The translations under genes and the position numbers were made by a program. Below are positions 1-64,000 of a DNA stretch of 64,000 nucleotides, in pieces. The DNA comes from Monosporascus cannonballus (lineage: Eukaryota > Ascomycota > Sordariomycetes > Xylariales), in assembly GCA_004154925.1 (NCBI GenBank), contig QJNS01000143.1:124001-188000 (forward strand), written 5' to 3'. Numbering within the stretch: the first letter of the stretch is position 1; the number at the start of each line of letters is the position of its first letter. The notes under the pieces were generated by a model. That model was not told where the DNA came from, searched no databases, and saw only the letters and a program-made list of their open reading frames with translations.

Positions 1-893
1 TTAGGTTATAAGATCGGATATATAAACGTAATTTACCGTTATTGTCGTAAAGCTATAAAAAACTAAGTATATATTTATTAAAAAATATATTCCGTAAAAC
101 CGAAAAAACGTATTTAGAAAACTATAAAAAGATATAATCTGAAAAAGTCGTTCATGAATTTTTTGTTAAAAAAGAAGTTTTAAAATATATATAAATATAT
201 GTTTATAAATTTAACAAATATAGCTAGCTTTAAAAATACAAAGCCGATCTTTTTATATAGAGCGATTAATAATTTGAAACTGCTTATGGTAATATATACG
301 TAATTACTTTCGTTAAAAAGTTTTTTCAAATTTTAATTGTTATTACGATTAAATTCGATCTAAAACTTAAGAAATATAACGTGATAAACGTTTTTATAAA
401 TATTGATTTATCTTACAAAATATACATAAAATATTCTTAAGATATTTATAATATAACAAAATTTTCCTAATTAAAAATATTATGTAAATTTAGGGAATTA
501 TTTTTATTATAGTAAAAAGTTTTTATTAAAACGTTTAAAAAATTAGAACTTAATCCAGTTTTTTATAATCTTTATTATTACATTTGCTAAAGAATATTTT
601 TTTTTCTTTTATAAATAATATTATTATAATATATTACAAAAAAAATAAAACTTGATCGATTAATTAATTTAACAAATATAAAAACACTACACCTTAACAA
701 AAAATAAGGATTTTTAATAATTTTTCGATATCAAAATAATTAAAAATAAACCTAATAAAAAATTTGGTTATTTTAATTTGTTTTTATAAATAAGCTGGTA
801 AATTTAATGCTTAAAACTTTTTTAAATAACCCATTAAAAATACTATAACTAGTATTAAGTTATTACCGAATCTTAATTTGGCCCATTTAAACG

Positions 894-1151
894 TTGTTAA
901 TAAATATCAAAAAAGTCGGTTTTATTCTTTTTATAATAATTAATATACAACTTAATATATTTTTTGCGATATTCCGATTTACCCGATTTAACTTAAACCT
1001 TAATAACGTATATTATAAAGCTGTTAACCGAATTATATTCTCTTTAATCGAAACCAAAACATTAACCTTAAAATTTGGGAGTAAAAATTTATTAAATACT
1101 GAAAAAGACACTTTGTTTGCGGATAATATAATTAACCGAAAACATTGCTAA
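894..1151 (+). pseudogene. Copia-A RNase H domain fragment (copy 1)
   Basis: This 85-codon stretch is open by chance within the dead pol gene. It reads as the RNase H part of a Copia polyprotein: AVNRII..LI.TKTL.LKFG followed by FADN.INRK. In the family these correspond to the 'RYLKGT..LGL.YG' helix and the 'SDADWAGD...RRST' catalytic strand. The strand position carrying the catalytic Asp is recognisable as FADN. The fragment has no start codon of its own (it opens on TTG) and is flanked by stops on both sides within the same pol frame region, so it is a relic and not a gene. The same stretch is present, more damaged, at about 60,190-60,400. Confidence 0.7.
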
Positions 1152-1724
1152 ATTTACAATATAAAATTATTCGAAACAATAATAAAACAACGGCCAAATA
1201 AGGAAAATATAATAATTACTTTTATAATAAAAACCTAATTATTATTTTTTGCGCAAATTAAAAAACAAATCTTATTAAATTTTAATTGATTAAAAAATTA
1301 AAAGAGTACTTTAAATATAAAACCGTTAAATATATAATATAATAATTAATAAATTATATGGCTTATTAAGGCCGATATTATCTTATTAATAATATATATG
1401 TATATATATATATATAATTACTAATTACGATAAACCGTAAAAAGAATTTAATTACAATAAATTATACGTTTACGAACGATATATTAATTAACTGTTTAAA
1501 CAAAACCGTATTACGCAAATCTTTTAAATATTTCAAAAAATAATTAAAATTAATAGATATTACGAAGAATTTTAATTAACGGAAAAACGCCTTGCGAAAA
1601 GTTTTAAAAAAAGAGTTAGCTAATTAAGAAAATTTAATCGCTAGAAGAAAAATAAGATATATAATTATGGCTTTAGGAGTTATAATAATTAATACCGTAA
1701 ATACTTTAATGTATTAAGAGGGTA

Positions 1725-1887
1725 TGCCAGCTAGCAAGGGGTACTCTAGCACCTTATATACGGAAGATTTCCTTTAATCGAAACATATATGTTTCGGAAT
1801 TAGATCACTTTAAAATGCAGTGCGCGTTTTAGAGCACCTGCAACTAGTTATCAATACACATATAACTGATGTCTCTTATATCTGACA
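1725..1887 (+). repeat. 3' LTR of Copia-A copy 1 (163 bp)
   Basis: The LTR starts TGCCAGCTAGC and ends ATATCTGACA, so it keeps TG...CA ends. It aligns over its full length with LTRs at 9,799-9,963 (minus), 55,736-55,898 and 61,017-61,179. Of the family LTRs here, this copy and the one at 9,799-9,963 keep the most G+C and best show the ancestral sequence. Confidence 0.85.
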
Positions 1888-1998
1888 CGTTTTTCCAATT
1901 TCTTTAAAGTCACTTAAGTACCGCTCTATAACGCTAAATATTAACGAATCAAATCTCAAATCCCCGTAACGAGCCACCGAGGCCTGAGTTATAATTGC
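1888..1998 (-). repeat. Inverted homologue of 20,986-21,096
   Basis: Its reverse complement matches 20,986-21,096 over 111 bp with about ten mismatches, most of them C/T or G/A transitions. The block contains one arm and the body of the small inverted-repeat element described at 20,996-21,113. The other arm is missing because Copia-A copy 1 begins exactly here, which marks that insertion as younger. Homology to the right-hand copy continues through 2,110 and, more diverged, to about 3,190. Confidence 0.85.
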
Positions 1999-4719
1999 GT
2001 AAAAACGATTTCGTTTAGTACATTTGCTTTTTTAAAAAAACAAAAATTCGTAATAACTTAATAACAAAACGTTTTTTTATAAATATATATATATATATAT
2101 ACCGTTATTTTTGTTATGGCTTATTAATAATATTATTTTGGTCCTAATCAAGATTTATTTGCTATTCTTAAACCTTAACGCGTATAACAGCTATAGCTCG
2201 AGTTCGTCGCGTTATTATCCCCCTTTTTAAAATACGCTAAATTCGAATTCTCCTAGTTCTACCGGGCCACGGCCTTAGAACAGAATATACGTACGCGTAC
2301 CTTGAATTTCTGGCATTAATATAAAAAAATTAATATAACGTTTGAAAATTTTATTTATGGTTAGGTTGTTTGCGACGATTTAAGCCGAATTATTAGTTTG
2401 ATTATTCGGATTAATCGATTAATTAACGTATTAAAAAATATGCGAACGGCTATTAATATGTAAAAGTTAATAAGAATTTTTAATTTTTACTAATTAAGAC
2501 CCCATTATATATAAATATTATGATATATTATACAGGGCGTTTATAATTTTCGTAAAAAGGTCGGAATTTCGCTATCCGCCGAAAAATTATTATTTGAAAT
2601 TAACGTAATCCATATTATTTTGGACGAAAGTTAACATTTTATAAAAACGTTTGCCCTTAATCAATTCAAGTTTTTAAATTAGGTAATTATATATTTAAAA
2701 CAAAATGATAATCGTATAATACGAAGCGAAAAACGAAATAATTTTATAACAATAACGATCCGAATATTTTTACATATTTTCTTTTTCATAACTTTAGCTA
2801 TTATGGTTAAGATAATTTCTAAAATTAACAGCAGTTACTTACTTTATATACTGGGTACGTTTTTATTAATTTCGGGTTTATTATAAGATAACATCAATAT
2901 ATTAAGGAGATTAAGTATTTATGAAAATTATTATATATTAAATTAAAATGTAATTTGGTTAATAAAAAAAGTTAAAGTAATTATATTAATTCCTTCAAAA
3001 TAATATAGTTTTAATTAAGATAAATTACGTTATATAACTAGGTATAATAGAATAATATCGTATTCTAGTACGATAATTTTAATATTCAAAATTATGTTCG
3101 TAATATAATGTTTCGATATAATGCCGTTATGTGGAATATTATTACTGTTTTATCCGTTATTGCAGCTGTACGCCCGGTTTATTATGGTCCTAAATAGGTA
3201 GTTACGAATATTTATGGTTTTTATTTTATTATTAATATATATAATAATTTTAATACTGGAACATAAATTATTAAATTAGATTAAGGAACTATTGCTTAAT
3301 AGTCCAGATATATTAATTATTAAAAATTTTAAATACCTTGAATGCGAATATTAACCTTTAGGTATAGGGAAAATAATAATATGGATTTCGGGACGATTAA
3401 TATTAAAATATCGGACTTTCGCCTTATAACCATATTTAATTAAGCCGCCGATTTAATGAAAACCGTTATATTTTGCAATTTTTTTATAATGTTATTAACA
3501 ATTATTCTATATATAAATTAATATATATAAAGAAAACAAATAAAACGTAAGTTGTAGATATTAATATATTTAAGCCGGAAATTATTTTATTTCGATAATA
3601 AATATATTTCGTTAATAATAATAAAATTATATCGTTATTCGAAAATTAAATTTAATATCATAATTTGGAGGTAATTATTCGATAATTATTTAAAATTAAT
3701 AATAATATGATTATGCCGTCCGGCAATTATACGGTCGAATAATTTTAGGTTAAGTTTTTTCGTATCCGCAAATATTAAAATAAAAGCAAAATATAGAAAT
3801 ATTAATATAAAAATTCGTTATTTTTCTGTTACCTTAATTAATAATACGATTTAAATAATAATTAAGTTAGTTATTAAAAAAAAATAATTAAGAATTTTTT
3901 CGAAATATATTTTAATAATGAAAAAAATATTAAGTTTTCCGAAAACCAGATTAAATACTATATTGATTTATTTTTTTCGTAAAATACGGCCTTATCCGTT
4001 AATTATATCGCTTAATATAAAGCGAATAAATTAACGGCGCAAAATTTCCGTAAAGTTATTAGCCATATATATAATATTAATATATAAATTAATTATGTTT
4101 ATATTAGTAAAAAGCTAATAAAAATATTAGATAAAAATAAATATTTTATTTTAAAAGATTAAATATTTTAAAATTTAAATTATTTACCTTAAATTTTTAA
4201 ATATATTACCTGTATTTCGTTAAATAAGAAAAAAAATATATTTCGGAACTTATTAATAACGATTTTAAAATTTATATATTATTATTATGTTAATTTTAAA
4301 AAGGTAAAACATTATAATATATATTAATCGAAATTTTAAGTTATTTTTTATTTTAATAATTTTTATTTCGTATTAATTAAAATTATTATTATATTAAAAA
4401 GTAAATAATTTAATTTTCCATTAAATTATATAAATTATAATATTAAAAGTTTCTTAATTAATATATATTATTAAAATTAATACTAATAATTTGTACGAAT
4501 TTAATTAGAAATGCATTAAATGGAATAAAAAAATTATAACTTATTATTAGGCCTTATTTTAGAGGTTTTATTATTTTTATGGGTATTATTCTTAAAGGAG
4601 TTTAGCTGATATATTGGACCCCTGACAGATATTTCTTGATTAAAAGCTATAACTGTGGCTACGACTGCTGCGCCGCAGGCGCAGCCACAACCTCCGAAAT
4701 GGGGTCCTGATCACGATAA
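1999..4719 (-). repeat. Family Y repeat, copy a (unclassified, RIP-degraded)
   Basis: This is an unclassified interspersed repeat read on the minus strand. Its 5' end (4,719 downward) matches 47,103-48,520 on the plus strand, and its 3' part (about 3,190-1,999) matches about 19,440-20,995. A coding relic is visible on the minus strand near 3,490-3,330: after restoring RIP stops it reads KIAKYNGF, then GGLIKYGYKAKVRYF, then PEIHIIIFPIPKG. The same block recurs at about 48,296-48,440. I do not recognise the protein family; a transposase is the obvious guess but no catalytic motif is identified. The element's 5' end truncates the LTR of Copia-A copy 2 after about 62 bp, so Y appears to have inserted into it. 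Confidence 0.6.
4616..4710 (-). repeat. Conserved GC-rich hairpin block at the 5' end of Y copy a
   Basis: A 95-bp block is bounded by GGACCCC and GGGGTCC and contains a 36-bp hairpin at 4,654-4,689 with TGTGGCT/AGCCACA outer stem and a CTGCGCC-type inner stem. Its reverse complement matches 47,116-47,210 with only about five differences, all C/T. It has far less RIP damage than the sequence around it. Confidence 0.75.
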
Positions 4720-4781
4720 GGCAATCAGTATGGGACCTTTCCGTATATGGGGAGCGCGCCGCACCCCCCAGCTAGCTAACA
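4720..4781 (-). repeat. Truncated 3' LTR of Copia-A copy 2
   Basis: Reading on the minus strand it starts TGTTAGCTAGC and matches the first ~60 bp of the LTR at 9,799-9,963, including the CCATATACGGAAA run. It then changes abruptly into the family Y 5' end at about 4,720. Confidence 0.8.
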
Positions 4782-7700
4782 CACCTCCTTAACGCCTTAA
4801 AGCATTTACGGCGTTAATCGTCATATTTCATCATGTTTTAAAGCTACAGCTATATATTCTACCTTTCCTCCAGCGATTAAAGTTTTCTAATTAATTAATT
4901 TCTTGTTTAAAATAACTCTTAAGGCTTTTTTTTCGCTAATCCAGGGCTTTTATAATATTTATTAATCTTAATTACTTTTTAAAATATCTAAAGGCTTTTC
5001 GTAACAGGGCTTTAATTAATCCTTTAATTGATATATTATTTATAAACGTATAATCTATTTTGATTAACTTTTTTTATTGCTTTTCGCAACTAATAATTAT
5101 ATATATTTATATACTGTAACTTTATTTTAAAAAGGACGACGTCGACATTAATTAACCGTGTACTTTATTAATTATTGCATTATATATTTACCGGTTTTAT
5201 GTTTAGGCCGATTTTTAATTTTTCGATTAATTAAAAATAAAATATTGTTTTATAATTTATATAAAATAATAATTCCGTTTTAATTAAAAAAATAATTATT
5301 ATATTTTATTTATTGGCTTAATATCCTATTATTTCGCCGAATAATTTCATAACATAAAATTAAAAGCTTCTTTAATTAATTATTGTATTTACGAAAAAAA
5401 TAGCGCTTTAAATATTTGTCGAAATTTCATTTTTGAATTATAATATTAATATTTTAATACCAAATAAGTATAGTATAATTCGATTAATAACTTTATAATA
5501 TACGTTACTAACGTTTCAATGAAATTAGGAAAATCGGGATATCTTAAAAATATATTTAATAATATTTTAAATGTAATATATAAAATAAAACCGAAATTTT
5601 TCTAATATTTGTGAATTAACTTTAAATAAATTAAATTAAAATTCGGCAATAATTTAATATTTGTTATAAACGTTTTTAGTCAGTTATTTCGATTTTGTAA
5701 AAATTAAATTAACCAGCTTATTTATAAAATCTGATTAAAATAACCAGATTTTTTTAACTTTATTTTTAATTATTTCGATTTCGAAAAACTATTATAAATC
5801 TTTATTCCTTATAAAGGTATACCGTTCCCGAATTTATTAAATTAATTAATAAACGAAATTTTAATTCTTTTTATTATATGCGATAATAATATCGTTTACG
5901 AAAAAAAAACACCTTTAACGAATTAAATAATAAAGTTCGTAAAAAATAAAACTTAATGTTAAATTCTGTAATATGTTAATAAACCTTTTCTGCCAAAATA
6001 AAAATAATTCCTTTAATTTATATAATGCTTTTTTAATTATGAATATTCTTTTATATTGAAAAATCTTCAGAGTATCTTTATATATATTTCGTAAAATAAC
6101 GTTATATTAACGAAAATGTTTATAATGTTATATTACTTAAGTCTTAAGGTAAATTTAATTGCGGTAATGATTAAAGTTCGAAATAATTTCTTAAGGAATA
6201 TAAATACGTATATATTGCTATAAACGTCTTTTAATTATTAATCGTGTTATACGATGAGGTAAGCCTCATATTTTTATAATTAACCGTATTTATTATATAT
6301 ATCTTAAAATCTATTTTTAATAAAACATTAATTAATGATTTGCTAGGATTATAGTTTGTTTATAATTTAATAAGTAAGCCTTTTTAGATTTATAAAATAT
6401 TTCTTTTAATAAATATATATTTAAATTTTTTAGGCCTTGTAGCAATAACGGTAAATTACGCTTATATACCCGCTTTTACGACCTAAATACTTTTATATAC
6501 GCTGTAATATTAAAACCTTTCCGATTAAAATAATGTATATTTCGGGTAATTATTTTTCTTAAATTTCCGTAATTTACTAGCCGATTATCGTTCGCATTTA
6601 CAAAAACAGCTAAATGTTTAATGTTAAATACAGTTCCTCATATTTTATATTTATTTCGGATAATATTAATTGGATACGTAATATACGGAAAACTTACGTT
6701 TACGACCCGTAAGGCAATATCGTTTTTTACCGTTATTCTAAGTTGAACAATATAGTAAAAATTTAAAGTTATTTTTATTTTTTTTCCGTTAGCATAATAA
6801 TCATAATAATTATTAAAGTAAAAGTTGACGGCGGTACTAGTCCAAAAACGGAAATAATTCGAATATAACGGTTATATAAAAATAATTAATTTTTTATACT
6901 TAAATTTATTTTTCTCGATCCCGTCCGTCTTTTACGTTAATACTTTTTTAAATTATTTTTATATCTAATTAATAATTAAATTATTCCGTTTAAGGTTGCG
7001 TTTTCCTTTTATAAGTATAAAGGGTAATTATTAATTTAAATAGGTATTTTTATTTATTAAAATAAATTTTATAATTTGTTTTTCTATTGCGTATAAAAAG
7101 ATATATTTTAATTTTTTAGTATTTTCTGGAAATTAAACTTTTATTAAATTATAAGTTTCGAATAATAATAATTTTATTAATTAACCCATTTCAAATTTCG
7201 TAAATATTCGTAAATAAATTCATTAAAGTTTCCGATTACATATTATTACGTTATTTTTATATATTTAATAAATAAAATAAATTTCGTATCAGCTTTATTA
7301 AAAGAATATATATTTGGAGATGCGGTTATAGAGGTATATTATTGCTTTAAAATTATATACGGTTAAAAACGAAAATAATTCCACGTTATTTTATATCGTA
7401 ATTATTTTTTTCTAAAATTATATCTTTTAAACGTTTTGTATTTCCGTTTTAAATTTAAATATATAATATCAAGGGTTTAAACTTAAGATTAAAAAAGCAA
7501 TTAATAATATTTTTAAGCTGGGAATTCTTTAAGATATCATTATTATGTTCCAATATTTATAAAAATATTTTATTTTATTTCTTTCAAACTTTTAAAAAAT
7601 ATTACAACGTTATAATTAATATATTTGGTTTTTGAGTTTTAAAATAAATATTCTAAAAAAAGCTTAAATATCAGTCAATTATAAATATAACGTATTTGTA

Positions 7701-9798
7701 TTTTTTAAAGTTTTTTTCGAAATTTGTAAAATCGATAATTATTTTTTATTTTAATTAAATCTTTTTCTTTAGGTATCCGGCGTATTTGTCTTTTAGCTTT
7801 CGCCTGGCTATATATTTGGCATTTAATTATTTTAAGGCCTTTTAAGCGGATTTTCTTCGTATGGGATTATAATTATGCGATTATTTCGGGTCCTATAGAT
7901 TTTAATCTTAGGTGCTATAGAATATCGTTATCGATTTGTAGTAATTTTTTTATTTACGAATTTATATTATATTTATAAATTAATAAATTTATATAAGTAA
8001 TTATGATGTTAACATTTTCAATAACGAATTAATTAAATTTATTTATGAATATAATACTTCTTTAATTATATTTATTTCGAATAGAATTATTAATATTTCG
8101 ATTATTTTATCAATATTTCTTTTCGCAATTACTGGAAAAATATCAAATTATATACGAAATTTTCGTAATATATTATATTATATAAACGTAACGTTTTCAT
8201 ACCGCCAAAGTTTCGAAATATTATATTGACTTTTCTGTATTTATTAATAGGAATAAAATTATTATTTACCTATATTTCATCATTTTATACGGTTAATTCA
8301 AAATTCAAAAACTTATTAATAAAATTAAAAATATACACTATTAACTTTAAATCTAAACTAAATAAGCTTTTTAAAAAGTAAAACAACATATTTATAATAT
8401 TATATTAATTAATATTTAACAAATACGACAAAATTCGTTTTACTTATTTTAAGAATTAATTTACTTATATAAATATTTTTTCCATCGTTTTCGATAAACG
8501 GTTACTTTCTTTTTTAAAAATTAATGACCGGTAATTTAACTACAAACGTATATCTTTATCTTCTTATTAAACTGGAAATTTACTGGAATTTTACTAGGGA
8601 ATATACAATAATATTAATGTAATATATAATAAACGTTTAAATAAACCTTATAATAAATACCTTACGCATTTAATTTTTGTCGTTTTTGTTTGTCAACGTT
8701 TCGGTTTACATAAAAGCTTTTATAATTATTTTGTTTTGCTTTATACCTCGCGGCTTTTTTTCCTAATTATAAATTAATAAGTTTAACATTTTTCTAATTA
8801 AAACTATCATAATTAAGGGTATCCGTAAAGACCATTTGAAACGTCGGAAATATTACCTTCATATTTTATAATATAAATATAAAATAAGTTATAGCTTAAT
8901 ACTCCAGAAAATTAATTACCGTTTTTTAAAAATTAATTATGTTATTATCGATTTCGGTTTTTTTACCATTTAAAAGGTAATAATTTATATCCTTATTATA
9001 AGAGCTAATTTTATACATAAGTTATAAATTTATATAATCGTCGTTTTCGTTTTTAAAACACCATATCGTTATTTTAAAACCATAATTTTTTGTTCTTTTA
9101 CAATTTATTCGTTTAATTTCTTATTAAATTTCGAAATTTATTTTAATATTTCGTAATATTTTCGTTAAATATTAATTAAAAGTTTGTTATTATATACCTT
9201 ACTTAATTCGGCTAATTTGACATATTATTTCTATAAATATATTCCGAGAAAGAAATTCGTTTCCTTAATTATTAAAAATATTAACATTAATATTTATTTC
9301 GTTATATCATTAATACTTCTACGAAAAATATCGTATTTTCGATTTTTAAAAATATATGTCGTAAAATCTTAATTATAAGTTTATTTGTTTTCGATCGTTA
9401 TATTAAAGATATTTATTAGATATTTTATAAAATTAGGTTTTTCGATAATTCTTCCGGATAATAAGAACAATGTTAAGGTGTTAAATCGCGCTGTATAGCA
9501 AATTCGTCTTTTGGGATAAAAAGGTGTATCGGGTTTTATTAATTTAACAGGTTACGAAAATAACTAAACAAAATCGATGAAATTTTATATATTTAATACG
9601 TGTATTTTAAACTGAAATTCGCTCTTAAAACGATCTTAATCCTTGTGTCCTTTATAGATAATTAAAGATATCGATTATACGGTCGTTATTATTATTATCA
9701 GAGTATATGGATAATTAATACTGATATATAACCTATACCGTCTCAGTAACAGCTAATTAGTAAATATATATACGAATTAAGCGAATAAGATTTTTAAT

Positions 9799-9963
9799 CG
9801 TTAGATATAAAGAACATTAATTGTGTTGTTATATTCCGCTAAGTTGTACGTACTACCGCACGCGTACAACTTTAAGTAGTTTAGCCACGGAACATATATG
9901 AGCCGATCAGTATAGGACTTTTCCGTATATGGGGAGCGCTCCGCACTCCCGAGCTAGCTGACA
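9799..9963 (-). repeat. 5' LTR of Copia-A copy 2
   Basis: Reading on the minus strand it starts TGTCAGCTAGCTCGGG and ends in TTATATCTAACG. It aligns over its full length with the 163-bp LTR at 1,725-1,887. The flanking base pairs on the right are CGAAT; the matching target duplication cannot be seen because the other end is truncated. Confidence 0.85.
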
Positions 9964-10099
9964 CGAATCGCTTTAATAGTTTGAAATAATCTGAAATCAT
10001 CCGGTAAAAGTGGTAATATTAAAGAATTTGCAGCTAAACTGCACAAAATTCTTTGTGTATTATAAAACCAAACACCGCCGATATTCCTCTAAACCGAAT

Positions 10100-10880
10100 C
10101 TAATTTTCGTTCAAATTTCTATCATTATTATTATCTTGCGCATTATCCGAATCCTTATTATGTTACGCGTTGTTGTTTTGCGCGTTATTCTTTTGCGCAT
10201 TATTATTTTGCGCGTTTTTTTTAGTACGCTTAAAACTTTAGTTATAAGCTCTACCTAACGAAACGCTAGGTTTTTCACCGAGAGACGTATCTTTTATCCA
10301 CTGTCCTGCTAACCTTTGATAATAGCTTAAAATATTTTTAACTAATTGTATATCTTTTTGTTAAATAATAATTCGTTTAGCCTAAGTAACGTATAAATTA
10401 ATTGTTATAAAATTTTAGATTATTTTCAAATTATTTCATATATTATTTACCTTGAAATAAGTCCATTAATATAGCTTTTGCCTTTTTTTACATAACGCCT
10501 CTGGCAAACATTTAGAATCGTAATTAGCTTTTAAACTATTGCGAAATTGTCTTTATTAAACGTTAAAAAAGCGTTTTTTTCAGCAGTAACTTAGTATGTA
10601 TTTAATATCGTCGGATCTTATACAAAACGGCGGTTATATATATTAGTATTTTTTTAAGATTATTTCATTTTATTAATGACAACTTACGGCCAGGTAAAAC
10701 GCTTTTTTTTTGCCTTTTAAAAGGAGCCGTGCGTTTAGGTATTGTTTTTCCAGCCGGGCGTTTAGGCATTATTTTCCTAGCCGGGGGTTATTTTACAGCG
10801 CGAGGAATTTTCTTTTTAACGCCAAATGGTTTTTTTGATTCCAGAATTAACTGGCGAATCGTTTACCTAATACGTGCCAT
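10100..10880 (-). pseudogene. Histone H3-like variant, RIP-inactivated, one intron
   Basis: On the minus strand an ATG at 10,880 opens a 245-codon frame (10,880-10,451, intron 10,450-10,405, 10,404-10,100) broken only by RIP-type stops. The start reads MARIR-stop-TIRQ, matching ARTKQTARK of histone H3 with the stop at Gln5. A basic Lys/Arg/Pro tail of about 80 codons follows, longer than in H3. The histone fold then reads YKIRRY(Q).HTKLLLKK.LF, QRLIKTISQ.FKS.LRF, a second helix ending ILMDLF, and after the intron INLYVT.AKRIII.QKDIQL. These match IRRYQKSTELLIRKLPF, LRFQ, LFED, TNLCAIHAKRVTI and KDIQLARR of H3. Loop 1 has canonical H3 length, not the longer CENP-A form. The tail after the fold is Asn/Gln-rich (NNNAQ units) and unlike H3. 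The intron donor is GTAAAT; the acceptor appears mutated AG to AA. H3 kinship is certain from motifs; function of the variant is unknown. Confidence 0.82.
10166..10214 (-). repeat. 15-bp tandem repeat in the C-tail of the H3-like pseudogene
   Basis: About three units of a 15-bp repeat separated by GCGCAA, encoding Asn-Asn-Asn-Ala-Gln type units on the minus strand. It gives the low-complexity C-terminal tail of the H3-like relic. Confidence 0.7.
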
Positions 10881-11334
10881 TTTGGCTATTATTACAATTA
10901 TGAAATTATTAGCAAATAACTTTTTTATAATTATTTTAATAAAACCTTCTTATTTTAATTAGGTTTATTATTATAATGGCGTAAGGTTATTAATTGCAGT
11001 TGCGGTATAATAATAAATAAGTATTTCGCGAATTTTTAATTAAATGTCGATATAGGCGATTTTTTTTAGAAAATAAAATATATAAAGTAATATAGGGTGA
11101 TTAAAAATTGTTTCTAAAATTTACCTAGGTACTTTATTTTAAAAAGTTTTATTTTCTTATTATAATAAAAACAATATCTATAGCATTATTATTTTACGAT
11201 TATTTCTTTAATTTTAATTTGTATAAATAATATTTCTTATAATAAAAATTTATGTATTATATAATAAAAATATATATTAAAAAAAGAAGGAATAGCTTTA
11301 TATCAAATTTAGTCCTCCTTTAAAATTTTCGAAT

Positions 11335-14300
11335 ATGATAATTATGTTACCTGATGTCTTGACTTAATAATTACGGGCCTGGTTTACTGTAATTTTAATA
11401 ATAGATTTAAATTATCTCCAAAAAAGGGCCTATTTTAAGTAAGCGCTAAAGTTTAATTTTTCGAAATCTTGTTCGCCTATCTTTTAATAACGGCCTTATT
11501 TTTGATATTGGTTAACCTTTTTCTTTTTCTACGAAATTAATCCTTAGATATAGCTCCTTTATGCTGAAATACGCTTATATCAGTAATTTAACTAATATAT
11601 GGAAATTCTCAGAATGTTTAATTTTCGTCCTCGTTATTTTCGGTTTTATCCGGATTTTTTAAATCGTTATTTAATACTCCGTAAAGTTTATCTGATGGTA
11701 GATTATATTAATCCGGCAATTTTCTTAGATTTTTAATAAATGAAATTTGAAATATTTTTCGTATTTTTTCCTGATTTTTTTCGAATTGTTTTTGCGCCTA
11801 AATAAAGTTATTATTATCGTATATAATATCGTTATTTAAATTAAATGCTTTAATTCGAAAATAAAATAATATAATTAAAGTTGATTTAAATTATTACGGT
11901 AATATTAATTAATGCTGAAAATAATATTTTAATTGAATAAAACTTTAAAAATATTTTATTATTACAGAAAAATAGTAAATATAGAACAAATTACGTATAA
12001 GATAAGTTATATGGGGGAATATATTGTTTTTCCGTTATCATAATATCAAAAACGTTTAGTTCGGACAAATACGTAATAATATAATTAAAAAATAATTTTC
12101 AAAATCTTAATGAAATAATTTACTTTCGTATTAAATATAATCGTTAAATATATTTTTTACGCATTATCATTAATACAGTATATTGAATTCCTTTTTTCAA
12201 AATTTGAATTTAATAAGAAAATTTCGGTAAGATTTCCGTAATTCGAAATGAAGATACCTGTAATAAATTATATATTTTGCTTATTATATTTTTCGTAGTA
12301 TTTTTTACACGTTTGCTTAAAGTATTTAATGGTTTTCCCGTAAAATGTAGTATTAAATAATTTTAATTAAAAATATTGTTACTGATTATTAAAGTAATTA
12401 TAGAATTTGATAACCGTATAGCTTAATAATAAGTAAATTAGAACAAAAAGATAAATTAATAAGCGATTATTAATAAATAAATTGTTAGTATATTTGAAAC
12501 TTTTCAAATTTATTCACTTACTACTTTTTCGTAATAATCGTAACTATATTAATAGTCGGTTAATAAACTTAAAAAATGTTAATTTCTTTTTTTTTCTTAT
12601 TTTTTTTTAGTTTTTGATACGGGTAATACTTTTAACTAGCCTTAACGATATACTTTTGACATTTACGTAAATGCTTAAATATAATTTTATATTCGTTTAT
12701 TATGTAAAAAATATAGTTTTCTCGGAAAAAAACCAACATTATTCGTTATTTAAATAAAATATTTGAAAATATTAGCTAAATAACCAATATATTTAATACC
12801 GTTAAGGAGCAATACATAACCCGCTTTTTTCAGTAATAAATATTCGCAAATAAAGTTTTAAATTACAGGATATATTTTTATAGTACGTAATAAGAAAAAG
12901 AACTGCTAAACTTTAACGGCTATAAACGTTACAGATTATTTGAAATACGTTTTATAATTTAAAATCTTTTTTCTAATTATATCTTATTAAATTTATTAAA
13001 AAGGATTATTTTTTTATTAAAGCTAAAATAAATCCAGATAATATATATACGTAACTATAAAAATTAAATAATTATTGTCTAATTATTTCAAAAAATACAT
13101 ATTAATATAATTATATATTCCTTTTTCGGGTTAATAAGATTTTTGCTTTATTTCGGCAAACTTTTAAAATTTTTATTTTGTTTGCTTAAATCTTTTCAGA
13201 TTTATACGGTGGCCTTATGCTACAAGTTTTGAAAATTATTAAATGCTCTTTATAAAACATACGACGTATATATATAATGCCGAATTTCGTTTGCTTATTG
13301 GAATTTATCGCCTAACTTTCGATAAAATTATTTTTGTATAATTATTTATTTAATATTAAGGTTATTATCCGCAATAAAAACGCGAAATCGGTTAGTCATT
13401 TCTAATTCTTTTAATCGACGCAATAATATGTTATTATTAAACGTATTCTATTTAATATTATAAAGTTAAATATCAATTAAAAATAATATTTTTTCTATTT
13501 CCGGTTAATCTAATAATTAACAATTACTTAAAATGAAAATGCTAAATAAAGCGTAATTTTAACGTTATAACAATTAAATTAATAAATTTTTAAACGAATA
13601 TTTTTAAATCTAGATTTAATAACCGCGTTAATATATATCCGTATATATTTTATATATATTTCTATTATTAATAATTTGAAGTTATTACTAATAAATAATA
13701 TTATAACTCGAAAATATTTATTTAAAAAGTTCTTAATAAATAAGTATTAAAATACGAAATAATTAATTAAAAACCCCAATTAAAATTAAGCATTTTAAGT
13801 AATATTAAGTTTTAATTATAATAAGTAAAAATGATTTTAAATTTATTACCCTTAAAAGAAAAAGGGAGCAAAATTAAAAATAAATAAAATCCAATAAAAA
13901 TCTATAAATAAAAAGCTATATAATAATAATTTCAAAATTATTTTAAATTATATATATACAATAATTATATTAATAACTTTATTATTAGTAACTGAGTTTA
14001 TCTAATTTACTTTTTTACAGTATATATTATTCTGTAAATATTTTTTATAAAGTTTATCCCGTTTTTTGGGAAAAGTAAAATATATAAAATAATATCTATA
14101 CCGCCGATATTTAATGTTAAGTTATTTAATTATCAGTTAACAAATCTATATACATTTTTTTAGTATTCCGAATTACGGTTTATTTTATTAAATATGTTAA
14201 TAATTTCGTTTAATAAATATTTGTTCTTTTTGTTATTAATATTTTTTTAAAATTATAATTACTGCTAAAACCAAATTATCTAATCCTCGTATTAATGCTC

Positions 14301-14960
14301 CCGATATTCGTAATATTCTCAGTTAACAATAGAAAATTCAATTTCTTGTTATATCTGGGATTAGGGTCGGCTCGAATAGTTTAGCATAATAAAACGGTTT
14401 TTTTGGCTAGGTAAGCTCGGTAAATTAAGTTATTTTTCGTTTGGTAATTATTAGCTAAATTATAAATAATTAGGTTCCGAATATAATTTTTAAATATTTT
14501 GTATTTAATTTAACTCTATTTTAATCGGCTTTTTATTTTATTAATATTTACTGTTGTTTTTTAGGAAATAGTTTTGGTTAAGGATTTTATTATTATTTTA
14601 TAATAATATATTTTGTAATAATTTATTATTATCGAAAGTATTATCGTCAAAACTAAAACATTCGAAAATTTGCGATATTGTTTCGACATTATAATAAATT
14701 CGATTAAAACTATACTAAAAATTCTTTTTATAATAAACGGATAATTAACAAAATTAGAAAAAAATCGAAATTACGTAGATAACTGGCAATATAAGGTCCT
14801 AAAATTACGTATTAATTTTTTCGAATGTTATTTATTTTCTTTCTTTTTTTATTAAACCTTTGTAATAAAGTTATTTCTTTTATTTACTTTAATTCAAACC
14901 TAATACTATCGAAATAATATAATCGGAAAATTACCCGTATTAAGTAATATTTTAAATTTT
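11335..14960 (-). pseudogene. Degraded minus-strand coding sequence of unknown family
   Basis: Several long minus-strand stretches read as coherent protein once TAA/TAG are taken as former Gln codons. They lie at about 11,800-11,340 (charged, with RKLPD.YNLPSDKLYGVL, then a KRKR-rich patch), 12,330-12,000, 13,440-12,600 (with ADNNLNI, KLGDKFQ.ANEIRHYIY, later GFFPRKLYFLHNKRI) and 14,480-14,230 (with YRAYLAKKTVLLC.TIRADP). Frame changes between stretches may be introns or indels. No reverse transcriptase, DDE or other catalytic motif is recognised, so no family is assigned. It lies upstream of, and on the same strand as, the H3-like pseudogene, so both may belong to one multi-gene element. Confidence applies to 'former coding sequence', not to its being a single gene. 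Confidence 0.4.
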
Positions 14961-17900
14961 TTACGAATTAATAATATTTAAATCGAATTTTATTAAAATT
15001 CCAATACTTTTAATCTTAATACTTTCTTATTCCCTAAATTTATGAGATAAATGCTTATTTAACTTATAATACAAAATAAGCTAATACTATTAATTAGCTT
15101 TGCTTTTAAATCTGCTAAAAATGGTAAATAAATTAATAAAGTTTTAATTAAAAGCATTTGAACGTAAAATTCGACGTTATAAACGGAAATATAGTAATAA
15201 GTATATAACTCGGATTATTTCATAATTATTTTATTATTAATATTTTCCAGTAAATATATTGCGCGATATTCGAAAATATCAAAAGAATACCAGTTTAATT
15301 TTTGGAAAAAATATTATTTTAATATATTGTTTTTAATGTATTTGTAAATATATTATTTTAATTTATACGGATAAAAACGTTTACTTTAAAAGCATTATAA
15401 AAAGCTGTAAACACTTTTCATTTTTTTATTTTAAAATAATAGTTTTTACGTCATTTACAGTAATTAAGTAATAGTTTAAGTAAAAAAATATTTGAATTAT
15501 TCGGAAGATGTATTTCTATTAAAATATAATTATTATAAGGCCGGCTATTTAAGGTTGAAAAAATCTAAAAAATACTATGTATTTTGTATATTATTTTAAT
15601 TAACCTTTTATTATTTATTTTAAATATTAATTTACAAGAAGGCTAAAAAATAATTAATACTATCTAATTAAGTAACTCCCGATTTAAAATTTATAAATGC
15701 AATATTCCTTATTAATAAGTCTTTAAATTTCGAATATTCCATATAAATTTTTACTTAATTAAATTTCTGCTTTTATTAAATATTTTTTATTTTATTTTAT
15801 TTATTTAATAATTTAACTCTTTCTATTTCCAGCTTAATGAAATCTTATTACTTTTTCTTATTATAATCCGTTATTTTTAATTACCGTTATTTAATTTTTA
15901 AATTAATTTTGAAATAATTTTATTTAAGGTTTTTGGCTTCAAGTTTCGCGATATCTTTTTTATTTAAACGTCAAAAATCCGACGAATTATTATCTTAACA
16001 TTCGTATACTAAAAAGGTTCGGACGCGAAAAACCAATATTTTAACAAAATAAAATAATATCAAAAAAGTTCGTTATAACTTATAATAACAAATTAAGCGT
16101 AAATTAAATAATTAAAAACGCTTAAATTTATATGTAATTTCCGAAAAATAAACGGAGCAAAATATAATTATTAAGTGGGAAATTAATATTTGTTAATAAT
16201 TAATATTTTATAATTATTTTAATATTTTATTAATTATTAATAATTAAGCAAATTAGTAATATCATAATTAAATTATAACGAGATAAATCAAGGTTAAAAA
16301 TATATTTATTATATTATATAATAATAATAAAATATATAATAACATTAATAATAAAATATCCGAAATATTTTATTATAACGATAAAGGCGTTAATAATATT
16401 CTTTTTTAATTTATTTTTAGTTACTTAAATAATTGGATAGTTTAATTATCGAAAAATCTTATTATATTTTAGGTTATAAAGGTTCGTATAACGATCGGAG
16501 AAATAAAGTTTTACTTTAATAATTTTTTGATTATTTTATTAATATTTTTAACGCTTAATACCAACTTAAGATGGAAATATTTTACCAAATTTTCGTTCAA
16601 AAATAATAACAAATTTCCATATATGCGTTACGTTAAAATTGCCGAATTTATTATTAATAGAATTACAAATTTCGTAATAAAACTTCGTTATATCTTTTGA
16701 CTATTTTTAATAAATAACGCCCATATAAATTAAAACGATTTTAATATTAATATTAAACTTAAAAATGTTAAGAAAATTCCTTTTATATATTATTTCGTAA
16801 ATTCCAATTATTTCTTAATTATTTAATTTTTTTAAGTTTTTTTTAATATAATTTTAAGTTATTTTACGTTTAACGTTTCAGATAATATAATATCGTAAAA
16901 GATTTGAACTTTAAGTTATATTAATATAAAAATAACCTTTAAACGTTTTTAGAAATTATAGATTCTTATTTGTAAAAATATTTCGGCTTTAGATATAATT
17001 TTCGACAGTTCCTTAAAATACTTTTTATTTACGAAAAAGGGCTTTTGCTATATTACTTGGCCCGTTATAAATTTTACGATATTTTATTTAAAAAAAGTAT
17101 TTTCGTTTAATATTATAAAAAAAATATGGACTTTATAAAAAGTTATTATGGTTTTTAACTTAAACAAATTCGAAATTAAGGAAAAACTTTACCCGTTTAA
17201 TTATATTGAAGCCTAACGTTATAAATAAAGATATTAAATACTTATTTTTAAATTATTTTAAAATAATATAATTATATTTTAAAATATATATAAGCGGATA
17301 TTCTGTTTATTTAAGATTATCCGGTACTTTATTATTAAAGGTTACCGGCTTTATAACCTGGCGTAAGAAGGTTAAAGAAAATTATTTTATATGTTATTTT
17401 AATACGAAATTCGGTCGCCTTATATTTAAATTTCGCCTTTAATATTCGACCTTTTTTTATTATAAATATATTATGAGAAATTATAGGATAAAGTTTTAAT
17501 TATATTAAGAAATTTAAGCAAAAATGGTTTGAAATATATAAAAATAATGAAAATTAATTAGATTTCGAAATTAATATATTAATTAAAAATATGAAAAACG
17601 TTTTAAAAAACTTATTAAATAAAACCTTTAAAAAGGGTTTAATATTATTAATTACGTTTATGTCAAAACTTTTTCTACTATATTTAATAATACGAATTTT
17701 AAGTTTTATATAAGTCAAAAGTTTTGTAAAAGAAATTAAAAATAATTTAAATTCAGGGCGGTTATAGTATTAATTTATTGGCCGTAACGTAAATTATTTT
17801 CTTTTTTTCCCTGTTAAGTTTGGTTTATAAAAGTAATTAGTTATAATGAACTTAATTTATTATATAAAATAATTACTTTAGATTTTTCAAGTTACTTTTT

Positions 17901-18076
17901 TTAAAAAAAAATTATATTTAGGGTATTATTTTTTTATCTAAAAATAATATATCTTATTTTTATAATATAATAATTAATTTAAATTATTTTCTTACCTTTT
18001 TTAATAAGTTTGAAATTTACGTATTTTGCTAATAGATAATCGTAAATACCTAATAAGTTTTTGGCATTATCTATTA
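14961..18076. other. AT-rich, RIP-degraded sequence without identifiable gene
   Basis: The stretch is strongly A+T-rich with scattered ACG/TCG remnants typical of mutated repeats. Short coherent pieces can be read (for example near 17,300-17,440), but none is long or distinctive enough to assign to a family or strand. Confidence 0.5.
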
Positions 18077-18154
18077 GGTACCCGCGGGTAATTCTGACTT
18101 GCGCCAAGGACCCATGGGTCACCCATGGGCCCTTGACATTACCCGCGGGTACCC
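18077..18154. repeat. GC-rich palindrome at the left edge of island 1
   Basis: GGTACCCGCGGGTAAT at 18,077 is repeated inverted as ATTACCCGCGGGTACC about 60 bp later. Between them, CAAGGACCCATGGGT and ACCCATGGGCCCTTG form an inner inverted repeat. The left arm carries about 12 extra bases (around TCTGACTTGCGC). It marks the abrupt AT-to-GC switch. Confidence 0.8.
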
Positions 18155-18640
18155 GTGGGCCGTGGGTAATTTTCGGTGGGTGGTTTCTCCCTCACCCTAG
18201 ATCTGGGTAGGCAGGCGGATGCTGTTCCCGATGTGACTCCACGGATTGTTGTGAGTGATAAATCGGTTGATGGGCGAAGCGAGAGCGCGGGTAACGGTAA
18301 ACGACTCCCGCCCCGGCAACATCACGCCCAGGACCATCACCCCCGGGACATCTTCGCCGGGAAGTTTATCCGGGGCCCCATGGCCCCACTCTGACCCCCC
18401 GCCGGTTACGAGCACCGTAATAAAGGCCTTTGACCGCGGGGTTAAACGAAATAACAGGGCCGTTCAAGCCTTGCTGGAGATGTTGAAGTAGACGCAGTTT
18501 ATAAGTGTTATTGCATAGATTAATTAATGTGTGTTGTCACCTGACGCGTTGGAATGCACCTTGCTGGTTGGTTTATATAACGGTTACTGGAAGGCGGCTG
18601 CAGTGGACCCGTGCGCCCTACCAATTTAACTAGCTTTCTA
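18155..18640. other. Small GC-rich island, possible unrecognised coding remnant
   Basis: About 490 bp near 55% G+C, with no RIP, within AT-rich DNA. Two overlapping plus-strand frames are open: 18,176-18,394 (72 codons, GTG start) and 18,255-18,491 (78 codons, TTG start). The latter ends in a helix-like segment around VIKAFDRGVKRNNRAVQALL. Neither has an ATG start, a recognisable domain or a clear splice structure, and the composition is Pro/Ser/Thr-rich in the second. It could be a 3' gene fragment or a non-coding repeat. I do not recognise it. Confidence 0.35.
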
Positions 18641-19025
18641 TAGGATCAGTTAGATATATTCTAACATAATCTAGTAACATATATATTAATAAATTAATTT
18701 ACAATTAGTAAAGTTCTATTAATTTTAATATTGCAATTTGTTTTTACTTTTTCTAAAAAAAATCGCAATTTTTATATTATTATGTTTTATAAATATTATG
18801 AAGTTACATAAACGGTTTAAAAGTTCTAACAATAAATAAAACCGATTGTATTTAATTAAATATATTAAGAATAAAACTATAGCATAATATATAATAGTTA
18901 CTCGATTTTATAATTACTTAAAAAGATTATTTTTGTATTAAAAGTTTTTATTAAAAATTATATTAAAAAATAAAAGATGTTAAATATAAAACATTAATAA
19001 AATAAATTTAAATATATTTATATTA
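18641..19025. other. AT-rich spacer
   Basis: AT-rich sequence between island 1 and LTR Z1. No gene, repeat or RNA feature was recognised. Confidence 0.5.
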
Positions 19026-19379
19026 TAACCCAACGTCCTTGGCACAACCGGAAACAGTCAAAATAAGTGGAGCACCAGGAAAAGGATCACGTGACGAGAG
19101 TCAGAATTATTGGGATCTTGCGAGATCATAATGATTTAGCGATAACTGGTAACTAGAATCAAGTATAATACGCTCATTACTTCCATAGTCTAGATAGCAC
19201 CAGCCTGCAACACTCATCAATACTAATCGTTTGCAATAACAATTCGTTACCCAAGGCACCCTTGGTATTACAAGACGTAACACGATTACTGTATTTATTG
19301 CTCAATTTCCTACGATACTCCTGCCAACATAAACTCGTACGACTAAGGTTTAATAGTTGGTTAAACCGCCTAGCCGTCA
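19026..19379 (-). repeat. Solo LTR-like element, family Z copy 1, with 5-bp target duplication
   Basis: A 354-bp block running TAACCCAACG...GCCGTCA on the plus strand, thus TGACGG...GTTGGGTTA on the minus strand. It is flanked by TATTA at 19,021-19,025 and TATTA at 19,380-19,384, a perfect 5-bp duplication. Related copies lie at 19,649-19,950 and 62,879-63,187. It retains much more G+C than its surroundings, so it escaped most RIP. No internal retroelement sequence adjoins it, which fits a solo LTR. Confidence 0.75.
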
Positions 19380-19384
19380 TATTA

Positions 19385-20995
19385 ATAAAAAATATTAAGC
19401 GGTATTAAATATTATTAAAATTTTTTATAAAATGATTTTATTTTAAAATGTTAATTAAGCCGAAATATAAATTATTTTAATTTTTTTAAAAAAAATATAA
19501 TTATAATAACAAATAAAAGCGGGAATAATATTCCGCATAACGGTATTGTATCATAACGGTATATTACGAACATAATTTTAAATATTAAAGTTATTGTATT
19601 AAAATACGATATTATCCTATTATACTTAATTATTATATCACGTTCTGATAAGGTACGGCCTCTAGAAACGGTTGTAACAGAAACAGCCAAGAAGACCAAG
19701 TGGGTCAGATCACGTAACGGATCACTAACTTACTAGTGGTAAGCCAGTGCACCGGATAAAAATATATACGTTCGTTATTTTCATAGCTTAAATAATATTA
19801 GCTTGCAAAACAACTTCGTTACCTAAAATACGCTTGGTATTACGAGATATAACCCGTTACTATATTTATTGCTTAGAATTCTACGATACTTTTGCCAATA
19901 TAAATTCGTACAACTTAAGTTTAATTATTAATTAAACCGCTTAGCTGTTGAATATAAAATATAACTTATTTGAATTAAAATTATATCATTATAAAAAATT
20001 AATCCTATTATTTTAATATTTCTATTGACTGAATTATAGTTTTATTTATTATATAATAATTTTCATAAATGCTTAACACTTTAAATATATCGATATTATT
20101 CAATCATAAACTCGAAAATAATAAAACTTTATTTAGTAAATAAGAAAAGTAGTTACGGTTAATTTTTAAAATTATTTTAATTAAAAAAATTGAAATTATG
20201 AAAAATATATATATATATATAACTATTCGGATTGTTATTGTTACGAACTTATTTCATTTTCTTTCTCGTATTATATAATTATTATTTTTAAATGTATAAT
20301 TATTGGTTTTAAAATTTAAAATTAATTAAAAATAACGGTTTTTACAAAACATTAAGTTTCGTTTAAAATAGTATAAATTATTTCAATGTCGAATAATAAT
20401 CTTTCTAGCAAACAGGAGAATTTTCTTTTATAAAAATTGTAAGTTTTTCGTTTAATATATTATAATATTTACATATAACGAGGTTTTAACTAATCGGAAT
20501 TAAAAACTCTTATTAACCCTTGTATATTAATAAATTTTACATATTTACTTTTTTAGAAAATGTTAATTAACCCATTAATTTGAATAATTAAATACTTTAA
20601 TTAGTTATTATTTTCGTAAAAAAATATATTTATAAATACAGTTTTAAATATTGCATTAAATCTTTTATGTTAATAATAAAAATTTAATATATGCGTAAGT
20701 ATATTTTGATTTAAAGATACAACGTAAACAAATTATAACTTAAATTTGTTATATTTTAAAAAATAATAACATACTAAATTTAAGCTATATTTAATATATA
20801 ATTTAAAATTTAAAAACAATAAACGAATTTTAATTAAAATTAAAATAATATTAATAATAAACTATAATTGAAATAATCGTATTAATATATATATATAGTT
20901 ATAAAAATATTTTGATATTAAGTTATTATAAGTTTTTGTTTTTTTTTAAAAAAAAAATAACAGCACTAAACGAAAACGTTTTTGTGCAATTATAA
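19385..20995 (+). repeat. Family Y repeat, copy d (3' part), interrupted by Z copy 2
   Basis: On the plus strand this matches the minus strand of about 3,190-1,999: 19,515-19,645 matches about 3,180-3,040, 20,040-20,140 matches about 2,950-2,860, 20,330-20,600 matches about 2,650-2,400, and 20,870-20,985 matches 2,110-1,999. Identity is moderate because both copies are RIP-damaged. The homology is broken at 19,649-19,950 by a Z insertion that is absent from the other copy. Confidence 0.7.
19649..19950 (-). repeat. Solo LTR-like element, family Z copy 2, nested in Y copy d
   Basis: It aligns with Z copy 1, sharing for example TTGGTATTAC, ATTTATTGCT and the TTAAACCGC...TAGC end. Comparison with the uninterrupted Y sequence near 3,040-3,000 shows it is an insertion. 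The target duplication is too mutated to call exactly. Confidence 0.65.
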
Positions 20996-21113
20996 CTCAG
21001 GCTTCACTGGCTCGTTACGGGGATTTGGGATTTGATTGGTTAATATTTAGCGTTATAGAGCGATACTTGAGTGACTTTGAAGAAATTGGGAAAACGAGCC
21101 AGGGAGGCCTGAG
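20996..21113. repeat. 118-bp inverted-repeat element (MITE-like) at the left edge of island 2
   Basis: Arms CTCAGGCTTCACTGGCTCGTT (20,996-21,016) and its near-complement at 21,093-21,113 agree at 19 of 21 positions. The body contains no ORF. An inverted, RIP-marked homologue covering the left arm and body lies at 1,888-1,998. The size and terminal arms resemble a MITE, but the target duplication is ambiguous, so family is not assigned. Confidence 0.65.
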
Positions 21114-22063
21114 GTAACTTGTGCACGCCCTGGATGGAGGGGCACAGCGCACATGTGGACCCACATTTCCAAGAACCAGTTCTCGTCCCCCTCCATCAGA
21201 AGCACGAGCTCTGACATCTTCCGTTTTCCATCTTCCTGCTTCGCGTTTCCTGTTATCCACAATGTGCTCATCCAGCGTCCAGAAATGGCCGTTGGGGGTT
21301 AAATTCGTCGGAATGGCCTCCACCCTTAAATGGCGGGAAGTGCCTCTATGCCTGTACGTTCCGCTCGCTCGCTTTTCTTCCTGTCTCTCGACAGATTCAT
21401 CCTCACATTCTCGTTTCGCTGGGAAAAGTCATGTATTTCAATTATCGTGGTTTTTAAACGTTTCGCGGTGTCAAATACTCTGGCTGGACAATGTCCCACG
21501 TAATCGCCCCTTTACGCACCCGACCAGCAACCGCAAGTCTCATCCAGGAAAGCTATGCCGCCTTCCTTTAACACTTTGTAACACGAAAGGCAAAAAATCG
21601 AACTACTAAATAAAAGCCGACATTCTCGGTTAAGAAATATGCCGCTCACCAAACACAGTTAAGCAACGTCCGCTTTATCAAACCAAAATATTCCCACGAA
21701 AAGGAAATTAATGTTAGCGGGATATTTAAAAAGTGTGTCGTGGAATAGGGTCATCTGTGTTAGTCATCAAGCTCTACAGCACCCCGGAAAAACCTTATTC
21801 CGGCGCGCTCACAGTATATAGAGAGCTTCCTAGCTACAGCTCCCTAGAGCTTAATTCTAGTCAGACAATTATCACTTCCCACATTCTATGCAACCTTTTC
21901 CCGCGATCAGCCTAACTGTGACAAAATGGAAAAGGTAAATACAGTTGTCATAAAGTAAATACAAAATATCTTGGAATTTTCGTGAAATGCGATTACTAAT
22001 CTTTTATGGCAACTCGGCAGATTTTACGAAAACCTAAAGGTTAGCGACTGGGAGGTAACCATC
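21114..22063. other. GC-rich region without recognised gene, left part of island 2
   Basis: Normal-composition fungal DNA without RIP. The plus frame 21,121-21,609 (GTG start) and the minus frame 21,323-21,015 (ATG start) overlap each other; neither shows a known domain, and the minus frame runs into the inverted-repeat element. The region before 22,060 could contain upstream exons or promoter of the recombinase fragment; an ATGGAAAAG followed by GTAAAT near 21,924 looks like a possible first exon and donor, but this is a guess. Confidence 0.4.
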
Positions 22064-22538
22064 GAAATCTAAAGCGCGAAACGACACAGAAGTTCTTCCT
22101 CTACTTTTGCGAGAATTTGAAAATTACATCATGGGTACCGGCGAAAAGTATATTCGTCAATTCCAGCAACTATATACGACCGTAACTGGGCAGTATATGG
22201 ATCGAAATGATACTAAAAAAGCATGCAAGGTGCATAAATGCTTCGGATTCTGCATACGGCCGGCAGGGTTTATAACATACAAATGGTTAATGTCAAATAG
22301 TATTACCGATATATTCTGATTCCTCGCTTTGGTCATCGCCCCCCAAACCTCGAGGGCAAGCCGGTGCTAAACGTGGATAACTTGCTTGTTATCTTAACCT
22401 TCAACATCCCATACGATGTCAGCATCTTTCCCGGCGAACGACACCGCATACAGTTCACCTGCTGCTATCAACTTCTCTGCTATACTGGAGCACGACCAGC
22501 TGAGCTGGTAGATGGCGAACGGAAGAAACCGAAAGACG
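22064..22538 (+). pseudogene. DUF3435-type tyrosine recombinase fragment (first catalytic Arg retained)
   Basis: Two plus-strand frames join into one protein-like segment. The first (about 22,080-22,230) reads YIRQFQQLYTTVTGQYMDRND, resembling the N-terminal core of fungal DUF3435/FluG-domain recombinases. The second (about 22,316-22,538) reads LIPRFG..PPN, GKPVLN.DNL, FPGERHRI, then CYTGARPAELVDGERKKPKD. The GARPAEL block is the box I Arg motif of tyrosine recombinases, with the Arg codon at 22,493-22,495. The frame change near 22,230-22,316 could be an intron or an indel. The C-terminal half with the remaining catalytic residues is absent because the sequence switches into an NLR remnant at about 22,540. 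This family includes captains of Starship elements and Crypton-like enzymes; which clade this belongs to cannot be told by eye. Confidence 0.7.
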
Positions 22539-22547
22539 CATCGGCCG

Positions 22548-23478
22548 AGCAGCATTTTGGTGAAGGAGTATCTAAAATCAGCGAATATTAAGCCCAGCTT
22601 TTGTGACGATTTACAAGAGCAAAGGGCGGAACAAACCTTCGCAAAGGTCTGTGTGACCTGCCTGCTCCGGATTAAAGAGAACAGCATGGCTGAGCTTATC
22701 CGACATCAATTTCCCTTTGCGCAGTACTGTTCAGAGAACTGGTATATCTACAGTGCCATGCCAAGAACGGAGCCTAATAGACTTCATACTAGAATAATGG
22801 AGCTGCTGAGCTGGAACGAAGTTTCTGTTGCTAACTCTATCTGTCTTTACCCAATGGATCGGCGCGGGCGACTCAAAGGCGCAAGCCATGGCCTTGCACC
22901 TCCGCTATATTATGCCTCGTTTTCAGGCCTGTCCATTGAGGTAGGGGCACTCCTTGACCAGGGCGCAAATGTCAACGCGGAAGGGGGGAGAGTACGGCAA
23001 TGCTCTACAAGCTGCTTCTTTTAAAGGGCACAATGAGATCGTGGAGATGTCCTAGCTAGTGGCGCAATTTTTGAGGAGCAGAGAGGACATTACGGCAATG
23101 CTCTACAGACTGCGTCTTTTAAATGACATGATGGAATTGTGGAGATGCTCCTGGCCAATGGCGCAAATGTCAACGCGCAGAGCGGATTTTGCGGCACTGC
23201 TTTACAGGCTGTTTCTTCTAAAGAGTACGATACGATTGTGGAGATGCTCCCAGCCTATGGCGCAACTGTTAAGGCGCCGAGCAGATGCTATAGACCCGAT
23301 GGTGATGCTCTGCAGGCTTCTTCAGGAGGGGCACGATAAGATTGTCGAGATGCTCCTAGCTAAGGGCGCAAATGCTAACGCGCGGAGCAGACGCTATGGC
23401 ACTGCTCCACAGGCTGCTTCTTCAGGAGGGCACGACAAGATTGTCGAGATGTTTCGAGAGGGCCACGCACGGTCGTAG
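22548..23478 (+). pseudogene. NLR-like protein remnant with C-terminal ankyrin repeats
   Basis: The sequence starts at SILVKEYL, matching the segment after the NACHT/winged-helix part of fungal NLR proteins, continues through FAKVCVTCLL and FPFAQYCSENW, then about six ankyrin repeats (GANVNA, YGNALQAAS, H..IVEMLLA.GA). NACHT and N-terminal effector domains are missing. The frame is broken by an extra G in the run at 22,983-22,988, a 1-bp loss near 23,050, a TGA at 23,124-23,126 and an extra G near 23,328-23,331, ending at TAG 23,476-23,478. The first two indels cancel. G+C is normal, so decay was not by RIP. The last repeats are the most alike, as expected of ankyrin arrays that expand by duplication. 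It directly abuts the DUF3435 fragment with no spacer. Confidence 0.8.
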
Positions 23479-23754
23479 GCTAGGTGACTATAGCAACCTT
23501 TTCACGGTCAGAACATCTGCATGACACGTCTGCCTATTCTGCGCAACTGCGAAGGTTCGATATTCCTCCCTGGGAATCTTGCAGCCATGTTAGTGCAGCC
23601 CGTTTCTCTCGCGCTATAACGTAGAGAGATTCGAGTGTCCGTTCTGGTCTCGTGTAGATCTGGTAGCAAGACAATGTCTTTTCGAATCTCATTAGATGCT
23701 CCGAATACAGCATAGTATATCCGTAATGCGTGTGTGCAGATTCCCAGTCAGGGC
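23479..23754. other. Intergenic GC-normal DNA
   Basis: The space between the NLR remnant and the convergent ubiquitin hydrolase gene. No ORF or repeat was recognised; it should include the 3' untranslated end of the minus-strand gene. Confidence 0.5.
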
Positions 23755-24539
23755 CTAAGGCCTGCGAGCCAAAGCAATGCAGCTAAAACGAAGGTTCTCT
23801 CCTCCTTCATCCGTGTTCAATTTCATGATCCTCTTGATGCCCATGTCAAGCGCTCGCGGACTGAGAACGTCCTCGTCGTCAGCAAGACTTCCTCTCTCCA
23901 GAGGACCCTTCCTCGACCCTTCAAGCTCCCAGAGCTTCCCACCGCTCTTGACAAAACTCACAAAATGCCCACCATCACGCTCATCCGTCGGATCCGCATA
24001 GCTGTCGCCGGCCTGCTCGACCGACTTGTGAGCAAGTTCGAATGGCTCGCTGTTGTACAGCATTTCGGCGCGTTTGGTCATATCTAGCGGTATGGCGAGG
24101 CTTCGTATCGCCGCGAGATCGGAATCACGCTTGATAAAGTCGACGGCCGGACCGTTGATCAAGCTATGGAGCAGACCGATCGAGCCGCAGGCGTGGCCGA
24201 TGGTCTGCTTGAACCAGATAACCGGCTCGTCAGGGCCGAAGCCAGTGTAGGGTTCTTTGTTAGCGTCTTCGGCCTTGCGACTTCGATCCCAAGCTGGTGT
24301 GAGTGGAATGATGACCAGCAGAGCCAGGGCAGGTCGAGGGATATGTGAGAGTAGTTCGGGTTCATCCAGGGAATAGACGTCATAGAATTGGAGCTCGGAC
24401 GATAGACCCAACTTCGTTGCCAATTGGTTCATTACATCGGGGTTGTTCTCTGCCATTTGCGATGAGTTTCTACTCAAAGACAAGTGATCCATGAGGGCTT
24501 AGGTCCCTTACCAAGCATTACCCATGTCTTCTTTTCCAT
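23755..24539 (-). CDS. Ubiquitin carboxyl-terminal hydrolase (peptidase C12, UCH/Yuh1 type)
   Basis: A cysteine protease family that removes small adducts from the C-terminus of ubiquitin and processes ubiquitin/NEDD8 precursors in cytosol and nucleus. I model two exons on the minus strand: 24,539-24,512 and 24,449-23,755, with a 62-bp intron (GTAAGG donor, TGGCAG acceptor), giving 240 residues, close to yeast Yuh1. The first exon restores the usual N-terminus MEKKTWVML-ENNPDVMN; the uninterrupted alternative starting at 24,492 would be 245 residues with an atypical start. Gln91 and catalytic Cys97 lie in FKQTIGHACGSIGLLH, catalytic His171 in GGHFVSFV. The third catalytic position, Asp in animal LYELDG, is Glu186 here (LWELEG), possibly a lineage trait. 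No RIP or frame damage is visible, so the gene looks functional. It is the only intact gene in the window. Confidence 0.93.
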
Positions 24540-24790
24540 TTTGGGGAATCAATAGATGGAGGATGTCGAAAATTCAGGAATGTTGGGGGAAGGAGATGGT
24601 GTAGAGATTGCAGGATCTGATTCTTAGAGCTATCACAAAACAGGGCGCCCGACAGTAGCTGTGAGATGATCAAAGACTACCATTGCGGGAAGCTGGATGT
24701 CGTGATACAAGTGGAGAGTCGTACTCTGCTCGCGGGGCGATATTTATCCGCGCCGGTCTCCGCCTCGATTTTGTAAAATAAACAACACCA
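24540..24790. other. Upstream region of the ubiquitin hydrolase gene
   Basis: GC-normal DNA between the gene start and the Tc1-like fragment, so its promoter should lie here. No TATA box or operator can be called with confidence. Confidence 0.4.
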
Positions 24791-25039
24791 TTCTTAGGTA
24801 CCTGATTGGTCTAGGCAATGAACTAACACCCATTCAAAGGGCAAGTATCATCGGTGCCCATCAGAATAGAGTTCCACTAACGGAGATCTCAAAAAGCACA
24901 GGAATTCCGCTCGGTACAGTCAAATATATGTGGAAACAGCGGAATCGCCGTGCAGAGCATCGGCAAAGGTCTATTCCGCGTAACCACCCTCGAAAAACGA
25001 CTTCAGCCCAAGATGATATAGAACCTATAGACACCTAAG
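24791..25039 (+). pseudogene. Tc1/mariner-type transposase N-terminal helix-turn-helix fragment
   Basis: A frame ending at TAA 25,037-25,039 reads GNELTPIQRASIIGAHQ, then LTEISKSTGIPLGTVKYMWKQ and a basic tail. This is the DNA-binding HTH that opens fungal Tc1/mariner transposases (RA.IIGA...G....I....IP.GTV). The DDE/D catalytic part is missing, as are an ATG in frame and terminal repeats. The fragment is not RIP-mutated. It could be a truncated transposon or a domesticated DNA-binding domain; a fragment is more likely because no start codon or promoter is evident. Confidence 0.65.
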
Positions 25040-25074
25040 AATCCGGCCATTTACGACATCCTAGGGTTTGCACT

Positions 25075-25163
25075 ACCTACCCACCCACGCTAGAATTTCC
25101 ACCCACGAGTACCTACGCACCCCTGCCACCCACCCGTGAGTAGGTAACAGGGATGCGTAGGTA
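25075..25163. repeat. C-rich short repeats and hairpin at the right edge of island 2
   Basis: ACCTACCC/ACCCACG motifs recur, and TACCTACGCACCCCTG (25,110-25,125) pairs with CAGGGATGCGTAGGTA (25,148-25,163) with one mismatch across a 22-nt loop. G+C falls abruptly immediately after it. Confidence 0.7.
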
Positions 25164-28100
25164 AAACGAAACTATTTACGAAGTAATTGCCTATAAGTAA
25201 TAAAAAAGCTAAATAGTTAACCACTTATAAGTACTTGTTTATAATATTAATATTGATTATATAAAAATAAATGATTTAAAATTTGAAAAAATTTAAATAA
25301 TATTAAATTACAATGAAATAAAAAGCTTTTAATATTAATATTAAAAATAAACATATTTAATTATTATATATAATTTTATTAACTAGTTTGATAAGTATAA
25401 TTGTATATTCATTTTGGTATTACTTAAATTGTTTATAATTTTCGTATATAAAATTAATTTAATTTAAATATGAATTAAATTAATCACAAAACCTTTATTT
25501 AAAATTCTATTAAATTATATATATATTTTTAAATATTACTTCTTGATTTAATTTTAAATTATAAAAATATTTTAAAATATCTTATTTTTACAGCATATTT
25601 TTATTTTATTTTACAATTTTTAATATTAATTAACGTATTAATACTAAACTTTACACACTAAGTAAAATAGAATTTATTTTATTATTTTTGGAATTTTTTA
25701 AGTCTTGTCAATATACGTCGTTTTGCGATTTTATTGCTTAATATTTCGAATGTAATAGATGTTTTCAGAAATTCTGTAAATAATTTAGCCGATAATACCG
25801 GATTACGATAAATTATTTAAATTTATAAACGTTGTATATCCAGTATATAAAAAATTAATGATATATATTTAGGTATTAATGTAAATATATTAATGAAATG
25901 GCAATAAAAATAATTCGGTTTTTTTCAAAAACTTCTATAAATACTTAATCTAATTGTAAAGTTATGGCGTTAAATAAATATTGAATATTTTTATATATAA
26001 AGTATTAAAAAAGCCTTAAGTATTACAACAGTATGATATTTTTTTAATACTGAGTTTTCGAAATAAATTAATTTAAATTAAAAATATTAAAATGAATAAA
26101 AAAATAACAAATAAAACTTAAGTAAATACATATTCTTTTCTAAATAAAGCTTAAAATATTTATTATATGGTTTTTACCGTATAAGTTTTTTGATTTTACC
26201 GACTATTTATATCAGTATTCTTTTACTTTTAGTTTTAATGTTGTTTATATTTTTAATAAAGTTATATTCTAAAGAAAATATTTACTTTTAACGTATTAAG
26301 TATCCAAAGATAATGCAATTTTAAATTATGTTTAATGTAATATTTTATTGTTAAAATATTATATAAATTTATGAAAGCATTTACTAACGAATTATTATGT
26401 ATATTACATGTAAACATCATCGATTATTTTTAAAAATTAATAACAAAATTGAAGTTAATAACAAAATCAACATTAATTTATTAAAATTGATATTAAGATA
26501 TATTTCCATATAATTTGGAAAATAATTTTTGCAATAGATAAGGCGAAATAAAATTCTTCCGATAAGATAAATAATTTGATTTTCAATTTATTTCTTTTTA
26601 AAAAACATTATAAATACATATTTTATTTTAATAGATAATAAATATTTAACTATAAAGTGTTATTGCTTTTTTAATGTTTTATTTATGTTTAACACTTAAA
26701 TCAGTTGGTAGTCATAATAAATTAAATTTTGATTATATACTAATTTTTCTCTACGTCTTTTTTTAAAATGAAATTAATTATATTTATATTTATTTTAGTA
26801 CTTATTTGAAATATAATAATTTGAGCAGCAGCTTAAACATTCCTAAGGTTGCCGATAATGAAAATGATGTTCAAACTTTATTTTTCTGTCCATTTATTAT
26901 TAACGTTTCGTAATTTAGATAAATTTCTCATTTCAGAGTAGTGGTATTGAATATCAAATTATTATATTTTTTAATTTATGTAGAAAAGAAAAGAAAAAAA
27001 GCGTATATTCACAATAAAATATAAATGTATTAAGGTAATGCAAAGTTTTATTTATTTTATTAATATGATAATAATCTCAATATAGAAATAATTACATATT
27101 AATACGACGAATTTAAAAAAAATAATTTTACATTAGATAAATATATAAAAATAGTGTATATTAAAAATACCGTGATGTATTAAATAATATAATAATTTTT
27201 ATATTCACAATGTGAATAATCTGTCTTTTTTTAAATTATAATTACCTGTTTACTTTCAATCTTAATTAATATTAAGAATTTATAAAATCGAAACATTATA
27301 TTATTAATCATAATTTTCGAGAAACGTTGATAAATAAGTTAATTATAAAATAATTTGGTAACCTTTATTCTATTTATAATAAGATGAATAAATTATTTAA
27401 CAAGTAAATTATTTTAAAATTAAAAAAATAGTTATAAATAATTAAGTTAAAAGTGTTTTTTATTTATAAAAATATAATATCGTTTTCGAATCGGATAGAA
27501 AATATACAAACGTTACAAAAATAAAATAAAATTTGATATTTTCGAAATCTTTAACTTTATAATGTTAATAGAATTGAAAATGATTTTAATCAATTAAAAA
27601 TCATATTTCTTAAAAATTAAATAATAATATATTAATACATATTTTATTTTATTTATATATTTCATATCTGTAAAAATACGATTTGATAACTTTATTGTTT
27701 TAAAAATATATAATTATAAGTTCTTTCTCTAAATGTTATAGGTATTATTAATAAAGATTTTTAAGATAAAATAATTAAATTATTTACAATATGTTTAAAA
27801 ACTTTCGTAATTTCGAGAGTAGCACTTTTTATAATATACATAATTTTAAATTATAAATTCTATTTCATAAATTCGAATAAATATATATATTACAAAACTT
27901 GAACAGGCTTATGTGTTTTCACTAATGTATGGCAACGTTTAAAGTTTTAACATGCTTTTTCTTTAAATAAACGATATATATATGTCTTTAAATTAATATT
28001 ATATACGAGGATTACAATTAGAATATATTAAGAATAATTTAAATTAAATTAAACAAAAAACTAAATCGAAATTTAATATATTTTTATTAATTAAGATATA

Positions 28101-29050
28101 GAATTAGAGGTATTTTGTTGGAATATAATTAATAACATAGAACCTAATTCGTTGAGGTTTAATAATTTCTTCTGATCTTTTTATTTTTTAAATCTTTTGC
28201 TTTAAATCTTTTAGATTTCTTTTATTCTCAAGCTCGCCTGATATTTCTTTACATTATATAAGCTATTTAATTTTTAAAATATTATTCAAAACTATATTGT
28301 ATCGAAATTCGTTCTGTTATTATTTATAATATTTTAAATATCTCTTTACACAATATCTATTTATTTTAATATTTCGTATAATAATTAAATATTTATCGTT
28401 TGATATTCGTATAATTACATAGCAATTAAAACATGTTTATCTAAGATGTATTTATTTTTAGGCTATATTTTCCAGCCTAAGTAAAAAATATAGAAATTTA
28501 TTATATTAAAATTTATTTATATATTTAATTGTTAGTAATAAAATAAATGTATATATTTATAAAAAGCTTATATTAAACTAGGAAAAATGTAAACGGCAAT
28601 AGTTATCGAAACGTAAAATTGAGCAACTATATTTTTCAGGTTTATTTATTTAATATTTTGTCTATATCTTTTCGCATATATATTTAAATATTCGAATTTT
28701 TAAACACTTTTAAACACAGTTAGTTTATCCAACAAATTTACTAAAATATAAATATTTCAAATAATGAAAAACTAAATAGAAATTAGCTTATATTTAGAGA
28801 ACGATAATTGGCGAATATATTTCTATTAACGTAAATTAAATCTTCTTAAATAATAATTAATATTACAATACCCATATATTAAAAAGTATAAGTTATAATC
28901 ATGCTGATAAGAGTATAATATTTATTTTCTATCAAAGTTATCTGTAAAATATTTTACATTTGTAATATTTAAGAAAATAGTAATATAAATTTATTTATTT
29001 CAATTTAAAAAGTTTTAAAGAAGCGAAAAGCATTAGTTATTTCGGTACAT

Positions 29051-29140
29051 AATTCAAAAAACTAACAATTTCAATACTAAGTACATTAAAAGTTTATATA
29101 AGAACTTAACTAAAAAACGCCTCGAAGCTTATTTCTTTAT
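29051..29140 (+). repeat. Diverged direct repeat, left copy
   Basis: About 90 bp, roughly 70% identical by eye to 29,617-29,705; both share ATTAAAAGT or TTTAAAAGT followed by TAAAAAACGC. The sequence between them (about 480 bp) keeps more G+C than the flanks, so the pair could be ends of a small old element. Confidence 0.45.
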
Positions 29141-29616
29141 ATTATTTTCATTTTTTTAAAAAAAATGTTCCTATTTTTTATTAAAAAGTAATACAAATTT
29201 TATCCGTTATCCGTTAATTTATTAACTGTTTTTACTTAATAAATCTTTTGACAATATGCGCAGCAAATGTATTAGCTCAAGTACGTTAAATCTTTAAAGG
29301 ACAAAATACGTACTAAGTTATTGTGGTATCGATTTATCGTCGACGTATTACCGACTTTCTGGCGGTTGTTATTAATAGGAATAAACCTTATTACTTTAAG
29401 TAATTAACGTTTTAACAGGTTGACGGTAACTATTTGCTTATTAAGCTTAGTGTATATAGATAAATTACTTTGGTTTATATAAACGTGAAAAAAGCTACGT
29501 TTTAATAATTTATAAAAAATGCTTAACATTTATTAGTTTTTATATCGAATACGATCTTTGACTTGTAATCGTAATTAATAAACCAGTATATCTTAATACT
29601 ATTACAATAATATAAA

Positions 29617-29705
29617 GCAATAAAAAATTAGTAATTTTAACGTTAAATACTTTAAAAGTCTTTATTTACACTTAAATAAAAAACGCTTTAAGGCTAATTT
29701 TTATA
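29617..29705 (+). repeat. Diverged direct repeat, right copy
   Basis: Partner of 29,051-29,140 in the same orientation. Confidence 0.45.
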
Positions 29706-30736
29706 CAAATATTCAAATTTAATAACTAAATTCACTAATTAATATTAATTAATTTATTTTACAAATCAAATTATGGAATTATTATTAATATTATTACAAT
29801 TTTAAAAAAATTCTTTTGAAATACAATATTAAAGTTGTATTATTTCTGTAAATAATTGTTTTAACTTGAAGATTATAAGAGTTATAAAGCTTATATTTTT
29901 TTTCATATTTCGATAGTACTTGTTTTATAAATATAATTTATTAACACGTTAAATTATAAATCTAAGTCGAATATATTTATACGTTATTAGCAATCGTAAT
30001 ATAAATATTAATATAAATTCATAATTTAAATTTTAACGTATCTATTAATTAATTTGCAGTTATCCAATTTTTAAAGACTTTTTCGTTTTTATTATAAAAT
30101 TGGCTTTTAATTTTTGGTTAATTCTTTGTAATTTATTTTATTAAATATGTAATTCGTTTTATATTCGGTTTGATTTTCGACATAACATAAGTATATAAAT
30201 TTAAGTTCGCCTTTTGTTTCGTTTTTACTTTTACGTTTGTTATATAAAGTATTGTTTAATTTTAGTGATTAACATTTTATTTTAATATTTAGTTTACTAA
30301 ATCTCTCTAATTTTTATTAGTTATAATCTAATTAACGAAATATACAAAAAAAATAATATATAAATTACTAAATTATTCCGAATAATGTTATAAATATCTT
30401 AGAATTAATGTTATTAAATATAATTATATGCAATTGAAAGTATAAAAATAAAACCTTAATATGTTGTTAATATAATTAAAATGAAATATATACTTTAATT
30501 ATTACACAGACATTATTTATTATTCGAGTTATTTATGTAATAGTTTTCTAACTTCGAATATTTTATATAAACTTTCCAAATATATTATTATTATTTCCTT
30601 AGTTTTTTTACTTATATCTAACCGTAATATATCTATTTATTAAGTTATATTTTTATTATAATCAGTGTCAAAAAATAATAAACGAAATTATAAAAGAATT
30701 ATAAAAATATACAATCTAATTATTTTCTAACGCTTT

Positions 30737-30803
30737 TATTAGTATTATTATTATTATTATTATAATTATTAGTATTATTATTATAATTATTATTATTATA
30801 ATT
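30737..30803. repeat. ATT/TTA trinucleotide microsatellite
   Basis: Imperfect (TTA)n run with TAA and AGT interruptions immediately left of the pogo-like element. A shorter TTA run also lies at its right end (32,677-32,700). Confidence 0.85.
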
Positions 30804-30810
30804 AACATAT

Positions 30811-32674
30811 TAAATAAGTTCGCAGAACAAATAAGCTCGCGGGATAATTTTTGGCACCTTATAACAACAAATTCAAATTAATCAACTACAACGCAATAAA
30901 TCAATTGAAACTAATCGGATTCCTTATCGCTAAACATATTTATAGTTTTTTCATAAATACGCGTCTTATATCCGAGCTTGTTGCAAACGCCACATTTTCT
31001 TTTTTTCGTTTCAACCCTTTTACGACGACTACTTTCAGCTGCTATTCGCTGTATTTTTTCACTACCTTTTTCTTTTTAGGCCAGAAGAACTTATCCCTTT
31101 TATATAGTAAGTGTTTCTCTTTTTTGAAAACGTTTATTTTTGGTTTTTCGACGTTTAGTTAAGATATAATTCGTTTAGCGCAATTAGGCCGTTTTTTCTA
31201 AAACAAAGCAATTTCGTATAAAAGTAACAAATTACTTTTCGTTAAAAGATTAACTGATTCCACTATTTTTGTTAACTAATTACCCTAATGATTTTTTTTT
31301 ATTTTTTTTTTTGCAAATAACATCCTTGTTTCGTTATTTTATAGATATTGGTAGGGATTGTCGCAGATAGGGAAATAAAATTGGCGGAAATAAAGGGCAA
31401 GACCGTCAGTATAGATATAATCGGAAAAACGTCCAATTCGGAAAAAACTTTATTAGGATCGAATAAAACAAATCCAGCTTTTGCAAATCCGGATTTAATA
31501 TTATCGAACGTTATAGCAGTTTTAAACGCGTCGTAAAAACCGACAAGGAAATCTTTTTTCGCGATATAGGTATAGTAACGTTGTATTAAATTTTCGATAT
31601 AAAACAAATAAGCGCGTTTTAAGACGGAAAAGCAGGATATATCAAAAGGTTAAAGTCGATAAGAAAAATACGCAGGCATACAAAAAGTAATAATGTCGTT
31701 ATTCGCGTAATATTTTTCGTATTCGATCGAATAATAGCTTTCGTGGCCGTTAAGGATAAAATAAACGTTTTGATCTTTTCGTACGCGTCCGTATATATTT
31801 GTAAAAATGCTAAATTTATTTTAAATTTTATTTGTTTGTTATTTAAGTATTAGGACTAATATTAACCTTTTAATCGGTTAGTAATAAGTTATCGCGATAC
31901 TAGAAATTAAAATAAAATTTCTTCGCCAATATAATAAATGGCAGCAAAGCTTAATTTTATCAATTAATAACTTATAAAATTATAACCTATTTCCGATTAC
32001 TTTAATACGTTTATCTAGATTTTTTACGTTTTTTAGCGCTTATAATTATTATGCCCGATGCTATAAAAGTTCTATTAAAAAGCCCGTTTTATCGAAATTA
32101 TAAATATCCTTTTTTGCGATACCGTATTTTGCGATTATAACTCGAACAAATTTAAACTATTTGCGAAATGTTTCTGGATTTTCGCATAGGACCCGTTCAT
32201 AATCGATTTTTCGATTTAAACGTGTCTAAAGCTTTTTTTGCCGTCGTACAAAATTCGACGCCTATTTAACCTCGACGTATATCGTAACGCGTTGGGCAAG
32301 CAGTAAATTTGCCATATTTTTAACGTATTAAAGTCGGACAAGAAACGTTCGCGCATCTAAGTCAAAGATCTTTTCGATAATGGATTTTTTTTCAGTCGGC
32401 GTTAATTTTCGCAAATGGAGGATAATATCGACTCGGGCGTATCTGGCGTTAAATCGCGTTTTTATCATAAAATGTAGGACGTTATAAATAAAACTAAATT
32501 TTTTATAACTAAGTTTCGGGTTATTCTTTTTAGCTTAAACGGCTCGGTTTATTTTAAATACTTTCGTAAATCGTTCCATATTGTAATTGTTAAAAAATAA
32601 ATGATTAAAGTTAGATAGTTAGAATATTAGAAAAAGTGTCTCGCAAGCTTATCTGTCCCGCCAGCTTATCTAGT
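30811..32674 (-). mobile_element. Fot1/pogo-like DNA transposon 1 (minus strand, dead)
   Basis: About 1.86 kb with terminal inverted repeats. The left end (from 30,811) reads AAATAAGTTCGC then AAATAAGCTCGCGGGA; the right end (to 32,674) reversed reads GATAAGCTGGC then GATAAGCTTGCGAGAC. Each terminus thus holds the AATAAGCTCGC motif twice. TA dinucleotides flank both ends, as expected for pogo insertion. The size agrees with Fot1. Confidence 0.85.
30911..32579 (-). pseudogene. Fot1/pogo-like transposase, RIP-inactivated (element 1)
   Basis: The minus-strand frame runs from ATG 32,579 (MERFTKVFK) to TAG at 30,913-30,911, about 556 codons, close to Fot1. In order it shows the N-terminal HTH, the CENP-B-type DNA-binding part (LDARTF..RL, ASNFVRRQ, RKIDYERVLCENPETFRK), the first catalytic Asp in YNFDKTGF, the second catalytic block LNGHESYYS where Asp has become Asn, PAYFSYRL.PFD, the conserved KKDFLVGFYDAFK and SGFAKAGFVLFDP blocks (near 31,560-31,450) and a C-terminal KRKCGVCNK zinc-knuckle with later ligands lost. 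Several stops are RIP-type. The plus-strand frame 30,851-31,162 is only its antisense shadow. Confidence 0.87.
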
Positions 32675-35600
32675 ACGTTATTATTATTATTATAATTATT
32701 AAGAATTCAATCTTTATGTCGAATATTCGAACAATAAAAACGATTAAATTATTTCTATAATAACCGTCGATTGCCTTTATTAAACATGAAAAAAGTTCAG
32801 AATAAAATATTTATTACCGCTATAAATTAAAATATACGTAAATACAAATGTATTATTATTATTTTGAACTTAAATATAAACTATATATTATCTAATTATA
32901 ATATTGTATAAATTAAACAGTTTGAAAATTTGTATATCTTATTAATTTTATAATATTATTCTAAGTTTATAATATCAGAAATTTTGTATTATATATTATC
33001 GAAAAAGATATTTGAAAATAAACAATGTATAAAAGAAATATAATAAAAATTGAGAATATTCAATTAATTTCGTTATTTATTAATAACAATTCGTATATAA
33101 TTTATAATAAAAAGGTGTTATTTACTTTACAAGTTCTGTTTTATTAACTATATCTATATATAAATAAATACTAAGTTGTTTAAAATAAACAATTTATTTA
33201 AATTCTAAATAGAATTTTTTATATACATTAATTAAAAATATGAATTAAATATTTTAATTTATTTACCAAATATTAAGTTTTTATTTTGTTATAAATGTAT
33301 TACATTATAACCGCTAAAAGGTTTACCTAATTTTTAACTTTGAGTTGTATAGGTGTATATTAACAAAAATATAAATAGATTTTAATTAATAAAATAATTT
33401 AATTACGTTTCGTCACACCAAAATATATTAAATCACGAGTAATTATTAAAAATCAATTTTATTTGACCTATAGAAATAAATATATTTATATATTCTTTAT
33501 CTGTTAATTGAATGTTAATTGAATTATAAAGTTTTATAAATTTAATTCTTTTAATTGGTAGTATTTCTTTAACAATATATTTAGATTTTAACGTTAAAAG
33601 AAATCTAAATTATATACCCCGTTTGGATAGGTTTTACCATTTTTTACAACCGGTTTCGATTAGGTCGTTATACAATTTCTCTTTTTTATGATTTTTATTT
33701 TTACACAGCGTTCTTTTAATAAGTTCCAACTTTATTAAAGCACATCGTATTATTAATTGCACATCTTATAATAGATTTAATTAAAGAAAAATCTTAAGAT
33801 CTTTAGTTGTTTATTATATTTGATTTTGAAATAGTACCGTATACGCCGTATTTTATAAATAATATAAAATATTAAAAAATCGAAAATGTTCGTCGTTATA
33901 ACGAATAAATGAACAGTTATTATTGCTGTAATAGGTTCAATATTCGAATCGATTGTTTGCGCCGTATTAAGAAAGAGAAATCGTTTAAATCGTAAAAAAC
34001 CGTTATTAAAAATCTTTTATTACGGTTTTAATAAGAAATAAAAGAATTTGTCGCATAAGTAACGTTATATTAATAAAACTATTGGCAATTCTTTTACGGT
34101 ACTAAATGAAATTCTTGTACGAAGAAGAAATTAAAATTATTAACCATAAGCTTTAAGTCATAAACAAGTTAGACGAATAAAAATATACGGAAGCCGAAAA
34201 TATTATAACCATATTATTTATTAATATTTTTCGTTAATTCGTCCTTAAGAACCTCGATAAAGAAATTACCATGAGTATTTTGGATATTATTAATAAAAGC
34301 TTTTAAGAAACGATATATATTTATAAGATTTCTAACAAAATTTAGATATTTTCAGAATTTCGATATTGTTTTTATTTAATTAAGTACTAAGTAATTTTAT
34401 TTTATATCTAATTTCGTTTTTCATTTTTATACTTTTTGATGTCGTATGAACTTTAATAATATTTATTATTAATTGTATTAACATATAAAAATCTAAATTT
34501 AATTTAATTTCTAATGCAAAATTTAATTATTATTATTGCTCAAAATTGTTAGAGCATTTCTATATAAATTATTATATTTTTTATTTCGTTTTTATTAAAC
34601 CTTTTTAGGTATATATTTGTAGAACGAAATAACCTTTTTTTACTTTTCGAAAAACAAATATTTTAACTTGTTATAATTATAATATTTATTTATTTATTAA
34701 CGTGTAAACATTTATTTTAAAGTTAACTTTTACTATGTTTACTTTTATTATTTTAACGTTAATAAATGGGTGATGGATAATTTTTTACATAATAAAATTA
34801 AGATTAGTTTTAAAATATATTAAAATGAATTTAACAAATTTATATATATTTATATTATAGAGGTATTTCATAATAAGTGTCTTTATACTATAATTATATT
34901 ATTTATAATTGCTGTAATAATAGAAACTCTTTTAAGATTTATCTTTATGGTTACTTCGTTTCCTATTTAAATACATTAAATGATATCAAATTTAAATTAA
35001 CATATATTATAAAGTCTTTTTATAGGAAATAAATTGTGTATAAAAATATGTAAATATTGAAAATAGCTTTTATAACAAATAATCATATACTTTATATTCG
35101 TATTTTTGAATATAAAAAGAAAATTTAACAAGTCTTTTAAAACTAATAATAGGTATAATTTTATATTAGTTTTATATTAGTAACAACATTTGTTTTTAAA
35201 TATTTATTTGGATTTTAAACATGAGGTTAAAGCTTTTAAGATTTGTTTAAAATTATCAATTTATTTTATATTTTCTATTTAGCACTAAATTATTATTATA
35301 TTCTTTACTATATATGTTTTAATAATTTATATATTATTCTATTTTATTATAAATAAAAATATCTTTATAAATAGTATAAAACGTTATATAAAGGACTTTA
35401 GTTATAATCTTTAAAACCGTTTAATATTGATTTGAAATATAGGTTATATTACTTATTAAATATTATTTAATATATAATAACCAACTTCAGGTTTATTTTA
35501 TATTTGATATATTTTACTTGTATATTGTATAAATTCTTTCATCGTAATAAAATTAATACATTCTTAAAAATTTCTATACATTTTAATTTAATAAAAACCT

Positions 35601-37216
35601 GTTTTAAAAATAGTTACATTTGCTTTTTAAATTTATATAATAAATTTTATTGCGCTAAAACCTATCTTATTTATGGTATTATTAAAACATTATATATAAT
35701 ACGTCATTGAATATATTGATTTTTAATGAAAGAAAACATATTAAATGATATATAATTAATATTTAATTATTAATAATTATATTCTTAAAATTTTAGAGTG
35801 TTTTTGCTATTTAAATTATTATTTATATTTTTTCAAATAATTATTTTCAACAGGATCCAAATCAAGGCTTTAAAAAAATTAATAAATTTAAAAAGTATTT
35901 ATATTTTGTTGTTTTTATTAATCTTATATTATTTAATTGAAATAAAACTTTTATTAAATTTTACGTATTATATATAAGTATCATAATAGATTATCAAAAT
36001 CCTTAATTTTTAAATTGAAAATTTATTTTATATATAATTTTAATATTATAAATATTTTTATTTTCTTTACGATATTATCGAATTGGTTTATTTTTTAAAG
36101 CTTTTACTTTTTTAGTACTACGATTAGCGGTTCCGTAGAAAGATTTCATTTCTTATTTTGATAAAGAAATTATTTTTATAAATTGTGTTAAAACTATTTG
36201 CACAAACATTATTATTTGTTATAAAACGATTAAAAATTGGCTAACAATTTTTAACATAGAAAATTCAAAATCAATAGACGCTATTACATAGAAATTAAAA
36301 TATTCGGTGAAATAACGATAATATATTATATTATATTAAGTGTTTTAATTAGTTGCTGAAATATAATATTAAGGTATACGATATAACAAAAAGGTTTTAG
36401 TTTAAAAATAATATTATAAAAAACAATATATATAATAAGACGTTATTAATAGATAATTGTCTTATTAGTTCAAAACACCTATAAATAAGTTATTTATAAA
36501 TGCTAAACCTCTATTTATAACGTTTTATAATATTATTATAACCTTAATTAAATGTTCAATCTTTAATAAAGTCGAAATAACTATATATCACTTAATTCCA
36601 GTTTGATTGTTTCAATCAAAAGCAATGAAAATATAAATTTATTTCGTGGAACAATTTAACATTCAATTTTATGTTAATAATTCCACGTAATTAAACATCG
36701 GAAATATTTATACGTTGCAAAAGTTGAACCTGAATTAAATATAATAAATATAATTTTCACGCCTTATTAATATAAAAGAGATTTAATTCGAACGTTATAT
36801 CGATATAATAATATTACGCATTAATAAATTAAAACCTATCTTAGATATACTAGAGAAATATCGATTAATTGATTTATATCATAACTCTTTATCTTAACGG
36901 TTTTAACAAAATATAATATTATCGCAAACGAAGTAAGTATTAAAATAATTATCGAAATCGCAAAAAATAATTTTATATTTCTTAAAAAAAGCTTTATTAA
37001 ATTTCAAAAAATACAAACACATAATATATACATATAACTTATTTGCGAATTCAAGAAGGCGGTTTCAGTTAACTTGATTATAATTACTTAATATTTATTT
37101 TAAATTCGAAATTATTAAACAAAGGTTAAATATAATATAATATTCGAAGATATTTAAAATAAAATAATTATATAAAAAAGTTGTATTTATAATTTATATT
37201 AAAATATATAACGTCG
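32675..37216. other. AT-rich region, mostly without identifiable content
   Basis: The only coherent piece is the coding relic listed at 33,955-34,390. The plus-strand frame 35,504-35,710 is a chance opening in AT-rich DNA with no recognisable domain. Confidence 0.5.
33955..34390 (+). pseudogene. Degraded coding relic of unknown family
   Basis: Two adjacent plus-strand stretches read as helical protein after RIP stops are taken as Gln. One is basic (about 33,960-34,080: LRKRNRLNRKKPLLKIFYYG), the other acidic-helical (about 34,100-34,390: FLYEEEIKIINHKL, LDE.KYTEAENII, LDKEITMSILDIINKS). The local CpG content is higher than in flanking DNA, like the transposon relics. No family recognised. 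Confidence 0.35.
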
Positions 37217-39073
37217 CATACAAGTAAGCGCCATACATAAGTAAGCGCAACACTTTTTTAACATATTTCAATTATTTATCTTCAATTATCCATTTTTTAA
37301 TATTAACATTATGGAACGTCTTACAAAAAAACAAAAATAAATTTAGCTATTTAGGCTAAAAAACGAAACCCGAAATTTAATTACAAAAAGCTTAATTCTA
37401 TTTATAAAGTCTTATTTTTTACCTTAGCATACCGTTTTAAAGATAAATGCGCCCGAACCGATATTATCCCTTCCTTCCAGAAATTAACGGCGACCGAAAA
37501 AAAATCGATTATCAACCAAATCCTTAACCTAAATACGCGAACGTTTTTTATCCGGCTTTAATACGTTAAAAATATAATTAATATACTGCTTGCCTAACGT
37601 ATCGCGGAACGTATCGGAATTAACTGGGCGTCGAACTTTGTTAAACGGCAAAAAAAATTTTAAATACGTTTAAATCGGAAAATCGATTATTAATAGATCT
37701 TATACGAAAATCTAAAAACATTTCGTAAATAATTTAAACTTATTCGGGCTATAATTACAAAATACGGTATCGCAAAAAAGGATATTTATAATTTCGACAA
37801 AACTGGATTTTTGATAAAATTTTTATAATAACGGGTATAATAATTATTAATACCGAAAAACATAAAAAACTTAAATAAATATAATAAAGGAATAAAAAAT
37901 AAATTATAATTATTTAAGTTATTAATTCCTAAAGTTAAGTTATATCGCCATTTATTATTATAACAGGGAAAAATTATTTTAAATTTTAATACCGCAATAA
38001 TTTATTATCAGCCGATTAAAAAATTATATTAAATAATAATAACTGGAAAACAAATAAATTAAATTTAAAATAAATTTAATATTTTAACAAATATATTCGG
38101 ATACGTACGAAAAATTTGAAACGTTTTTTTATTTTTAACGGCCACGAAAATTATTATTCGATAAAATTCGAAAAATACTACGCTAATTACGATATTATTA
38201 CGTTTTACATACCTGCGTATTTTTCGTATCGGTTTTAACCTTTTAACATATTTTGTTTTTTTGTTTTAAAACGTATTTATTTGCGGTATATCGAAAACCT
38301 AATACGATATTATTATATCCATATTACTAAAGAAAATTTTCTTACCGGCTTTTATAACGCGTTTTAAATTGTTATAATATCCGAAAATATTAAATCTTGA
38401 TTTACAAAAACTAATTTTATTTTATTCGATCTTAATAATATTTTTTCCGAATTGGACGTTCCTTTAATTATACCTATACCGACGGTCTTACCCCTTACTT
38501 TTGCCGATTTTATTTCCTTATTTGCGAAAACCCTTAGAAATATCCAAGAAATAACAAAATAAGGACGTTATTTATAAAAAAAATTTAAAAATTATTAAAG
38601 TAACTCGCCAATAAGAATAATAAAATCGGTTAATCTTTTAATAAAAAGTAACTTATTACTTTTGCACAAAATTACTTTTCTTCGAGAAAAAACCGTCCAA
38701 TTACGCGAAACGAACCATATTTTAAGTAAACGTCGGAAAACCAAAAATAAATGTTTTCAAAAAGGAAGAATATTTATTATACAAAAGGGATAAGCTTTTC
38801 TAGTTCAAAAAAAAGGGGGTGGTAAAAAAATATAGCCAATAGCAGCTGGAGGGGGTTATTGCAAAAGGGTTAAAACTAAAAAACGGAAATATAGCGTTTG
38901 TAATAAGCCCGGGCATAATACGTATACTTATAAAAAAGTTATAAATACGTCTAGCGAAGAAAAATCCGATTAATTTTAACTAATGCGATATATTGTTATT
39001 AAGTTACTTGCATTTATTATTACGAAGTGCCAAAAAGTGTTGCGCTTATTCATGTGTGGCGCTTATTTGTATG
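37217..39073 (+). mobile_element. Fot1/pogo-like DNA transposon 2 (plus strand, dead)
   Basis: 1,857 bp. The 42-bp terminal inverted repeats at 37,217-37,258 and 39,032-39,073 agree at nearly every position. Each holds the AAGTAAGCGC motif twice, once near the end and once about 15 bp further in. TA lies at 37,219-37,220 and 39,070-39,071 where the pogo target duplication is expected. Related to but clearly distinct from element 1 in its termini. Confidence 0.9.
37311..38973 (+). pseudogene. Fot1/pogo-like transposase, RIP-inactivated (element 2)
   Basis: The frame runs from ATG 37,311 (MERLTK) to TAA 38,971-38,973, about 554 codons. It shows NWASNFVKRQ of the CENP-B-type DNA-binding part, IAKKDIYNFDKTGF with the first catalytic Asp codon at 37,796-37,798, then FNGHENYYS at about 38,134 in which the second catalytic Asp is Asn (AAC at 38,137-38,139), PAYFSYRF.PFNIFCF, and the C-terminal knuckle region KRKYSVCNKPGHNT, where the first Cys is Tyr. 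Numerous TAA/TAG stops replace Gln. All changes fit C-to-T or G-to-A. Same architecture as element 1 and equally inactive. Confidence 0.88.
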
Positions 39074-42000
39074 AGATATTACAAAATTTGATTAATTAAT
39101 TTAAAAACACATAATAAAACTATAAAAGTTAAAATCAATTACTAATTAAGAAAGCTTAAGTATAATATTTCTTAAGATTTTATTCCTTTTCAGATTCCGG
39201 ATATATTATATGTTATAATAATTCTAAAATCTAATTAACTAGAATTTACACTTAATTCAAATTTAATTATAAGATTAGATATATTTTGTTTTATTGCCAA
39301 GAATAATATAATATTTTTATAAGAAAAGTAATTTGATCTAATTAATTTGAAGCCAGTTTTCTAAAAACAAATATAAAAAATATCTTAAAGAAGTCTAGGA
39401 ATTAACGGTAAACATAAATAATTAATTACTTATATTTATAATATAATATTAATTAAATAACTTGCTAAAACAAAAATATAACAACTAGTGTGTAAGCATT
39501 AAACCAATTTAATGTTATTAAATTAATTGAAAATAAACATTTCCTTATAAATGCTGAAGTTAAATTATAAGCCTGTAAAAATTTGATTTACTATAAATTA
39601 TTTGATAAATAACTAATATCATATTAAAAACTTTATATATATATATAACAGAACATTTTAATCAAAATTAATTAAACTTTATAATTAGAAACGAAATAGA
39701 AATATTAAACTATAAAAATTAAACAAATAATTATAATAACCGTAACAAAAATCTGAATAATTGTATTTCTTAAACCGTAAAAAGTCTTTTAATTTTTATT
39801 TTTAGATATTACTTATAAAGGTCAAAATAAATATCAATCAATATTTTATCTCTACAATTTCATTTTAGTTAAATATGGCATTTCGTTATTAAAATATAGT
39901 ATTTAAACTTATTATAGTAAAACTATTATTTTATAATATTATATAAACCGACCTCGAATTTTATGTTATAAATTTATCGTATATTAAAGATATAGCTGAA
40001 TAACACAATAAACGCGGATTGTCTTTAAATAATATATCTTTACAAATATATTAAATTTGAACAAATATTGCAGGTTTAATTTAATTCATTAATTATATAT
40101 TATATTACTTTTCATGATTAAAGATAATTACTGAATAAAAATTTTAATATTAAGGTTTAATTTTATAACGATATTGAAGATAATAGTAAATTTGCGTTGA
40201 AAAATTAAAATAAAAATTGTAAATTTGGATTCGATAAAACTATAATTTCTATAACATTAATAAAGTGAATTATCTGCAACATTTATCTAGATATTTAACT
40301 TTAAAAAAGTATAACCGACAGATATATAGATTATTTTTATGAATGTAATTAAGTTTGAGAAAGAAAAAGTAAATAAGATCGTTATGAACCTTTATATATT
40401 TTCAATTAAAGAAATATCATTTTATTATGTTTATAGAATTATTAAAATATTTTTCAAATCAGTTACAATTTGGAAATAAAATACTTAAATAATTTAAAAA
40501 TAAAGAGTTAATATATATTTTATAAAAGATTTTATTAAAAGATAGATTTCATAATATTTCAAAAAAATGTTAAATCAATATTTATTGTAATAATAAAGAT
40601 TTTTAAAAATAGTTTTTGTTAATAATATTTTATTCGAGTTATCGATATTACTTGAAAACATACATTGAAAAATAAATATATTTAAAAATATTATATTAAT
40701 ACTTAAAAGCAAAGAAGTATTTTAAATAATCTTAATATATAAAATAATAGTTTAATCATCTGCATGTAATTTAATATTTCTATATTTATCAGTAACGGAA
40801 AAAGATATTCCAGATTTATTTATTTAAACTAAATGTAAATTTATTTATATATAACAGCCTCTTTAAGAAAACGTTTATTTGAAAAAGAAATTGTATTAAT
40901 ATGGAATGTATTAAAATATAATCGCATTAAAAACAGTATCGTATTTCTATAAAGTATCATAAATTAAAACCATTATATTACCAATTAATATAAAACGTAA
41001 ATTAATTGCTATATTAAAAACACCCAAAAGAAAAAGGCTTTTGAAACAATTATAAACTGTATAATAAAATATTTGATGTTTTATAAAAACTTAATTGTTC
41101 ATAATTAAAAGATTGAAGTACGAACCTTAACGCGATTATTTTATATGCTATATTTATATTAAATGCGTCTAACTGTTGGCTTTTTTTATTTTATATATTT
41201 AATACTTTAAATATATTTTAATATATATTTAAATTACTTTACATGTATTAGTAAAAATATAATAATATTCGTAATACTTGTAAAGATATTCTAATATATT
41301 ATGATATATAAAAAATTTATTATTTTTATGATATATTTACGAAGTGAAATATAAAATATTGTTATATTTTCTTTATTCAAAATAAGGGAGTTTTTTATAA
41401 ATATTGTTAATTTTAAAAGTTTAACATTTTAATACGACAATATTACGATTTCTTGCAAAGCTTAACAGTTCGTTTTCGAATATATCGCGAATATAAACAA
41501 AACGTTTTTTATTTATAAATTTTGTAGAATTTTAATTAATATTTAAATATTTTCATTATATTTTAAATTACAATTACAATAAGATCTTTTTAAGTTATAA
41601 AGATTAAAAGTTTAATATGATTAAAATTATAAAAACTTTAAAATTTCTGTTTTAAAGATATATCGAAAATTCAAGTTTTTAAAAGTTTCTTATATATTAC
41701 GTCGCTAAAGTAAAACCTTTTAATTACTTCTTGTTTAAATATAATTATTTAAATTAAAATTTAATTAAATATATTTATAATAGTTCCGATCTTGATTATA
41801 ATTAATTATAATTCTTTATTAAAAATATATTATAAAGACGGACTTATACAACCGAGATTTTCAAAATACGTTAAGTTAAATTATTACGAATATAAAATAA
41901 ACATCGCGGTATAAATATAAAATGTTGAAGGATTGAAATGAATTATATTATAATTAAATTAAAATGTTAAATTCTTTTCAAAACTTTAAGACGATTTCGG

Positions 42001-45000
42001 ACATGTAATAATTAAATTTGGTTTGGGTGAAAAATAAATGTTAAAATATTAGGTATATATTAATAGGCTTTTTAATCTTTTACTCTATATTTTATTAATT
42101 TGATATATTACGTATATCACGTTGATTAGTATTAAAAGAAGATATATTTTAAATAAAATAAAATGCCCTTATTAATATATAATTAAAGATACTAAGTTAA
42201 TTATTTAAGAAATAAATAATAAAGTAAAACAATGCGATGATTCACATATTATTTAATTAAATATTATACAGTTCAATATTACAGTCGAAATACTTAAAAA
42301 ATAATTTATTTAAAGTCTACTTTAAATAATTATAGCAATACATCAATTCTGTGAATTGTTAAGATTATTTTATACAATTAACGAATATAATGATCAATAA
42401 ATAAATATTTATAAATTCCGAAAATACTAAATATTATATTTATAATAGTATTTTCTACTATAAATCATAAATATAATATAATAATGAGATATATTAAGAT
42501 AAAATAAAGAGATTCAATTTTAATAAAACAATTTTATAAACTAAACGATTGTAAATAAAATGTACATTTTATTAATATAGAATATATAAATATATACGGA
42601 AAATTATTTTAGTTTATATTTTATATTACAATGTTATAAATCGACGTGCTTGAGGAACTGCAGTTTATAAGTTTTTGAGTAATTCAAAGTGCTTGGAATA
42701 TTAACGATTGATTTCTGTTATATGGCGGCGGATATAAAGTTATTATCTAATCCTGATATAAATTATCCAAATATTTCGATATATAAACTTTATATATATT
42801 TATATTGATAATAATTAAAAAGCATTGATTAATAAATGTTTTAAAAACAAAAACTAAATTATTAAACTTTGTATAATAGTAAAAATTAAACGAAATATTT
42901 AAATTGCAAACCTTCATTAATAACAGAAACTAAGTAAGAAGATGTATATTATCATCGTTATAAAATTAACAAAAGCAACGAAAAATATATTTAAAAAATG
43001 ACTTAAATTTTTATTTAAAATAAGATTTATAACACGTAGTAATGTTAAAAATTAATAAAGATATTTAACTATTTCAATATAAAACCTGTTTTGTGTTAAT
43101 TTAATTAAAGTAATTATTACGCAATGACTTAAAATTGTGTATTTTATTACTGTAAAAAATAAAGTTAAAGTGAAAAGACAAATATTAAATATTAATTACT
43201 TAATATTATTATAAAATGCATAATAGTATGTTACTATATCTAAAAGAAACTAAAATAACAATAAGTAAAACAGTTTTTCGTTAATGATTTCGTTAATTCA
43301 AATACTTTTATGCAATAGAAAATTAAAAGAAATTTCTACGAAATATAATATCTAAAAGTAAATCATATTAATGTACTAAAAATAGAAAAAGATATTAAAA
43401 ATCAATAAACTTATAGACATTAACAATTAAAAATATTATTAACAAGATTAATTAATTATATTTTGTTTTAGAAAAGTGGCAAAGGAAATAAGGGTTAAAA
43501 TTTAAATATTAAAATGTAATTAGAAATATATATAATAATAGATAATAATAATATATACGAAATCCTTCAACAGCATCAGTGAAAATAATAATCTATAAAA
43601 TAAAATAACTTAATTTACGTTTTAATATAATTTTAAAATTTTCAAAATATTAAGACAATAATTGGCTGAAATTCTTTAACAGATTACGAATTTTAATTTT
43701 ATCATAAAAATCAATAATCCTTTTTAATTCACGCTAATATTTTTATACCTTTTATTTAAAGTGAGTTTAATGAATTATTATTATATGATATAATTATATA
43801 TATGTATCGATTTAAAAAAAGATTCTATTCGTATTTTATACAGAATTAAAAATATTGCGTAGCCTTTAAGTAAATTAGTAACGTAAAGATACGCGTTATA
43901 AAATATATAAAATATCAAATTAAATATGCTAAATATTGAAGTAAAAAATTGATTAACATATTAAAATATGTTAATAAAATATATTATTAATTCATTAAAA
44001 AAGTCGATTTCCATAATTTTCATGTGTACGGTATATATTTTAAATTGGCTTTTCGAAGATAATACCTTTTCAATCCCTAGTCAAGTGTTAATTATTTCTT
44101 TAAAAGTTAATATCGGCCATTTGGGACTTTAAGAACGCATTTAAAGCGAAACTGAAAATAAACGAAGTAAATACTATATAAAATAGTGATTATTAATAAA
44201 TAAATAAAGATTACAACCAAACTGTAGTTTTATTACAAAATATAAGATATTATATAAATAATAAATAGAATATTATTGCCAATATATGACTTATATTCTA
44301 AATTATAGAAAACCGTTAACGGAAATTGCTTTGAAAAGTTTTAATAGTGAAAAAAGAGATTAGCAAATACATTATAAAAGGCGAAAAATAAATACTATTA
44401 AAAATAGAAAACCTTTTCTACTATTAATATTAAATATTATCGTTATAAATCGGTAATTTTAAGGCTTTCTTTTACTGTATTTAAAATTAAGGACATTATT
44501 CAATTATTTAAACATAACCTTCGAGAAGAGTTCTACTTCTTACGATTAATAATATTACGGAATTAATATTTTAAAAAATATACAATTTAAGTGTAAAATT
44601 ATAACAGTATATACAATGTTAACCTTTACAAATATCGAATAAATTGATTAAAAACTTATGTAATTTATAAATACAAAGTTTAATAAATATTAAATATATC
44701 TGAAATTTCGAATGCGAGATATTAATATGTGGAAAGTTATTAAAGTTTTAAAATCGTTAGTTATATATAATTTATTTGGTTTTACTAATATCGAAAATAT
44801 AATTTTTAATTAATAAATTTCTCATTTATATAATTAAGTCTTTTAAGTTATTAAGAAGACCTTAATATTTAAATATTGCAAACGATTTTAAAATATTTAA
44901 AATAAATTAATTATACATATTAAATTAATGAAATAATGAAACGATATTAAGGTATAATATTTTTAATACTATTAAATAAATATTTCTGAAATATTTTAAC

Positions 45001-46959
45001 TTCAAAGACTGTTTCAAAAAATAAACAAAAATACAAAGTAGATTATTAATTATTAATTATTAAGATATTTTATTATCGTAATCAAAGACACTTATAGTTT
45101 ATTATAATTTTTAATATTTTAACTACGCTAAAGTTCAAAAGAATATTAAAAAGGTATATCGCGGTATTTTATCTTACATTTTTTATATTTCTTCATAGTC
45201 AAAATATTAACCTTAATTACTTAAGATTTATTAATACATATGATTAAAGGAAGAATTATTTTTGAAAATAATCCAAATTTATAATATTACATCATAATTA
45301 TATTGTTTTTTAGAAAATTAGTATGCTTTTTACTGGCGAAAAATATTTTAAATTAAAATAGGTTATTATATCGATATAAAATATATTTAGGTTAAATTTA
45401 CATTTTTTTAAGTTAGGCAAATATGTAGAAAATTATTATACTATATAATTTATACTATTAAAACTATATCTAATACTTTTGAATACGATAATTAATTTAT
45501 GGTTGTTATAGTTACGAAATATTGTACCTTAATCCTGTAAAGCCTTATTTTAAAGCCGACCTTTGCCGATAAGGTTCGATTATAATAAACTATATACCAG
45601 AAAACCGATTCGGCAGGGTCGAAAGGCTAAGCTTTAAGCGGAAAGCCTTAAAGATAAACTTTGTTATTATATTAATATGCATATATTTGCGCGAACTTAT
45701 AAAAAGTTTGTATTTGGACATATTGCCGAAATCATTTTTGTATTTCCTAAACGTTTTATAGATTATTAAAAAAATAGAAAATATTAGATGTATTTTATAT
45801 TTTATTTAGGTTTAAATAATAATGTACTACATTTCTGATATTAATGAAATTACGATATATAAGTGTTAATGTAATCTTTTGCATATTTAAATAAACACAA
45901 TTTTTACAACATTATACAATATTTTTTAAATAATTAAATTTAAATAAAATTACGACTTTTGTAAAAATAATTTAAATAGTTTAATTGTAATAACCTAATT
46001 ATTTATATTATTACAATTGAAATGTTTTTACAACCTCTTTCACTTAATATGCAATATTAAAATAATTAATGCACGTTATTATTTGGGACAAAATTTAATT
46101 TTAAATCAGAAAAGTAATCAATCGAAAAATATTAAGAGATATGAAAAGAAATTTAAAAATATATAATTACAATTAAAATGAAAAAGGATTTAAAATGATT
46201 TAATTTTATAAATGTTTATCACTTATTTTTAAAAACATTTCATATTTGTTCTATTTTAAAATATATATATATATATATATTTGATTTTTAAATAGTGTTA
46301 AATTAAAAGAGAAATTACATTATAAAATAAAACAAATATATATTTTCTTTTTTAATTAATGATTAACATATTTAAGTTACGGTAATAAATATACATACAA
46401 CCTTATATTAAGAAATTTAAAATATATATTAATTTATTCAGATGTAGTAAAACCATAAAGTTTTAAAAACTATTTATCGCTTTAAAAGAAATATAAAATG
46501 CTAATTAAAAATTATAAACTAAAAACTAAGGTGTAAAAAAGACGGGAACAAGTTTATAATATTCAGTTATTAATTAAAAACGAAACTAAGATTCCAAATA
46601 AAATTTATTAAAAGATATATTATATTAAAAAGTAAAACTTTAATTAATATATATATATAAATATGTTATTTTTCTTATAAGGTTACATCATCATTATTTC
46701 TTTACTACAAAACAGAATCATTTTTTATAATAAAAATATTTAAAATAAAATAAGATATTACATTTTTAATTAATTTCAATGAATTAAAAAACTCGAATTT
46801 CACTTATATATTAAGAAAACTTTTAATTTATAATCTTACGACCTTGGTTTCCAAAAGGGCTTTGTGCAATTATAAGTATTATAATAATTTCTTCTCCTAA
46901 TAATGTAATAGTATTATGTAGTTATAATATTATCATTGCAAAACGATAAATAACATTAC
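39074..46959. other. AT-rich region without identifiable gene
   Basis: Nearly 8 kb of AT-rich DNA with few CpG remnants and no coherent coding relic. Only an isolated patch at 45,530-45,660 keeps more G+C; it has no recognisable motif. A (TA)n run lies at 46,262-46,281. Confidence 0.5.
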
Positions 46960-47102
46960 CAGTATTACGTTCGATCCCTGGATTAGCTGTTATTTATGAG
47001 GTTTTTCTTCGAAACGCATTTGGGCAGTGCGAGGTAGGGCCTTGAGGTTGAGCAGCTGTGGCCTCGCCGAGAGGGGTTGTCTGGTAGGCCCTATCGTCAA
47101 GT
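46960..47102. other. GC-richer patch before Y copy b
   Basis: About 140 bp with moderate G+C and little RIP. TAGGGCCT near 47,036 is inverted as TAGGCCCTA near 47,085. A GTTCGATCC near 46,970 resembles a tRNA T-arm, but the rest of a tRNA does not fold. Function unknown. Confidence 0.4.
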
Positions 47103-48520
47103 TATCTCATCTTGATCAGGACCCCATTTTGGAGGTTGTGGCTGCGCCTGCGGCGCAGCAGCCGTAGCCACAGCTATAGCTTTTGATCAAGAAATATCTG
47201 TTAGGGGTCCAATATATCAGCTAAATTCCATTAAAAATAATACCTACAAAAATAATAAAACCTCTAAAATAAGGCCTAATAACAAGTTATGATTTTTTTA
47301 TTCCGTTTAATACATTTTTATATAAATTAGTAAAAATTGTTAATATTAATTTTAACAATATATATTAATTACGAAATTTCTAGTATTTTAACGTATATAA
47401 TTTAACGTAAAATTAAAATAATTATTTTTAATATAATAATAATTTTAATTAATATAAAATAAAAAATTTTGTTATAGAAGAGTAACCCGAAATTATAATT
47501 AATACATATTATAACCCTTTAATAATTTTAAATTTTTACGATTATAATATAACTTTATAAATTAAAATAAAGTTATATAAAATTTAAGATTATTTATAAT
47601 AAATTTCGAAATATATTTTTCTTTAAAATATCTAAATATAAATAATATATTTAAATATTTAACTTTTAAAACGAAATATTTATTTTTATTTAATATTTTT
47701 ACCGGTTTTTTGCCGATATAAACGTAATTAATTTATATATTAATATTATATGTACGTTTAATAACTTTATAAAAATTATAAGACGTTAATTTATTTATCT
47801 TATATTAAATGTTATATTAAATAAATGAAACTTTATTTTATAAAAAAACTAAATTAATAAAATATATAGTTTAATTTTAAAAAAACTTAATATTTTTTTC
47901 GTTATTAAAATAAACTTTAAAAATCCTTAATTATTTAAATTATATTATTAATAAAATTGACCAAGAAATAACGAATTTTTATATTAATAATTTTGTATTT
48001 TATTTTTGTTTTAATATTTACAAAAGTAAAAACCTTAATTTAAAAATATTCGATTATATAATTATCGAAAAATATAATTTTAATATTTTTAATTTTAAAT
48101 AAATATTAAACGATAAAATGTATATTATTATATTAAATTTTATTTTTCAATAACGATATAAATTAATTATTATTAACAAAATATGTTTATTATTAAAATA
48201 AAAAATATATTCGGCTTCAATATATTAATATTTATAATTTATGTTTTTTTTTCTGCTTATATATATTAATTTATATATATAATAATTATTAATAATATTA
48301 TAAAAAGTAAATTACGAAATATGGCAGTTTTCGTTAAATCGATAACTTAATTAAATATAAATATAAGGTAAAAGTCCGGCATTTTAAATTTAATCGTCTC
48401 GAAATCGATATTATTATTTTCTTTATATTTATAAATTAACGTTCGAATTAAGGGTATTTAAATTTCTTAATAATTAATATATTTAAATTATTAAATAATT
48501 TATTTTCAATTTAATTTATT
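47103..48520 (+). repeat. Family Y repeat, copy b
   Basis: Matches the minus strand of about 4,719-3,240. It opens with the conserved hairpin block at 47,116-47,210 and includes the coding relic equivalent to that in copy a (at about 48,296-48,440: IKYKYKVKVRHFKF then EIDIIIF). The homology to copy a fades after about 48,520, though the element may extend further. Confidence 0.65.
47116..47210 (+). repeat. Conserved GC-rich hairpin block at the 5' end of Y copy b
   Basis: A 95-bp block bounded by GGACCCC (47,119-47,125) and GGGGTCC (47,204-47,210), with a 36-bp hairpin at 47,137-47,172. About 95% identical to the reverse complement of 4,616-4,710, all differences being transitions. Confidence 0.75.
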
Positions 48521-51500
48521 AATTTACATTAATAATTAGGCGAAATTAATAAATATTTGTAATTATTTAATTTAAATTAAAAGAAATTAAAGGTATTTAT
48601 TAAAAATTATAAAGAAAATTATTAGGTTTTATAATTTTAAAATACTTTACGGAAATTAAAGTTGCATATATTATAATTTAAAATAATTAAATAATTTTAT
48701 TTATATTATTGTATTTATTATTATATTTAAATTAAATATAAATATTTTAAATATTAATCCAATTATATAATAAAATATAACTTAAATTTTTTCGATTAAA
48801 GATTTATAATAATAATTTAATTAAACGATTCGTAATTATAAACGATTAAATATAATTAATTAAAAATAAGTTATATTATTTGCATTTTATTAAATATTTA
48901 AAAAATATCAAATAATAAACACAATTTAAGCTCGGTAAACCAAAAACCGTATTACTTATAAAAATATAAAGGTCGTAATAAAAAACGATATAATAAATTT
49001 AAATAATAAAAAAGATGATACGTAATTTATTACGAATAATTTCGATTAAAATAAAATAATTATTAAATTTTAAGTTTAACTTTTGGCCGGTTAAAATATT
49101 AGCCGTAAATGTCCAAAATAAAATAAATTTAATTTATAACACCTGGTAAAAATAAGGTTTTAATAATACGTATTATTTAACGGTAAATATATACGTAAAA
49201 TAATTTTAATAAATTAAAAAGTTATTATGCTAAAAACAACGTAATAACTTAATTTTGGTTAAGTTTTATTATAATATATATATGTTTAATTTTTTTTATA
49301 CCCGAATTTTTAAATTCGAAAATATTTACGTAAAAATAATTAAAAGCTGGTTCGATAAAACCGGTTATTTGCACAATAATAAAATCTTAATATAAATAAC
49401 GGATAAATAAATTACTTTTTATATAATTATTTTTATTAAATTTGAACGGTTTTTGTTTAACAAACTTTTTAATAAATTAAACGAAATTAAAGGTTTGTAT
49501 TTAATTTAAAATATAATTAAATAAATTAAGATAATTTCCGGTTTTGATAAATCGCAATATTAAGATATTTTAAAATATTGCTTATTTTTACGTAATATAT
49601 AATATATAAAAAATTATATTTTCGATTTTATAAAAAATATAAGTAATTCTTTATAAATGGCGGAATTCGCTTAATCGGAAATAACGGCATTATATCCTTA
49701 TGCTATAAACAGATATATATAGATTACGGATTATTATTATGTTATAAATTTAATAAATATCTGAAAAAATTATAAGGCCATTTTAAATTACGTTTTTTTT
49801 AATTGAAATATATCGTATATAATTATGCGGTTTAAATTAATAACTAATAATTTAACGGTAATCCTAATAATTTACCTATTAAATCAGCATATAGTTTATA
49901 TATTTTTATATTTTCAACTCGTAATTTTGATTATAATAATACTTATATTTATACGTATAATTCGTAACGCATTAATTTCAATTAAAAACTTATTTTGGTC
50001 CTTTTATTTATAATGTCGGCGTAGAATTTATTATTTTTAAATATTTTTATTTTTTTAGCTTTATTTTCTTTGCCGTACTTATATTTCCGTAATTCGTTTA
50101 TTTTTTTATCCTTACCGAAATTGCCAATATTATTAAAATATAATAATCCGTAACTTAATATTATAAATAATATATCGAAAAAGAATTAAAATAATAATTT
50201 TTATTAAAATTAAAAAATCGCATATTAAAAATAAACGGTATTTATCAGATAATAATATTAATAGTAAATTAAAAAAATAATTACGATATTAAGTTAAAAA
50301 ACAAAAAACGAAATTTTATAGGCTTTAATTAAGGCCAATAACAAAAAATGCATTCCGTTTCGATATAACGTTATGGTTGTAAAACGCAATAATTATAAAA
50401 ACTTATATAATATTAATTAAAATTATTAATATATTATATATTTAATAAATTTGTTATTTATAATAATTTTTAATTGATTAAGTTTTATACAAAATATTAA
50501 TTTCTTTTAATTCAAACTAATTATATGCCGTAATAAATATATAATAAATCTTTTCAATTAAATAATTAACAAAACTTTATATTACACGCTTTAAATTATA
50601 ATTTATTACAGTTAATAACAAATTATTTTTTTAATTTATGGCCTTTAATTTATGACGTTGAACTAAAATTTCTAAATCTTATTTTCCGGTCCTTTTTTTC
50701 GAATTCGTTATATTAATCTTAAAATGTTCTTATTTTTTAAAATTTTTAAAGTATTTTAGTTCGAATTAAAAAATTAAGGTAAAAAATCGATTAAACGGAT
50801 AAATAAATAATATAAATAATTTTCCGCCAATATTAAATAGGCCATTTTTTTATTATTAATATAGTTATTCTGGCATCCGCTTTTTTTAAATACTAATTCG
50901 AAATATTCAAAATCTCGGATTTGTAATAAATCCTTATTAATTATGCTTTATAACTTTGTCCTTTTATAATTAAGATTAATATTTGTCGGCATACGATTTT
51001 AATTAATAATTTTCGAAACCGCCTATATATTTTATTATTATTTTATTGGAAATTTTCATAATTATTTTTTCGAATTAGGGCTCTTTGGCTCCTTTAATAA
51101 AGATTGACGACCGGATTTAGCTTTTTTCCCCTTACCACGTTTTCCCTTTGTTAACGTAATTAGGTCCCCGGCTGGTTTTAAGAATTCCATTATATTAAAA
51201 CCTTATATAAATATAATAACAGTCGGATATTCCGGGTAACCGCCGAAATCCTTAATATTAGTACCAAATATGCCGTAATACTTAAAAATCTAATTTTTAT
51301 ATAAGGTTATTTATTCGGTAGCTAATTACGTTTAATTACGCATTTCTTTTGCTTAATATTATGAAAATAACGTCCATATAATATATACCATAAGATATAT
51401 TACAGTTTTATATTTTTCTAAATTGAGATTCAAAGACTATCATGTTTTTAATATTATTCATATTATATAAATCGTTATGGATCATAAATTTTCGAAAACG

Positions 51501-52258
51501 ATTAACGGTTCGAATTATACGATTTTCTAAAGAAATACGCCGGTTAAATATATAATATAGAAAACGGTTATTTTGCGGTTTTAAAAACCCATTATTTAAT
51601 AATTCGTATTATTTACATCGATAGTTTTTTATTATATTTTAGTATAAAAAAACGAATAATATTGTATATTATTTAGTAACTGTTCCGGAATTTAATAAAA
51701 ACGAAATTTAAAAGTTAATAAAATATATAAATACATTTTTATTAAGTTTTTATAAGTTATATACATAATCGAAATCGAGGAATATTTATTTAAATGTTAT
51801 TGCGAAATTATCGTAAGTAAAATATGCATTTATATATATATAATAGTAAATAACTTATATTTTTTAATATATAATAATAAAATACATTTTATAAAAACCT
51901 TATCATATTAACGTTTTGGGGAATAATTGTTTAGCTTAAGAAAAACTTACTTCATGGGCTAAGATAAATTTTGAAGAAACGGTATATATAGTAAAAAATA
52001 AGATACGGAAAATAACGCCGTAATTAATATAATTCGTATCGAAAACCAACTTAACGCCGTTACGAGCTTTATATACGTTTTAATTTTTTGTTATAACATT
52101 ATATATTTTCTAAATATAATTGCCGTATTTTTCTTTATTAAACGGCAATAATACTATTATAATAACTGTATAATAATAAGTATATATAAATAAGTAATTA
52201 TAATTATTAATAATAATTTCCCTTTCGATTTAAAATCGGAAATAATAAAAATAACTAT
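48521..52258. other. RIP-degraded sequence, unassigned
   Basis: It shows the CpG-bearing texture of a mutated transposon. Plus-strand pieces such as SWFDKTGYL near 49,350 and ERFLFNKLFNKLNEIKGLYLI near 49,440-49,500 look like former protein. Minus-strand pieces at 51,180-50,600 also read coherently. None could be assigned. Part of it may be the rest of Y copy b, and part the missing 5' half of Copia-B. The frame 49,825-50,013 is a chance opening. Confidence 0.4.
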
Positions 52259-54760
52259 ATATATCGTTAATCGCATACTTATTTATGCCTTAAATTAAAA
52301 AACTCTTATCCAGGTTTTTAACAAATAATTAGCTAAAAAAATAAAATACCTATTTCCGAAAAGGAATTTAAATGTAAACGAAATAAATATCGTACTTTTC
52401 GGATTAAAAATTTATGCGTTTACGAAAATTATTCATCGGGATGCAAAACGCCTGAAAAAGATAAATCCCAAAACATATAACGGTTATTTCGCAAAATACG
52501 TAATTAACAATATATATCGGGTATGGATTCCTTTATAATAACGCATTATCACTATTAAAAACGTTATTTTCGATGAAACGAAAAAATATTAAAGCAAATA
52601 AAAGAGATTTTCGTTCGAAATCGCGGAATTAAACCATTAAATCAATAATATCCTTATTTTACCTATAGCAATAACCTTTTTAAAAACGTTTAAAGTTATT
52701 TTTAATAATAATCCTTTAAAAATAAATATTATTAAAAGGGTAAATAATTTAATAAAACAAAACGAACCTAAAAAAATTATTTTAAATAAAAATTCCTTTA
52801 ATTCGGCAATTAATAATAATTCCGAAAAAAATGCTTTAAATATTACTAATAAAACGGACGATTTTAAGCGTAAAGCAATACAACTTTATCTGCCTATATT
52901 AGAAACTATTTTAATCCTCGAAAATTTTTTTTAATAATATTATACACTATTATCGGATAAAGCTTAAAATGTATTACCAGGTCTTTCCTAATTACAGTAA
53001 CGCCGTACGGAATTAAATTTCTTAGATTAAATAACTATTATCGATTTTGGAATACAAAACGGAAAAAAAATTACTTTCGGGCAATATTAATTATAAGCTA
53101 AAATTCGAAAAACATAATACATATTTAACCGTTTTTAACGTTATCTTTTCGACCGTAATTAAGCATAATTGCTTATATCGTATTAACCTTTCCGTTACCT
53201 CCAAAAATTAGCAGGAAATTATGTAATATAAATATATTAAAAATTAAAAAACGGCTATATAAAAAAATAAGATTAAATATATCGGGTAAAACGATTAAAT
53301 ACTGTTATCTTATTACAAAAAGCGATTTAAAACGTAAATCCTAACGGTATTCTTTTATTAATATAAATATTTATATATAAATTTAACAAATATGGGGTAT
53401 TTTAAAAATTCAAAATTAAAATAATTATCCGTAATAACTTTTAGCTTTATAAAAATTTTAACGCTTACGTATTTACGTTAATAAAAAAATCCTTTTATAT
53501 ATTTATAATTATTATAACATAATTTAACTTTAAATTTCGTTAACTTAACGCCGTTAACGCATTTTTATATAGCGATTTCGATAAATTAATATAGGTACGT
53601 TTTTTATAAAGATTCGTACGCCCGGGTTTTTATTTAAAGTTTCAAAAAACCGTATACGGCTTAAGGCGATTATTATTTTTATAATAACGAAATCTAACGG
53701 CAAAATTAAAGGAATTAAAATTAAAATCGGTTCCGAATAACCTGTATATTATAATGAATAATTAAATAACGTTAATTTTTTACGTTAAAAATATAAATAT
53801 AATATATAAAACTTGCAATATAATATACGTTAAAAAAATTCTTACGAAATTAATATAATACTTTTTCATTAACGATTTAAAAAACTTATAATAATTTCTT
53901 AAAATACGTATATTGGAAAATTACGTAATTAAAAAATTATAATTATTATAAAATATTTATTAAGAAAAACTATATATATGTTTTAAATTATTTAAGTTTT
54001 AAAAACGTTATTTCAAGGTCTTTAAATAAAAGATTTTTAAAAAATATTAAAGCGAAACGTTAATAATATTTATAAAGTTATATTTCGAAAAAGTCGAAAA
54101 CTTATTATACGAAATTATTAATATTTATTCGGATTTTTTGAAAATTATTTCTTATTTATTTCGTTATTATAAAAGTCTAAGCCTTACATATTTTAACATT
54201 ATTAATAAGGTTATTTTTTATACTTATTCTATATATACCTTAACCTTAAAATTCGAAAATAACGAAAGTCATATCGTATAATTATTTTTATACGCAAATA
54301 ACGCGTTTTTCGCGGATAGCTCTAACCGGAAAAGCTTTTAAAGATTTATATTATCACTTTTCGGTAACTTTATCGTATAAAAAATTAATAAATAAAATAT
54401 AATTATTATTTCGAATATAAAATTTAAATTATTAATTTTATTGCAAACCGTAAAAAAAACCTTTTTTATGCTAAGGTTATTTAAAGCTATTAACCTAAAA
54501 TTAAAAAAATTAATTATTTAGGTGGATAATAAATAAACGATACGGTTAATTATAAAAAAAACTATATACCTAATTACGAAATTAAAGTACGTAAATATTT
54601 ATAATTATTAATTTTGCGAAATTTACGTAATAAAAAAAATAAAAATCGAATAAACACCTATTAACGCTATAATAATAAATAAGTTAATTAAGCCCTTAAA
54701 ATTTCAACAATATCAAATTTTATTAAATTATTAAATTTTCGGAATATTACTTTAAGGTTA
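52259..54760 (+). pseudogene. Copia-B polyprotein relic: integrase end, reverse transcriptase, RNase H
   Basis: Integrase end at about 52,260-52,590: YIVNR, then KTYNGYFAKYVINNIYRVWIP and KNVIFDETKKY, the Copia 'GY..GY...IYR.W.P..RDV.FDE' signature, open for about 110 codons with few stops. Reverse transcriptase at about 53,530-53,600 reads LNAVNAFLYSDFDK, followed by a PGF block and a YVDD-equivalent run near 53,750. RNase H at about 54,230-54,700 reads FENN.SHIV, FADSSNRKS.QRF, VDNK.TIRLI, LITKLKYVNIYNY and finally the equivalent of EWTP.N...D..TKPL. Order IN-RT-RNase H defines Ty1/Copia. Stops are RIP-type. The gag part could not be found, so the 5' end is truncated or unreadable. Its motifs differ from Copia-A. 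Confidence 0.88.
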
Positions 54761-55130
54761 AAAAAAACCTAAAAAATATTAATTTATTTTAAATATTGTT
54801 TAATAACGGAAAATTATTATTTCCGTTTTCTTTTTATCGTTTTGTCCCTTACCGTTTTTATATTTTTATCCCTAAACGATTTTAAAAATAAAGTTAATAA
54901 GGAAAGTTTTTAATAAAGTTTTTGTAATTTAGCGGTATAATATCAAATCCTAATACCTAAAGGCATAAATTCGAATCCTATTAAAAGTTTCGGAAATACG
55001 GCGTAAAAAATACTTTATAACGTATTTTCCCGACCTTTTATTTTCCTTATTTTTATCCTAAATATTACGGTATTTCCTTTTTAAACACTTATTTAATATC
55101 GTAAAAGTTTTAACTATTAGTTCCTAACAG

Positions 55131-55440
55131 CTAGGGGGGTATATTAAACCTAATTAAAGTCGATCAAATAACTAAATTTTGGTTTAATTTAATTACCGAC
55201 TAAAATAAGGTTACTTTATATACCCTCAATATCTTTTCCTTTTAGCTATAATTATATTTACAAATATAAAAGGAAGGTTCATTACTTTTACCTTCTAGCT
55301 AAAACCTTTTAATAATTATGCAACCTTTAATATACCTTTTTTTCAGTTATATACTTCTATATATAATGCAAAATCTCATAATAATTCCGTCGTATATTTC
55401 GTAATCATTTTTCTATTATATCTTTAACTACCGTTATAAT
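55131..55440 (+). repeat. Polypurine tract and probable 3' LTR of Copia-B
   Basis: TAGGGGGG at 55,132-55,139 fits a polypurine tract. The following sequence begins TATATTAAACC, as a RIP-altered TGT...-type LTR start would. No partner LTR was found, so its right end is uncertain. Confidence 0.45.
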
Positions 55441-55479
55441 TCTCGGACGAATTCCTGACCTTATACCTTTTATAAATAC

Positions 55480-55735
55480 TTTAATATTAATCCGCCGAAT
55501 TATCCGCCGACTTAAAATTCTGCACCATCATTTTTACTAGCCGTAATCATATGGGCTATCCCGCGTAACGGAGCAAAACCTGCATGCTATGATAAGGGGT
55601 TAAAAAGGGTAAGGATGCTACCTAACCCATTTGCCACTTTAAGGTACGGAATTCCGGGAACCTATATAAAATAATAATAAGCTATATAATATTAATTAGA
55701 TTAACCTTATTTCTGTACTAATTATTGGCGGGTTT
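55480..55735. other. GC-richer patch before Copia-A copy 3
   Basis: The part near 55,520-55,660 is little mutated (for example ATGGGCTATCCCGCG, GGAATTCCGGGAACC). No ORF or known element was recognised. Its last five bases, GGTTT, are the left target duplication of the next element. Confidence 0.4.
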
Positions 55736-55898
55736 TGTCAATTAGCCAAAGTATGTTATAATACATTAAATACAAAAAAGTTATTTTTTAAACGGAATAT
55801 ATATATTTTGTTCTTAGGTTATATTAAAGTTATACGCGTTACGAAAATATACGCCATTAGCTAAATATAATAATAACTAATATTTCTTATATTTAAAA
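55736..55898 (+). repeat. 5' LTR of Copia-A copy 3
   Basis: Starts TGTCAATTAGCC; 163 bp. Aligns without large gaps with the 3' LTR at 61,017-61,179, sharing for example ACTAAATATAATAATAACTA or its near match around position 120. Confidence 0.88.
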
Positions 55899-56007
55899 AT
55901 TAAAAATCTTATTTATTTAATTTGCATATATATTTATTAATTAATTATTATTCAGATGATATAAGTTATATATTAATAATAATAATTACTACATTTTAAT
56001 ATTAATA

Positions 56008-59000
56008 ATGGCGACCGTATCGTTAACGCCCTTAATTATTTACAAAGGACCTAAGGATTAAAATTACTTTAAAGGCAAATTCCAATTTAAAACGTACGTA
56101 TTTAATATTTAGGACCTTATCGATTTTAATTAATTATTTCCGTAACCTAATAAACCAATAAAATCCGATATAACTTTTTATTCTAAAAAACGAATTCGTT
56201 ATACGGTACGATTTAACATTTTATTATCGTTCTTATCGTTTAGAAAAATTATCGAAAAAAATAATTTTACGGAATACCTAATAAATACCTTTAAAATAAC
56301 AACCGAAAATAAATAAACATATAATTAAAACTTTACAGCATATATTTTTAAAAATCGAAAATACAATATTTCCCGCAAAAATATTATCGACTTTACAAAA
56401 TAAATTTTAAAATTAATATTTTCAGCAATTAAAAAAACGAATTTTCTCCTTTAAAAAACGTATGGAAATAATACGCCAAACTGGCCGAATTAAGCAAAAT
56501 ATATAATAATAAGCTTTTAATTAATACCTAACGAAAATATCGGGAAACGTTAAAATAAATATCGAAATTTGGCAAAAGATTAAATAAATAAATCATAAAA
56601 TAACAAAATATTATGGCCTTGAGATAACGATATAATATTTTAAAAACGAAAACGACCATTATATAAGTTAATAATTTATATATAATATTAACCCTTATAA
56701 TTAAAATATAAGTCATTATTTTCCAGATAATAAAAAAAGCTGATATTAATAATAATATAATTATTTTCCAAAAAATAATAATTAACTTTTTAAACTATTA
56801 AGTTATAATTTATTTTTCGTTAATATCGCGAAATATTAAGGTAACGTTTTTAACTTTTTATAAAATTTTGATAAATTTATTTATTTAAAATTATTTTAAT
56901 TAAAAAAACCAAATTTATTAATTTTTAATTACGAAAATAAATTCTGGTACGAAAACAAAAACGAAATAGTTATGAAAATTTTTATTCGAACCGTAACGTT
57001 AATTAAAAAAAATATAACGAATTAAATACTTACGATACCCGTTATAAAGCATATTTAAATTCTTATTATATATTACTTTAATATTTTTATACATTTTTAA
57101 TAAGGTCTTAATGCGTTTTCGTTTAAATAACAAAATAATAGTTAATTTATTAATACCTTATTTTTAATTAATTTTTAAAGGGAAAAATCGAACAATTATA
57201 AAAATATATAAAAAGATTAACTACTTAAAAAACGGAATGAATTTTAAAAAAATAAAACAATTGTTAACGTCTTTTTTAATTAATTACGTACGTATTATAA
57301 TAAACGTTTCGTTTTACCGTTTAAAAAACTTTTTATTTTAAATTTAAAATTAACAAGTTTTTTAATTATAAATTTATTATATAAAATAACGGAATATACG
57401 TAAATAATAATTTTATTTTAATTAATAATTACGGAAATATAAATATATTATTTTAAAAGTTTAACGGTATAAAAACATAACGTTTATATAATATAACTTA
57501 TGTTAAGCACTTTACGTATAACTTGATATTATTTTAATAATTTTAAAACAAATACTGATAAAATAATAAAAAAATTAATAATTATATTCGAAATAAATAT
57601 AATTAAATTATTATTAAATTAATCAAAAAATCTAATTAATTTATTTTGATAATTTTTAACATAATAACTTTTAACGTAACATGTACAATTTATAAACGAA
57701 ACGTTAATTTAAGCACTATAAAACCACTACGTATTAACGATAAGACTATATAATATTTACGCCTAAATTATCCAAATTTTAAAATAATTACTTAATTTCC
57801 GTTCTATATAAAAAAAAGTATAACTAAAAGGTTTTACAACGGTCGAATACCAAGCTTACGGCAAAATAAAAGCTAAAAAAACAAATACGTTATATTCCAA
57901 AAAAAGGGCTTTTTAATTTGGCCAAAAAATAATTATCAACTTTATGGATTTCCAAAAAATTCCGAAAAAAATATAAATACGTAATATTCGTTAATAATAA
58001 ATACTTAAATTACATCTAAAATATTTACTTTAAAAATTAAAAACAAAATACTTTAATTAATATATTCCGATACTTTTTAAACACTTTTAAAAATTAGGAC
58101 AAAATTTTTTTACAAATAATTAAATATGATGACGAAATTTTAAAAAATTATTTATTTCAAAATACGTTATAATTACTTTTTTTTAATATTAAATTAAACC
58201 TTTTAACAACTTATACCCAAGTTTAAAACGGGAATATAAAATACTTAAAAAATATAATTAAAAAAAGTAATCGTAATACGAAATAATACTAAATTATTTT
58301 TAATCTTAATCGTATATATTTTTAAAACAATAATATAGGTATATATTTATATCTTTAAATACGGATTTTTTTAGCAAAGCTTATACGAAATTTATTACAT
58401 TTACCTAACGTACAATAATAATATTACGGTATTTAATTATAAATTATAACAAACCTATTTACGAACTTATAACTATATAATATATATTATAACGAAAACC
58501 GTTATAAAAAAATAAAGATTTTGAAAATTAAACCTAAAAACTTAAATCGGTTATTTCGTTAATTACCGATTAACGAATATTTACGAAATTTGGAACCTTT
58601 TAACAAATAAGGTTATTATTATTCGAAATATATAATTTAACGAAAAAGTTATTTTTTCCGGAAATATTAAGGATTTTAAGAACAACCGTTTCTATATTAG
58701 CGAAAACGAATTATAACGTATTTTTCAATAAATATTTATACTTAATTAAGCTATATATTACTTAAATATCCTTATATAAAAAAATAAAAACGTAAATAAA
58801 ATACCATAATTATCGCTTAAACCAAAAACTTTAAAATAAAATAATATTAACATAAAAATATATATAAAATAAACAAAAATAAACATATTTACAAAAAATT
58901 AATTATTTTTATATAACCGTTATATTTAAATTATCTTTTATTTCTTAAACCATTTTTGAACGTTTACTTTAATAATTATTATAATTATTACGCCGATAAA

Positions 59001-61012
59001 AAAATAACGTTAAATTTTTATTATATTATTTAACGTAAAATAATAATAAAAAATACAAATACCTTACAGGTTTTAAACGTAAACTTTTTATATGTTCTAT
59101 ATCAGAATAATATTATATAAAATGATTACAAAATATAAGAAACCGCATTTAACGTAAAATAATTAACTTATTTTATAAGAACTTTTAATAATTAACTGAT
59201 AAGTTACGGAAATTTAAAAAAATTAATTACTCCAAATATACGCCGCTTTAATTAAAAAGTTTTAATTTATTAACATATAAAAAAATACCCAAATTGCAAA
59301 ACCGGCTATATAAACATAACCTATTTTTATTATTATGAAATTATAAAGAATTAAATATATACCCGTTAAAATAAAGGTTTTTAAAAACCGAAAAAGCTTA
59401 TTTACAAAATTATAAAAATATATAATCTTAAAACATTATGAATTAATTTTTGCTAAAAAACAAATCCTAATATATATATAAATATATGTTTATAAATTCG
59501 ATAACACTAATTAATTATAAAAATATAAAATATAATTTATAATACGTAATAATTTATAAATAAAAAATACGTATAATAATATACATACGTTTACGTTTAC
59601 CGAAAGAATTTTTAAAACGTTAATCGTTATCATAACCTAATTTAATTTGAAACTTAAGTAATATAACATTATTAACGTTTTCGTTTACACAAATCTCTCT
59701 TACAACGTATATATAAAAACATCTCCAAAATATTTATATCATAACAAAATTCTACGGATTAAAAAAGCCTTATATAACTTAAAAAAATTGCTATTATTAT
59801 AACAAAACGATTTTACTAATATATTAAAAAATTTGGGATTTAATTCCGTTTTTTATAAACCTTATTACTTTTTTTATTAAACGGTATTTTTTTACGTTAA
59901 TAATATTATTATTACGTATTATAAAAAAACAAATAATGAATTAATTAAATAATTTAATAAATTAAAAAAATATGTCCTTTTATAAAATAAGAATTGTTAA
60001 TAATTTTTCGGTATCGAAATAATTAAAAATAAATTTAACCGGAAAATCTACTTCTTTTAATTTAGTTTTATAAATAAACTAATTAATTTTATATTTAAAA
60101 AACACTTAAATAATATTTTAAATACGCCGATAATTACCGTTAAATTATTACTTAATTTTTATTTAATCTGTTTAAATTTAATAAATAAATATTAAAAAAA
60201 TAAATTCGATTTTGTACGTAACAATTAATATCCGACTATATATATTTTTTTACTATATTTTAATTAACCCAATTTAATTTAAACCGTCATACCACATATT
60301 GTAAAATAGCTAATCGAATTATATTATATTTAATTAAAATTAAAATAAGGGTTTTGTAATTTGGGACCAAAATTTCGATAAATATATAAAATAATATTTT
60401 TTTTACAAATAATATTATTAATTAAAAAAATCCCAAATATATATTATAAAGTTAATTTTAAAAAAATCGGATAAAAAACAAATAAATAAAATATAATAAT
60501 TATTTTTATAACCAAAATAAAATTATTATTTTTTACGCAAATTACCAAAATAATATTTTTTAATTTATAATTAATTATTAAATTAAATTTTATTTAGAAA
60601 CGGAATTATTAATATATAATACATTAATATATAAGTTATACGGTTCGTTAACGTAAATATCGTTTTCCTAATAACGAAATTACGATATATTAATATATAT
60701 ATTTATTAATTACGAAAAATTAATAAAAAAAACTTAATTAAAATAAATTATATATTAACGAGTAATATGTTAGCAAATAGATTAATAAAAACCTTATGAA
60801 AAAAAATTTCTAAATACGTTAAAAAATAATTAAAATTGATATATATTACGAAAACCCTTAAATAAGGTAAAAATATTTTACGGATAATTTTAAAAACGGA
60901 ATTAACCAATTAAAAAAATTTAATAGCTAAAAAAAATAAAAAAAATAACTATAACTTTAAAAAGTAATAAAAAATAATAATTAACGCCCTAAACATTTTA
61001 AGGCGTTAAGGG
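56008..61012 (+). pseudogene. Copia-A gag-pol polyprotein relic
   Basis: Gag starts MATVSLTPL at 56,008, then FKGKFQFKTYVF and DLIDF, the usual Copia gag opening. Reverse transcriptase at about 59,645-59,925 reads YNIINVFVYTNL, YIKTSPKYLYHNKILRIKKA, LKNLGFNSVFYKPYYFF and FFYVNNIIITY, in which the catalytic YVDD motif has become YVNN by G-to-A change. The RNase H region (about 60,190-60,420) matches the readable fragment at 894-1,151. The polyprotein end lies just before the 3' LTR. Gln and Trp codons are replaced by stops throughout. Integrase was not located by eye but should lie around 57,500-58,600. Confidence 0.85.
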
Positions 61013-61016
61013 AATA

Positions 61017-61179
61017 TATCAGCTAGCCAAAATATGCTATAAGATACCAAATACGGAAAAGTTACCTTTTAAACAGAATATATATACGCCGTTCCTAAGC
61101 TATATTAAAATTGTACGCATTACGAAAACGTACGCAATTAACTAAATATAATAATAACTAATATCCTTTATATTTAATA
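61017..61179 (+). repeat. 3' LTR of Copia-A copy 3
   Basis: 163 bp, beginning TATCAGCTAGCC (TG to TA by RIP) and followed by the target duplication GGTTT. Confidence 0.88.
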
Positions 61180-61184
61180 GGTTT

Positions 61185-61480
61185 ACCTTATCAAAATCAG
61201 GCTTTACGTTTATGGTTATGGCTGCGCCTACAACGTAATTATAGCTAGAACTTTTTAAAAACCTATATATTTACGTACCGACCTATAAATAATCTATAAA
61301 AATCCTATTAAAAATTTAAAATAAAGTTTAATACGAAAATTCCAATTTTTTTATTTATTTTAATTTTTCCTATATTTATTATATATCTAACGTTTATACA
61401 ATTTATATTAAATTTATATTTAATTTATATATTTAACTTTATTTTAAATAACATTATATAATTATTTTAAAATTTTCTTT
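61185..61480 (+). repeat. Family Y repeat, copy c (5' end, heavily degraded)
   Basis: TTATCAAAATCAGG, then TATGGCTGCGCC and TATAGCTAGAACTTTTT align in order with the hairpin block at 47,113-47,190, but here the hairpin is destroyed by RIP. The following AT-rich sequence resembles 47,225-47,330. The right end is uncertain; sequence to 62,878 may belong to it. Confidence 0.5.
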
Positions 61481-62878
61481 AAAAATTAAAAAATAAAATA
61501 AACATAATAATTTTATATTAAAATCTTAAACATAATACTTTACATGACTTTAAATTATTTTAAAATTATATATAAAATTAATTAATTAAATTAATATATT
61601 TAAATATTAAAAATAAATTAAATATATTACTAAAATATATTTATAATTATAATTACGTAATTATTAAAGATATGATTTCGCTTTAAATTATATAAAATAA
61701 TATAATATTAAACTCGTCTAATTATATTTTATTAATATAAATAAGTTTTTTTAAAAAAAACGTAATCGTATAAATAAAATTAAATAAAATAATAAATTAA
61801 TATTATAATATCTAAACTTTATCAAACTGGTTACTTTTTAAATTACTTTATCCCATTCTTATTTACGTTAATTTTTATAATTTGAAAAAATATTATAAAA
61901 AGAATCAAAATTAATAAAAACTTACAAATTCTTTTATACGCATTTAAGATTTACTTTTATAATTTACTTTCAAAGCTTATTTTTAAAATTCAGTTTTAAG
62001 ATTTACTATATAAAGTATAATATATTAATCCTATCAAATTAATTTACGCAAATTAAATTTAGTAAAATCAAAATTTATAAATAATTTCTTATTAATTAAT
62101 TATAATATAGTATTATACGAATTATATATATAACTTATATTAATTATAATTATATATTAATTTATTATAATATTTATGCTATATAATATATCGAATAATA
62201 AATTCGTATTTTTTTAATTAAGTTCAAAATATAACTTAAAACGTATATATATTTTTTATTAATATTTATTAATAATATTATATTATAAATTTAAAAATCT
62301 TATAAATAATATCAATTTTACCCGTTTTATTATTATAAAATATTAAATACTAATAATTTATAAATTTAAACAAAGAATTAAACGAATTTATATTATAGAA
62401 AATATATTAAAAAATGCCGATATACTGTAATACGACTAGTACTTATATTATGGGAATTATAAAAATATTACAATTAATTATTTCTTAAATATAAAACTAT
62501 TTACATTAAATTGTAATATTTATTCGAAAAGATTTAATAATTTTTATATATATATTAAATTATTATTTTCAACGTTTACTTTTAAAACTTATCCTGATAA
62601 TTTATCGCGCAAAATTTAACGTTTCGATTTTGTTAAACTAATTAACAAATATAAGATTTATTATAAATAAGAAATATTAATAATTATTCGTCTTTAAAGA
62701 AAAACCTTAAAATATTAAAGTAAAATTTATTTTAAATGTAAAATTCATAAATTCGTAATCGTATTCGAAAATATTTAATATATTATTTATTTTACAAATT
62801 ATATCGTATAATAACTTTTTATATATTTAACTTAAACTTAAAAATATAAGTTAATTATAAATATATTATATATTATCA
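61481..62878. other. AT-rich region without identifiable gene
   Basis: Very AT-rich, no coherent frames; possibly the degraded body of Y copy c. Confidence 0.45.
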
Positions 62879-63187
62879 TAACCCAATAAACCACGGTTTC
62901 CAAAAATAATCTGCCACAACCTAACTATATATACGCGGTAAAGCAGATTACGTTATAGATTACCAACTTATTGGTAATAAGCCAATAAGCCAAATCATTA
63001 TATATATGTTTATTATTTTCATAATTTAAATAATTTCAACTTACAATATAACATTATTACCTAAAGCATTTTTAATATTACGAAACGTAATACGTTATTA
63101 TATTTATTGCTTAGATTCCTACGATATTTTTATTAATATAAACCCGTACAATTAAATTTTAATAATTAATTAAACCTTTAATTATTA
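62879..63187 (-). repeat. Solo LTR-like element, family Z copy 3
   Basis: Starts TAACCCAAT and aligns with Z copies 1 and 2 through to the TTAAACC...TTA end; shared runs include TATTTATTGCTTAGA and CCTACGATA. RIP damage is heavy; the flanks TATCA and TATAT may be a degraded target duplication. Confidence 0.65.
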
Positions 63188-64000
63188 TATATATTTTATA
63201 AAATATATTAATATAAGTTTTATAATTTATTACGATACAGATAATAAATATTAATTAAAAATCAAAATATTTTTGTATTTTTTTAAAAAAAATTTTTTAA
63301 TTATTTTAAGAAATTTATTAATTATTTTTTAAAAATATATTTTGCATTTAATTAAATTATTAAATGTTTTTAATATAATTAAATATATAAATATACATAA
63401 ATATTATAAATAACAAATATAATTCCTAAAAATATTTAATTACTAATAAAATAATATTAATTATAAATAATTTAATAACGTTTTTAAAATAAAAATATAA
63501 TATTTAAAATTTTACGATAAGTTTATTAATTAAATAATATAATATGTAAAAAAATTTATATTTATTTTATTTATTTATATAAATTCAAAACTTTAATTAC
63601 ATTATTTTAAATAAAACATTGATAATTATTATTTTAATTTTATAAAAATCTAAATATTTTAATAAAACTTTATTTAAATTATAATTTAAATAAATTATTA
63701 AACTTTTACCTATTTTATTGTAATTAAAATATTTACAACTTAATAATTACAATACTGAAAATAAGCTTTAATGATAATTTTATTTATATAAAATTGAAAA
63801 AATAATATAATTTATAATTTTAAGAAATAAAATATTTTTTAAAAATTTAATTAAAATTTATTACCTAATATTTTTTATTATTTGGGTATTATACTTATAT
63901 TTACTTAAAAAATATAATTAAATAATTTAAATTATAAAATATATTTAACTAAAACTTGAATCATATATTAAATTATAAATAATAAAACAAATTAAAAAAA
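63188..64000. other. AT-rich region without identifiable gene
   Basis: Extremely AT-rich to the window edge; nothing recognised. Confidence 0.5.

What the first reader, a model, noticed from the sequence alone, without database searches (positions are those of the whole stretch)
10100..10880. RIP-killed histone H3 variant with a long basic N-tail and an Asn/Gln-rich C-tail
A minus-strand frame of 245 codons with one 46-bp intron keeps the H3 tail start (MAR.R.T..R), the IRRYQ, LRFQ and AKR...KDIQL blocks, and has no indels. Every one of its roughly 13 stops is one C-to-T or G-to-A step from Gln, Trp or Arg. Loop 1 has canonical H3 length, so it is not an obvious CENP-A. RIP acts on duplicated DNA, so this gene was probably multicopy, which would be odd for a histone variant unless it rode on a mobile element. 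The extended tails are unlike any H3 I know.
Basis: partly seen in the sequence, partly recalled or inferred. Interest (0 to 1): 0.9.

Follow-up and report, generated by a model that had tools for sequence, protein, structure and literature searches.

The report
Jumping gene carrying its own histones
This is a mutated, dead copy of a fungal jumping gene that carries two of its own histone H3 genes, a kind of element already described in other fungi, here with histone tails that lack the lysine cells use to mark jumping genes for silencing.

Summary
Window 10100-10880(-) is a RIP-mutated histone H3-like gene; read with X at stops it matches Pfam Histone at E 2.4e-14. It lies in a hAT-type DNA transposon copy (about 9967-18199) of an unnamed 88.8-Mb genome. 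The family typically carries two divergently transcribed H3 genes, H3-a (the finding) and H3-b (remnant near 15.2 kb). From listed matches I clustered 80 H3-a and 93 H3-b places of this subfamily; 45 pairs lie within 8 kb, all divergent. In a second subfamily, C118 has an 8-bp target duplication and C90 has both H3 frames open. H3-carrying hATs are published: Pyrenophora tritici-repentis (PMC3538342) and, RIP-killed and with up to two H3 copies each, Pseudocercospora and relatives (PMC6710886). So this is a new variant of a known kind. Not in the text I read there: introns at a site absent from host H3 genes, RIP-blind signs of selection on H3-a, and loss of Lys9 (10 of 10 copies read of the window's subfamily; 13 of 14 of the other). 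Most likely (about 0.4) H3-a was an anti-silencing histone; passive cargo is the main rival.

The parts
9967..18199 (.). Type II hAT-type element copy carrying the H3 pair; its H3-a side is cut off near 9967 by another repeat, its other end is present
   Evidence: homology to C511 stops at about 9966; 37 of 40 other genome matches of the neighbouring repeat end at 9963-9969; terminal TAGGGTGAGGGA at 18188-18199(-)
10689..10880 (-). H3-a exon 1: start and long basic N-tail (MARIRXTIRQ...), 2 stops
10632..10688 (-). H3-a intron 1 region, at the codon of canonical T45, phase 1; acceptor AG not present in this copy, present in C511
   Evidence: position and phase are my reading of the letters
10452..10631 (-). 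H3-a exon 2: histone-fold core, 6 stops, loop 1 of canonical H3 length
   Evidence: profile hit at 10455-10628, 36.4 bits
10397..10451 (-). H3-a intron 2 region (codon equivalent to D81, phase 1)
   Evidence: same place in C90; my reading of the letters
10100..10396 (-). H3-a exon 3: end of the fold (AKR...KDIQL) and Asn-rich C tail, 4 internal stops and a terminal TAG
12280..12615 (-). Possible remnant of the transposase C-terminal part (tentative)
   Evidence: 9.0 bits, i-E 5e-4, high composition bias
15169..15568 (+). H3-b remnant (exon with RDIRKYQ...), with stops and apparent frame shifts
   Evidence: tblastn 15259-15309, E 0.23 alone; frames; aligned to C489 at 72-87% per 100 bases with 3-6 transversions
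18047..18187 (.). Subterminal GGGTACCC-like repeats of the element end
   Evidence: similar motif at the type I ends
18188..18199 (-). Terminal sequence TAGGGTGAGGGA
   Evidence: 0.51 matches expected by chance at up to 2 mismatches; this one is exact; the C511 end carries the same CCCTCACCCTA letters
25062..25072 (+). Exact end TAGGGTTTGCA of a second, type I copy in this window
   Evidence: the only exact one of 10 matches at up to 2 mismatches; similarity to the C118 end region from 25052
26150..26245 (-). Remnant of the H3-a N-tail exon in the type I copy
   Evidence: 10.4 bits, i-E 2.3e-4; control best -4.6 bits
27373..27699 (-). Transposase C-terminal part of the type I copy
   Evidence: 26.5 bits, bias 24.2; no control match
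29894..30301 (-). Transposase N-terminal part of the type I copy
   Evidence: 51.0 bits; no control match

Best explanation
The locus is the RIP-inactivated H3-a gene of a hAT-type DNA transposon that encodes two H3-like histones, transcribed away from each other and, in copy C90, on either side of the transposase (shown or strongly supported). In live copies the H3 genes were the element's own spliced genes rather than a recently captured housekeeping gene (supported). Most likely function, about 0.4: H3-a entered nucleosomes, at the element or more widely, through its histone fold and H3-like tail start, but could not be methylated at position 9 and mostly not at 4, and so weakened H3K9-methylation silencing and whatever depends on it (inferred). 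The role of H3-b, with its unrelated long tail, is unknown; a second element-specific nucleosome subunit is a guess. The confidence given is for the identity part.
For: Histone match. Element: 45 of 45 type II pairs within 8 kb divergent, and 20 of 22 type I pairs. Ends TAGGGTTTGCA with 8-bp duplication GATAACAG at C118. Open H3-a (265 codons) and H3-b (237 codons) frames at C90 with introns chosen by me (Pfam Histone E 1.8e-34 and 1.6e-24). Intron at the T45 codon, phase 1, in H3-a and H3-b of both subfamilies, where the host H3 and CenH3 frames run on (my reading). RIP-blind transversions concentrate at third codon positions for H3-a: C90 against window 21/14/33 of 83 codons, p 0.0017; C90 against C118 3/1/9 of 88, p 0.0074. 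Position 9 not Lys in 10 of 10 type II copies read, out of 80 places, and in 13 of 14 type I copies.
Against: For H3-b between subfamilies the transversion test fails (29/16/29 of 89 codons, p 0.13), as it does for some close pairs (window against C511 2/4/5, p 0.29). Within type I, the tail exons, gene D and transposase N part show no significant third-position excess, and the core counts of that call include rows of the other paralogue and the host. Some pairs are not divergent: 2 of 22 type I pairs within 8 kb; between 8 and 20 kb, 3 of 19 type II and 1 of 5 type I. No expression, protein or chromatin data. The transposase pieces reach no Pfam cut-off (weak: Zn_Tnp_IS91 E 0.038, three DUFs at E 0.09-1.8), and the one piece compared finds nothing in the PDB. 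C90, the one copy in which I read both H3 frames open, has stops in its transposase and no matching target duplication. The H3 tree is unresolved. One type I copy (C618) has Lys at position 9 and three type II copies have Lys codons at position 4. Losing both lysines by chance, given how many of the first ten residues differ, is not very unlikely (about 0.07 for type II, 0.5 for type I; my arithmetic, no call).
Confidence: 0.9

Rival explanations
1. Passive cargo: the transposon captured a housekeeping H3 transcript once, duplicated it, and the copies have been pseudogenes ever since (the reading in PMC6710886).
For: Published for Pseudocercospora, Cercospora and Sphaerulina. The window copies are RIP-ruined. 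Host intron positions are not used by the element's H3 genes here either. No significant selection signal for several parts or for H3-b.
Against: Introns of its own at conserved positions; third-position transversion excess for H3-a; a copy with both frames open; largely fixed divergent order in two subfamilies.
Confidence: 0.35
2. The element's H3 proteins serve transposition itself, for example by bending or packaging the element ends or the excised DNA, rather than countering silencing.
For: In C90 the two H3 genes flank the transposase. GATTAGTAC occurs 26 times in the 8.7-kb C90 element and never in the other 31 kb of the fetched stretch, a possible binding motif.
Against: The motif was not found in the window (RIP-tolerant search without enrichment). 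Nothing here links histone and transposase.
Confidence: 0.15
3. One or both are transposon-borne centromeric H3 (CENP-A) variants.
For: Type I H3-a and H3-b have loop 1 two residues longer than the host H3, and H3-b has a long unrelated tail. H3-b is 52% identical to the host CenH3 core.
Against: Type II H3-a has canonical loop length. The type I cores are closer to host H3 (H3-a 63%, H3-b 57%) than to host CenH3 (50%, 52%). PDB matches shown for the window copy are H3, and for H3-b H3 or H3/CENP-A chimaeras. H3-a keeps an H3-type tail start.
Confidence: 0.05
4. The frame is a chance reading of AT-rich DNA.
For: The region has 0.25 G+C.
Against: Pfam E 2.4e-14, control at most -2.6 bits, many homologous places.
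Confidence: 0.005

Closest known systems
hAT elements with one or two H3-like copies in Pseudocercospora fijiensis, P. musae, P. eumusae, Cercospora zeae-maydis, Sphaerulina musiva and S. populicola (Dhillon et al. 2019, PMC6710886; I read the abstract, background, results, discussion and methods; not the figures or supplements)
   Same: hAT-type ends with 8-bp duplications, 9.5-9.9 kb there and 8.7 kb here (C90), two H3-like copies in each full-length element, many copies (784 H3-like sequences in P. fijiensis; here 80 and 43 H3-a places of two subfamilies, lower bounds), RIP in AT-rich blocks
   Different: There all element copies were inactive, the H3 copies were described without introns and as a captured transcript, and the second copy had a 16-residue insertion. 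Here one copy has both H3 frames open, the genes have introns of their own, and there are two subfamilies with different terminal letters. Tail lysines and a gene like D are not discussed in the text I read; the direction of transcription may be in a figure.
H3L-carrying hAT of Pyrenophora tritici-repentis (Manning et al. 2013, PMC3538342; I read the abstract and section 20, and passages)
   Same: hAT transposase, a further ORF of unknown function, a transcribed H3-like gene said to be neither H3 nor CenH3, insertions in the N-tail
   Different: One H3 gene per 5.6-kb element (26 nearly identical H3L copies in all), little RIP. Dhillon et al. report no similarity between that element and theirs; I could not compare it with this one.
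Canonical histone H3 of the same genome (C110, L004)
   Same: 63% identical to type I H3-a and 48% to the window copy over the compared core
   Different: Canonical tail with K4 and K9, other intron positions, no long tails

Membership tests
hAT superfamily | 8-bp target site duplication | tested here: met
   C118: GATAACAG on both sides, one copy. Not found at C90. Not testable at the window copy, one end of which is cut off; the far end of C511 was not found in the stretch fetched.
hAT superfamily | Short terminal inverted repeats | tested here: met
   TAGGGTTTGCA at both ends of C90 and C118. Type II: TAGGGTGAGGGA seen at one end only, in the window copy, with like letters in C511. That such termini are typical of hAT is recalled.
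hAT superfamily | hAT transposase domains (DUF659, hAT dimerisation, BED finger) | tested here: inconclusive
   Five pieces of the C90 protein reach no Pfam cut-off; best hint Zn_Tnp_IS91, E 0.038, below cut-off. No PDB match for one piece. The likeness of TTDVWTS and CFSHSLQ to hAT motifs is recalled.
Histone H3 | Histone-fold match with H3 as best relative | tested here: met
Histone H3 | Conserved tail with K4 and K9 (ARTKQTARKS) | tested here: not met
   Type II in effect ARIRQTARQS (C444 reads TRIRQTARQS), type I ARVRTQPRVAS in C90 (position 9): an H3-like variant, not canonical H3
CENP-A / CenH3 | Longer loop 1 and divergent tail | tested here: inconclusive
   Loop +2 in type I H3-a and H3-b, +1 in type II H3-b, canonical in the window copy; host CenH3 +3
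CENP-A / CenH3 | Centromere localisation | not testable with these tools
   needs ChIP data
RIP target | Repeat with transition-biased changes and TpA excess | tested here: met
   139 transitions against 40 transversions; indices. The usual thresholds are recalled. Contexts of the transitions: CA 48, CT 46, CG 23, CC 22, so CpA is not a clear majority.
H3-carrying hAT of Mycosphaerellaceae (PMC6710886) | Sequence relatedness to the published elements | not tested

The most novel reading that the evidence does not exclude
The transposon encodes its own chromatin: two H3 variants kept with the transposase over the divergence of two subfamilies, of which H3-a keeps the H3 tail frame but has lost K9 (Q or V) and K4 (R). 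A K9-less H3 would be a selfish anti-silencing histone, comparable to a viral counter-defence protein, acting against the heterochromatin system that guards fungal genomes.
Probability: 0.35. Interest if true: 0.85.

Novelty: new variant of a known kind. Interest (0 to 1): 0.52.

Why it matters
The two published accounts that I read treat H3 genes in hAT elements as captured genes, in one of them as cargo that RIP destroys. If instead the element maintains histones that cannot carry the K9 silencing mark, then a transposon, like some viruses, makes its own chromatin proteins to escape host silencing, and this can be tested in species with live copies. It also gives a natural series of H3 variants with altered K4 and K9.

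Tried and rejected
Chance frame: rejected. CENP-A: not favoured. Resolving a/b and I/II relations by tree: failed; the AU test rejects none of three topologies (p 0.146, 0.398, 0.792), so the claim of common ancestry of the four H3 lines rests on the shared intron. Matches of transposase profiles t4 and t5 in the window (6.7-6.9 bits) were dropped: the control reaches 6.0 bits with t4, and the t5 match overlaps that of t4. Gene D profiles found nothing in the window; I did not test further whether type II elements carry gene D. Target duplication of type II: not testable. GATTAGTAC was not found in the window. A sensitive DNA comparison was swamped by AT-rich noise; I used only its leading matches. 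A scan for inverted repeats gave nothing I used. Counting notes: the place lists were typed by hand. One search lists only part of its 174 matches. Rows that I judged to be the other paralogue, the other subfamily, the host genes or small extra pieces were left out and not tallied; two H3-b places (on C573 and C15) stand in both the type I and the type II list. 35 or more of the 80 type II H3-a places have no partner within 8 kb. The 8 extra type II tails were picked by tail matches near the start, not at random.

Full report
What is there. On the minus strand of the window, 10880 down to 10100, three exons (10689-10880, 10452-10631, 10100-10396) encode an H3-like protein with a long basic tail and an Asn-rich C tail. 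It has 12 internal stops, all TAA or TAG. Read with X at the stops it matches Pfam Histone at E 2.4e-14, and the 60 PDB sequences shown, of 174, are all named H3. A profile built from the core exon of other copies scores 36.4 bits at 10455-10628; on the six frames of the reversed window it scores at most -2.6 bits.

A mobile element. The window lies in an unnamed 88.8-Mb genome of 618 contigs; genes near C90 look like those of a filamentous ascomycete (Sec7, SRP72 and carboxypeptidase recognised from recall). A Pfam Histone search of that genome gives 48 matches, many with stops. Copy C118 is bounded by TAGGGTTTGCA ends and a perfect 8-bp duplication GATAACAG, a hallmark of hAT transposons. 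Copy C90 (about 442.19-450.91 kb) has the same ends but no matching duplication. C90 carries, in order, H3-a (-), a broken transposase (-), H3-b (+) and a gene D (+) of 506 codons without Pfam match at E 0.1. The transposase pieces reach no Pfam cut-off, so the hAT assignment rests on the ends, the duplication and motifs recalled.

The window copy is of a second subfamily (type II). Its homology to copy C511 stops at about 9966, where another repeat ends: 37 of its 40 other matches end at 9963-9969. Its other end is TAGGGTGAGGGA at 18188-18199(-), next to GGGTACCC-like repeats. An H3-b remnant lies at about 15169-15568 on the plus strand. A weak transposase match lies at 12280-12615(-). A second copy, of type I, starts at 25062, with transposase remnants at 27373-27699 and 29894-30301 and an H3-a tail remnant at 26150-26245.

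A kept pair. From rows that I kept, clusters 80 type II H3-a and 93 H3-b places; 45 pairs lie within 8 kb, all divergent, 37 of them 4.5-5.2 kb apart. Between 8 and 20 kb there are 16 divergent pairs and 3 others. For type I, 43 and 47 places give 22 pairs within 8 kb, 20 divergent. Many places have no partner within 8 kb, as expected of broken and interrupted copies.

The histones. Over the compared core, window H3-a is 35% identical to C90 H3-a, 68% to C511 and 48% to the host H3. Loop 1 is canonical in type II H3-a and two residues longer in type I H3-a and H3-b. All four lines (a and b, types I and II) appear to share an intron at the T45 codon, phase 1, and H3-a of both types a second one at the D81 codon; the host H3 and CenH3 frames run through T45 and are interrupted elsewhere. 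These positions are my reading of letters, and in type II H3-b (C489) no AG acceptor is present at the place implied.

Tails. In ten type II copies read at the tail start (window, C511, C33, C166, C109, C444, C255, C378, C171, C546; of 80 places), position 9 is CAG or CAA in six and TAA or TAG in four, never a Lys codon; position 4 is an Arg codon in six, TGG in one and a Lys codon in three (C33, C166, C171), which G-to-A RIP could explain. In the 14 type I copies whose exon was in fetched loci, position 9 is Val in 12, Ile in one and Lys in one (C618). The host H3 has the canonical ARTKQTARKS.

Selection. RIP makes transitions only, so transversions give a RIP-blind test. H3-a C90 against window: 21, 14, 33 at codon positions 1, 2, 3 of 83 codons (p 0.0017); against C511 19, 12, 32 (p 0.0007); C90 against C118 3, 1, 9 of 88 (p 0.0074). 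H3-b type I against II: 29, 16, 29 of 89 with C489 (p 0.13) and 30, 16, 29 with C511 (p 0.16). Close pairs have too few changes (window against C511 2, 4, 5, p 0.29; all). Within type I several exons show no significant excess. So constraint is supported for H3-a and not shown for H3-b. The comparisons are pairwise and not independent, and no correction for multiple tests was made.

Function. H3K9 methylation is associated with transposons and heterochromatin in fungi (passage in PMC8616336). That replacing K9 of H3 abolishes DNA methylation in Neurospora is recalled, not looked up. An element-encoded H3 that cannot be methylated at K9 would be expected to dilute that mark. This is the reading I commit to, at about 0.4; passive cargo is close behind.

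Known or new. H3-carrying hAT elements are in print. Manning et al. 2013 (PMC3538342; abstract, section 20 and passages read) describe one H3L gene per element in Pyrenophora tritici-repentis. Dhillon et al. 2019 (PMC6710886) describe 784 H3-like copies in 471 hAT repeats of Pseudocercospora fijiensis, one or two per element, all RIP-inactivated, and related events in five more species. A 2026 paper on Pseudocercospora retrotransposons (PMC13041039; five passages only) does not mention the H3 element in the passages seen. The answered searches listed no other report that I recognised from titles and abstract starts; most subscription papers are not held. The finding is therefore a new variant of a known kind, with a sharper functional hypothesis.

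Noticed in passing
L010/L011 (C90:442188-450914) and C118: The 9-mer GATTAGTAC occurs 26 times in the 8.7-kb C90 element, in either orientation and often in pairs 12 bp apart, and never in the other 31 kb fetched there; 12 of the 26 lie in 6 of the 8 introns I proposed for H3-a, H3-b and D (0.37 expected). 11 more in the C118 stretch. Possibly a binding site of an element protein.
   Followed up: partly
L008 (C165:11602-14808): A fragment like the host H3 gene (pieces 84% and 76% identical; 3 stops counted) joined to 169 bp that are 96% identical to the C90 element at the H3-a start region: an independent chimaera or capture.
   Followed up: partly
window 9800-9963 and 4724-4782: End of another abundant repeat: 40 other genome matches, 37 ending at 9963-9969; a 90% identical direct copy of 59 bp lies at 4724-4782.
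   Followed up: partly
window 18200-25061: Segment with stretches of normal G+C (up to 0.59) between AT-rich RIP blocks, holding the only three ORFs of 150 codons or more in the window (21121-21609, 22512-23024, 23755-24492).
   Followed up: no
L011:3839-5620 (C90 gene D): Five-exon gene model of 506 codons downstream of H3-b without Pfam match, with 121 matches in the genome; function unknown.
   Followed up: partly
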